A program made the translations under genes and the position numbers. 64,000 bases of DNA from the NCBI RefSeq assembly GCF_036711975.1, contig NC_091971.1, positions 14,391,501-14,455,500 of the forward strand, given 5' to 3'. Source of the stretch: Onthophagus taurus. Lineage: Eukaryota; Arthropoda; Insecta; Coleoptera; Scarabaeidae. Of the stretch, positions 1-64,000 are shown piece after piece. How positions within the stretch are numbered: the stretch's first letter is position 1; every line of letters begins with the position of its first letter. A model generated the notes under the pieces. It saw only the letters and a program-made list of their open reading frames with translations, did no database searches and was not told the origin of the DNA.

Positions 1-1110
1 TTTATGTGGATAAAACGACTTAAAAATCTAAATATTTTCTACATAAAATTGGGTTATGATGAATGAATTAACCTACTGTCGTTCGTTCTTTTACACATCC
101 AAAGAGCTAAGCTTGTTTTATACGATGTCTTATAATCAATCATGGCAGATATTCGAAATTTGAGTAGTAATTTATTTTCTCTAGATATGTGAATAAGTCT
201 TCTCTGGACATGGATGAACCGCAGACATTCCATGTTATTTATTATTCTTTCTGTTTAGCATTGAAAGTGACAAATTCGTTTTTAAATTCAAAGAAATAAT
301 TTCAAATCACATTGATATGTAACTGGCTTAACGTTTTTAGTTTTTTTTGTAGTTCTTGCGATTATGTGTTATTTATTTGAATGTCTAGATTATTACTTAG
401 GAAGTGGTTTCCTTGCGGTAGATATCTTTATTTTGCTATATTTGGTGATATGCTATGTCATTACGCTTTTTATATAAAGGAATACCTAATAAATAGAATT
501 TATTGTTGGTAAAGTTCTCAGAGTTAGTCAAATATTTCATCGTAGTTGCTAATGGTTGTTCATTTATTGCAACATTTATTACACTAGCGCTGTTACACAC
601 GTTTTTACTATACCCAAAATGGCCAAAATTATTCTGATCTATTAACATCCAAGAGAAAATCCAAACAAAAGCAATTTATGCTCTATTGTTATTGACTGCA
701 AAACCGAAGATCTAATTATGCCCACATTTCAGATATATTTTCAACTTTCTGGGATGGATCTTTTATGGATTAACCATAAAAACTAAGCTATCACACCTTA
801 ATAATGTACTAACCAAGTGTAGTGTTTATCACTGTCCTAAGTTGTACTTATTTAATTTTTTCAGAATCGATGTTAATTTTTGGAATATATAGTAAATAAA
901 TTACTTCATTATAGCATATCTGTCACAAAAGTCGTTCGCCCAACATAAACACAACATGCAAATAGCTTACATATTTGTTTCACTGTAATTTTATTTGCAT
1001 TTATAGAGAAATATTTAAAACGTTATTTAAGAATTTTTTTATTTAGAATTTCTCTTCATATTTTTCCATTGAACATATTTCAAACACTTAAGCCTCGGTA
1101 CAGATAACAC
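1..1110. other. AT-rich stretch, nothing recognised
   Basis: No convincing exon, RNA gene or repeat structure was seen on either strand. A 70-codon minus-strand frame at 436-648 shows no family motif and lacks splice context. Terminal exons of the lectin/CUB gene that enters from the right could lie here or beyond the window edge. Confidence 0.4.
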
Positions 1111-1119
1111 TATTACTGA

Positions 1120-1550
1120 ACGCATTTCGAGAAATAATATTGGCATGAGCTAAACATCCTGAATAAACTGGAGAAATTCTTGCTTCTATTCTTGAGTTAA
1201 CTTAATCTTGTGAACCAAGATATTTATGCAAAATTCGCTGTAATGTGGTTTGAGGGATTCCTAATTCCTGTAAATGGCTTAATTGACTGATTTAGCTTAT
1301 TTTGAACTGAAGCACTTATAGCTGCGATATTTTTTGCGCTTTTTATCATCTTATTAGCGCAGCAACGTACAATAGTGAACACCTCCACTCAAATTTATCC
1401 ACAACAGTACGCACAGCTTGTTTAGTAGGATAATTATTATAACCAAAAATTGGAGTAAGCACTCTTAAAACTACTTTTCTTATCAAACTCAGAATTGCGG
1501 TATTAATTTTTAACCATTTCCAAACGTTGCTCATTGTAATCTTCACCGTG
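1120..1550 (-). pseudogene. Relic of a mariner-like (DUF4817-type) transposase, N-terminal part
   Basis: Reading the minus strand from about 1546, a helix-turn-helix segment with the pattern PTKQAVRTVVDKFE is followed, after frame breaks, by a stretch with LQELGIPQTTLQRILHKYL. These two blocks are in the order seen at the start of insect mariner-like transposases that carry a DUF4817 helix-turn-helix region. The frame is interrupted several times and no catalytic DDE part follows, so this is a dead fragment. The same family recurs in better shape at 29175-29745 and 34711-36372. Clear terminal repeats were not found for this copy. Confidence 0.5.
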
Positions 1551-1689
1551 ATAAAAATATTAACCTACGTTTTGGCGTTGAGGTCATAAAAAACATTCAA
1601 GAGTTTTTGATGTTTGATATCATGCTGAATATCAAGCTGTGCGTGATAAATTTATATAAAACTGTCAGTCTTCTGACTCATGTAGAGTA

Positions 1690-3330
1690 AAGGTACGTGC
1701 TTTACGGTGTGGGTTGGGTTAGGTTGCGAATTATAAGTAAAAACAACATATGTGCCACCAGCTTTTCTATAATAAATGAAATTTAGGAGGAATTAATTCT
1801 CCTATATTTGAGTAACAATAGTACCTCGTTTTGAGTAACAGCCATTATTGACCTTTAACTATGGCCACCATGGATAATAGCAATGTTATCAAAATGGCAG
1901 GAAGATTTTTTCTGAACAAGCTTGGTCTTCAGTTTGTGGGAGAGTATCAAAGAAACAAAATGCCGAGTCCTAGACGTTAGAGGAAGCATTAGAAAACGTT
2001 TAGGAGAAAGTTCTCAGCTACTACTCAATAAGAGAAATTCAAACCAACAAGGGCTGTGTTTAGAGTGTTAAAGATAGAAAGCTATGTTGTATAAATCAAA
2101 TTGACTTGTTGGCTGCTGGGTTAATATTACGCTCGTATTATGAAAAAGCTTTTAAGCTGAGGTGCATATTATACTATATTTTCTAAAATCACGCTTGACA
2201 GAAACATGTAAAGAGAAAGCTTTATCGATTAGAATAAGTTGGAGAAGTCATATCCAGCTAACCAGACTTCTCCCTACTAATATTTTAATAAAATATGATT
2301 TTAATGATCCATATGGAAGTATGTTATTGGTCACACGGCGACCAGTTGACTACCATGTAAGACACAAAGTGTTAATCTATTAAGTTCTTTTTCTTCCATC
2401 ATAACCTATACTGTATGTATTTTGTTTCAATGTATTGCATAGCGAAAAAAAATTAATTACTCTAAAAATCGATTTAAAAATCTCGAATCCGTTGAGTAAA
2501 ATTATCATGGCGTCATTTTATAGAAAAGGTTGATTTAATACAGAAGTAATTTGCTTTGGGCTTAAAGTTTCATTCACTTTATAATACATTCATTGTCAAA
2601 TATTATTTTATTTAGTTTATAAATTAAAAAAAAAATAATAAGATTAAAGTATTTTAGTATTAATTTGAAACCTTGAAATTGCAAAGAAAATAATTTACAC
2701 AAAGTTATTTTTTAATAAACGTCCCACACCATTGTTAGGTTTTTAACGATATAACGAGTTCAACTACCTTTTTATTAAATAATTGCATTCATTGAACCTA
2801 TGGGCGATATATTTTTGTGTTTAATTTTGTTTTATGATCGCAAAATGCGTTTAATCTTGTTTATAGAAATTTATCTTATCCATTTTTATATCTCACTAAT
2901 GATTCAAATAATTAAGTTAATGATACAAAACTATAACAAAAACAAACTAATAATCATCTAAGTTCATTACATATTATTTAAAATATTTCCCAAATGATTA
3001 TAATTAAATATATAATCAAACTCAAGTTCTGTTTTAACTTACATTTTTTGTTTTGAACCAACCTACTGTTTTGACGTACAAACACTTACTGACCACATTA
3101 TTATAGATAAGAACGACTTTTTATGGCGCATTTAAGGACGCTTCGATGTCGAACAAACTCTTTATACGCATAATAGCTACGTCACTATTCTATTTACGTT
3201 TGTGCATTATTTTCGCTTCTCAAGCACGTACTGTTTTCGTTAACGACTTCCTGTCGGATATTGAATGGCTTTAAAGCGTCAATTGGAAACGATTTGTACA
3301 AAAAAATTATAATTTAAATTAATAAAAAGA
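1690..3330. other. AT-rich non-coding stretch
   Basis: A short region at 1860-2150 has fragments that could be an eroded transposase N-terminus, but no motif is secure. The rest is very AT-rich with no supported exon. The next exon of the lectin/CUB/sushi gene, which must begin in phase 1, was searched for on the minus strand and not identified. Confidence 0.35.
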
Positions 3331-3340
3331 TAATACTTAC

Positions 3341-6300
3341 TATCACAAGATGGAAGCGGTAGTATAAAATCCCATTTGTAACCTATACACTTAATAACTT
3401 TAGTTTTTTGATTAGTATCACTAAAAGTAAAATCTGCACAACACCCAAAAATTGTAACACTTTCATTTTTAGACACCAAATATCCGTTATTTGGTATATT
3501 TAATGGTTTACATCCCACAGGGGCATAATGAAATAGCACTCCTCTTCGAGGTGTTAAAATTTCAGTTGAAGATAAAATTATTTCAATTGAATCTGAGACG
3601 GAAGTCATTTGTGTTAGAGATTGATTTTGATTGCAAGATGAGTAGATAGTTTGACCGGAGTCTTTTATCAATAATTGATCGTTGCAGTTTTCGGTGTTAC
3701 CTAAAAAAATTAAATTGGATGGTTTTGTTAAAAATAAGGATTTAATTATTTTTTACCGAATAGAGATAAATCTAAAATAGTAACTTTAATCCTTTGGTAA
3801 TGGGGAGCGGTAATCCTCCAGGTGCACCTTTCCTGTCCTAAATAGAATTTTGGGTAACCTGGGCTATGGACGTAAGCCTCAGATGAACCTGGATTATCGT
3901 TATCTGGCAGTGTTATATCTTGGTTGCAATATTTTTTTATTTCTGTATCTAAAAAAAAATTTTTTGATTTGGTGTTTTTAATTAGATTTTTTCATACCTG
4001 ATATGCAAGCATATGTTACAGATAAATTTCCTGATCCCCATCGAGAAGCAATAGGGCTGTCTTGATTGACTATAAAGCTGCAATGACTAACACCTGAGCA
4101 TCTAAAAAAACAAATTAAAATAGTTAAAAAAATATATATTTGGGGAGGTGTTGGATACATATGTCTATAGAATAGTGATGGAACGGATAGTGATTTTCCG
4201 GCCATTATGGTTATAATTTCTGGTGCATTTCTGAAGTGATACCCTATATTGCCACATTATTGCGATATTTCAATAAAAATGAAATTAATAAGAAAGCTGA
4301 TAAGATATGTCAACTTATTTGGATCCTAGATGAAGCAACTGTAAAAAAAAAGGATACTTTAATTAATAAGTGGCGATATTTTCACAAGTATCCTTCAAGA
4401 AATTAGTTTTGTAGCGAATTTTGAAAATTATCGATGAAAATTGCAACATTGAAAATTTTATCAAAACTTCAAATATTGTTTTCTCGAAAACGAAAAGTTA
4501 TTTTTCAAAACGTATTGGTTCATTGAAAAGAGAGCACTTTTATTAACATTTTGGGAAATTTTCATACTCATATTCCAAGAAATCGATTTTATACGAATTA
4601 TTAAAATTTAATCGGTGAAAATTGCAAAATTCGAAAAAATTGTCGATTATTTCAAAAATTTATTTCTCAAGAACTAAAAGTGATTTTTCAAAACGGCTTT
4701 TTGCATTAAAAAGAGGATACTTTAATTAATAATTGGTGATGTTTCCACAAGGATCCTTAAAGAAATTAATTTTATAGCGAATTTTGTAATTTATCGATGA
4801 AAATTGCAACATCTAAAATTTGATAAAAACTTCAAATATTATTTTCTCAAAAACTAAAAGTTGTTTTTCAAAACGGGTTGGTTCATTGAAAAGAGGACAC
4901 TTTTGTTGACACTTTGGGAAATTTTCATACTCATATTCCAAGAAATCGATTTTATACGAATTATTAAAATTTAATCGGCGAAAATTGCAAAATTCGACAA
5001 AATTGTCGATTATTTCAAAAATTTATTTCTCAAGAACTAAAAGTGATTTTTCAAAACGGCTTTTTGCATTAAAAAGAAGATACTTTAATTAATAATTGGT
5101 GATATCTCCACAAGGATCCTTCAAGAAATTAATTTTATAGCGAAGTTTGCAAGTTATCGATGAAAATTGCAACATCGAAAATTTTATCAAAACTTCAAAT
5201 ATAGCTTTCTCAAAAACGAGAAGTTATTTTTCAAAACGTGTTGGTTTATTGGAAAGAGGACACTCTTATTAACATTTTGGGAAATTTTCATACTCATATT
5301 CCAAGAAATCGATTTTATACGAATTATTAAAATTTAATCGGCGAAAATTGCAAAATTCGACAAAATTGTCGATTATTTCAAAAATTTATTTCTCAAGAAC
5401 TAAAAGCGATTTTTCAAAACGGCTTGTTGCATTAAAAAGAGGATACTTTAATTAATAATTGGTGATATTTCCACAAGGATCCTTCAAGAAATTAATTTTA
5501 TAGCGAATTTTGTAATTTATCGATGAAAATTGCAACATCGAAAATTTTATCAAAATTTCAAATATAGCTTTCTCAAAAACGAGAAGTTATTTTTCAAAAC
5601 GTGTTGGTGTATTGGAAAGAGGACACTTTTATTAACATTTTGGGAAATTTTCTTACTCATATTCTAAGAGATCGATTTTATACGAATTATTAAAATTTAA
5701 TCGGCTTAAATTGCAAAATTCGAAAAAATTTTCGATTATTTCAAAAATTTATTTCTCAAGAACTAAAAGCGATTTTTCAAAACGGCTTGTTGCATTAAAA
5801 AGAGGATACTTTAATTAATAATTGGTGATATTTCCACAAGGATCCTTCAAGAAATTAATTTTATGGCGAATTTTGAAAATTATCGATGAAAATTGCAACA
5901 TCGAAAATTTTATCAAAAGGCAGGAACAAGCCTATCTATTACAAGATGATGCCATCAAACATTTATGGGTCATTCTCAGAAAGGGTGGAAAAAGGGTTTA
6001 GAAGAAAAAAATTCGTGTAATTACTTTTCTAGGTTATATATTTATAGAAGAAAACATATTAGTATAACAAAAGTTTTGTACTTTGAGAATATAATTAAAT
6101 AATGAAAATAATGTTAAATTTAGAGGTAACGGTGTTGACAAATAATAATTTAATTTCAAATTTTGTTCCTAACATCTTAACTTATTGCGCAGTAAACTCC
6201 ATGACATATCATCCTCCAATGATGATGAATCTGCATATACAACGCTATAATGTAGAGCTGTTCTATACTTCACAGATCCAAGTTATAGTTTGAGCAAAGC

Positions 6301-9300
6301 TGGCCGAGTTCACAACATAGACATGTCAGTTCGCTGAAAGTAAATTTATTGATCCAGGCTACTTTCATCGTACCATTAAACGTAGCAATATTTTCTGGGA
6401 TCAATTCGTTGATAATAGGGATTAGTTTTTACAGAATTCAATACCATCAGGTGTTCCTTTTCCATGGCCACTTTCATTGTAATGCCATCGAATTGTCTTT
6501 GCTTGCAATTTTTTGTGCAGGTGTGTGATCTTTCTGTTCTTATATTGGGTGGATGGTCCATCCGATAAGAAATTAATATGTCTTACCCTGGGAACAATCA
6601 TTTTAATATCTTCAAAAATATATCCTAAGTGCACGTATATGGCGATTTGATACTGTACTGTATGAGATATGGTCTGTTGAGTTATTGTGCGGATGCTTTT
6701 AATATACAACTAAAGTATGAAGAGATATCTGAAGCTTTGAAGAGCCAAAGTGTGCATATTGTACTTCTTCAGTATATTTACAGAAGTAATTTTTAGAAAA
6801 TTGTACTGATTTGTTAATTCATTTCATGTATGTTATTAATTCCTTTTTATTGTAGTGCAGAACGGTCATTGTATATTTGTTGCATTTGCGTTCAAGGCAT
6901 TTTTCATTTTTACATTATATTACCAGTTGAACAGCAAATTTTTTGGACCACTTGAGATGGGGTGTTTTCTTTGATAATGTTTAAGGTCCCTAGGTTATGC
7001 ACCAAAAGATTCATGTTAGTGTGCCAAAATCTTTAAGAAATTGCAAACCATTCTCAAATCTATTTGTTAATTACCCCAAATATAAATAATATAATACTAT
7101 TTTATTTCCGATTTAGAAATAGTTTTAGTTGTAACTTTACCAGAGGGACATCTGAATGTTTAATGAAGTGCAAACCAACTTTTAAAAACTTTTGAATTTT
7201 GTGTACATAAAATATTTGTTGAGTCTCACCACATAGCTTTTTGCTTGAATAAATGTAATTATCTCAGTTTATAAGATTTGATATTACAGGGACTTTTTTT
7301 AGCCCTTCTGAGAATTACCCTTATATCAAACAAGATTACCTAACTAGTTGGAAGCAGATGAAATCGAAGCTGAATGGGAAAACTTGAAAAAGATAATCCA
7401 CAATGCCGCAAACGAAGTCTTAAGAAAAAGGAAAAAGTACGTGGTGTCTGTAAATGGTACACTAACATTGGTTTAGGTTTTAAAGTTCCTGAAACATTCG
7501 CTCCCAGCAAAAAAGTTATTCTATCTTTCGCAACTTTAAAACCTGGAGCAGCTCTTCACCAGAAATAAAAGTTCGTGCTGGCAACTTCTTCCAATAAAGA
7601 CCTATCTCATCAACGTTGAAGATTATCTTTGGAGAATACTTGCCTTGTTCTACACAACCCTGAAATTCTTTAGGAAAAGCAGCCCCCGCCCCAAAATCTG
7701 CACTTGCTTCTTCACCACGACACACTACGACAGTTACTTCAGGATTTAAATCTTATGAACCAACCCTTGCTTGAAGATAAGCTTGAAATTGATGAAGATA
7801 ACCACCAATCAAACATTTTAAATTATTGGATTTATCCATTCCTTTATTATTTTGTTTATGTTTTTACAAGATCAATTAATCAAAATCGACTTTTGTGATT
7901 TCAGTATTAATTCACTTTGAGTACACAAAGTTTAGAATTTCAAATGAATACGTGCATCTGGCACAAAGTGTATCAGTGACGTGATGCAAATTAGGATCGT
8001 AACTCGTTCCGACAGGTGAGTGGCGCACATCCAAATTGCATTATTAGTCTATAACCCAATTTGTAACTAAAAGCTTTTAGCGAAAATTTTCAATTTTCCC
8101 CTTATTCCCAAAAAATCCTCTCCAGAGACATATTGAGAATAATAATTGTGAATCGAACGCGTTGAATTCTCAACAATAGAAACGTGACAAATCAATATAT
8201 TGAAGTTTCACCCTCTAGTATAATATCTTTTGTTAGAAATTTGCAATAAATTTTGCAGAGGGGGAAATTGCATAGGAAATAATTGAACCAAAAGAGAATT
8301 AATTAACTCGCAGCGTTAAAGGTGGTTCGATTTCGAGATTTTACGATCGAAATCGTTGATTACTTCCAGAGTTTTCGTTCTTTCTAATAATAAAGTCCGT
8401 TCCGCCTCGATCGGAACCAAGTTTCGATCAAACATCGTGTTTTCCATTGTAAACAATCCTTCTTCAAGACGGAAAGTGGCTTTTCTATTTTGACCGCAAT
8501 CGATATTCCTTCGTTACAAGGACAATCCAATCTTATTTTACGACGACTAAAGATAAACCAAATTTAATTATAACAAACAACACGTTTCTTCAAGAATCGT
8601 TTTAAGTAGGCAGGTTTTTGTACTTGAGATAAAAATTTAAAAATAACTTTTTGATTAAAGCGGGTTTGTATTTACAAAAGGGCTTTCTCAAAGTTTAGGA
8701 CAATACGTTCAAACTGAATTGTGACTAAAAACTGTTTTTTTTTGTAGTTTTTTAAATGGAATAATTACATCAAAATAAATAGTATGTAAGAAAATCAATA
8801 TTGGAATATTGGCCATATGGGAGTTTTGAGATAAAGCTTAGTTCTTTCTCCCCCGCTTAATTTTGGCAGTTTTTGGGCACCCCATTCTCTCTAGTACATT
8901 TATACTTTTCGTCCCTTACCCTAGTCAACTTGATAAAGAAAATCATCCCCTGTTCGTGCACGTGGCTTAAAATGAATCCACCGAGATAATGCCCATATAA
9001 TAGATTCGAATTCGTTAAATTCGGAGATTAAAGTTGGTACCCAACTTATTTATTGATGATTTTTTTTAACAAATAAGAATTTTTGTTTTAGTTAGAAGAG
9101 GAAGGTATCGAAAATGTTCTGGAAGACCGAAACCTTTCAAAACTTTATCGTCTTTATACTTAAATACACCCCTTAAGGTACTATTACTTCAGGTTCTATA
9201 GTTTCAAGATTACGGATTATGTAATTTAATATATAGAGTGTGTCAAAAGAAGTATTACAAACGAAAATAGTGTTAATTGAGTTGTAACATAAAATTATTA

Positions 9301-12300
9301 TAAATTATATTGTATTATAAGTCTTATAAGTGCTTAATTAAGCAAAGTTTAACTGAAATATTCAGTTCTCTTTATCATTTGATTTGTGAGCATTTATAAT
9401 TAAATTGTGGTTTCGACATTTATAGATCTCATCAATTCGTAGTCTCATTATTAATGGTATTGAATGTAGTTGAACGGAAATTGATCAATGTAGAGCTCCC
9501 TGTTATGGTTGGTCATAAAATAGTTTACGTAGAATGTTGGTAATCGAATTGGATTAAGGATGCCGTCCTGGATTTCACATCTTTACACATGGAATTTTCA
9601 TAACTTATAAGCTAAAAAATGTAGACTTATGAAACTACATGTTTGATAAGTGGGAAACCTTTATAACCGGAATCTAAACGTCATCTCTGTTAATTATTAA
9701 AAATAAAAGTAAACTAGAAACTTCTGGAATATGGTAGGCATCTAACTATTTTAAGATACATACAAGAACAACCTAGAAGAAAGAGAGCATAAAAAAGAAG
9801 GAGAGAAGTAAAACGAGGACATTGAAGAACGGATAGAGTCTCGAGAGAAACAAGGGGAAATGGCACAAGAAGTGGTAAGTGTGGAAGAAATGCGAGAAGC
9901 CCTAAAGGAACCTCGAAACGTAACGTAGCAGGCGAAAATAATACTTATATCGCAAGAACTACTAAAAAAAGGGAAACCAACAGTAGAACGGTGACTGAAT
10001 ACTTCAAGATTGGGAGAAGAACATAATCGTGTTAATCCACAAAAAAGGAGAAACAACTAGATACCAAAAACTTCATTCGAAAGCTGTAGAAAAACGAGGA
10101 AGAGCTCAGATAGAGGACAGACTTGAAAAAGAGCAAAAGGCGTTCCAACCAAACAATTAAACACAGGAATTATTATGGAAGAGATAAAGGTTGGATAAAG
10201 ATCGTGGCTGGAAATGAAACAGATAGCTCAAAACCGAACACAATGGCGTTAATTTGTCGGGGCTCTAGGTTCCAACCCGAGAGTTTGAAGATTATTGTTG
10301 GAGTTTGTGTATATACACTCTCAGAGTATAATAAAGAGAACAGTAGACAAAAATAAGGATACCTAACCTTCCTAGACCTAAAACCAGCTTTGGACCAGAC
10401 ACCAAAACAACGTTTATGGAATACATTAAGCGAACTGGGGACAAGTTTAAAACTACGAAAAGTAATCAAAAGTATGTACACAGTATCATCAAATATGTAT
10501 CAGTTTAGAATGTAAAATGGGGTTAAAGAATGCGGTAGTTTAAGCCCACTATTATTCATAGCCTATGGATACAATAATAAAAGATGTCAAAAATCGAACA
10601 AAAAAACGAGATTGTGATACCACAACTTAACTCCGATCTACACGCGAGATTTAGTATGTGTAAATACAAAATAATATCCAAATATGGAAAATCTGTCTGC
10701 AAGAAAAAGGAATGATCATAAATAAGGAAAAAGAAAAAAAGCAATATACTACAAAAAACAGGAAAAGTATAGTAGTAAAATTTGAACATCTGGGACCATG
10801 ATTAGTAAAGATGGCAAGATAAATCAAAAGATACGTAATTGAATAACAAAATGAAGTGCAGTTTATTACCAGATAAATAATATCCTGGTAGATAAGAAAA
10901 AACTGAGAACTAAAATTAACTTGGATAATATTAGAGAGATACAAACCAAAAAAGCAGAAAGTGATGAAACATTTTTCGAGAAATAATACGAAAAACCAGA
11001 AGAGGCATAGTTTGAAATAAGAGCTTGAGATAAGAAGATAATATTAGAGAGATACAAACCAAAAAAGCAGAAAGTGATGAAACATTTTTCGAGAAATAAT
11101 ACGAAAAACCAGAAGAGGCAGAGTTTGAAATAAGAGCTTGAGATAAGAATTAAGCTTGAGAGCTCTAATAGTAGAGATACAAAAGAAATAGCTGAAATGG
11201 CATCGCCACCTAGTTTGAAACGATGAGGAATGAATACCAAAGAAAATGTTCAATGTGAAACCAGAAGGAGGACGAAGATGGCATAGACCATAAATGCAGT
11301 GGGAAGAATTAATAAAAAAAGTGGCAAAAGGGGGAATGTAGAAAGATACATACATTTCAGCAGAAAATTACAACTTTTAACATTTAAACAATGTTTTCTT
11401 CTTAGAGATAAATGAAATACAAGGTTAACTTTTTTGAATAAACATTATCTATCATTGAGTTGGCCACCATATTTATCTTCATATGTACTCCATGCAACCT
11501 TCGAATTCCAAATATTGTTTTTGCTATTATCGATTTTCTATAATACTATATCTACTGTTTCCACAAACAAACAAACAAATTTCGAAGTACTAATCCTATA
11601 ATCAATTACTTTGCGTTAGATGGTGTTGTGGGGCTTCTATATGGAGATTTTAATTTCTCATTGAATTCAATGTTGCTGTTCTTGATTTTCTTCTAGTGTC
11701 AATCCTGTTACAAGCTTTCCCTTGTTATTGTTCTTATTTGTGAACGTTTGTTTTCCACTTTTCTGTTCTATTCCTCCTGCTCACATGTGGCCTGAGTAGC
11801 TTTGTAATTCGTCATCACATTCATTACTAACAAAACTGTCGCTATTATCACATTCGATTATTAATTAAAGTATCCTCTTTTTAATACAAAAAGCCGTTTT
11901 GAAAAATCACTTTCAGTTCTTGAGAAAAAAATTTTTGAAATGATCGAAAATGTTGTCAAATTTTACAATTTTCGCCGATTAAGTTTTAAAAATTCGTATA
12001 AAATCTAGTTCTTGGAATAGGAGTATGAAAATTTCCCAAAGTGTTAATAAAAATGACCTCTTTCTAATGAACCAACCCGTTTTGAAAAATAACATTTAGT
12101 TTTTGAGAAAACAATATTTGAAGTTTTGATAAAATTTTCGATGTCGCAATTTGCATCGATAACTTTCAAAATTTGCTATAAAATTAATTTCTTGAAGGAT
12201 CCTTTTGGAAGTATCACCAATTATTAATTAAGGTATCGTCTTTTTAATGCAAAAAGCCGTTTTGAAAAATCACTTTCAGTTCTTGAGAAATACATTTTTG

Positions 12301-14847
12301 AAATGATCGAAAATTTTTTCGAATTTTACAATTTTCGCCGATTAAATTTTAAACATTCCTATTTAATCCAGTTCTTGGAGTATGAGTATGAAAATTTTCC
12401 AAAGTGTTAATAAAAGTGTCCTATTTCCAATGAACCAACCCATTTTAAAAAATAACTTTTAGTTTTTGAAAAAACAATATTTGAAGTTTTGATAAAATTT
12501 TTGATAATGCAATTTTCATCGATAACATTCAAAATTCGCTATAAAATTAATTTCTTGAAGGATCCTTGTGGAAATATCACCAATTATTAATTAAGGTATC
12601 CTCTTTTTAATGCAACAAGCCGTTTTGAAAAATCACTTTCAGTTCTTGAGAAAAAAATTTTTGAAATGATCGACAATTTTTTCGAATTTTACAATTTTCG
12701 CCGATTAAATTTTAAAAATTCCTATTTAATCCAGTTCTTGGAGTATGAGTATGAAAATTTTCCAAAGTGTTAATAAAAGTGTCCTATTACCAATGAACCA
12801 ACCCATTTTGAAAAATAACATTTAGTTTTTGAGAAAACAATATTTGAAGAAAACTATATTATTTCTGTTAAGAGTTGCTGCGTTAGTTGAGTTGTATCTT
12901 GGATCCAAATAAGTTGACATTTTTATTCAAATATCGCAATAATATAGCAAAAAAAATCACTATCCGTTCCAACACTATATCTAGATATTTGGGTTTTGAG
13001 TTGTTCATTTATAGATACACTTGTAAGCATCTCTACTACTCTCTTCACGATGTTGGAGGTGTACACGATGGCCACCTTCCGTAAGTATAGCTTGTCTTGT
13101 AAATTTAACAGTTTTATACTTTGCTTTATAATTTTCTGGCTGATATTATATTTACCATTTCAAAACTTTACACTTATTTTCTATCGCTGGCCAACGGAAA
13201 GTATTTTCAGGGTTTGTACAATGTCAGGTACCTACGTTATGTTGTACTTGACAGTCGGTTATAATGTTGGATTCCAGCAAAACTTTACCCGATTGTTCTT
13301 TTTGACCGGATTAAGCATGTACATATGGGTGGGTACCTCCCGATCTTCCCCAGTTTCTTGCTTCCCTTTAAGGTGGTTCAACCTTTCTTAGGTCTTGTTA
13401 TTATTATAAGCTATGATTGACATTGATTCATTCAGGATCCGCTTTTTGTAACACCTTGTTGGAACTGCTTGATCTGGTATTACCAACAGAAATTCGCCTG
13501 TCGATCTGAAATTATTCTGCCGTCTATTGCAACAATCTTCGCGTCTTCGTCAATATTTTAATTCTCCTACTTGGCTCCATATTTTTCGTGGAGAGGTTTT
13601 TGTGTTTAGTAGAAATTCTCCTACTTCTGATTATCTTTAATGTATTGTTACAGAAACTATAAAATCGATATGTTTCCTTAAAGTTTAGTTAATAAATAAC
13701 ACAGTTCAGGCATACATTATTCCTTGAGTAAAGCCACTTTGCATCTTTTTAAGAGGTAATTTTCTGGTTATTGAGTTTTTATCATAATCGTTGCGAATGG
13801 TATGGTAAGGAATGCAGCTTTATGTGTGATAGAATCAAACCATAACTTTTTGTCACGTTTAATGTTTAACAAAATGAATATAGTCGGAACTCCGTTTTGT
13901 GCTTTTGAGGCAAAATGAAATGATGCAAAGAAATTTTATCAAATCTCCATAACATCAACAGGAGCAAATGAAATTACGCGTGATTATGGTTAATTAAGAT
14001 ATGACTTAATACTTTGAAATAGATTTACTTTGAAATAAAAAAATGAAAAACGAAATAAATCTTACCTATGATTTAAAGCTCGCCTTACTTCAACCAATCC
14101 TTCTTCATAATCATTTTTATTAACATTACTCACAGGCATAAATGTAGCGTTATGAATAACAATGATAGAGTCAAAATGTCTGCAAGTTAATCTCATCGTG
14201 GTATTTTCAAACGCAGCTTCTTCGACGATTTCTAAAAAGAAAAAATAAATTTATAGCGATTTTTTTCCAATTTCCGGTTGTAAAAGGATCGACTCGAAAG
14301 ATAAATATTTGCAGCTAGCCTTAATTAAAATCGTTAACGAGATAGAAACTTGGTTTGTGGTTCGAACAAATATATATGAAACCGTTTTTAGATTCAAATT
14401 TGTTTTTGAAACATTTCTTTTTAAATAACTAACATTGTAGTAGTGAAAATAACCAGAACAAAACTACCGGAAAATCACTTAGCCAGTGCATATTATTTTA
14501 CGATCTCATTTCGCGCATTCGTGATTTTACGATCCCATAAAAACTTATAACGGACGTTTTTCCGTTATAATTTTCGTGTATTAGACAAAACAAGTTCTCA
14601 CTTTCCGTGATTTATTGGAAACGAATCGATAAAGTCGATTTAGTACATACTAGTAAATTTTACATTAAAGAAAAAGTAAAACTAAATATTTGCGGCAATA
14701 AAAAACGTTCGCAGAAACAGTATTTACCCAAAGGCATAATATTAGAACGATTTATTTATCTAAGCTTTAAAGCGTTTACTCACACTCACCTACGTAAGAA
14801 GTGGCCGATTTAAACACAAACGATATCAGTATCCAAAAAGTGAACAT
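3341..14847 (-). CDS. Secreted SUEL-lectin / CUB / sushi domain protein (3' end missing)
   Basis: Five exons join with matching phases: 14847-14790, 14231-14066, 4101-3998, 3948-3757 and 3700-3341, giving 293 residues so far. Exon 1 encodes a hydrophobic signal peptide beginning MFTFWILISFVF. Residues about 20-109 form a galactose-binding (SUEL, latrophilin-type) lectin domain split over exons 2 and 3, with the C-S-G-V-S-H-C core. Residues 117-236 form a CUB domain (SPGYP, C-T-W-R-I, ending LFHYAPVGC). Residues 237-292 form a sushi/CCP module with paired cysteines. The last visible donor is AG-rich GTAAGT at 3340, phase 1, so further exons exist downstream. The protein is probably extracellular or membrane-anchored and may bind carbohydrate; no symbol is assigned. 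Intron 2 is about 10 kb and is filled with satellite arrays and transposon relics. Confidence 0.75.
4180..4349 (+). other. Unique flank 'A' of satellite array 1
   Basis: This segment, next to array 1, reappears in inverted orientation at about 12880-12990 next to array 2. Shared pieces include the stretch around GTTCCA-ACACTAT/GGAACGGATAGTGAT and the stretch around TTGGATCC followed by AAATAAGTTGAC. The copy by array 2 has an internal deletion. Sharing of unique sequence beside two arrays suggests the arrays travelled with it. Confidence 0.5.
4350..5925 (+). repeat. Satellite array 1, ~361-bp dimeric monomer
   Basis: Tandem units can be followed by the landmark AAGGATCCTTCAAGAAATT (with small changes) at about 4752, 5113, 5476 and 5838, a spacing of 361-362 bases. 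Each unit is two diverged ~180-base halves: one contains ATCGATGAAAATTGCAACAT, the other AATCGGCGAAAATTGCAAAAT. The array lies inside intron 2 of the lectin/CUB gene, on the same strand sense as array 3 and opposite to array 2. Its right end stops abruptly at an unrelated relic starting near 5926. Confidence 0.9.
5926..6720 (-). mobile_element. Relic of an unnamed transposon ORF with SDG..QY and HGKG..DG motifs
   Basis: A minus-strand frame at about 6709-6422 contains SDGPSTQYKNRK and, 30 residues on, ESGHGKGTPDGI. This motif pair recurs in a repeat-encoded protein that I recall from insects and cnidarians, but I cannot name the superfamily. The plus-strand stretch at 5926-6000 reads as another degraded fragment (EQAYLLQDDAIKHLWV). 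Neither has an intact frame. The region between them is AT-rich and unassigned. Confidence 0.4.
6721..7335. other. AT-rich intronic stretch, nothing recognised
   Basis: No reading frame, terminal repeat or tandem structure was seen. It lies within intron 2 of the lectin/CUB gene. Confidence 0.4.
7340..7450 (+). mobile_element. Short LINE fragment (possible)
   Basis: The plus strand reads EAEWENLKKIIHNAANEVL in one frame, a pattern like the linker between endonuclease and reverse transcriptase in non-LTR retrotransposons. The match is short and no reverse transcriptase follows. Confidence 0.3.
7450..7740 (-). pseudogene. Tigger/pogo-type transposase fragment
   Basis: The minus strand from about 7660 carries GKYSPKIIFNVDEIGLYWKK followed by PARTFISGEE. 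This is the segment around the first catalytic aspartate (NVDE) of pogo/Tigger DDE transposases related to jerky and CENP-B. After a frame change the text continues as APGFKVAKDRITFLLGANVSG, also typical of that family. At least one frameshift and the loss of both flanking domains show it is dead. Confidence 0.7.
7900..9755. other. Intronic stretch without supported genes
   Basis: No exon or mobile-element motif is supported. The slightly GC-richer part at 8320-8460 holds a 43-residue minus-strand frame (from 8453) that I do not recognise and do not call. Short AT-rich repeats are otherwise all that is visible. Confidence 0.35.
9760..11350 (+). mobile_element. Degraded LINE: reverse transcriptase and C-terminal remnant
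   Basis: Plus-strand frames, broken by stops and frameshifts, keep the order of a non-LTR reverse transcriptase. They begin with WKNIIVLIHKKGETTRYQ and IEDRLEKEQKAFQP near 10010-10150. Next come FLDLKPALDQTPKQRLWNTL and SLSPLLFIAY near 10370-10565, then a stretch matching the TISKDGKINQ-IRN segment near 10800. A degraded C-terminal tail runs to about 11350. The catalytic YADD block is not intact. The element lies in intron 2 of the lectin/CUB gene, antisense to it. Confidence 0.7.
10927..11152 (+). repeat. 113-bp direct tandem duplication inside the LINE relic
   Basis: The block starting ATATTAGAGAGATACAAACC at about 10927 is repeated at about 11040 almost without change, including the AGAAGAGGCA(T/G)AGTTTGAAAT part. 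Only two copies are present. It is a recent local duplication within the dead LINE. Confidence 0.85.
11690..11854 (-). other. Unique flank 'B' of satellite array 2
   Basis: Read on the minus strand, the sequence just outside array 2 has a coding look (acidic, with NSDSFVSNECDDELQ). The same text, NSDSSVSNECDDELQ, is found just outside array 3 on the plus strand at 18300-18345. Its orientation relative to the satellite is the same in both cases. Confidence 0.6.
11855..12850 (-). repeat. Satellite array 2, same ~361-bp family, inverted
   Basis: The same dimeric satellite as array 1 but in the opposite orientation. Landmark AAGGATCC recurs at about 12197 and 12558, 361 bases apart. It contains about two and three-quarter units and is more diverged than the others. 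It lies in intron 2 of the lectin/CUB gene and is bordered by flank B on the left and flank A on the right, so it is the most complete copy of the flank-array-flank structure. Confidence 0.9.
12851..14060. other. Flank 'A' copy and unassigned intronic sequence
   Basis: Positions 12880-12990 match flank A of array 1 in inverted orientation. The rest to 14060 includes a 131-codon plus-strand frame at 12996-13391 with hydrophobic content but no family motif and no convincing splice context. I could not decide between chance and an eroded element. Confidence 0.35.
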
Positions 14848-15299
14848 TTCAGGTTTTTTTCTCAACACTCTTTTTACTCTTCTCATTTATCAATTTATTT
14901 TTATTAATCAAACTAAGATTAATCATTGGGAACATTACGATTGCAAGTTCGATAGCACTTTGATGCAAAAATGATAATCAGCTTTACTTTCTACAAAAAA
15001 AAATAAATAAAAAAATGTTAGAATCAAGGATTGGTTCCTAATTTACATTCAATTTTCATGTGCAACAGACCGAAAATTAATTTCCTTTTTGTTTACACTA
15101 AACCAAATGAATAACAATTATCTTAACTTTTAAAATATAAACAAATAATACTTACATCATTATTGATAAAGAGGTGGCACGATTAATTTTTACATTTTTT
15201 TTTGATACACAGATTTTAAGGTGAAAAAAAATATCTATTTTGGATTGAAAAAAAAATATTTGCCGCCAAACTAAAACACTTTCATGTGTAGAAAAGGTT

Positions 15300-15440
15300 T
15301 ACTAACACCAATGTAAGTTTCTAGATCGACGCTGGACGTCGGTGTGGCACTGACGTCGCGACGCTCGGGCATATTTCGAACCGCCCCCACCCCATACAAG
15401 GTCACGTTACGTCATCGTCATCCCTTGAACCCCAAAAATC
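15300..15440 (-). promoter_or_regulatory. GC-richer candidate promoter of the lectin/CUB gene
   Basis: A local GC-rich island in AT-rich DNA, about 450 bases 5' of the start codon at 14847. It contains the CRE-type octamer half TGACGTCG at about 15350 and further TACGTCATCGTCAT text at about 15410. No TATA box or start site could be fixed. The assignment rests on position and composition only. Confidence 0.4.
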
Positions 15441-16175
15441 TCACCAGATTAAATTTGCTCCAGGCAAATTTCAACTTTTAAATCAAAAGAGAAAGAATTA
15501 CTCACCTATGAAATTAATGAATTAATTAAAAATGTCTTTTATTTACTCATATATTTATCGTTGGTGTTATTCCCCGATTGATTTATTGAATAAAATATAA
15601 ACCTACTTTCTTTTTTCGATTTTTATGCTTTTAACCTCGACCGAGCAAAAGGGGAAACAGAAACGGTTAAATTTTTATCAGGCTACTAAAATCTTCACGG
15701 TTTGCCACTGAGTGAATACATATTATCATGGGTTAATTAAAATGTACACCTGCTTTTTTGTGTTTTTTTAATTCAATTTAAAATCAGAGGAACATCAAAA
15801 AAATATTTTGTTTTTATTTGGTTTTGTTACAATAATTCTTTTACGTTAATACATCAGTGATGTTATAATCCCCTGTATCTTCTGGAATACTAATTTGGAA
15901 TTGTAGTAAAACTACTAAATAAGTCACCATTGTTGCTAATAACTAAAACAAAAAAGATAATAAAAGCATATATTAGACGATGCCATGTAGCAAATAACAC
16001 AAATTTTACAATTATTATAATTGTTGTGTGGCTGATGAAGCCAGTCCAAGTAAAGACAAAATTCATTACAAATGAATTATTGAATGAAATTAATCAGATA
16101 TAAAAAGTCTCCTGAAATTCACAAACTTATTAACCCTTCAGACAGCTTCTTTTTACTCCATCAATAAAACCATGA
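15441..16175. other. AT-rich intergenic stretch
   Basis: No gene, terminal repeat or RNA structure was recognised between the lectin/CUB gene promoter region and satellite array 3. Confidence 0.4.
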
Positions 16176-16179
16176 GAGA

Positions 16180-18298
16180 TGATTGGTTATCGATGAAAAT
16201 TGCAACATTAAAAATTCTATCATACCTTCAAATATTGTTTTCCCACAAAATAAAAGTTATTTTTCAAAACGTGTTGGTTCATTGGAAAGAGGACGCTTTT
16301 ATTATCATTTTGGGAAATTTTCATACTTATATTCCAAGAAATTAATTTTATACGAATTTTTAAAACTTAATCGGCGAAAATTGCAAAATTCGACAAAATT
16401 GTCGATTATTTCCAAAATTTTTTTCTTAAGAACTAAAAGTGATTTTTCAAAACGGCTTGTTGCATTAAAAAGAAGATACTTTAATTAATAATTAGTGATA
16501 TTTCTACAAAGATCCTTCAAGAAATGAATTTTATAGCGAATTTTGAAAGTTATCGATGAAAATTACAACATCGAAAATTTTATCAAAACTTCAAATATTA
16601 TTTTCTCAAAAACTAAACGTTGTTTCTCAAAACGTGTTGGTTCATTCGAAAGAGGACACTTTTATTAACACTTTGGGAAATTTTCATACTCATATTCCAA
16701 GAAATGGATTTTATACGAATTTTTAAAACTTAATCGGCAAAAATTGCAAAATTCGAAAAATTGTCGATTATTACAAAAATTTATTTCTCAAGAACTGAAA
16801 GTGATTTTTCAAAACGGCTTGTTGCATTAAAAAGCGCATACTTTAATTAGTAATTGGCGATATTTCCACAAGGATCCTTCAAGAAATTAATTGTATAGCG
16901 AATTTTGAAAATTATCGATGAAAATTGCAACATCGAAAATTTTATCAAAACTTCAAATATTGTTTTCTCAAAAACTAAAGGTTATTCTTCAAAACGTATT
17001 GGTTCATTCGAAAGAGGACACTTTTATTAACACTTTGGGAAATTTTCATACTCATATTCCAAGAAATGGATTTTATACGAATTTTTAAAACTTAATCGGC
17101 AAAAATTGCAAAATTCGAAAAATTGTCGATTATTACAAAAATTTATTTCTCAAGAACTGAAAGTGATTTTTCAAAACGGCTTGTTGCATTAAAAAGGGGA
17201 TACTTTAATTAATAATTGGCGATATTTCCACAAGGATCCTTCAAGAAATGAATTTTATAGCGAATTTTGAAAGTTATTGATGAAAATTGCAACATCGAAA
17301 ATTTTATCAAAACTTCAAATATTGTTTTTTCAAAAACTAAACGTTGTTTCTCAAAACGTGTTGGTTCATTGGAAAGAGGACACTTTTATTAACATTTTGG
17401 GAAATTTTCTTACTCATATTCCAAGAAATGGATTTTATACGAATTTTTAAAACTTAATCGGCAAAAATTGCAAAATTCGAAAAATTGTCGATTATTTCAA
17501 AAATTTTTTTCTCAAGAACTAAAAGTGATTTTTCAAAACGGCTTGTTGCATTAAAAAGGGGATACTTTAATTAATAATTGGCGATATTTCCACAAGGATC
17601 CTTCAAGAAATTAATTTTATAGCGAATTTTGAAAGTTATCGATGAAAATTGACACATCGAAAATTTTATCAAAACTTCAAATATTGTTTTCTCAAAAACT
17701 AAAGGTTATTCTTCAAAACGTATTGGTTCATTGGAAAGAGGACACTTTTATTAACACTTTAAGAAATTTTCATACTTATATTCCAAGAAATTGATTTTAT
17801 ACGAATTTTTAAAACTTAATCGGCAAAAATTGCAAAATTCGAAAAATTGTCGATTATTACAAAAATTTATTTCTCAAGAACTGAAAGTGATTTTTCAAAA
17901 CGGCTTGTTGCATTAAAAAGGGGATACTTTAATTAATAATTGGCGGTATTTCCACAAGGATCCTTCAAGAAATTAATTTTATAGCGAATTTTGAAAGTTA
18001 TCGATGAAAATTGCAACATCGAAAATTTTATCAAAACTTCAAATATTGTTTTCTCAAAAACTAAAGGTTATTCTTCAAAACGTATTGGTTCATTGGAAAG
18101 AGGACACTTTTATTAACACTTTAAGAAATTTTCATACTTATATTCCAAGAAATTGATTTTATACGAATTTTTAAAACTTAATCGACAAAAATTGCAAAAT
18201 TCGACAAAATTGTCGATTATTTCAAAAATTTTTTTCTCAAGAACTGAAAGTGATTTTTCAAAACGGCTTTTTGCATTAAGAAGAGCATACTCTAATTA
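16180..18298 (+). repeat. Satellite array 3, same ~361-bp family
   Basis: The longest array, close to six dimeric units. The landmark GGATCCTTCAAGAAAT(T/G) recurs at about 16510, 16874, 17235, 17597 and 17957. Neighbouring units are very alike, which points to recent homogenisation. The left border at 16180 is abrupt within an ATCGATGAAAATTGCAACAT block; the right border passes into flank B at 18300. Confidence 0.92.
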
Positions 18299-18400
18299 AT
18301 AATCGAAAGTGATAACAGCGACAGTTCTGTTAGTAATGAATGTGATGATGAATTACAAGCGAAGAGAAGGAAACTAGACGAAACTGCAACAAGAGATTTT
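18299..18400 (+). other. Flank 'B' copy beside array 3, coding-like
   Basis: One open frame from 18301 reads as an acidic, serine-rich run followed by QAKRRKLDET, resembling a nuclear-localisation signal. It is cut at 18404 by a small terminal-repeat element. The matching text beside array 2 shows this is not chance. It is probably a remnant of a protein encoded by the element that carried the satellite. Confidence 0.5.
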
Positions 18401-18403
18401 ATA

Positions 18404-18678
18404 CAGGGTGCCCATACATTACATATAAGGGTACAAAAACTTTACATTATCGTAAAGAGAAAAGTAATCTCTATCAAATGAGCCTAACGAAGGGATACAT
18501 TGCCATTTAAAAAAATTCAAATGTTATTCGTTACTCATTTGTTTTCTGAATTAAAAACAATTGAATGCAGTCTTATTATGGCAAATACAATATTAAACAA
18601 CTTTTGTACAAAATGTTTTTTTATAAAGTCAATATTTACCAAGATATATACTATATTCCATACATAATGGGCACCCTG
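18404..18678. mobile_element. MITE with CAGGGTGCCCAT ends
   Basis: The left end CAGGGTGCCCATACATTA and the right end TACATAATGGGCACCCTG are inverted copies of each other with small differences. TA dinucleotides flank both ends. The 275-bp length and lack of coding capacity fit a non-autonomous mariner-type element. It is inserted in flank B of array 3. Confidence 0.8.
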
Positions 18679-18689
18679 TATATCTCATA

Positions 18690-19865
18690 CATACCCTACA
18701 TATCTCAGCCCATTGTGATTAAACTAGTATTTCTCACTACTCAAAGTTAGACCAACGCCTGTTTCAAGACATGTTTCAAATACAGAAAATTATAATTCAG
18801 GTCTTAATACTTGCCCAATAAAACGTTGTCTTATTAGTGCAGTATGCAAATCAAAAGATATTCTAAGAATTTGATACAAGCCTCGGCCACACTAAATGCT
18901 TTTGTGTATGTCAGCAAGCAGAGTTAATCAAGACTTGCCAAATATAGCATATCTGTCCACCAATTTAGTATATTGCTAACAAATCGCAATGTTATCTAAA
19001 GATCTACTGCAAGAATTACTGCTAGTGGCAGTTAGGGATTGACTTGAATATCCATAACTTACTCAGTTGGTACACGAATATTTGACACTTACAAACTGAA
19101 ATGAACACCAGCACGAACTAATATCGATCTGAATATTTTTAAAATAGTCTTATATCCAAAATGGATGTATGACAGAGCATAATCAAGAAGATGGAATAAA
19201 TTTGTAATACTTATTGAAAGTAAGAGTTAAGTTAGATCAACATACTTTAGCGGGAAGATTGACATTTGTAAACAAAACTAACCTTACTCAACACAATCCA
19301 CGGTTTAATTGCTATTTCAAAAGAAAACTAACCTTTCCTAACAATCTTTATTCTTTAGACAAAAGAGCTGCCTAAGGAACTGTTTTCTACTGCAAATTAT
19401 TATTTAATGAACGCGTTTATGTGGTTATATACAAGGCGAAAGCTAAAATTTACGCATTTTTAACAATCAACGCTTTCTTTTTCCAACATTGTAGCAATAC
19501 CTAAATAAATTCTCATGTATCAGGTTCTCACTGTTCTCAATCTTCCACACAATACACTAATAATGACTCCTACACTTTTCATCATCTAACTTTCTGCCAT
19601 TGCGGTTTTTTTTTTGTATAGCGATGTGTTTATTCCTATAAGATTTTGATCAACAAGTATATACACGTTGATTTTTCTTCTTAATCTTCACGTTCCAGTT
19701 ACTATAATTTAATTCGATTTGTTTTATATGTACACCTAGAAATAATATTCAGCAAAACTCTGAAAATTTGTTGTGCTCTGTTTTTGCACATCTGACAAAT
19801 GAGATGCATCTCATTTACTATTCCTTTGTATATAAATAAATAATTAAAATATCTGTATACACAAC
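18690..19865. other. Region 3' of the gustatory receptor; last exon not found
   Basis: The receptor gene must continue here or further left, because its fourth exon ends in a clean donor at 19869. I searched the minus strand for the usual short C-terminal exon (a TYLVVL.QF-like motif) and found only a doubtful candidate near 19110. No other gene was seen. Confidence 0.4.
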
Positions 19866-19869
19866 TTAC

Positions 19870-21240
19870 TGATTTAAACAAATTTCGATTTACATCAAAA
19901 AATCCTCCAAGACTTATATCAGTTTGATTCATTTCAGTCGCTCTTAAAAACATATTTATCTAAAAAAAATTAATAATAATAATACATTTAAAAAAACAAC
20001 TTTATGTTCATACTTCTTGTTGTGCGTCATCATTCATCCAAGATAACTCAACAAGCAACAATTTTTTTTGAAAATAAACCCGAACCTAATTTCCAATTAA
20101 ATAAATCAAAACACATTTTAATTCAACATTTTGTTTCTTACACAATTTGATGCATAATGCGCTTCATCGCAAACAAAATATAACAATCCAGTAGCGAATA
20201 CGGCCGAAACGGTAAGCCCAACGTCTTTAATCCCCAAACCACCTTGTATTTGTGATAATAATCCATAAACAGTTAATGTTATGACAAGGAAAAGATAAAG
20301 ACATAAAAAAGTGACCATATAACAAACTGAGTCGCCGAGATTTCTTGTTAATTTGCTTAACATCATCCAAAGTGATCGATATTCCGCCACTCTAACTGAT
20401 GGACCAACATGGTGAAGAGCTTGTTGAAAATCATCCGCTATTAAAGTGGCTATTCTTCCGATAACGTTGCATTGCAAATACCACATCCCACCAACAAGAT
20501 AAGTTATTGTATTTATGTAACAATAAGGAACAACCTATAAAAAAGTGTTTAAAAATATAATTTAATGACAGAAATTACTTTTTATTTACTTGTAAAAATC
20601 TAAAATGAGCCATCGTAATATGAGTAACAACCATAATAGCACAAGAAAGTATTGGTAAACCCAACGTAACTAAAAGTGGTTTATTTCCCATAAATAGCGC
20701 TAACCTTTTTCCCGATATCTTAAGATAAATCCGTTCAAAAGTGGACCATTCGCAATAAATCGATGCGATATTTCTACTTTCATACCATGTCAATGGTAAA
20801 ATTATAATAGGTACTAAATAAACCGTAAAAAGGTAATCGATAACCGCCTCTTCAAATTTCCCCTCTGTAGATTTTACCATTTCCACGTGATCCCACTTGA
20901 TATATCCAATATAACCACTCATAACCAGTAATAAAAATATTGAATATATTATCATTGGTAAAGACACTTGCGCCATTCCATAAGAAGAACCTCTTATTGG
21001 AAAAATACCCATAGCACATCCCAACATATTAATAGGTGTTAAACATTCAAAAACAACCCCGTTATCTTTTTTGTTGAAAGGTAAAGGAGGACCATTCGGA
21101 GCTGGGCCAACTTTAATTTTATGCGGTTGATAATAAGTTTGAGCCCCTTCTAAATAAACACTTCGTTTTCTTCTCGTCCCACCTCCAGTATTGTCCATAT
21201 CGCCGAAAACACTCAAACTATTCAAATTGGGCACGTGCAT
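19870..21240 (-). CDS. Gustatory receptor of the CO2-receptor clade (Gr21a/Gr63a-like), last exon missing
   Basis: Four exons join in phase 0: 21240-20590, 20534-20142, 20085-20014 and 19959-19870, giving 402 residues. Exon 1 opens with MHVPNLNSLS, a soluble N-terminus, then ECLTPINMLGCAMGIFPIRG and several membrane segments. Exon 2 carries YRSLWMMLSKLTRNLGD, then YGLLSQIQGGLGIKDVG and CDEAHYAS. Exon 3 is only 24 codons (KKLLLVELSWMNDDAQQE). Exon 4 carries FLRATEMN and GGFFDVNRNLFKS, the family's conserved C-terminal block. These motifs, as I recall them, mark the conserved insect CO2-receptor lineage. A short terminal exon encoding the last membrane segment is expected left of 19870. The protein would sit in the membrane of sensory neurons, working with partner receptors of the same clade. 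Paralogue (Gr1, Gr2 or Gr3 of beetles) cannot be fixed. Confidence 0.78.
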
Positions 21241-21249
21241 TTCGCCCTT

Positions 21250-22480
21250 TCAGTAAAGAAACTAATCCCAGGACATGTGGAGGTCGATTTTTATAAAGCG
21301 ACATGTTTGCAGTACAATTAATCATGACCTTAGCTTACTGAAGCCCAAGGTATAATTGACATGAATTATTTCTCATATTTTCAAAGAGGTCAAGTTTGAA
21401 GGTAATGAAATTCGTGGAACAAATAATTTAATTATTTATAAAATGAATCAAAATGTTATTTAAGAGGTACTTTTAAGAAAAGAAATATATAAAAATACTT
21501 AAAATTTTATCATTTTGGATGTATAACCAAAAGCAACTTTGCTGTCTTGTAAGAATCTTTCAAAAAATATGCTTTATACCATGTGTATCTATAAACAAGG
21601 CTTTATGTCTGTATCTTAATGTATTTTAACATCATTCAGGTTCTTCTGCACTCCACGCCATCCTTTTTGTTAGTCTTAATCTTATAACAATAAAGTTCTA
21701 TTGCTTTTCTGATCAATATTTGGTAGTAGTGGTTGTTCCTGGTAAGTATTTTTTGGTTCCCAGCTCGACAATTAGAATATGTTACATCATGATATGAAGC
21801 GTAAATGGAATTCCATTCTCAAATTCATCTAGCAATGTAAGTAGTAATTGAAGCATGCTTCAAAGTGTAGGAAGAAAACACGCATTAGCGTTATTCACCA
21901 TTGCTTAAATTGAAGAGTGCCAAAACAGAAATATTGGCAAAGGGAAGACCTTTTAAATAAAAAAAATCTTATTCAAATCGAGCAATACGTTCAAAAGTTA
22001 TTGCAGTTTCAAACTGGTCATTATTTTAGGTGATTTTTAAATGTTTCGTTGTATGTATATAGGCAACCCAACTAACATATCTGTATTATAACTTTTAAGC
22101 AATGTACTGCAATGTAGATAACATTTACATTCCCAAAATGTTATTAATTAATATTTCCCATAATAATTAATTTCAAAATACTTTCATAAAACGATAACCA
22201 AATTATTTCGATGCGCATGCTTAGTCATATATTCGCGTGATGAAAAAGGATGCGCGGAAAAACATCAAGCGTTACCAACCGTTTTTGATAGTTACTAAAA
22301 TTCGCTCAATATATTCTGAAACATTTTAATTAATCTTGGTCCAATATTCGAGTGTAAAATTGACTTAAATACATTTGTCGAACTGATGAATTGAAATAAC
22401 GATCGCTTTTGAGCGGCATTTAAGTTTTTTTAACAACATATTCAAATGTTCCGCCGTAAGTTATATGACGTCACGTCACT
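21250..22480. other. Intergenic stretch 5' of the gustatory receptor
   Basis: Presumed to hold the receptor promoter. No recognisable core promoter motif, gene or mobile element was secured. Confidence 0.35.
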
Positions 22481-22484
22481 TGTA

Positions 22485-22610
22485 CCAAGATGGCCACAAA
22501 ATCATTCTGAGTACTTTTGACAGTTTGTTTTTTGTGAGTTTTTTAGTGTTATATACCACTGAAAGTTTGAAAATTATAACAGTTCCTTTACGGTAAGCAT
22601 AAATCTTATC
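22485..22610 (+). promoter_or_regulatory. Diverged copy of the Row/POGZ-like promoter and 5' exon region
   Basis: The text AAGATGGCC followed by CATTCTGAGTA-TTTTGACAG and, further on, TAACAGTT-CTTTACG and a GTAAG donor-like site runs parallel to 31700-31870, the presumed 5' non-coding exon of the Row-like gene. Similarity is patchy but in the same order. No coding exon follows here. It may be an old duplication or a repeat used as a promoter. Confidence 0.35.
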
Positions 22611-22619
22611 ACGCAGAAT

Positions 22620-23140
22620 TCATTCTGTACTTGTTAACAAAAATATTAAAAATTCACCTTTTAAATCACTTTTGTTATATAGCTCTTAATTCAAGAGTTT
22701 TCATATTGGTATAGGCGAGCTAAAGGATATGTGATACTATTATTTATTACTTGAATTGATTCTAAAAGCTGTACTAAACGTAGTTTTAGAGACGAACAAT
22801 AAAAAATCCGAATTAAAACGGCTTTGGCCGAACGAAAGCGTTGCACACCGTTCTGTGTTACGTTAACTACTATCGCCATCTATTGCCCAACTGACTAATC
22901 ACACGGAGAAGCTTAAAAACATAAATTTAAAGATGTACTGTAATAATTCGTTCGCTATTCCCTCTAACATAATCTTTTGGTTTGACATGACACGTTTTCA
23001 TTCATAGGTGTCTCCCCAAATGATATCTAAAAGAAGTAAAGAAACAGTTTTATGGGCGGTGTAATAACATGTTCATATACAATTTTTATATCTCATTTTC
23101 GACAACAGGTGCCGCTAGTATCTCTGTTTTACAATTTATA
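22620..23140. other. Unassigned intergenic stretch
   Basis: No supported exon or element. A 62-codon minus-strand frame at 22691-22879 has no recognisable motif. Confidence 0.35.
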
Positions 23141-23141
23141 G

Positions 23142-23935
23142 TACAGTGAAGACCGGTTATAACGAGCACTCTCTTTATAACGAGCATGTCTTCTTATTTT
23201 ACAACATATTTTATAACATTATTTTACAAAAAAGTGAATATGAGCTCAAAATGTGTGTTTTGAAAAACCAAAATAGAGAATGCAGAATCGATTATCGATA
23301 CACCAAACTTATTTATAACATCTACAAGACGGTAAAATTGCATGAAAGTACTGACCGAATACCCATTGGATCCAGCTGGATTGGATCCAAAAAGGCATAA
23401 ACATTGATGGCAAATACAGTAATTTGCACTACGTGGACGATATGGTCCTTATTTCGGATAGCCTTGGAGAGATGAAACTGATGCTGAACGACTTACAGGA
23501 GGTGTGTGCCCCTGCAAGAATCGGGCTAAATATCAACAAAAGTTATGACAAATCTAGTTCCCAGCTCTAACATCAACATTGGGGATAATGAGATTGAGAG
23601 AGTCGACAGCTATGTATATTTTGTAACAAACTAATAAACAAACAAATGAGGTTCGTGTATCGAGAGATAATCAAGCAAACTAACTAAATAGAAGCATGAC
23701 ATTCGCATGGGCAGCTTACGGGAAACTTAGAGTTATCTTCAAGAGCGATATTCCTATATATTTGAAAATAAAAAATTTCAATCAATGCCTGCGTGCTCCC
23801 GGTTATGACATATGGCCCCGAAACTTTAACATTAACGGTGCCACTGCCAGGAGGTTCAAAGTAACGCAAAAAAAGATGGAGAGGTCGATGCTGGGTGTAA
23901 CTACCCAGCGCCCATCACTGTATGTATAAGAAAGA
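23142..23935 (+). mobile_element. Pogo-like terminal repeat followed by a LINE reverse-transcriptase fragment
   Basis: Positions 23145-23190 have ACAGTGAAGACCGGTTATAA and a second TTATAACGAGCA, resembling the end of Tigger/pogo elements. From about 23400 a separate relic reads NLHYVDDMVLISDSLGEMK, a reverse-transcriptase catalytic block (YVDD). After frame breaks it continues with AAYGKLRVIFKSDIPIYLK and KMERSMLGVT near 23710-23905. This is the palm-to-thumb part of a non-LTR retrotransposon, 5' and 3' truncated and not functional. Confidence 0.65.
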
Positions 23936-24114
23936 TACTACAAAATATATTGTACTGCCGAGTATTCTGAACATGTCCTTGCCTGTTTTCTACGTCACAA
24001 CATTTAATTCCAGAATCCATTTGTGCTCTAGAGCCAATGAAATTAGAAATTTGTAGATTTCTGGTTCGTTAGATTTAATTTAACTCTGTTTGTGATAACT
24101 GAACGTTTTTTTGT

Positions 24115-24800
24115 TTCATAATGTTCCGTGTCTGTACAAATAATACCAACAGCTTCTGTTATGTGTGTGGAGAATTCACTTCCAAACGACATAAACGTAT
24201 TATTTCGCCTTTAATAGAGAATTTATATTTCCTCAATTTTAAAAATTAAAAATCAAGATAAGGAATGGTCTTCTCGCATTTGCTGCGTACGGTCAAGCGA
24301 TTTGGCGTGATCGAACGGATCATTTGTCTGATTGCTACTTTTGCTACACGAAAACTTTTGGATTCTCCAACAAAAATAAGAACAAGATTAGTTACGCTAG
24401 TGTCTCTTCTGCTACTCGTCCAGTACTTCATTCAGAAGCCTTGCCAGTACCAAGACCTCTAGGTGTTTCGAGTGAAGAATATGCCATTGCAGGAATACAA
24501 GAACAAATTTCCGAGTTATCGACCAGCGATGATGATTATTTACCATTTCAAGAGGACGAACCTCACTTAGTATATCAGTCAGAATGAAATGACCTTATCC
24601 GAGATCTGAATTTGTCAAAATTTCAAGCAGAAATACTAGGATCTAGACTTTAAGGATGGAACTTAGCTCCAGGCACACATATTTCTGTGTATCGTAATCG
24701 CCAAAAAGAACTGTTACAGTATTTCTCAACCAAAGAAGGTCTTTCATTCTGCAATAATGTCGATGACTCGAATGCTAACATTAGGTCATCAACATAACCC
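24115..24800 (+). mobile_element. Relic of a repeat-encoded protein with a SDCYFC motif
   Basis: Three plus-strand blocks in different frames keep a fixed order: CYVCGEFTSKRHKR (24160), then SDCYFCYTKTFGFSNKNKNK and SATRPVLHSEALPVPRP (24324-24460), then DLNLSKFQAEILGSRL and FSTKEGLSFCNNVD (24595-24770). I recall this set from a cysteine-rich protein found many times over in beetle, bug and other invertebrate genomes, taken to be a transposon product, but I cannot name the superfamily. Stops and frameshifts show the copy is dead. Confidence 0.5.
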
Positions 24801-25216
24801 AGAAGACTGGCGTTAAATCGAATTTTGACACTTGGAAATGTCAAATCAAAACAATTGGTTGCCATGGTTACGCACTGCTACTGCTATTTTCTATATCAAA
24901 TAAATGTGTATCTAAATCAAAAAATAAATAAACATTTTCTTATGTAACCGATATTAATATTTATTGTACATAATTCAGAAAAAAATCCTCTTTCAAATTC
25001 CGAAATAAAAAATGGGGTTTTCCATTTAAAAAAAAATTCGATGACGTCATAACTCGTTTAAAAATGGCGGAAAAATGTAAACATACACCAAAAAATTTAA
25101 ATCTTTAGACCCGTTTCAGCGATTTTTTCATACATTGTTTATAATAATTTTATCGAATGTATTGTATGTATTGAAAAACAATATTTCTTTTGAAGGATGA
25201 TACTTTATTTTTAATA

Positions 25217-25536
25217 GGGCCGTTAAGGTCAATCAATTAGAAAGACCGTCTTTCAAAAAATCGCTAATCTAAATGTAAATTTAATTTTTGCAATAATTAA
25301 TGTAAAAGTTTAAAATTCCCCACCCCCGACTCCAGATGACGTTTTAAGTAAGAAGAAAGAAATCACAGACGTTCTATGTTTTTTAGTTAGTTACATGTGG
25401 CGACCTCTGTGTTGTTGTGATATTTTTGAGTCTCACGTTAACCTCCAAACGTAATATCGTCGACTATTTCGTGTTAACAATAGGGCCGTTAAGGTCAATC
25501 GATTAGAAAGACCGTCTTTCAAAAAATCGATAATGT
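25217..25536 (+). repeat. Two tandem copies of the THAP-element terminus; first includes a THAP-promoter copy
   Basis: The motif TAGGGCCGTTAAGGTCAATC followed by a shared ~30 bases ending CTTTCAAAAAATCG occurs at 25217 and again at 25482, same direction. Between them, 25270-25478 closely matches 26300-26540, the region directly 5' of the THAP start codon, including TAAGTAAGAAGAAAGAAATC and ATGTGGCGACCTCTGTGTTG. So a terminus plus THAP 5' region exists as a separate partial copy here. Confidence 0.8.
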
Positions 25537-26265
25537 AATAGTTATTTATGTACCAAGCCGGCAAAGTGATGCTTTATCGAACGAGTCTGAATTTGCGAGG
25601 CGAGTGAGCGAAGCGAGCGAGGCGAGTAAACAGGCGAGTTTACGATACAGAAGGTACCGGGTTCAAATCCAGCTGTTCAACGGCATTTTTTTCAAATTGA
25701 CAGCAATTAGCGGCAGGTAAATGGAAGCTATAAAAGTACTCAAACGGGTGGTGTAATGAGACTCCTTACAGCATCCGATGCTGTAATGAGATTTTAGTAA
25801 CATTTTATGGAACCAGTTCACGTTGGTGACATTGGGTCATTAATTTTTCTAGTTGTCAATGTGACAATTTTTGTCTATGGATGTTTAAACACGTTCTTAG
25901 CATCGAATACAAAGTCCACAATGATGAAGACACATTCAACTCTGAGCAATTTCTCTTATTTTGGGAGGTGTACATCAAAAAATTTTTTTCAGGTGAATAT
26001 ATTTGGTGTTTTGACAGTTTCTAATTGTCAATTCAAAGTTTCTATTTTCAAGTGTTCCGGTGTTACCAACTGCTACATACCTATTTCCCTACATTGCCAA
26101 AATTTACTTTATTTTTGTTAAAAAAAAAGTATAAAAACGCGAATTACAAAAATGTTTTTTAATATACTATTGTCTGCCGCTAAATGCACAGTTTACTAGA
26201 TAGTAGCATAAAGTGTCACTTTACTGCCGCAAATGGATAGCATAAAGTATGGTTTTGCTGCCGGT
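25537..26265. mobile_element. Insertion with imperfect CCGGCA ends, holding a copy of another repeat
   Basis: This block interrupts the THAP-element 5' region between its terminus (25482-25536) and the promoter text that resumes at 26266. Its ends, ACCAAGCCGGCAAAGTGATG and, inverted, GCTGCCGGTTGGC, look like weak terminal repeats. Inside lies a GCGAG-rich run (25596-25640), a tRNA B-box-like GGTTCAAATCC at 25660, and 25795-26075, which is an inverted copy of 30540-30790. Confidence 0.45.
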
Positions 26266-26553
26266 TGGCGATAAATTAAATTAGACGGATTAGTAACGTT
26301 TTCACGTTCGAAAATTGTTTAATTTTTGCAATAATTAATGTAAAACTTTAAAATTCCCCACCCCTGATTCATTGTGACGTTTTAAGTAAGAAGAAAGAAA
26401 TCACAGACGTTCTATGTTTTGTAGTTAGTTACATGTGGCGACCTCTGTGTTGTTATGATATTTTCGAGTCTCGCGTTAACCTCCAAACGCACCCCAAATA
26501 TCAAACGTATAGTATCGTCGACTGTTTACGTGTTAAGAATAAGTAAAGTTAAG

Positions 26554-27526
26554 ATGAGTTTTAGAAATAGTTGCTTTGTGCCAACTTGTGACAGTGATAA
26601 AAATAAAAATCCAAAACTATATTTTGTACCAGTTCCACTAAATGTAGACCGTCGAAAACGATGGTTTGAGGCAGTAGGTTTAGATAAAAATCCCAACATT
26701 ACAACACGTTTTGTCTGCTGTGAACAACACTTTGATGTAAGTTTAAATTATATATTTGTAAATAGGGCCGTTAAGTTTTTTTTTTATTGGCTCATTCGAA
26801 AGTTTTTTAAAATTGATTGACCCCATATTTTTTAATTTTTGATTCTGAGGCTTAGTTTTTCCAAAAAAAAATAATAAAGTTAGAAATTACAGGCCGCGAA
26901 TTCAGTAGCGCGTCACTCAGATTTGAGCGTACGATTGGAGCGTATAAAAATCAATAAAATTCCTGGAGAGAGACAATGCTACGAATCTTATGCGCTAGAA
27001 GAAAACGGGAGAGAAATCACGTCTGTGATTTCTTTCTTCTTACTTAAAACGTCACAATGAATCAGGGGTGGGGAATTTTAAAGTTTTACATTAATTATTG
27101 CAAAAATTAAACAATTTTCGAACGTGAAAATGTTACTAATCCGTCTAATTTAATTTACATTATCGATTTTTTGAAAGACGGTCTTTCTAATCGATTGACC
27201 TTAACGGCCCTATTGATTATCTTATTTAATTATTTTTCTTTTAGTTTAAAAATGACGCTGAAAATTTGATGTTTTTCAAAACATTTAAGGACCAAGGTGA
27301 CTTAAATATTAAGTTACGATTAAAACCAGAAGTTGTACCACATAAGAATTTATCACCGGACGTTATACAGTCCCCGAAACGAACTAAAGTGGAATTAGAA
27401 GAAAGTGATTCTTCTCCTTCTAAAAGTTCAAGCCCATTTACAGCCTCTGATGAGTTGATGGATCTACAAACAAGTACATCTTCTGAAGAGGATGTGAAGA
27501 GGAGAGAAGCTCAAGTGACATTGTAA
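26554..27526 (+). CDS. THAP-domain protein, 154 residues, two exons
   Basis: Exons 26554-26736 and 27245-27526 join in phase 0 (donor GAT|GTAAGT, acceptor TTTTCTTTTAG). The N-terminal ~90 residues are a THAP zinc-binding DNA-binding domain: CFVPTCDSD, then VPVPLNVDRRKRWFEAVG, then FVCCEQHFD, and after the intron KLRLKPEVVPH. The C2CH pattern and the C-terminal VPH are as in the family. A short acidic, serine-rich tail follows (EESDSSPSKSSSPF) and the frame ends at TAA. No transposase domain is attached. The 5' flank is shared with terminal repeats nearby, so the gene is probably derived from, or part of, a THAP-bearing DNA transposon. The open frame in both exons suggests it is young or under selection. 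A host gene cannot be excluded. Confidence 0.75.
26765..27210. mobile_element. MITE with GGGCCGTTAAG ends inside the THAP intron
   Basis: Ends GGGCCGTTAAG and CTTAACGGCCC are perfect inverted repeats with TA on both sides. The right half (27010-27190) is an inverted copy of the THAP 5' region at 26266-26410 plus the terminus seen at 25482. It fills nearly all of the 508-bp intron. It looks like a deletion derivative of the element that carries the THAP frame. Confidence 0.85.
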
Positions 27527-27599
27527 ATGTTATTTACTTTGGTTTCCTCAAGCTTAGGACTTGCAACACAAAAATTCCCTTCTTTCTTCCACAAAAGTA

Positions 27600-28094
27600 C
27601 AGGGTGTCCCAATTTTGTTGTCCACATAGGCTATCTCTGAAACTAAAAGAGATAGAAAAAATGTAGCTTACATGTCATGATCTCGTTTTTCAAGAAAATG
27701 CTAACAAATATATATAGTTTGTTATCAGAAGAAAATAACTTAAAATAACAAATTATTTTAGGTCATAGCCAACTATGGTTTCCATTTAAAAAAATAAAGT
27801 TACTGCTAAAATCTCAAAAATAAAAGATGGGAAAAAAAATTCTATCCACGCCACTGAATTCTTCGTAAAAAGTTGCCCCTATAATGTTTTATTTATAATA
27901 CTCCATCTTTGATAATAAGTGGTTGATAATAAGTCAATTTTTGCCGATAGGGCGAAAACAAAATACGATAGGTGTTCGCAATTTTCGGCATTAGCATTTT
28001 TTCGAAAAACGAGATCATGACATGTGAGCTACTTTTTTTTCTATCTCTTTTAGTTTCGGAGATAGTCTATGCGGACAACGAAATTGGGACACCT
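27600..28094. mobile_element. MITE with ~110-bp terminal inverted repeats (CAGGGTGTCCCAAT)
   Basis: The left arm, CAGGGTGTCCCAATTTTGTT and onward through AAACTAAAAGAGATAG, is mirrored at the right by CTATCTCTTTTAGTTTCGGA through AATTGGGACACCTG. TA flanks both ends. The core has no coding capacity. It is a non-autonomous mariner-like element. Confidence 0.85.
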
Positions 28095-29170
28095 GTACAG
28101 GGTGGTTCAAAAAAGATCTTAGAGGTTCTAAGATTTTGCCTCTAGTAATGGCTGAAGTGGTTATTTTTTTTTACTAGCTCCCATTATTGTTTCAATCAAG
28201 CGATCGACGGTTTTGCAACGGGCTGCTTCATACAGTTTTGATGCTGTGACGCGACCAAAACGAATTTCATGCCAAATTTCATTCTGTACAGGGTGTCCAA
28301 ATTTCGATGGATTTGCAGGGTATCTCAGTTATTATAAAGGATAAAGTTGCGGATTTCGTGAACCTGAGCTTTTTTTTTGTGAAACTTAAAAAACTTTTTG
28401 GCGCGCACCAAATGTTCATAACCCTCTTCGTTTTTAGAAGATTCTATGTAAAACGGTTTATGTTTGCTTCAGAAAAGTTTCTATACCTTGGATTGCTTTT
28501 GTTTGCAGCTTTCTCTTGTTTTATTTCTATTAATTGGTAATCTTTAGAATTACCTTATATTACTAGTTGGTCTTACCGTCTGATTGTCAATAACAAATTT
28601 CGATAATGTAGGTGGCAAAACATATCAAGACAAACCAACAATTTCACACAGCTAGTGTAGATCCATTGAGGATTTTTAGATAAGTTGAGTTAAATCATCA
28701 TATTTTTGGTCTTGCGTTGTACAGGTGGGTTGGGTTGGGTGTTATTACTGGCTATCTCAGATACTATAAGAGATACGAAAAAAGTAGGTGCCATGTCCGG
28801 TCTCTTTTTTCGAGACTAATCCAATCCCGCAAACATCAAACCTCTATCTTCTTTTGTTTTTAAGTTATAGCCAAAAAGTCAAATTTTCGTGATTTTAAAA
28901 AATGCTCATATTCCACTTATTTTTCATTTTCGTTTTAGTTAATTAGAGAAATGGGGTTGATACGTTCTTAAGACACTTTTTTAAGTAGAATATACTGCCG
29001 TTGAAAAATTTTAAACATACTTGATGATTTGAAAGAGCATACTTTTAGTTTTCCAATGATGTATCGCACGCATGATGTATCTGCAGAAAATAAGCGTTAT
29101 TTTTCAATTTTTTTTCGGTTGATCTGCATTTGGGTATATCGCTATCGCTATTTAGTGTTGGAACCACATC
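28095..29170. mobile_element. Cluster of fragments with CAGGGTG-type ends
   Basis: Further end-like motifs appear at 28096 (CAGGGTGGTTCAAAAAAG), 28289 (CAGGGTGTCCAAATTTCGAT) and, less well, 28722. Text after 28740 (GGCTATCTCAGATACTATAA) resembles the arm of the element at 27600. Partners for each end could not be paired with confidence, so these are taken as truncated or overlapping copies. Confidence 0.4.
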
Positions 29171-29174
29171 TTCC

Positions 29175-29745
29175 TGTCAGATTTTCATTAAAAAAATGAA
29201 ACTTTTCTTGGAAACTGTGTATGAGTCTCCACCTGGGATTCCCTAAGACCCAATATCTGCAATTTTGTCGGTTTACGGTTCCACTCAAAGAAAAGGTAGC
29301 TTCGTCTAAAAAAAAACAATATTCGCAAAGATTGTGTCATTATTACACAAAATTTGCATTTGTTCGCAGAATTGCAGTCGACGGTCAAAATCATTATCTA
29401 CTAGTTCTTGAATTAGTGAAATTTTATAAGTATGGAATTTATGTCGGTGTAATACTTTGACTCAAATTTATTTCTAAACCTACTTCACGAGAAGCTGTAT
29501 GAGGATTATCAGCAACTCTTAACAAAATTTCAAGTTGTACATCTTCATCGATTGTGGGACGACCAGATCTTGACAAGTCGCGCACATGCCCATGATCTCG
29601 TATTTAGCAAGAATTTTACCCACCGTGGATCGTGATATTGCTGAGACTTCCACAGTGGTTCTTCTCATATCTCCGTAACCACACATCATGAGGATTTCAA
29701 TTCTATCTTTTTCAGAAAGAGACATTTTTTGGAATATTTCTTGAA
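29175..29745 (-). pseudogene. Mariner-like (DUF4817-type) transposase, N-terminal half
   Basis: The minus strand from 29725 begins MSLSEKDRIEILMMCGYGD, then SRSTVGKILAKYE, then DLSRSGRPTIDEDVQLEIL and NPHTASREVGLEINL in shifted frames. Further on comes RRLQFCEQMQILCNND and SDEATFSLSGTV, the block with the first catalytic aspartate. A short deletion removes part of the helix-turn-helix region, and frameshifts separate the blocks. The second and third catalytic residues are absent. Confidence 0.75.
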
Positions 29746-29787
29746 ATTAACAGTAGAATAAGTACGAAGGCTTTCACGGCCGGTGTG

Positions 29788-29990
29788 AATTAAACTAAAA
29801 TTAGAACTAAAACTAGAACTAACACTAGAAACTTTCGGGTTTTGCCGTGCGTCTTCGAGTTCGAAGTATCACTTCGAACCAGTTTCTGAAGAAGGTTGCA
29901 ACATGGCATCCGAAACGTCAAACCTTTTATTAAAAGACGCACGGCAAAACCCGAAAGTTTCTAGTGTTAGTTCTAATTTTAGTTTAATTA
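29788..29990. repeat. Fold-back repeat with ~60-bp arms
   Basis: The left arm (about 29788-29855) ends GGGTTTTGCCGTGCGTCTT. The right arm (about 29934-29990) begins AAGACGCACGGCAAAACCC and ends AGTTTAATT. The left arm has one extra ACTAAAACTAG-type insertion. The ~78-base loop contains a hammerhead-like motif, described separately. Such paired arms could fold the whole segment into one hairpin in DNA or RNA. Confidence 0.85.
29882..29923 (+). ncRNA. Hammerhead-ribozyme-like motif (candidate)
   Basis: Core boxes are in the right order. Stem I is GTTT (29882-29885). Next comes CTGAAGA (29886-29892, fitting CUGANGA) and a stem II pairing GGTTGC with GCATCC with one U-U mismatch. Then GAAA (29912-29915), a C-G pair leading to the GTC cleavage triplet (29917-29919), and AAAC (29920-29923) closing stem I. 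Stem III is only two pairs with no loop, a form reported as needing dimers in retroelement hammerheads. Penelope-like elements are known to carry such motifs, and a Penelope relic lies at 50520-51543. Activity is untested. Confidence 0.5.
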
Positions 29991-29994
29991 ACAG

Positions 29995-30460
29995 TAGAAT
30001 TATGTATTTTCGAAGTAAATTTGAATGTTCAAAATTACCAAACAACTATTCATTTATTTGTTTGTAAAAATATCATTCAATGTAACCATAGCTATGAACA
30101 AAACCCACTTGGATTATTTCGATAAGTTCATACCATCGCGATAGTTTGAAAGCATTTTCAATTAGTTTTAGCGCCTACTAGAAATTTTTCCAAATCATAT
30201 AAATAATAAAAAAAAATTTTCTTATACAACCTAACTCAAAATTTGCTCTAAGATACTCAAAAAAAAGGATTCTTTCAGATTATCGAATAAAAAATTGGGG
30301 TTGCCATTTAAAAAAATGTTGCCCCCTTTGACACCGAAAATCTACGCCACTAAAAAAAATTTTGTCATAAGAAAAGACGACAAATTTATTATAGTTTTTG
30401 ACACATGAAAAGATTTTTTCAAAAAGAAACTCGTTTTGAAGATATTTCAGGTATTCCAGA
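29995..30460. other. Unassigned AT-rich stretch
   Basis: Nothing coding. Text near 30285-30310 (AATTGGGGTTGCCATTTAAA) resembles fragments near 25005-25030, suggesting shared repeat debris. Confidence 0.3.
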
Positions 30461-30464
30461 CTTT

Positions 30465-30800
30465 TTATTCACCCTGTATAATTAATAATATAAAGATGAA
30501 CCTGGACGTAAATATTGCTAAGGTATGTAGCAGTTGGTAACACCGTAACAATTGAAAATAGAAATTTGAATTGACCTGAAAGAAATGTTTCATGTACACC
30601 TCCCAAAATAAGAGAAATTGCTCAGAGTTCAACGTGTCTTCATCATTGTGGACCTTGTATTTGATGTTAAGAACGTGTTTAAACATTCATGGACAAAAAT
30701 TATCACCTTGACAACTAGACATATTAATGACCCAATATCACCAACTTGAATTGGTTCCATAAAATGTTACTAAAATCTCATTACAGCACCCGTTTTAGTA
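30465..30800 (-). repeat. Inverted copy of the repeat at 25795-26075
   Basis: Read on the minus strand, this matches 25795-26075 over nearly its whole length, for example AATGTTTAAACACGTTCTTA near 30670 and AGGTGTACATG(A/C)AA near 30595. No terminal repeats or coding frame were found. It is a copy of an unnamed dispersed repeat. Confidence 0.75.
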
Positions 30801-31670
30801 CTGTAATTACAGAATTACAAAAAATACATTTTTTACACTCACACCTAGATTTCTTTCCCTCGAAATGTAAAAATTAACTGAAATTAAAACTGTACATAGT
30901 TATTAAAGAAAAATTAAAAAAGTCTAAATTTGTTGTCTAGTGTAATTTTTCTAATCATTTTCTCAACCCATTTTAAGACATTGCAACATAGAATTAATCA
31001 AAAAATTTTAACAAAATCTATTTTTATCGTTCAAAATATACACGAGTCAATGGGGTCATACACGATTTTTTTTTTATTATATTTTCTGAAAGTTTATATA
31101 AAAATATAGTTACCGTTATTTTTTTTTTTTTATTTTCGAACAAAGTCATTGTTAAAAAAATTATTGAAAATTTATATACCCATTTGCGCTTTTAAAATTC
31201 CCGCGTTGATGACGTACGATTCTCACTTTTGCGTCCCCTGCTCCCCGCTCAAATGCGAGAAAGAGATGAACGTCATTTAGGTTGTATTGAAAAGAGATAG
31301 AGTGTTTGTAGGTTATGTTTATTATGTTTTGTTCATGGATATAATAGAGACACTCTATTACATCCATGGTTTTATTTTGACACTGTCACACCGCAAGCGC
31401 TATCTAACGGACAATTTAACTTGTTTTAGGCAGTGCGGTTCCTACGTCACAGAAAAGCCGCGAAATTATTTCGTTTGAATATTTGCTATTTTTCACTTCA
31501 AATTACGTAAAATATAAAATTGATTAAAATATTTCTTTTCCTTTGTGTTCATGCATATACTTGCATATATCGTTTGACATAAAAATTTTCTCTAAATTTA
31601 ATAAGTGTGTATGACCCCATTGCCAGCAGTAATCAAACTGTTTAACATTACAATCGAAAATCCCGCCATA
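30800..31670. other. AT-rich stretch upstream of the Row-like gene
   Basis: No gene. A palindromic spot at about 31329-31365 (TTCATGGATATAATAGAGAC and its near mirror ending ATCCATGG) is visible. The GC-richer part at 31190-31260 includes TGATGACGTACG and could belong to the upstream regulatory region. Confidence 0.35.
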
Positions 31671-31689
31671 ACCTGGTTTGGCGTCACCT

Positions 31690-31870
31690 CAACTGTTCAA
31701 AGATGGCCGCTTAAGCATTCTGAGTAGTTTTGACAGGTTGAAGTTTGTGACTTTTTAAACATTCTAAAAGCCGGAAAATACGAAATTCATAACAGTTTCT
31801 TAACGAAAAAACATAAAACCTATTATGCAGAATTGTTCCGGCAATTGTTGACGACTATTTTACAAACCGT
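31690..31870 (+). promoter_or_regulatory. Candidate promoter and 5' non-coding exon of the Row/POGZ-like gene
   Basis: The segment ends at a good splice donor, CCGT|GTAAGT at 31870/31871, and the first coding exon opens with an acceptor (TTTTATTGTAG) at 32159. AAGATGGCCGC at about 31702 resembles a YY1/Kozak-like initiator motif common in housekeeping promoters. The transcription start was not fixed. Confidence 0.45.
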
Positions 31871-32166
31871 GTAAGTACGCTTTTCGCATTGCTCGTAATG
31901 GTGTTTATCGCACATAACTTAACACCCCGTAACTAGACACGGCACCTAAACATCCTTAAATTCTTTATTTTCCAACAGTTTTTTCGGATATTTACATTCG
32001 ATTTTAACGTAAACTTTAAGTGTGACCTTCAAGGTACACCTTTTAGGATTGTGATTTGAACTTAACGATTTTGAATCATTTAAAAAAGAAAAATATGTTT
32101 ATGTAAATACCGGAAGTTGATTTTTTTTATTTTTCAAAATTGAAATTTTTTTATTGTAGTGTTACA

Positions 32167-35100
32167 ATGCCTAAGAAGAAGGAGATGACCCTTGATACTC
32201 CCACAAGGGTTCCACGACGAGCTGCCAGTAAAGAAGCACTTAAACAAATGCAAAAAATTACAGCTCAAGTTGATTCTGGCCCTGAAACATTGGAGATACA
32301 TTCGGATGATGATGAGGTACTTTTTTTACAATTATTATGAACTGTTTTTTTTTAAATTAATCTTGTGTAGGTAGTAACAATTGATCCAACTCCAAAAAAG
32401 AAATACAAACTGAGTCATAGAAAATCAGCAGATGGTAATGATGCTTAAATAACTTAAAAAAATCCTGCTTTATTCAATAATTACTTTATAGATCGAGATG
32501 TAATAGTTTTAAAAACAATATCATATGAGGATGATTCTTTAATGTTAGATTCATGGACTGATGATTTATCTCCGGCTCAAATAGCAATGAAGAATGCTAC
32601 CAAAAAAGAAATTGATGAGATCAACAGCCGGCTAGAGTTTTTGTTAAAAGAAACATCTTCACAGGTTATCCATACAGGGGATAATATAGCTTTATATGAA
32701 CTCGAATTAGAAGTGAAAAATGCACAAAGTAATTTTCAAAATATAATTTTTTATGTTATTATATTAAAATCTCGATATAACGGATTAATATGGGGAAGGA
32801 AGTGTCTCTTATAGCCAAAAATTTTTAGGTGATTAAGCCAAATATGCCTTATACAAAGTTAAATAGTTTAGAAATTATTTCAATTTTTTGGTTTTGGTAC
32901 ATTTTTAGTATATACTAATACAAATATTGGAATTTAGAGATTAATAATACTTTCTTTGACATCATATTGACTTCTCTAGATAAATTACACTCTAATACAC
33001 ATTTTAAGTTGAAAAATATTTTAAATATTTCGATTGTTTAAAAATACAGGGAAAAAATATTACGTGAATTAAGTTAATTATTAAACTAATCTTTTATGAG
33101 CGTCTATTTCAAAATTTTAATAACACATTTGGGGTTACAAATTATGTTAAAAAATTCTCTGTTTCATAACCTTTCAAATGAGATATTAACCAGGGGTAAA
33201 TGTCTCTCCAATTAGCTAATAATAAAATAAGCATTGGCGAATGTATAATTTAAAGTCGATTACGCCTACTATTTATTTTAACTTATAGGAACTAAAAAAC
33301 GTTAATTCATGAAGTCAATAAATGAAATTTAATTCGTTAATAATTATAAATCATCAATTATACAAATGTTTTACATTTAGCCAGTGCTAGAATGATTGAG
33401 AAGTGTATGAAGCAGGAATGATTGCAGGAAGGTTGAGCCTTAACTTAAAGGAGGAGCCCTAGCCTGAGTAGCATAGGCATCAGTGGACCAAATACCCACA
33501 TTACATTGCCCCTCAGCTCGGACATAACCATTTTTCAAGCAGAAATTCTTGCTATAAACTTCTGCACCGCTTTAAACCTACAAAAGGGACAGAAAGATGC
33601 AACCAGAAATATTTTTACAGACAGTCGGGCACTGATCAGAGAGTGTACCAGCAAGCTGAGAGAACTCGCTAGGGGCTGTGATGTTACTCTATGGTGGGTT
33701 CCAGGTCACAGAAACATTGAGGGCAATGAGAAGGCGGACAAGCTGGCCAGAGAGGCGGCGAAAACGACCTTGGGAATAGTTGGGAGGCCTCAAAGGTAGC
33801 CTTACGCTGGAAAGAACTTCCAGGTTACAGACGAGCGAAGAGTAGGTTTACGCCTCAGCAAAGGGGATCTAAGGACCTAAAATACCACCTCTTCCACATT
33901 GGACAAGTTGAGGATCAAACTTGTCGATTCGCAGTCGTATAGTTGCAATTTGGAAAGTAGTAAAATAAAATCACATTATAACAATAACACTTTATTAAGG
34001 GTTTAGAACGATATTTACTATTACTATTATTTTTATGTATAATTTTTTCCCATATTACGTCATCTTCGGATCTGTCCAAAGCGAAGTTTTTAACATAATT
34101 TGTAATGTATTTTTGAAATAGCCGCTCATAAAAAGTAATTTAAGTCACGAAACATATTTTCCCTGTATTTTTAAACAATCGAAATATTTAAAATATTTTT
34201 CAACTTAAAATGTGTATTAGAGTGTAGTCTATCCAGAGAAGTCAAAATGTTGCCAAAGAAATTTTTATTAAACTCTAAATTCCAGTATTAGTAGAAATAT
34301 ACAGGGTCCTTCAGCTCAGCTCTCCTCTTCTGTAGCTCAATTATTAATTATGTTAGGAGTTTAATATTTTGCAGGCTTATACTGTATTTCAGGTCGCATT
34401 TCAGGAAATTATAATTGAGTATACAGAGTGTCCCAAAAAGGTGTGACGCCATGATGATATATTTTTTTAAATGGCACGATATATCTTTTCTCACCTTTTA
34501 TGGGTGCCTACATAGTTCCAAAATTTTATTGAAATCGGCTGAATGACAGCAGGACAAAAAAATAAAAACGAAAAAAAATCGTACTTGCGTCGCTGGTTTT
34601 AAAAATTAATTATAATTACAAACAGCGCCTCATTAATAAAGTTTCATGTCAAACTTATTATGTAAGGTCTAGTGGATTTGTTAACCAAGTTCCATTGATT
34701 CAACATTATACAGAGTGGCCAAAATCTAGCGTCAAAACTTTCAAACTTTAAAGCATTTTATCTTTCTTATTATAAATTGGACCCCCCTACATATTTTGAT
34801 GTAAATCGATGCAGAATTAAAAAACTAAAATATTTTGTAATAATAACCCCATCACTATTCCTGACATTTGAAATGTTATTCGTCGAAAACTCGTATTTCA
34901 TCTATTCCAACGGCAATTTTAACTAATAAAAATTGAACGAATGAAAAACAATTTAGTTCATAAAAAATATAACATAAATAAACAATAATTCACGTTTGAG
35001 CGAACAGCTACTGAAATTGATTTTCGACATGTCTGCCGTTTTCTTCAATGCACAAACATAGACGAGTATAAAATGATCTTGCCACTTTTCTTAATAGGTC

Positions 35101-38100
35101 GGGTTAATGCTTAGAAATGCTTCCCGGATTCTATGCTGCATATTTTCTGGCATTGTTGGAGGTTGTTTATAAACGATTTCCTTAACATAGCTCCACAGAA
35201 AGAAATCGAGTTTAGTTAAGTCGGGTGATCGAGGTCCTCCTCTACCAACCCACCAATTTGGGAAGGTTGCGTTAAGATGGTCTCTGACTTGCAAAGAACA
35301 ATGTGCTGGAGGTCCATCACGTTGCAGCCTCATTTCTGCCCTTACAGCTATTGGTAAATTTTGAAATAAATTAGGCACCTGATTTTGCAAGAAATCCAGG
35401 TACATAGGTCCATCGAAATGTCCGTTAAAAAAGTAAGGACCAATAACATGATCGCCAATAATCCCTCCTCAAACATTAATTGACCATCTGTGTTGTCTAT
35501 CAATTTGATGAAAAATCTTTGGTTTGTTGTCCGAGTAATAATGGAAGTTATGACGATTAATAAATCCGTTTTTATGAAAGGTGGGCCTCATTGGTAAATA
35601 AAACTTTATCAAAAAAGTCAAAGTTTATCCTCAGTTTGGCTTGAGCCCAATTACAAAATTCGAAACGTTTCTCGAAACCTGTTTCAAGTAGTTCTTGATG
35701 AAACTGGATGCGATAAGCATGAAACCGGTTATCCTTTAAAATTTGGTGAACGGTTGTTTCACCGACACCCACAGCATCAGCGACTGCTTGTTGACTTTTT
35801 AATTACCGATAATAAAACTGCCGTTTCATTTTCTTTGAGCTGGCCTATTTCTAACTGGCTTTTTATAATTCACATTTCCCGTTTCTACAAATCTTTCTAA
35901 TAAATTTTGCAGACTTATTTATCGAGATGCCGTCGTTTCGGATAACGCTGTGCGTAAACTCGACTTGTCAAAAAACAGTTCTTTTCACATTCCCCTAATA
36001 TAAAAATCATGTCTACGAGCTCTTCTTTGTTGTACTCCATAGCAAAAAATAATATTGGCGTGTAAATAGCTTAAACAATTAGTACTGCGAAGGTAACAAT
36101 ATCGTCAAAATATGATTTCTTAGTCAATTGTTTATCATAGCACCACGATGGATTTTTATTAATTAAAATTGCCGTTGGAATAGATGAAATACGAGTTTTC
36201 GGCGAATAACATTTTAAATGTCAGGAATAGTGATGGGGTATTATTACAAAATATTTTTGTTTTTTAATTCTGCATCGATTTACATAAAAATATGTAGGTC
36301 CAATTTATAATAAGAAAGATAAAATGCTTTAAAGTTTGAAAGTTTTGACACTAGATTGTGGCCACCCTCCTGTATAGCGCCTGTAACAATCTAGCGCTGA
36401 ATAACACTTAAAACTTGAACTACCGTCCTTGATTTATATATCATATAGACAACTCGGGGAATACCGCTAGTTTATCTATGAGCATGGAATATAGTAACTT
36501 GGGGAATAACCCAAGGTGGATTTTATCCATAAGCGCCTACATTTATATATAAATATCAGAGCTGTTCAAACTACTTGAAAAAGTAGTGGAGTATAACTAC
36601 TAACTAGTTTCATCAAAAAGTAGTTAAACTACTTTCACCAAAAAGTAGTTTAACTACTTGGTACTTTAAAAATATGGTACTTAGATTACTAACTACCAAG
36701 TAGTTAGTACTTAAATGTCTAACTACATAATAAAATGCACTTTTGAGGGCTAGAAACCCAATGTCGTATCTATAACTGCAAAAATGCATAATATAACAAC
36801 TGTTATACATAAATTATGCTTAAAAGTCAGATTCTTTTGGTACTTCTAAAGCAAGGGCGTACTTTACAGAATGAAAACTACAGACTTGTTCTAACCATAG
36901 GTTCTAACGCGGCTTGTGTATACCGGGTGTCCCTCAAAAGTGGCTCACCCCCATATTTTTTTTATTATTAGTGATAAAGAAAACCATTTGGAATGCATAG
37001 TTAGGTCGCTAAAACGGATTATTACGACATGAAATCATTCTTTTTGTACTTCCGGTTACACCGGATGTGAGTACTAATTTCGTTATTGTTTTAAATCTAT
37101 AATTTTTTTTTCTTCAGTTGGGTAGACAGTATAATTTCACATAACTTTTATTTGAAAACATTTAATTTAAGTTTATTGCTACCAAATCAGCAATACATTC
37201 CACAAACAATTAAATTTTAACCATACTACAATTACATATATCACATTACAATACAATACATTTTATTTCCTATCCTACCCCTCCCCATCTCCTCCCCGCA
37301 TCACCCTACGCTGCCTCTTCGCCACCACCTCCCTCATCCATTCTCTTCCCTCTGCCCCCTCCCCCAGCACCTGCTTCCAGCCGATCACCTCCTCTCTTAG
37401 CTCGTCACACTCCCTCAGTAGGTGCTCCAACGACTCCCACTCCCCCCCACATAGCCTACAACCCCTCTCATCATCTCTCATCTAATACCTATTCGCTCTC
37501 TCCTCATTGCCGCATCTGAATCTTGCCACCATTCTCATCCCCCTCCACCGACAGGTACTTCGGCAGTCCCTCCGTTATTATTTCCTCGTACTTAGGGTTG
37601 TACCTGCTCTCCCTTATCTGCCCCCTTCTTTCTTGCCTCTGTACATCTCTGTCCCTGCTCTCCAGCTCTTTCCACATCTCAATCCCTTCCCTCCTTCTAT
37701 CATCTACCGCTTTCACTGAGTACCCCACCCTTCTGAAATATTCCTCCCTCCCTCGTTGCCCGTAACCCCCTTTCCCTGCCTTAATCTCTTTCCAGCACTC
37801 CCCCAAAATTTTACATTGAGACCTCCCTTCAACCCTCTCCTCAAAACGTACCGCCCTTTTACCCGCCTCCACTCTTAACTTATTAACCTTCACCTCTTCT
37901 CTGACTATGTACTCCGGCGTCTCTTTTGCCAACCCCAAAACCCATCTCCAATACCTAGCCTGTACGCCTTCCAACAGCCTTTGCTCTTTCCACCCCCAAA
38001 GCTCCGCCCCGTACATCATAACACTTCTAATCAAGCACTCGAATATCATCTTCCTTTTTCCCATATCCCTTCCAAATAATCTCTCTCCCCACTCCCAGAC

Positions 38101-41100
38101 CTGCCCCATCACCTTATTCGCCTTCTTTGCCATTGCCCTCACATGCGCGCCTTCCTTGTTGTCCTCTCTAAATCTGTACCCCAAATATGTGTACTCCCTC
38201 ACCTCCTCTATCTCCTTCCCTTCCCACCTCCAGTCTTCGCTCTTCCTTCTACCCCCTTTACAGAACTTCATAACCTTTGTCTTTCCTACATTCACCTCCA
38301 GAGCCTTCCCCCTAAAATAACTCTCCAAACTCCGCATCATCGCCTTCATCTCCTTCGCCTCTCTCGCCACTACCACCAAATCGTCCGCGTAAGCCAGTGA
38401 ATGCACCTTCTTCCTCCCTACAACCACACCTCCCATCTGCCCACCGGTCAATCTGTCTTCCATGTCTGCGGTATACAAGGCAAACAGAGCGGGACTAAGT
38501 GGACTTCCCTGCCTCAAACCCCTCGTTGTCCAGAATCTATCCGTTAACTCGTCCCCCACCTTTACCCTAGCTATCGTCTCTGCGTATATCTCCCTCATCC
38601 TGTTTATTGTCCCACCAGTAATCCCTCTCCTCCTCATCTCCTCCCATAACTTCCCTCTATTCACCTTATTAAACGCTGCCTTTAGATCTATGAATAGGGC
38701 GTAAAGCTTCCCTTCCAGCTCTTTATCCACCAAGTGCTTCAATATGTACACGTTATCTATCGCGCCCCTTCCCTTTCTAAATCCTGCCTGTCCGTCCGGT
38801 AAGATCCCTTTCTCTTCCATCTCTTCCTCCAACCTCTGCAGCAGCACCTTCGCATATATCTTGTACGCCGAGTCCATTAAGCTAATTCCCCTATAACTTT
38901 CCACTACTCCCTTCACTCCCTTCTTGTACACGGGGCTTATTATCGCCTCCATCCAATCGGAAACCCTTCCCCTTCCCAAACTTTGTTCAGCTCTTCCAAC
39001 AACTTTCCCCTCACTTCTCCCGTTGCCTCCAGCCATGCCTCATTCTGGACACCGTCCCCCCCTGGAGCCTTCCCCCCAACGCCGCCTCCATTTGTTCCCC
39101 GGCCATCTCCTCTCCTTTCCGTCCCCCTGTATCTACTTCCTCTACCCGCCTCTCCTCTTCCCCCTCCAGCAGACCCTTGAAGTAATCTCTCCACTCCGTC
39201 ATTTGTATTTCACTGGTAATTTCCTCTCGTACTTTCCTTATTTTGTTTATATATTTCCAAACTTCACCCTCTTGTCTCACCCTTCTAATCTCTTCCGCCT
39301 CCCTCTCCCTCTCCCTCAATTCTTTCTTTTTTCTTTTGCATATCTCTTTATATCCCCTCAATGCTTCCCTATATTCTTCCACCCCCACCAACCCTCTCCG
39401 CCACTGTCTCAACTTCCTTCTCGGAATCCTTCTCGAATTTGAAAACATTTTCACGATCGCTTATAACTTTTGAATTATTTTCGTTTTTTTTAACGTTTTA
39501 GTACCTTCGGAAAATGTATTACAACTTTTGACACAGAGTAGCTAGGTTAATAGTACAAACTACGTTATGTCCCTCTTGATTTGCTATTCCTCGAGCAGTG
39601 ATCACTGCTATACTTTAGTTAGTGGTTCTTTTTTAATAATGGTGTAAATTAACAGTTGTATTAAATTAGTTTTAGAAGAAAAACGCTATCCAACAATTAA
39701 ATTTAATTCAATCGTAAGTTCAAAAAAATTAATTTTCTAAATTTTCAAAATGCTCCCGCTCGATTTTGACATAATTGTATTTTGCGTATTGTCGATCTAA
39801 CAACCCGACGTTATTCCTGCGGAGATATTTAGGTAATACAATTTCTAACTCGATTTATTTTCTAATACCTCACGAGACCTTACTGGTGTATTATACAGCT
39901 CATTTTTGATTTTGCCCCATAAAAAAGAATCTAAAGGTGTGAGGTCAGGTGATCGGAGAGGTTTTAACCAAAATAAAGTAAACAATCCAAATTATAATGT
40001 ACAATGGACATTGTAAGTAACTATCAGCTACAGAACATTTAGTGTAAAAGAACAAAAAACAAAGAAAAAAATCAAAAATAATTGAATTAAACTTAATTGT
40101 TTGATCGCGTTTTTCTTTTAAAACTAATTTAATACAACTGTTAATTTACACCATTATTAAAAAAGAACCACTGACTAAAGCGTAGCAGTGATCACTGCTC
40201 AAGAAATAGCAAATCAAGAGGGACATAACGTAGTTTATACTATTAACCTAGCTACTATGCGTCAAAAGTTGTAATACATTTTCCGAAGGTACTAAAACGT
40301 TATAAAATAACGAAAATAATTTTTTTTTCAAAAACTATAAGCGATCGTGAAAATTATTTCAAGTAAAAGTTATGTGAAATTATACTATCAACCCAATTGA
40401 AGAAAAAAAAAATTATAGATTTAAAAAAATAGCGAAATTAGTACTCACATCCGGTATAACCGGAAGTACAAAAAGAATGATTTCATGTCGTAATAATCCA
40501 TTTTAGCGACCTAACTATGCATTCCAAATGGTTTTCTTATATCACCAATAATAAAGAAAAATATGGGGGTGAGCCACTTTTGAGGGACACCCGGTATAAG
40601 TACATACTAGATATTTGGAAGTACTTAAACTGTCTTAAAAGTAGTTAAATTACTTAAAAGGAATTAAAATAAACAAAAATAGTTAGAATACGTAAAGTAG
40701 TTAACAATGAGGAGTTAACTACTTTCTGCGAATATTTTATGCCAGCATAAAATAATCGAGTATAACTACTAATAGAATAAAAGTAGTTAGAATACAACTA
40801 TTTTTACACAAAAAGTAGTTGACTACGTAGTTAGTTAACTACTGCCTAGCTCTGATAAATATACTGATGTATTAAATAGATAATATTAATAGTATGCCTT
40901 AAAAATATTTGTCCGTTCTAACGAGGTTCGTTATATCGAGATTTTACTATACTTAAATCTAAATATTTTTTATTTAGAATCCAACCCAACTTCGACACCA
41001 CCGGCAACTGTTGTGCAACCACAAGCTGTTAAAAATAATCAAGCTTTTCAATTAGTAATGGACGCGCGATCAGGAGTTGTTGTAGGAACTATGACGCCTG

Positions 41101-44100
41101 CAACATCAGCAACTTTAGCGGCAGTTTCTAGCGTTAATAGTGTTTCTAATGTAAAAGCTCCTCAAACCAGAAAAAGAACGCGCGCAGCCGCTAATCTCCC
41201 TACGACTTCTGCACCTCCAATAAAAGTGACGAAATCTACGATCCCACCACCGATTGTATCTGTTACGACACCCGCTGCTACTACTCAAAGAGCTACTGAA
41301 GCAACAGCTGTAGGGGGTTTAAGTCACGGTAATCTTCAACAAAAACAAACTGCTATTGTCGATCTTACGTCAGATGAAAGTCGAACCGCCACTGCCCCCG
41401 ATTCTCGAGAGGTCTCTTTTAATAAATTACAAGGTAAAACTTTTCCTTCCTTAGTTGTCGTCGCTAGGCCTCATCTCCGCGCTAAGGATAATGTAACTAC
41501 CGATCGACAAATATTAGATTCCAAAGTTAAAGCGGTTTTGATGCATATTCCAACAAAATTCACAGAATGGTAAATTATTTTTTTAAGAATAAAATAATTT
41601 TATAAAACTATTTATCTTTAGGTTAATTCAGGTCGGATTGATTCGTTCCGAACAAACTTGTACTCATGGTAATAAACTCAAACTTGGAATGTACAGTGAC
41701 GTCACAAAATTTCCTTTTTCGGGAGGTTACGTGTGGATTTCAGACTGTTGTCCTCAAAAATTCGTTTCTGTCTTTAGTAATTCGGTGTTCGAAGGATCTC
41801 CACATCCACCCACCGTTATTCTTAAATTAATATATCATTGGGCCTGTCAGACAAACGTTCAAAACGTTGTGCAATGGGTTAAAGTTGATAATCTCTATGT
41901 GAAAGGAATGAATACATGGTTGAGAGCGATTTGTACTGTTGCAATTCACACACACCTTGGATTATTGGGTAATCCATCAATGAAAGTAGAAGTAGGTGTA
42001 ATCTCTTTGGGGACGACATCCCAAGACGGTAATCAAAGACAAGTTAAAGTTGAGGTATTAGGAGTTTTGGATGTTGCAACAAATTTGGTGCGATTAAAAG
42101 CTGTTGAACCGATGGTTGATGGCGATAGGAATTATAGAAGGAGGTTTTCAAAGATTTTGGAACCTTTAGTTAAGTGGGTACACCCGGGAAGTATTATTAT
42201 AACTGATTTAACTGTTGATAAAAGTACGTTACACGCTTTGGGTTTTAAAAATGTTGTGCAAGCGTCTGTTAATGATTCATTAAGTAATCTGACGATTATG
42301 AATTATTTACGAAGAATTGTACCGAGAATGTTCCAAAATACGCTTTCACTACTTTCGCGGCAAATCATACAACAATTTTTAGATGAATTAGTGTGGAGAG
42401 AACGTTATGGAACTACTCCAGCTTTAGCTTTTGATAATATCATTACTCATTTGTCGGAACAGACGAAGGTTGATGGTATTAATTTAGTGCATAGATTAAC
42501 GAAAATCTCGAGTAATCCGTTCAAAAATTGGAGTTTAAATAATATTCATTCACAAACAACCCCATCGCCACCTCCTCCAATTAGTAAACCTCAAAATATA
42601 CCCCCATTAGCACCACTTATGTTAACCACAGAGAGCACTATGAGACCGTATAAAAATAAACGAATTAAAGATAATTCAGTACCAGAATCATCAAAATCGC
42701 GGAAGTCTCCCGATATTCCGGAACAAATGGTTCCATTAGAACATTATTATTACGGTACAATCGATGCTCCAGAAGGTAGAGCACCAAAGATTACAAACGT
42801 TGTTTATAAATGTGGAATGTGCAAATCTCAGTTTACCAACAACATTAAATTAATGCTCCATCTATTCCACCACATCAGTTCAAGCAACATTAAATTTTTA
42901 TGTAAATATTGTTTAGTACAATTCAATTCGGCCGAACTACTTGAAAAACACATACAAAAATCACACCCGAACGACACAAAAGTAGACGAAATCTTCGTGT
43001 GTGTTATATGTGAAGGAAAATTTTACAATCCTTACAGTCTCGGAAAACATATGTCGCGAGAGCACGTCCCTTCCGAGTTACCCTATCAATGTTTAACATG
43101 TCGTATGCGTTGCTCTAGTCATAGACAAGCAGTCGATCATTTTTATGAAAAACACGACGGAGGAACCTCAATACAATGCCCTTTGTGTTTAAAATGCATG
43201 TCTGTATATTCGAACACACGGGTTCTTACGCAAAACATGAGTTATTTCGTGCAACATTTACAAAAACACAGCAAGAAAATAGGTGCAAAAAAATGTCCAA
43301 AATGCGCACTTTGGTTTGTCCAAAAAGATTTATTAAAAGACCATATTATAAAAATGCATACTTCAATGAGAAGAAAAGCAGGATTAGTTCCTTGGCCTGT
43401 TCCTCGAGCTATTATCATGGTTCCAAAATCGCGACAAGATGAACCAGGAGAACAAATCAACGTTGACATTAGCAATGTAATATTAAATTTCAATTTGGAT
43501 AAACACGTTTGTAAAGAGTGTGGGGGACATTTAAGTATAAAAGATCATTATCCGTAAGTGATTTTATACAAATTTATTTTAATCTTAATAATATTTATTT
43601 ATCTACGACTGCTTGGATAACTCATCATTACCGCACTCATTTGAGTTACGTAATGAAGTTCATTACCGCACTGGTTTCATTACGTAACGCATTTTTAGCC
43701 TAATCAGAACAGACTTAATTTATTGAAACGAGCAACAATACAAAAGAAAAAGCGATCTATTTACAGAGAAACAATATTTATTATAAACATTAATTGTTAT
43801 GTTTTTACATTTCAAAACACTTATTCCAGATGAGTAAACATGTTGAAACTGACAGTTCAAAATTGTCAACAATCATTTCAAAATATTTTTATAAATGTCA
43901 AATAGACTTTTTTAAAGAAATTGATTTTTTCGTAATTTTTAGCAGTCGTAGATAAAGTGCTGTATATCACACGTGGGCTAGAGCACAATTACAGTACTCG
44001 TATGATTACACGACTCGGTCTACGACCTCGTCGTGCAATTCTCCACACTCCTACAGTAATTATGCTTCTAGCCCACTTGTAATATAAATAACTATTATCT

Positions 44101-47100
44101 ACGACTGCTTGGATAAGTCATCATTACCGCACTCATTTGAGGTGATTTGAGTTACGTAATGAAGTTCATTACCGCACTGGTTTCATTACGTAACGCTTTT
44201 TTAGCCTAATCAGAACAGACTTAATTTATTGAAACGAGCAACAATACAAAAGAAAAAGCTATCTACTTACAGAGAAACAATACTATTTATTATAAACATT
44301 AATTGTTATGTTTTTACATTTCAAAACACTTATTCCAGATGAGTAAACATGTTGAAACTGACAGTTCAAAATTGTCAACAATCATTTCAGAATATTTTTA
44401 TAAATGTCAAATAGACTGTTTTAAAGAAATTGATTTTTTCGTAATTTTTAGCAGTCGTAGATAAAGTGCTGTATATCACACGTGGGCTAGAGCATAATTA
44501 CAGTACTCGTATGATTACACGACTCGGTCTACGACCTCGTCGTGCAATTAACCACACTCGTATTGTAATTATGTTCCTAGCCCACTTGTAATATAAATAA
44601 CTATTATCTACGACTGCTTGGATAAGTCATCATTACCGCACTCATTTGAGGTGATTTGAGTTACGTAATGAAGTTCATTACCGCACTGGTTTCATTACGT
44701 AACGCATTTTTAGCCTAATCAGAACAGACTTAATTTATTGAAACGAGCAACAATACAAAAGAAAAAGCGATCTACTTACAGAGAAACAATATTATTTATT
44801 ATAAACATTAATTGTTATGTTTTTACATTTCAAAACACTTATTCCAGATGAGTAAACATGTTGAATCTGACAATTCAAAATTGTCAACAATCATTTCAAA
44901 ATATTTTTATAAATGTCAAATAGACTTTTTCAAGAAATTTATTTTTTCGTAATTTTTAGCAGTCGTAGATAAAGTGCTGTATATCACACGTGGGCTAGAG
45001 CATAATTACAGTACTCGTGTGATTACACGACTCGGTCTACGACCTCGTCGTGGAATTCTCCACACTCGTACAGTAATTATGCTTCTAGCCCACTTGTAAT
45101 ATAAATAACTATTATCTACGACTACTTGGATAAGTCATCATTACCGCACTCATTTGAGGTGATTTGAGTTACGTAATGAAGTTCATTACCGCGCTGGTTC
45201 CATTACGTAACGCATTTTTAGCCTAATCAGAACAGACTCAATTTATTGAAACGAGCAACAATACAAAAGAAAAAGTGCTATCTACTTACAGAGAAACAAT
45301 ACTATTTATTATAAACATTAATTGTTATGTTTTTACATTTCAAAACACTTATTCCAGATGAGTAAACATGTTAAAACTGACAGTTCAAACTTGTCAACAA
45401 TCATTTCAAAATATTTTTATAAATGTCAAATAGACTTTTTTAAAGAAATTGATTTTTTCGTAATTTTTAGCAGTCGTAAATAAAGTGCTGTATATCACAC
45501 GTGGGCTAGAGCATAATTACAGTACTCGTGTGATTACACGACTCGGTCTACGACCTCGTCGTGGAATTCTCCACACTCGTACAGTAATTATGCTTCTAGC
45601 CGACTTGTAATATAAATAACTATTATCTACGACTGCTTGGATAAGTCATCATTACCGCACTCATTTGAGGTGATTTGAGTTACGTAATGAAGTTCATTAC
45701 CGCACTGGTTTCATTACGTAACGCATTTTTAGCCTAATCAGAACAGACTTAATTTATTGAAACGAGCAACAATACAAAAGAAAAAGTGCTATCTACTTAC
45801 AGAGAAACAATAGTATTTATTATAAACATTAATTGTTATGTTTTTACATTTCAAAACACTTATTCCAGATGAGTAAACATGTTGAAACTGACAGTTCAAA
45901 ATTGTCAACAATCATTTCAAAATATTTTTATAAATGTCAAATAGACTTTTTTAAAGAAATTGATTTTTTCGTAATTTTTAGCAGTCGTAGGTAAAGTGCT
46001 GTATATCACACGTGGGCTAGAGCATAATTACAGTACTCGTATGATTACACGACTTGGTCTACGACCTCGTCGTGGAATTCTCCACACTCATACAGTAATT
46101 ATGCTTCTAGCCCACTTGTAATATAAATAACTATTATCTACGACTGCTTGGATAAGTCATCATTACCGCACTCATTTGAGGTGATTTGAGTTACGTAATG
46201 AAGTTCATTACCGCACTGGTTTCATTACGTAACGCATTTTTAGCCTAATCAGAACAGACTTAATTTATTGAAACGAGCAACAATACAAAAGAAAAAGTGC
46301 TATCTACTTACAGAGAAACAATACTATTTATTATAAACATTAATTGTTATGTTTTTACATTTCAAAACACTTATTCCAGATGAGTAAACATGTTGAAACT
46401 GACAATTCAAAATTGTCAACAATCATTTCAAAATATTTTTATAAATGTCAAATAGACTTTTTAAAGAAATTTATTTTTTCGTAATTTTTAGCAGTCGTAG
46501 ATAAAGTGCTGTATATCACACGTGGGCTAGAGCATAATTACAGTACTCGTATGATTACACTCGTATTGTAATTATGTTCCTAGCTCACTTATAATATAAA
46601 TAACTATTACAGGTCGATACAAAATTGTTCTAACGACAACTGCCAATATACAACATGCTGTAAACGAGCAATGTTAAAACACACATTAATATGTAAAGAT
46701 TTAAAAACAACAATTCCCATACAAAGTTTACCATTCAAAATGTATTGCGTTTGTGGTCACAATGATAAGGACGGTACGAATCAAAAAAAAATTCAATAAA
46801 TAAAAAGTTATTTATTTATTTGTTTTTAGGGAATTCTATGGCGAAACATTTAACAGTTTGTGAACGAAAATCAGCATATCCTTCAGAAGCAGAAGCTAAA
46901 GCAGCTACGGTAACGCACAGTATGTTAGATGTTTTAGGTTTAATGAGACGAACAGAAGAACCCAGTTCTTCTTCAGTTGATATATCAAAAGATGAAATAA
47001 AAATCGAAGAACCAATAATAACGAAATCATCGGATAAAGAACTTGACGATGTAGAAATAAAAATGACGGTGGATTTGTGTGAAGATGATTCTACATCTGA

Positions 47101-47269
47101 AGAGGTTACAAAAAATAATGGTGATTCATCAACTTTAGATGGTGATGAAAAATTGTTGGAACCAGACGAGAATGGTTTATTAAATGAGAATATAATGGAT
47201 ATTACGGAATGTGTAAGTGTTGAGGATGATGTGGTGCAAAAGAAATTGGGGGAACCAATGGATGAGTAA
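32167..47269 (+). CDS. row: Row/POGZ-like zinc-finger protein with a degenerate Merlin-type transposase domain
   Basis: Exons 32160-32316 (ATG at 32167), 32371-32434, 32492-32728, 40978-41569, 41622-43553, 46613-46773 and 46830-47269 join in phase after a non-coding first exon. They give 1191 residues. The start MPKKKEMTLD is the first in-frame ATG after the acceptor. Residues ~345-612 match a Merlin/ISXO2 (IS1016-type) transposase along its length: GLIRSEQTCTHGNKLKLG, LKLIYHWAC, VEVGVISLG, HPGSIIITDL. C2H2-type fingers follow from 42808 to 43355 (YKCGMCKSQF, FLCKYCLVQF, FVCVICEGKF, YQCLTCRMRC, IQCPLCLKC, KKCPKCALWF), and more cysteine pairs lie in exons 6-7. The finger series, mainly CPLCLK...H...C.KC.L.F, is that of Row (Drosophila partner of WOC and HP1c) and vertebrate POGZ. 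The acidic C-terminus ends at TAA, with AATAAA at about 47437. It is a nuclear chromatin factor by family. Introns 4 and 6 are swollen by repeats. The symbol is by family resemblance. Confidence 0.72.
32895..34310. repeat. Inverted repeat pair (~230-bp arms) around a LINE fragment
   Basis: The arm at about 32895-33150 is mirrored at about 34080-34310. An example is TTTAAGTTGAAAAATATTTT at 33003 against AAAATATTTTTCAACTTAAA at 34191. The arms differ by small changes. The LINE RNase H fragment at 33430-33935 lies between them. This is a fold-back or two opposed copies of one repeat. Confidence 0.8.
33430..33935 (+). mobile_element. LINE fragment: RNase H domain
   Basis: The plus strand reads ITIFQAEILAINFCTALNLQ, then NIFTDSRALIRECTSK and VTLWWVPGHRNIEGNEKADK, the E, D and H-x-x-x-G-NE-AD signature of RNase H at the C-terminus of jockey/R1-type non-LTR retrotransposons. 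The frame stops at 33799 and continues in another frame as far as CRFAV near 33935. It is truncated at both ends. Confidence 0.8.
34711..36372 (-). mobile_element. Mariner-like element with ~210-bp terminal inverted repeats and dead transposase
   Basis: The ends CAGAGTGGCCAAAATCTAGC (34711) and, inverted, GCTAGATTGTGGCC-type text ending at 36372 form arms of about 210 bp, flanked by TA. The transposase runs on the minus strand from ATG at 36040 (MEYNKEELVDMIFILGE) to a stop at 35091. It shows GVGETTVHQILKDNRF, DFFDKVLFTNEAHLS and then DGPPAHCS and RSPDLTKLDFFLWSYVKE, the order of a mariner/DUF4817-type DDE enzyme. Frameshifts and in-frame stops near 35900 and 35460-35800 disable it. It lies inside Row intron 4. 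Confidence 0.88.
37163..39435 (-). mobile_element. GC-rich LINE (reverse transcriptase), 5' truncated, with 14-bp target duplication
   Basis: The exact 14-base duplication ATTTGAAAACATTT flanks the insert (37149-37162 and 39436-39449). The minus strand encodes a reverse transcriptase. It shows SPVYKKGVKGVVESYRGISL, QAGFRKGRGAIDNVYILKHL, FIDLKAAFNKVNR, RQGSPLSPALFALYTADM and the catalytic LAYADDLVVVARE, in a 510-codon frame (39036-37504). Two frameshifts near 39060 and 38980 and a stop at about 37483 break the full frame, after which a C-x-x-C...H....C knuckle follows (CRLCGGEWESLEHLLREC). Base composition is strikingly GC-rich and C-rich on the plus strand, unlike everything around it. It is young by its clean duplication but inactive. 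Confidence 0.92.
39840..39960 (-). pseudogene. Transposase C-terminal vestige in the fold-back core
   Basis: The minus strand reads RSPDLTPLDSFLWGKIKNEL followed by SREVLEN, the block around the last catalytic aspartate of mariner/DUF4817-type transposases. The rest of the gene is absent. This ties the fold-back element to that superfamily. Confidence 0.75.
43600..46600. repeat. ~510-bp tandem repeat, about six copies, filling Row intron 6
   Basis: The landmark TCTACGACTGCTTGGATAA (one copy ACTACTTGG) occurs at about 43602, 44098, 44607, 45114, 45626 and 46137, spacings of 496-512 bases. Each unit has TATCTACGACTGC near its start and the inverse GCAGTCGTAGATA about 340 bases on. Then comes a ~104-base hairpin with arms GTGGGCTAGAGCATAATTAC / GTAATTATGCTTCTAGCCCAC around an inner CACGAC...GTCGTG stem. 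The last copy lacks part of the hairpin. The array fills the intron from 46 bases after the donor to about 12 bases before the acceptor. Confidence 0.93.
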
Positions 47270-47700
47270 AAAAAGACTTATTAACTTACTCGTTTAAGAA
47301 TCGGTTTTTATTTGTTTATTTAATCGTTTAAAGAGTTGACAAAGTGAAAATGCAACATAATGTTTAAGCGAAGTTTTTTGTACAAAATGATTCTTTTTAA
47401 GCTTTATGTATTAGAGTTTTAAAATTTCAGTTTATAAATAAAACACTATGATTTATTATCCTGTAAAATTTCAGTCAAAAATGTTTTCTTCATTTGGTCT
47501 TAGAAAAACTTGATGCGGTCAATTTTTTCAAAAACAAATCGTGTTCTTTAAAAACATTATTCTCAGAAACATTTCGTTTTTGAGATATTCGCATGTTTCA
47601 GATTTTTCTAACACCTTTTTTCTTGTACATCTTTTTGATATATAAAATACACTTCTGTTATTGAAAATTATTTATTTTTATCCAATAAACCTACAAATAA
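47270..47700 (+). other. 3' flank of the Row-like gene
   Basis: Holds the likely 3' untranslated region, with AATAAA at about 47437. Positions 47630-47705 recur at about 51715-51795, next to the TAF5 3' end, so this was once the junction between the two genes. Confidence 0.6.
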
Positions 47701-47704
47701 CATA

Positions 47705-48433
47705 GTTTTTTAGTCATTTAAATTAAATTTGCGTCTATACCTTTGCAGAATCTACGCCAAGTTTATCTTTTCGGCTTTTAGAATGGCCAAGATATATTCC
47801 GTTAGGCCTCCTATAGGGATCCCATGTACATTTACATAAATTACATATTAGGTAGATAACGTTATCAGATGTCTCTGTGCGTCCAATGTTCTTAACGAAA
47901 ATTAAGGCTCAACAAGTTGTGGTGTATCTTGAATCGGCAGTGTTCAGTAAAGACACCCATTAGAACCTTAATGCTGCTACGAGTTAGTCCTAAAATATTC
48001 CCGGGTTTGACAGTGGCGATGTCATAAACAATTGGTCCACAATATTCGATGTCTCTCTTCAGCCGACAGTCCAATCTTATGCTGGCTCTGGCCCCACAAA
48101 CGCTTTAGCGCTGCCCTCTCGTGCTAGCTCATCTGCCAGCAACCCCACTGACCTGGGACCCAGATTAGAGAAATTCTGTTATCTCAACTCAGTGTATTTA
48201 AAGTTCTCTTACAGTCTATTAATCAGAACACCGTTTTCACGGCCTGCAGTGCCTGGAGAGCGGCTTGACTGTCACCCCTCTTTCACGAAAGATTTTAGCA
48301 CCCATGTCAATAGTAAATACTTCCTCTTGAAATACAGTACAGTACATACCCAGACTGTAAGCTTGCTTAATTCGAAGTGTCTGGCAGTATACTCCTGCCC
48401 CGGTCCCTTCTGACGATTTTGATCCATCTATGA
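47705..48433 (-). mobile_element. LINE fragment: RNase H domain, minus-strand copy
   Basis: This is an inverted copy of 55540-56340, with the same landmarks such as the mirror of GTCAGAAGGGACCGG and GGGATCCCATGTACATTTAC. Reading the minus strand gives a degraded RNase H domain and the tail. Its 5' side is cut at 48433 by the hAT element. Confidence 0.8.
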
Positions 48434-50479
48434 CAGGGATGGCGAACCTTTACGTATCAACTTGCCATTTTTCTAAAGAAATTTTTAATGTGGTCATAGA
48501 CGTGCCATAAAAAATTTTGACTTTGTGATTATTGGGAATATAATAGTAATAAATACTATCAACACAAAACTCTTTATTTACTACAAAAAAATAGGAACAT
48601 TTTGCAATGTTTCAATTATACGCGTAATTTAAATTAAAGTAAAATTAGTGTGACTTCTGTTGTTGCAGATTAGATGACAAATAACATATGTTAGGGTTGT
48701 AAGACATTTTTTTAGCAGAATGCATGTTGGACTGGAGTCATCTGTCAAACGGTTTCTAACCGAGTCTTTAATGTTAATTGTGTCTGGTCTCCATGTTTCC
48801 AGAATTTTGTTATTATTAATTTTTTATTATTATCTTTCTGTTTCAACTAATTCTAACTCTTTCCTTGTTTCAATAAATTTTTGAATCCATATTGAACTAG
48901 ACTGGAAATCAATCAGCTGCATTTCAAATTCTTCAATTTCCAACCAATTCAATTGGGACAAATTCAGTTTATCCAATGACGTCTCATCAGGGTACATAAT
49001 AAGATTGAGTATTTCCGATAATTCTTTGAACTGAGAAAATCTCGCTGATTGAGGAATCAATCACAGAAATAAATTCTACAGTAACTTGGTCTTCGTCTGG
49101 TTTCTCATGTATTTCCAAATCGTTGATATATTTTTTCAAGTTTGGAAAATACTTGTAGTTTCTTCTGATAATATCGTTCCTGAAAACTTGCAGTTTGGTC
49201 TCAAACGCGCGGATGAGATCTACCATGACGATAATTGTTTTATTTATGCCTTGAAGCTTCATGTTTAACTTATTTAAATGTTGTAAAAAATATCAATTTT
49301 GAAAGCCACATAACATCCAACAACTGTGGGTATTCTTCAACTTTTCCCTCATTTTGCAGAAACTGTCTGATTTCTTCCAAGCAATCAACAAATCGTTGAA
49401 GTACGTTCCCGCGACTCAACCACCGAACATTATTGTACAGTAAGTCATTGTACACCGAGTTGACTTCATCTAACAAAGCATCGAACTTTCGCCTCTTTAA
49501 AGCCTGCGACGAGATGAGTTTGATTATTTTTGTGACTACCGCCATTACATTACCAAGAGATGTTAAACCACTCTTAGCATACAAGGCTTGTTGGTGAATG
49601 ATGCAGTGGAATTGAAGAATCGAATGCTACGTCTGTTTAAAGTAAACTTATGAAACCATTTTTTTTACCCACCATACTTGGAGCAACATCAGTTGTTACG
49701 GAAACAATTTTTCTTCCTTAATGACGTTTCCAACGTAATATTGAGCAAAAACAGCTAAATGAGCAGATTTAGCGACGTCAGTGCTTTCGTCAAGACATAC
49801 CGATATAAAAGAAGCAGAGCTAATGTCAATTTTTTGTTGATCTGTTACATTTTCGGTCAGTTTTAAGATTCTTTCTTTTATTGTGTTTCTGGACAGAGGA
49901 GTATCTTTGATGCGCTGAATTATCTTATCTATATTATCGAAATCATAAAAAAGAGGGGGCGCGCATGCTAACCAGACTTCCTGCAAAAACTCTCCCTCTT
50001 GAAAAGATTTACTATGCCGAACAATGACATTTGTAGCCGCGCAACTAACTTGCCGTGGTTCGCTTTTTTGACTAACGGATTTATGATTTGTTTCAAAATG
50101 CTGTTTCACAGACGATGTTCCAGAACATAAAACCGCGTTGTCACCTTTACTAACCATGCCATATTTCTCTGTCCACCAAGTTTGAAATTCTCTGATACTC
50201 TTTCTATCTTGCACTTTTGGTTTTTTTGCTGAACTAGCCATATTAAATAACAGTTAAAATCGTAGATAAAACTCAAATAAACTTCAAATCAAATATTCAC
50301 TGTTATGTTATGCATAAACAAACTATGCGTCTTTAGCAATAAAAACTCGTGATGTAGATTGTAGGGATCACTCGCATTCGCTCGTCATATAATACCTACT
50401 TCACACTTTTTCGTAGTGCATCATAATGAATTTTGTGATCAGTGACGTGCCCAAAATATTGCGTTCCGTGCCATCCCTG
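48434..50479 (-). mobile_element. hAT element with degraded ZBED5/FAM200-like transposase
   Basis: The ends CAGGGATGGC and GCCATCCCTG are inverted repeats. The flanking 8 bases agree only in part, so the target duplication has decayed. The transposase reads on the minus strand from ATG at 50241. It has a BED-like region (TWWTEKYGM, then SSVKQHFETNHKS), then SRNTIKERILKLTENVTDQQ and SFISVCLDESTDVAKSAHLA with the catalytic DEST block. Later pieces at 49584-48830 include YNNVRWLSRGNVLQRF. Frameshifts and a missing C-terminal dimerisation motif show it is dead. It landed inside the LINE at 47705-48433. Confidence 0.85.
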
Positions 50480-50519
50480 CCCTAGGATGCATTTAGTTAC
50501 TATAGTTATTTTATTGGTT

Positions 50520-51543
50520 AAGTATTCTAGGGTTAATATCGTTTGACGTAACAAACCTCTACCCAAATGTCCCAGTTGAATACACTCTTGAAATAATTTC
50601 AAAAATGTTTGATTCACATTTTGACAACAAAATCAATGCAGCTGAAGGAGAATCTTGAAGGCGAGCTTGAAGGAGAATTTTATTTGGTTACCGAAGGTTT
50701 ACCCATGGGGATGCCATTATCTGGATTGCTGGCGGATATATTTTTGGATCATATTGAAAAGAATTTCATCATGAATGAAGCTAATCCTTACGTGAACAAT
50801 ATTGGCTGTTGGGCTAGATATGTGGATCACGTCTTTTGTGTATGGAAGGGGAATGAGGAATCTTTACATAACTTTCACAATTACATCAATTACACACTGG
50901 AAATGGAAAAAAAAGGAAAACTAAATTTCTTGGATTTGAGCTTGACGAGAACCAAAGATTATTTAATTGAAGATGGGATTTTTAGAAAAACTTCAGCTAT
51001 AGCCACTACCATACCATACAATTCAGAACACCTTTGTCCCAAAAATTAGCTAATTTTAGATTTTTAATTAATAGAATTTTTAGCTACCCATTAAGACAGA
51101 GGAAATTAATTACATATTTGATTAGCCCACAATAATAGCTTTCCTAAAAATATCATTTGTAGGTTGTTTTCTAAAGCTCAAACACAAAAGGATCCATTGT
51201 TTATTAGAGAAGTTCAGCAAAATAAATATAGGCACATAACATTTAATGACATCACTTTAAAGGCACAACATATTTTTTCTAAATATGGAATTTCATTAGC
51301 ATTTTCAAATAGCAACACCATTTTAAGACTTCTATCAAATTATCACAAAAACGATAAAGATATAATGAAAGAAAGCGGCGTGTATAGCATTAGCAAGGAG
51401 CAATTCAAAAGTTTTTAAACATCATATTTATGGAAAAGGACATAATATCAACTATAAAGAAACAAAATTACTTTATAAATGTGAGGAGAGTGGATCTTCT
51501 CGAAATCCTGGAAGTTATGAAACATGAAAAAGATAATAAAAAT
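50520..51543 (+). mobile_element. Penelope-like retroelement relic
   Basis: The plus strand shows SFDVT-like and NVPVEYTLEIISKMFD text before 50609. In an open frame to 51049 come TEGLPMGMPLSGLLADIFLD and CWARYVDHVFCVWKGNEESL, where the usual YVDD is YVDH. LNFLDLSLTRTKDY follows. After frame breaks the C-terminal part has MKESGVYSI and a short piece like the end of the GIY-YIG nuclease. The order and motifs are those of Penelope-like reverse transcriptases. The catalytic change and deletions make it inactive. Confidence 0.85.
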
Positions 51544-51795
51544 CGTTACAAAAAATAATGGAGACTCATCAACTTTAGATGGTGATGAAAAATTGTTGCA
51601 GCGGATGTACCAGACGAGAATGGTTTATTAAATAAAAATATAATGGATATTAAAAAATGTGTGTGTTGAGGATGATGTGATGCAAAAGAAATTGGGGGAA
51701 CCAATAGTACCAAATCTTTTTGATATATAAAATACACTTCTGTTATTGAAAATTATTTATTTATATCTCATAAACCTACAAATAACATTGTTTTT
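51544..51795 (+). pseudogene. Partial duplicate of the last Row exon and its 3' flank
   Basis: Positions 51544-51700 match 47107-47262 (GTTACAAAAAATAATGG, then TTTAGATGGTGATGAAAAAT and GAAATTGGGGGAACCAAT) with small deletions and changes. Positions 51715-51795 match 47630-47705. The 47270-47630 part is missing. The copy lacks splice sites and has lost its frame. It abuts the TAF5 stop codon. Confidence 0.9.
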
Positions 51796-51798
51796 GAT

Positions 51799-54700
51799 TC
51801 AAGCGGATGGGAGTCCATCAAAAACGGCAATAGCTAAAAGTAAATTTCTTCTTGTAAAGTGCAAAGAAACAATCGGCGAATTTTTCGTTCCAATACTACG
51901 CATTAAATAAGCCTCGCCATTTTTAACTTCCGGATTATGCGAAATATTAACATCCTCCGAATTAGTATCTTCAGCTAATTTATTAAAATCCCATAACTTC
52001 ACCGTACAATCCAACGAGCCGGATGCTAAAATATTTCCACATCGGCTAAAAATCAAGGAATGTATCGTTTTCTCGTGCGCTCCAAGTTCCGCTACGAGAT
52101 GTCCATGAGCTAAATCCCACACCAAAACTTTCGTATCCGAACCACCCGATGCTAAAAATCTCCCACAAACGCTAAATGCCAAAGCATAAATCGGCGATTT
52201 ATGCCCGGTCATCAACCGGACGTGATTTCCAGTTAAAACATCCCACAAACAAACCCGACGATCGCTCGAACCAGTCGCGACATAATTCGAATTTGGATGA
52301 AATTGAACAACATCAACATCCGAAAAATGTCCCGCGAAAATTCTTAATGGTTGATATTGATCTGTAGCCCATAATCTCGCTGTTCTATCATTAGAACACG
52401 TTGCAAAATAATAACCCATCGGTGAAAATCGAACGTTCCAAACCGGATACATATGACCTTTATAAACAACAACACAATTCCAAATTTGAAGACTCCACAA
52501 ACGGATTGTGGTATCCTCGGAACAACTCAATAAAAGAGAACGATCTGGTGAAAACGCCAGGGAATATACAGCGCCGGAATGGCCAAACATCGTTCTGGAA
52601 GATTCCCCAGATCTTTGATCCATCATTCGAACGAGAACATCATCCGCGTCGATATTGATATCTTGAAGTTGATCGGCGCTTTTCATCGATCTTAATTTTT
52701 GTGGAATTAATGTGTATACTTTTATTGATGCATCCGCCATTCCAACAGCTAACATACTGGAATCTTCGGCCACTTCAGCACTGGATACACTACATTAAAA
52801 ACGTTATTAAATGTTTAAAAATTAAAAAAAAAATCTTACTTATGATTTGCATTTAATAACGTATAACTGCATATTGATGGTAAAGTTTCAGCTCCCAAAT
52901 TAACTCTTCTGGACGATTCTCTAAGCAGTTTTATCCTTTCTATTTTATCGTTGTCTTTCCTAAATATAAATAATGTATAAGGTTTTAATAAATAAATTAT
53001 ATTAACGCCTGGTTTTATAATCAACTTTTACCAACCTTCTGATAAAGTATCTAGGTGATAACAGCCGATTTTAGCAAAGATCATAAAATCTAAAGACTGT
53101 CACATCTTTTGTAATCTAGAAAATGATGTCAGAGAATGAAAATGATGTTATACATATAAATCAAGTTTTCCAATAAAACACAAAAGAGCCCGATTCAATG
53201 TACCTTAGTGGACTAACTAAGGATCTTGAACAAATCGGGCATTCCAAACTCTAGCGTTCCCATGTAACTATAAAAGGTGAAGAAATTCCTTTCTCAAAGG
53301 AAGTCAAATATCTAGGAGTAATCCTAGACAAAACCTTGTCATGGAAAGGAGATTTGTAAGGAATTTTGCACAAAGCTAGACTATCCTTGTGGACTTGTCG
53401 CAGTCTTTGTGGAAAAAATTGGGGTCTTACCCCTGAAAGACTGTACTGGCTCTATGTGACTTTCTGTAGCTGGATTGGCAATCTCTGGTGCAATAAGCAC
53501 AACGCTAACTCTAGCAAATTGATGTTCTGCTTGGCTTATCTCTTTGAATTTCCATATAGAGAAATTGACTAGAACTACCATTTACTTAGGTTTACTACTA
53601 TTTATTTAGGTTGACTGCCATGTGTTCCGTTTCTGGTACACATACGTTGGTTTATGCAAGCGACTGTATTTTGTTTTAAGTATTGTCCTTGAGGCCATGA
53701 TGTATATTTATACGCCGGGAAAGAAGCAATGCAAGGAATATCCGTGTCTAACAAAGTTGTTATGAAATTAACCTGTACAATAAAGTCTACATACACCCCA
53801 GAAAATCATAATATCTCAGAACTGAACTGTATGAAATTTGAACTCAATGAAATTTTTAAACGAAGGATATTAGAAGTGTATATTATTATAATATTTTACA
53901 TAAAAATGTATAACTCATTATTTATAATGAAAAACACAAAACATAATCACATTTATAACTCAAAAAAGACTACATACGTAGTTTCCTGTTACATTCACAA
54001 TTAAAACAACTCAAAATTTACATACTAATTAATATTTGGTAGGTCCTCCCTTGGCAGCAAGAACTGCTGCTAATCGTCGAGGCATAAAATCAACTAAATT
54101 AGCTGTAATTTCTGGTGAAATACTCTGCCATTCCCGTAATAGTGCAGCTTTTAAGTTGTTTTTATTTTTAATACCTAGCTTCCGAATTTTGCGGTCAAGA
54201 AGACTGCGGTGGTGACTGTAGCTGTTTAGGGATATTATAATAATACCCATTCCTTCACAATGTGTGCGTTGTGCATGGGATCATTATCGCGTTGGAATAT
54301 CCACTCTGTTCCCAAGCCTAATTTATTGACGATTCCTTTAAATTAGTTCGCAATATGTTCAGATAAACATAGCGGTCCATAATTGTTTAATTTGGCAAAA
54401 TCGACTCTTTTTTTCGCATTTATTTCGGATATAAACGGCTTTCTTCTTGGAGCACTACTATTATAGCCTTCACTTCATAACACCTTTATAGAGCCGGTTA
54501 TAGAGCTTGATGCCGCGAGTGATTTGGTTATATCAACCGCAGTTGTTGTCGGCTGATCGTTGATCATTTTTAAAATTGACCGATTATCTCTAGGTGTCAG
54601 TATACGTGGTCGGCCACTTCTTGGTTTGTTTTTGATTGACTGACGTTTCTTATAATTTCGAATTACTATCTGGACCGAAGAACGCTTTTACTAACTATTT

Positions 54701-57700
54701 TTGCGATTTCAGTTAATGAACGACCATTATTATGATTGTGAATTATGATATTTCGCACTGCATAAGGTATTCCTTTCCGTTTAGCTTCCATTGTATTACT
54801 AATTACACTAATTTATGTTAGTATACTGCTATAGCAACAACGTTGGTACGAAATAAAATGAAACTACATCAACTATGATGTTTACAAATAAAAAGTAATG
54901 TCGTGTTATAGCTGTATGTAGACTTTTTTGAGTTACAAATATGGTTATGTTTTGTGTTTTTCAATATAAATAATAAGTTATACATTTTTATGTAAAATAT
55001 TCTAATAACATACACTTCTAATATCATTCGTTTAAAAATTTCAGGAGCTGAGATTATGATTTTCTAGGGTGTATGTAGACTTTATTGTACCACTGTACAA
55101 TGGTACTCATTAATTCGAAAAAGAAATTGAAACATGTACCACGGACGATCCCAAAATAATTTTGGCAATGCAATAAAAAAAGCTGTGGCAGTCAACCTGT
55201 TAAGCTATTTGCTCAATTTTGTTATTTGTTCCAACATATGTCACCAATAGACTGTGAAAGACATTATAAGCACTGATATTGTGCTATCAATGTCGTCAGA
55301 TTTGGCAGGATCACTATAGTCTGTTTTTAAACTAGGAGGAGTGAATCCGAAAGTCAGATTTACACTAGGAAATATCACCAGAAAATATCACTAGATATTT
55401 TTAGCGGTAAATTTAAAGTAACCATTCATTTAAAACAACCATCATTGTTATTTGTTTAATAAATTCAAAATCGTTGTCAACAAGAAATAAAAATTGCCTG
55501 TGTATAAACTTTAAAATGCTCCTCTCTGGTTCAGGCAGATATTTGCATTTTCATAGATGGATCAAAATCGTCAGAAGGGACCGGAGCAAGAGTATACTGC
55601 CAGACACTTCGAATTAAGCAAGCTTACAGTCTAGGTATGTACTGTACTGTATTCCAAGAGGGAGTATTTGCTATTGACGTGGGTGCTAAAATCCATCTTG
55701 AAAGAGGGGTGACAGTCAAGCCGCTCTCTAGGCACTGCAGACCGTGAAAACGGTGTCGGTTCTGGTTAATGACTGTAAGAAAACTTTAAACACACTGAGT
55801 TGGGATAACAGAATTTCTCTGATCTGGGTCCCAGGTCAATGGGGTTGATGGCAATGAAGCGGCAGATGAGCTAGCACATGAAGCGTTTGTGGGGCCAGAG
55901 CCAGCATAGAATTGGACTGTGGGCTGAAGAGAGTCGTACATCGCCTACTGTGGACCAGTTGGTTATGACAGCGCCACTGTCAAATTCGGGAATATTTTAG
56001 GACTAGCTCGTAGCAGCATTAAAGTTCTAATGGGTGTCTTTACTGGACACTGCCGATTAAAGACACACCACAACTTATTGAGCCTTAATGTTCGTTAAGA
56101 ACATTGGACGTACAGAGACATTTGATAAGGTTATCTATCGGGGTATAATAGACCCTTAGGTTCATGGTGCAAGGTTGGTTGCTTCGCCTACCTAATATGT
56201 ACTTTATGTAAATGTACATGGGATCCCTATAGGAGGCCTATAAAAGCCGAAAAGACAAACATGGCGTAGATTCTGCATAGGTATAGACGCGCATGCATAA
56301 GGTCTTGGCAAAATATCACAACACTTATCTAGGCATTCAAAGAAAATGGGCTGAAGATGCTTCAAAAGTCTTTTCCATCCGTTCATCTGGCAGGATTTGC
56401 AGCTTATCTGGGAAAATTTTTACATCCAGTAGAGTTAGGTAGGCTATTTCTAATTTTAAGCCATTAAAATCACCTGGAGGAGATGAAATTCTGCCTATCT
56501 CTCTGCAAATAGGCAAAGAAGATCTACTTCCAGTGTTTATATCCATAAACATAACTAACTAAAGCGTTAGTTATACATTTAGATTATGGAGTAAAGGTAA
56601 AGGAAAGTAAAGGTAGTCTTTATGCCCAAAGGTGGAAAGCGTTTTAAGGTTGATCGCAAGACATACAGGCCAATTAGTTTAACTTCCTTTCTCCTCAAAG
56701 GGATGGAAAAGGTCAACTCCATCCAAACATGCTTATCAGAAAACAAAAGCATCAATTATTGCCCTCCATGCTTTGACGAGAAATTTAGAGGAGACAATTG
56801 CAGTCAAAGAGATAGCCCTGTATATATTCATAGACAGAAAAGGATAACACTTCCTATGAATTTATAGAGAAAGCTCTAAATGTGAGACATGCTGAGAAGT
56901 CAGCAGATCACAGCCAGTTTAGGTTGCAAGACAACATGGACACCTATTCATAGAAAATGGGCTGAAGATGCTTCAAAAGTCTTTCCTAATGCAGACGCAG
57001 ATCCTGCAGTAATGGATATCATCGAGTTAGGTAGGCTATTTCTAATTTTAAGCCATTAAAATCACCTGGAGGAGATGAAATTCTGCCTATCTCTCCGCAA
57101 ATAGGCAAAGAAGATCTACTTCCAGTGTTTATATCCATAAACATAACTAACTAAAGCGTTAGTTATACATTTAGATTATGGAGTAAAGGTAAAGGAAAGT
57201 AAAGGTAGTCGTTATGCCCAAAGGTGGAAAGCGTTTTAAGGCTGATCGCAAGACATACAGGCCAATTAGTTTAACTTCCTTTCTCCTCAAAGACAATTGC
57301 AGTCAAAGAGATAGCTCTATATATATACATAGACAGAAAAGGGTAACACTTCCTATGAATTTATAGAGAAAGCTCTAAATGTGAGACATGCTGAGAAGTC
57401 AGCAGATCACAGCCAGTTTAGGTGGAGAATGCCCCAAAGCCTCTCCTATGGTGCCTAGTAGTTGACATAATGTTGAACATTCTAACAGAGAATGGATTCA
57501 AAGATATGGAGATGATCACAATTTGAAATAAATATGATACAATAACCCAATTAGTGCAGAAAACCTTAAAACAGAACGACATTACATAACACAAATAGAA
57601 TAAATTAAGCATTTTAATCATTCCCAAGATGTATCAGTCTTCTTAGATTTTACCATCCTATTTTATCATTGCGAATTTTTATTCATTACATATCAGCATA

Positions 57701-58698
57701 ATTAGTAATTTTAATTATACTTTATCTAAAGTGTTTGTTCAAGTTGATTATGTAACAAGGCATAAAGATAATTACAAATCTGGAAATGGGATTCTATCTG
57801 ATGGTGGTGCATTTGGATCAGATTTTGTCTTCTTTGAATACAAAGGATCCTTTTTAGCCTTTTTCTTCTTTGGTTTATCAGACCCATCTTGTTCATTAGC
57901 TTCTTCTTCATCTTCAGCTGGTGGGACTGAAGTTAAAGTAGCCAAATCTGGCGCTTTTGGGATTCCATAAAGCACTTTTGTTTTGTTATCTAAATAAATT
58001 AAAAATTAAAAATAATGTAATTAACAAAAAAAATTATTACCTTGTCTAGTTGCTTCCCCAATTAAAGCTCCTGATGTAGCATCAATTTGAGTTTTATTCC
58101 TAGCGACTCCTTCGTACATATCAAAATATAAATGTTCGTGAATAATATTTAAAGTAATCGAAGCTTTTTTCTCGTTTAAATGCCTTTTTAATAAGGATAA
58201 AGTATCTCTTGACATCCGAATTATAAATTGATTTGATTTAAAAGTATCAGCAAGTTCATTTCCGTTCATGTGATCCCTTTTTATAATTAACGCAAGTTTT
58301 TTTAAATCATCTTGATAGTATAAATCTTGTTCTGGCCCAAATTTTCGCATTAAATCAATAGCTTTCTCTGTATGACCATTATACACCAGTTCTAGATACA
58401 TGTGCACCAAAACGGGGTATAAAATCATCCCTAATTCATGCTTATAAATATCGAGGGTGTTATCAACAAAACGTCTTAATTCAACGTAACTATCCTCATA
58501 AGCTTCTGGGTCCCCATCACTTTTATAACCGGTTAAAACACTGTTCACATCCGATTCTTGTTGCAAAGAAGACGAGTCAAGATCCACTTCAATGTTCGCT
58601 TCTTTCTTGAGGGATTCTTCAGTTGATTTCAAGTTGTATTTTTTTAATATTTGAAGCACCGCAATAAGCTGATTCTTATCGGGGGCGTCTGATTGCAT
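51799..58698 (-). CDS. Taf5: TAF5, WD40 subunit of transcription factor TFIID
   Basis: Four exons join in phase: 58698-58041, 57989-57776, 52959-52840 and 52789-51799, giving 660 residues. Residues ~8-40 form a LisH motif (IAVLQILKKYNLKSTEESLK). Residues ~60-200 are the TAF5 N-terminal domain (YVELRRFVDNTLDIYKHELG, then VLVHMYLELVYNG). A lysine-rich linker follows (KPKKKKAKKDPLYSKKTKSD). SLPSICSYTLLNA-type text then leads into the WD40 propeller, with five clear repeats (MFGHSGAVYSLAFSPD, YKGHMYPVWNVRFSP, FAGHFSDVDVVQFHP, MTGHKSPIYALAF, LGAHEKTIHSLIFS) and a last weaker one. The subunit scaffolds TFIID in the nucleus for RNA polymerase II initiation. The protein is slightly shorter than fly and human forms. 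Intron 2 (4.8 kb) is full of LINE and Tc1 relics. A minus-strand AATAAA lies near 51755. Confidence 0.95.
53150..53465 (+). mobile_element. LINE fragment: reverse-transcriptase thumb
   Basis: The plus strand reads VTIKGEEIPFSKEVKYLGVI then LDKTLSWKGDL, one stop, and HKARLSLWTCRSLCGKNWGL ending TPERLYWLYVT. This is the segment that follows the catalytic palm in jockey-type elements. It lies in TAF5 intron 2 and may belong to the same family as 55540-57420. Confidence 0.8.
53778..55087 (-). mobile_element. Tc1-like element with ~200-bp terminal inverted repeats, dead transposase
   Basis: The ends CAATAAAGTCTACATACACC and GGTGTATGTAGACTTTATTG are inverted repeats flanked by TA, and similarity extends about 200 bases inward. 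The transposase starts on the minus strand at about 54792 (MEAKRKGIPYAVRNIIIHNH, then RSLTEIAKIV). It ends at 54029 with LREWQSISPEITANLVDFMP and RRLAAVLAAKGGPTKY, a typical Tc1 C-terminus. Frameshifts and stops lie in the middle. Confidence 0.9.
55540..56340 (+). mobile_element. LINE fragment: RNase H domain and tail, plus-strand copy
   Basis: The plus strand reads CIFIDGSK-like text, then SLGMYCTVFQ, then LNTLSWDNRISLIWVPGQW and GNEAADELAHEAFVGPEPA. This is the RNase H signature (D, E, and H/Q...G-NEAAD), here with several frameshifts. It is the mirror copy of 47705-48433, so two opposed copies bracket the 3' part of TAF5. Confidence 0.85.
56342..57420 (+). mobile_element. LINE reverse-transcriptase fragments in a ~610-bp tandem duplication
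   Basis: GAAAATGGGCTGAAGATGCT starts at 56342 and again at about 56954, and both are followed by the same text: KPLKSPGGDEILPISLQIGK, then a frame shift, then FMPKGGKRFKVDRKTYRPIS and LTSFLLKGMEK. The second copy has an internal deletion of part of the RT. These are finger and palm parts of a jockey-type element, not functional. They lie in TAF5 intron 2. Confidence 0.85.
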
Positions 58699-58699
58699 T

Positions 58700-59725
58700 T
58701 TATTTGGTTTATGTATTACTACTTATTCAAAAAGATTTATTTTACTGGAATAAAATGTAAATAAACCCAGTTTGTTTATTATTTTTTTTAAGGTTATGTT
58801 CATAGATAATGTATAGATGTGACATTAGCGTTGAATTTTTGTCGCTCAGCACTAGCGCCACCAAATGCTTGATTCCATACTAATATCAAATACCGCCAAT
58901 TTCAACTGTGACATATTTTTTATTCTAAAAAAACTTTTCAGATAATTTTTTGATTTTGGGGCAATTAAGAAGTGTATGTTGTATACTTAAAAATTTTATT
59001 TAAATATTGAATGTTGTAAAACAAAAGTACAGTTTTGAACAGTAAAAAACTTAAAACTTAGACAATAAATCAATCTTAGATAATAAAGAAAAAGTTTTCT
59101 AGTTATAAAGTTTTAAACAGAAATAATAATAAATAAAATAATTGAAATTTACAATTACAATAGTTGGAAATGTTAACAATATCAGAAAAATTCACATTAA
59201 TTCAGATATGTGCACTGTAATTTGGAATAGACACTTTATGTTCTATTTTGCATTATAATTTATGTTGAATAAAGACGTTTATTATTAGTATTAACAGTAT
59301 TCAATACTGTTATTTTAGTTTTTTGTTATTTTTCCTAATTCGTTTCCAATTTGAAACCTTTATCACATTCTGACTATCGGTTCATCCTAAAACGTTCATA
59401 AAATAAAAATTTAATGTATAAGTACAATTGTTACAACAGTCATATTAAAATTTTAACATTGATTTGATGTTACACAAAGGTTAATTGCTGTATATATAAA
59501 GATCCAACAAAATTGCTTACAATATGTTACTATGGTATTTTATCTAACACAGAAATTAAATAAATAAAAAGTTATAAGTATAATAAGTATTATAATTATG
59601 GTATATTATTATATTATAACATTTATTTAATTATATATAATATATAACATGCATGTATAAGCCTGTAGGTACAGACCTATGTATAATGTTTATAATATAT
59701 AAAATATATATATAAACTCATAATC
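58700..59725. other. 5' flank of TAF5 and AT-rich stretch
   Basis: The TAF5 promoter should lie within the first few hundred bases. No core motif was fixed. Beyond 58950 the sequence is extremely AT-rich, with TATATAAT-type runs near 59600-59720, and holds no supported gene. Confidence 0.4.
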
Positions 59726-59729
59726 TCTT

Positions 59730-60010
59730 GTCATACCATCGGCAAAACTAGAACATACTATTATTCCTTATTACTATTCCATCCAACATGTTTTTCTTAG
59801 AGAAATGCTTTCCACCATGAACATTTCTGTAAATTCTCATGTCTTCATATTGCCATAATTCTTCCCATCCACTTAGTTAAAATATTTGTGGATAGTTTTG
59901 GGTTTGGAAATCGGTAAAAAGTTCCACACCGTTCTCTGCATTCATCCGTAGCGTAATTCCTTCCACTAATTTTCTATTAAAAAAGATGTACCTACAGATT
60001 TGTCATTTTT
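59730..60010 (-). pseudogene. Eroded THAP-like domain (possible)
   Basis: The minus strand reads ATDECRERCGTFYRFPNPKL and TNILTKWMGRI, then in the next frame QYEDMRIYRNVHGGKHFSKK and NMLDGIVIRNNSMF. The spacing resembles a THAP domain (cysteines, FPNP, W, then CxKHF and DG). One frameshift, a missing first cysteine and a G in place of the third cysteine suggest a dead copy. Assignment is tentative. Confidence 0.35.
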
Positions 60011-60199
60011 AAGTTACATTTATAAAAAAAGAAAACTCTTAAATTAAATGTACTTACCATAAGTAAAACTTCGGAAAATAACATCCTTAATAAAATACAT
60101 AGTAACAAATTACTTAAAAAACACCGAAAACTTACAAAATTCTTAAACATCAACTTACACCAACAAACTGTCATTGTCAACAAAACAAAGCTTTCCTAA

Positions 60200-62330
60200 G
60201 TCGCCCCTGAAGTTGGTAACGATATAATGAACACTAGCGCCATCAATGCGTCGGTTCTATACTAACAATAACATTCGTGACTATGTTCACAATGGTTAAC
60301 CTAGCTCCTATTAAGTGCCAGGGGTATGGTTATGTTGGTTATGTTCTAATTAGCGCCATCTTTCGATGTATGATTAATGAATAATAAATTTTTGTATTTT
60401 AATTATAAATTGGTTAGCTAAATTAGAAATTGAAGAAATGATTGAAATAATTTCGGCAATATTCAAAGTTTAATTTTAAAATAAAAAGAAAAATTATTAA
60501 AAAAAAGACATTAATTTTTTGATGAAAATCGAATCAATCAATAGATGTCGCTGTTACTATAAATTTATTAAAAAATATTTTAATTAATTCGTAATTATGC
60601 TATTTTATTAATTTAAAGAATGTTGTTAATGTAACTTAGATGTTTAAACTTAATTATTATAATATTTTAAGTTTAAATTTTTAATTTTTATGTAATAACC
60701 GTTATTTTCTTATGGATTGGCCGAAATTGTACAGATTTTGTAATTAGCGCCATCTTTCGACGTATGATTAATGAATAATACATTTTTATATTTTAATTAC
60801 AAATTAGTAAGAAAATTAAGAATTATTCACTAATTTAAATGATTGAAATAATTTCGGCAATATTCAAAGTTTAATTCTAAAATAAAAAGAAAAATCATTA
60901 AAAAAGACATTAATTTTTTGATGAAAATCGAATCAATCAATAGATGTCGCTGTTACTATAAATTTATTAAAAAACAAGGACAGTAGAATCTAACAGGACT
61001 GCTACATCCATTGTTGTGACAACCTGCCCGCAAACTACGTCATACCATTTTCCACGCCCAGCTGTTGTTATGGTCCATGTTTGGTGTGAATTATTAGAGG
61101 TTATATCCTAGACGTATTCATTATATTTTTGAAGTTTTATGTTTTTAGACGTATTAATGTCTATCATATAACCTCTAAAAACACAGACAGTTACCAGGCG
61201 TGGCAAATAGTGTGACGTAGAGTGCGGGCAACCAACCCCTAGTGGACTACAAAAATACAATGGATGTAGCAGTCCTGTTAGATTCTACTGTCCTTGATTA
61301 AAAAATATATTAATTAATTTGTAATTATGTTGTTTTATTAAATTAATGAATGTTGTTAATGTAACTTACATGTTTAAACTTAATTATTGTGATATTTAAA
61401 GTTTAATTTTTAAATTTTTATGTAATAACCGTAATTTTCTTATGGATTGGCCGAAATTCAACAGACATCGTTGGTGTGAAGGCTTAAGATTTTGTAATTA
61501 GCGCCATCTTTTGATGTATGATTAATGAATAATAAATTTTTATATTTTTTTACAAATTAGTGAAATAAATTAGAAATTATTTACTAATTTAAATGATTGA
61601 AATAATTTCAGCAATATTCAAAGTTCAATTTTAAAATAAAAAGAAAAATTATTAAAAAAGTCATTAATTTTTTGATGAAAATCAAATCAATCAATAGATG
61701 TCGCTGTTACTATAAATTTATTAAAAAATATTTTAATTAATTGGTAATTGTGCTATTTTATTAAATTAAAGAATGTTGTTGATGTAACTTAGATGTTTAA
61801 ACTTAATTATTGTGATATTTAAAGTTTAATTTTTCAGTTTTTATGTGGATTGGTCAAAATTCAACAGACGTCGTTGGTGTGAAGGCTTGAGATTTTGTAA
61901 TTAGCGCCATCTTTCGATGTATGATTAATGAATAATAAATTTTTATATTTTAATTATAAATTAGAAATTATTCACTAATTTAAATGAGTGAAATAATTTC
62001 AGCAATATTGAAAGTTCAATTTTAAAATAAAAAGAAAAATTATTAAAAAAAAAAGTCATTAATTTTTTTATGAAAATCAAATCGATCAATAGATGTCGTT
62101 GTTAATAAAAATTTATTAAAAAATATTTTAATTAATTCGTAATAATGCTATTTTATTAAATTAAAGAATGTTGTTAATGTAACTTAGATGTTTAAAGTTA
62201 ATTATTGTAATATTTAAAGTTTAATTTTTTCGTTTTTATGTAATAACCGTTATTTTCTTATGGATCGGTCGAAATTCAACAGATGTCGTTGTTGTGAATG
62301 CTTAAGATTTACTCGACTCGCCACCGGTTT
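60200..62330 (+). repeat. ~400-bp tandem repeat, four-plus copies, upstream of the HP1-like gene
   Basis: TAGCGCCATCTTTCGATGTA (one copy TTTTGATG, one CGACG) occurs at about 60351, 60747, 61500 and 61903. Spacing is about 397-403 bases once the 322-bp insert at 60975 is removed. Each unit also has AATAGATGTCGCTGTTACTA and ATGGATTGGCCGAAATT blocks. A partial fifth copy ends near 62290, just before the HP1-like promoter. Confidence 0.9.
60975..61296. mobile_element. Palindromic MITE inserted in the ~400-bp repeat
   Basis: CAAGGACAGTAGAATCTAAC at the left is mirrored by GTTAGATTCTACTGTCCTTG at the right. Pairing continues inward through GACTGCTACATCCATTG and again around GAGGTTATAT/ATATAACCTC near the centre. 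It interrupts one repeat unit at AAAAA, and the unit resumes after it, which dates the insertion after the array formed. Confidence 0.9.
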
Positions 62331-62367
62331 ATTGACGCTTGGACGCTAATAACTCGTTTTGTTTGAG
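62300..62367 (+). promoter_or_regulatory. Candidate 5' non-coding exon and promoter of the HP1-like gene
   Basis: A donor (GAG|GTAATT) at 62367/62368 and an acceptor (TTCTAAAG|GC) at 62501/62502 define a 5' UTR intron ahead of the ATG at 62526. The exon follows directly on the last ~400-bp repeat unit. No TATA box is seen. Confidence 0.5.
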
Positions 62368-62516
62368 GTAATTTTTATTTCCTTTTTTATAATTCTGCAG
62401 GAAAACCTCGCGGGTTAAACATAAATTGGCATCCGCCTTTATTTTGAATTAGATTTTTACGAATTTAACCTAACATTATTACGTCTATATTTTTTCTAAA
62501 GGCATCGTCACCATAA

Positions 62517-64000
<1,484 letters not shown>

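Follow-up and report, generated by a model that had tools for sequence, protein, structure and literature searches.

Fusion of transposases to chromatin factors is a known route to new regulators, and POGZ itself is described as pogo-derived: the available text of one account presents it as a chimera built on a Passer/pogo transposase (HTH_Tnp_Tc5, DDE_1, DD35D), with its zinc fingers lying N-terminal-ward (PMC7386202). A table that matches fly genes to their human counterparts, as excerpted from PMC10948934, lists the fly gene Row opposite POGZ. Passages of PMC9078007 describe Drosophila Row as a zinc-finger protein that binds HP1c together with Woc, is required for HP1c to reach euchromatin and acts with BEAF-32. 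On the transposase side, an accessible section of a Merlin survey reports several Merlin proteins with additional domains, among them a C. brenneri IS1595 domain joined to WD40, a possible functional chimera (PMC8101967). Merlin, IS1595 and POGZ are all absent from the main text of a survey of transposon-derived metazoan factors (PMC10027918).

Here we describe a gene in a 64-kb window (the whole of the DNA analysed), which sits on contig C6 of the searched assembly (290.8 Mb, 33 contigs). This POGZ-like gene of the Row type probably holds a non-catalytic module of the Merlin family before its fingers, that is, a domesticated pseudo-transposase.

The POGZ-like gene and its surroundings

The + strand frame at 41593–43557 is open over 654 codons. 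Most of it belongs to a large coding exon (41622..43553, +), delimited by open frame, splice sites and in-frame joins, which encodes the putative Merlin-derived domain, a Pro-rich linker and the first zinc fingers. The preceding coding exon (40979..41569, +) shows an open frame and a GT donor at 41570; its product is rich in Ala, Thr and Pro and includes the basic stretch QTRKRTRAAA, and its 5' boundary was inferred from an AG acceptor. A 52-bp GT-AG intron (41570–41621) separates these two exons, and the last residues of the upstream one, FTEW, are the beginning of the Merlin-like domain. Farther downstream lie an exon with GT-AG sites (46613..46773, +; SIQNCSNDNCQYTTCCKRAM...CVCGHNDKD) and the last exon (46830..47269, +; GNSMAKHLTV...GEPMDE), which encodes an acidic tail, lacks a pogo domain and closes with a stop at 47267–47269. 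All three joins, 41569->41622, 43553->46613 and 46773->46830, are in frame and of the GT-AG type. Two + strand frames, at 32107–32337 (MPKKKEMTLDTPTRVPRR...) and 32458–32811 (...SWTDDLSPAQIAMKNATKKEIDEINSRLEFLLKE...), may represent the 5' end of the gene; neither has a Pfam match at E 0.01.

The C2H2-type zinc-finger array begins within the large exon (42793..43553, +), where it is matched by several zf-C2H2 Pfam families, each under its own cut-off. The fingers match C2H2 chains in a sequence search of the PDB, in which no POGZ chain was matched by the last fingers. On the joined exons, zf-POGZ (PF25429) scores 39.3 bits (cut-off 27, E 9.3e-10), with a double finger that straddles the junction 43553|46613. 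When PF25429 was searched against the whole genome, the locus was the best of 3 matches, although with the exon alone it reached 23.7 bits, below the cut-off. No Pfam match to the pogo HTH (HTH_Tnp_Tc5) or to DDE_1 was found in the scanned exons, from 40979..41569 onward. An earlier, sequence-only reading of this DNA had called the protein Row/POGZ-like, which, given a zf-POGZ score above its cut-off, is correct at the family level. The strings it quoted are all present in frame 41593–43557. It had placed the Merlin-type domain at 41600..42420; the location holds, but the exon really starts at 41622, and the domain starts one exon earlier and ends near 42474. Its residue numbering for the domain (about 345–612) presupposes a provisional model of the upstream exons.

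The intron between POGZ-like exons is filled, at 43603–46540, by six head-to-tail units spaced 496–511 bp apart, with a marker word at 43625, 44121, 44630, 45138, 45649 and 46160. In the same intron, CTACGACTGCT and AGCAGTCGTAG occur five times each, forming an inverted pair reminiscent of small DNA transposon termini. Upstream of exon 40979 are a foldback or MITE-like structure (39486–40307; 227-nt arms, 94% complementary, with 368 nt between them) and a LINE-like reverse transcriptase frame (37504–39460, -; RVT_1, 124 bits on 37504–39036). Arrays of a ~362-bp repeat occupy 4345–5918, 11857–12849 and 16186–18303, two of them with a ~180-bp period as well. Pieces of a TAF5-like gene (51799–58722, -; WD40 repeats, TFIID_NTD2) adjoin the POGZ-like gene, and an acylphosphatase is encoded at 62883–63269 (-). 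At 26425–26817 (+), a frame encodes a further transposase-related DNA-binding domain, of the THAP type (36.3 bits; cut-off 23.9). A chemosensory 7tm_7 receptor was also recognised and, like the Row/POGZ gene, would suit an insect host.

Similarity to Merlin transposases

The Merlin-like stretch comprises the ~285 residues preceding the zinc fingers. Profile matches, alignment and a structural model point to a Merlin-derived pseudo-transposase domain at 41622..42474 (+), consisting of a ribbon remnant, a helical part, an RNase H-like core and C-terminal helices. DDE_Tnp_IS1595 was the first Pfam family listed for the stretch, with E 0.017 over profile positions 64–152 of 153, but its 15.6 bits lie below the curated cut-off of 27 bits. 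The NCBIfam scan gave no match to the domain. In a PDB sequence search with the whole exon, the best 60 of 79 matches, as listed, begin at frame residue 354 or beyond, past the domain.

Stronger scores came from a joint profile of eight family A proteins and four family B pieces, all from Merlin elements of the same genome (see below). Against this profile, the 353-residue query scores 18.2 bits (E 1.3e-4 among 2002 sequences), compared to 5.3 bits for the top one of 2000 shuffles. Adding 31 IS1595 rows gives 17.9 bits over residues 80–316, with a top shuffle of 5.1. The decoys were 937 frames, each 100 aa or longer, taken from the window, plasmid, GTDB and IMG/VR sequences, a few loci of the genome itself and three 50-kb pieces of E. 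coli MG1655; 30 loci holding the query or Merlin were removed before the set was built. The query ranked first over the 390 decoy frames outside IS1595 loci (18.2 versus 3.0 bits). Alignment of the family A profile to the stretch with hhalign gave E 1.8e-6 and a probability of 89.8 over 184 columns.

Smaller profiles performed less well. Family A on its own gives the stretch 9.7 bits, a weak result beside a top shuffle of 7.5, and the N-terminal piece of family B gives 12.7 bits versus 7.0. The C-terminal piece of family B by itself gives 4.0 bits, with shuffles reaching 12.9, and the bacterial IS1595 profile (31 rows, from 29 of 43 loci plus L005 and L006) gives 2.1 bits, with shuffles reaching 10.8. 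As this bacterial profile is not significant, a direct bacterial origin of the stretch is not favoured. No homologues of the domain were found in IMG/VR contigs; searches of IMG/VR and GTDB contigs with family A, and of IMG/VR and phages with the family B N-terminal piece, likewise found none. The plasmid IS1595 (L002) has a single identical copy in GTDB contigs. With the Pfam model below threshold, and the profiles of single families and of bacterial IS1595 giving weak or negative results, it is the joint Merlin profiles and the colinearity that carry the case for Merlin. Judged by these scores, the likeness of the stretch to Merlin transposases exceeds chance. The profile search proposed by the sequence-only reading did not refute its claim, being significant with the joint Merlin profiles, though sub-threshold with Pfam.

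In sequence alignments, the motifs of the stretch follow one another as in Merlin, beginning at the ribbon and closing with the C-terminal helices. FTEW(LIQV)GLIRSE aligns with Merlin LREW-GFIPKE, GGYVW with DGYLW, VSVFSNSVFEGSP with VSFRTGTFFANSK, and ILKLIYHWA with ILDIVYGWA; further on, KVEVGVI aligns with VVEIDES and WVHPGSIIITD with WIRPGTTIISD. The C-terminal motif FLDELVWRERYG (42376..42411, +) corresponds to YLHEFIWRNKF of Merlin family B in pairwise, profile and IS1595 alignments. The earlier view that Merlin likeness runs from start to end is consistent with these alignments, in which everything from the ribbon remnant through the C-terminal helices falls in order.

With 20 IS1595 rows as a guide, structural modelling predicts an RNase H-like core (b-b-b-a-b-a-b-a) that resembles those of DDE transposases and integrases. 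The mean pLDDT of this model is 55.6, and the first four Foldseek matches have TM-scores of 0.21–0.25. Mariner transposases and integrases were the top solved structures (an IS1595 structure is perhaps absent from the library), with the SETMAR transposase domain as the second match. The single-sequence model is poor (pLDDT 37.5); its best Foldseek E value is 0.16, and its VIA-align rows fall mostly in residues 220–300. The RNase H-like fold anticipated by the sequence-only reading is thus predicted with IS1595 rows as a guide, so that its second test did not refute the claim either; prediction without such rows is uninformative.

One could argue that the stretch is instead an RNase H-like domain of some other DDE family, or an old cellular fold, with a convergent likeness to Merlin. 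Consistent with this, the best Foldseek matches are mariner transposases and integrases (in a library perhaps devoid of an IS1595 entry), identity to the genomic Merlin proteins is just about 20–26%, and Pfam IS1595 stays under threshold. However, the match reaches beyond the RNase H core, with GGYVW...VSVFSNSVFEGS...LIYHWA preceding the core and FLDELVWRERYG following it. Moreover, a Pfam scan to E 10 lists no other transposase family, although HMMER's filters let few matches beyond about 0.1 into such a list. We consider this alternative unlikely, and favour descent from Merlin.

Copy number and catalytic positions

Searched against the whole genome at E <= 0.001, the stretch has a single match, itself. 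PF12762 matches at 42 places in the genome, 38 of them above the cut-off. At least two Merlin families are represented there: family A (e.g. L008, with 72.7 bits for PF12762) and family B (L031/L032/L034). The C-terminal piece of family B scores 40.3 bits; the N-terminal piece of this family matches the PF12760 zinc ribbon weakly (E 0.0072) and shows 35–41% identity to family A. Among the Merlin loci (L008–L026, L031–L039) are a number of A copies with open frames of 300–340 aa, and several A copies cluster on C1, C3, C8 and C11. In family B, about 500 bp that may be an intron split the frames. Merlin/IS1595 elements have terminal inverted repeats and an 8–9 bp target duplication.

The stretch contains no in-frame stops, compared to 14–29 in the remaining five frames, and 5000 shuffles of it have a mean of 20.8 stops, with none at zero. 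The open frame reported by the sequence-only reading is indeed stop-free and lies in the same exon as the predicted zinc fingers. These observations bear on a second alternative, a recent Merlin insertion that is read through by chance and amounts to a pseudogene or a product of mis-splicing. The many Merlin copies in the genome would suit this idea, but the stretch is stop-free, exists as one copy and shows only about 20–26% identity to the family A Merlin proteins of its own genome, where the N-terminal piece of family B shows 35–41%. Furthermore, a GT-AG intron crosses it near its N-terminal end, and zinc fingers occupy the same exon. Recent read-through is, in our estimation, very improbable.

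At the first catalytic acid place (41995..42000, +), alignments and codons give VEVGVI for the VEIDES-type motif, with Gly125 (codon GGT, 41995–41997) in place of Asp, and Val in place of the following Glu. The second acid is kept, as Asp195 in GSIIITD (42205..42207, +; codon GAT, from alignments). At the third place (42310..42312, +), Arg230 (codon CGA) stands at the Glu of the IS1595 motif NGIES. The MAFFT alignments conflict past the second Asp, with the version containing IS1595 rows fitting the WR motif and the Merlin A multiple alignment not fitting it; the register at the third acid was taken from the former. Residues 219–253 contain no D or E, and hence the third acid is absent across a wide range of registers. 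In place of the DDE triad, then, the three positions read G, D and R. This agrees with the catalytic state given by the sequence-only reading, in which two of three acids are changed and the second Asp is retained.

The same reading had an N-terminal ribbon, and alignment to Merlin A and B together with Cys/His positions suggests that one is present as a remnant (GLIRSEQTCTHG...GGYVWISDCC; 41635..41766, +), but its ligands are kept only in part, about half being lost: the CDNC and CKEC of Merlin B are replaced by CTHG and SDCC. An intact zinc ribbon is absent from some Merlin/IS1595 members. That the module is an active, transposase-like nuclease working through other acids is scarcely credible, as the one retained catalytic Asp is accompanied by Gly at the first acid, Arg at the third, a complete lack of D/E at 219–253 and the partial loss of ribbon ligands.

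Having considered all three alternatives, i.e. another DDE family, recent read-through and an active nuclease, we rejected them. Because neither the triad nor the copy number is that of a Merlin transposase, we conclude on sequence grounds that the domain is Merlin-derived and yet is not a Merlin transposase. The joint profiles, the guided fold, the lost acids and the single copy support the earlier suggestion of a domesticated transposase fused to a POGZ-like factor, which thus seems well founded.

Comparison with POGZ, Row and Merlin fusions

The module could be a non-catalytic scaffold for DNA contact or self-association beside the fingers, a proposal that we make tentatively and rate slightly below an even chance. 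Under such a scheme, the module would have lost DNA cutting and retained self-association and DNA contact via its helical N-terminal part. Module and zinc fingers together would hold the factor at its genomic sites, and from there the factor would bring in partners of the HP1 and WOC types, in the way described for Drosophila Row. If fly or beetle Row has the module, a large, deletable region would be explained.

We see evenly balanced chances for a broader reading, that POGZ/Row captured two unrelated superfamilies independently: a C-terminal pogo in vertebrates and, in the insect lineage, a Merlin before the fingers, which the Row-HP1-Woc system has retained as an architectural module without catalytic activity. 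If this is true of the insect counterpart, the same chromatin gene has on two occasions been joined to a transposase, each time of a different origin. Such a double fusion would suggest some advantage, at that place, of a transposase-shaped module that binds DNA or itself.

Among the literature matches listed (titles and abstract starts), no entry deals with a POGZ or Row protein that has a Merlin domain, and provisionally we regard a Merlin module in a Row/POGZ-type factor as undescribed. The likeness to Drosophila Row (a relative of woc, CG8092) is drawn from its pairing with POGZ and its description as a zinc-finger partner of HP1c and Woc. The Merlin/IS1595 family (PF12762, PF12760) resembles the putative domain over its full length, including the RNase H-like core and the C-terminal WR-containing motif, and differs from it in that here two of three acids and part of the ribbon are lost, one copy lies inside a host gene and the Pfam score is below the cut-off. 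SETMAR and other host-transposase fusions are similar in joining a transposase core to a chromatin protein, and the SETMAR transposase belongs to the mariner family, not Merlin. The chimeras of the Merlin survey likewise fuse a Merlin domain to another domain, but no POGZ/Row gene is named among them in the available section, which does not discuss the catalytic state of these chimeras (PMC8101967). Vertebrate POGZ, as its accessible description has it, shares POGZ-type fingers and the union of a chromatin gene with a domesticated DDE transposase (PMC7386202). Its transposase, however, is Passer/pogo, whereas the one here would be Merlin-type and placed before the fingers. What would be new is that, in a POGZ-group chimera of transposase and zinc fingers, the transposase comes from a different superfamily.
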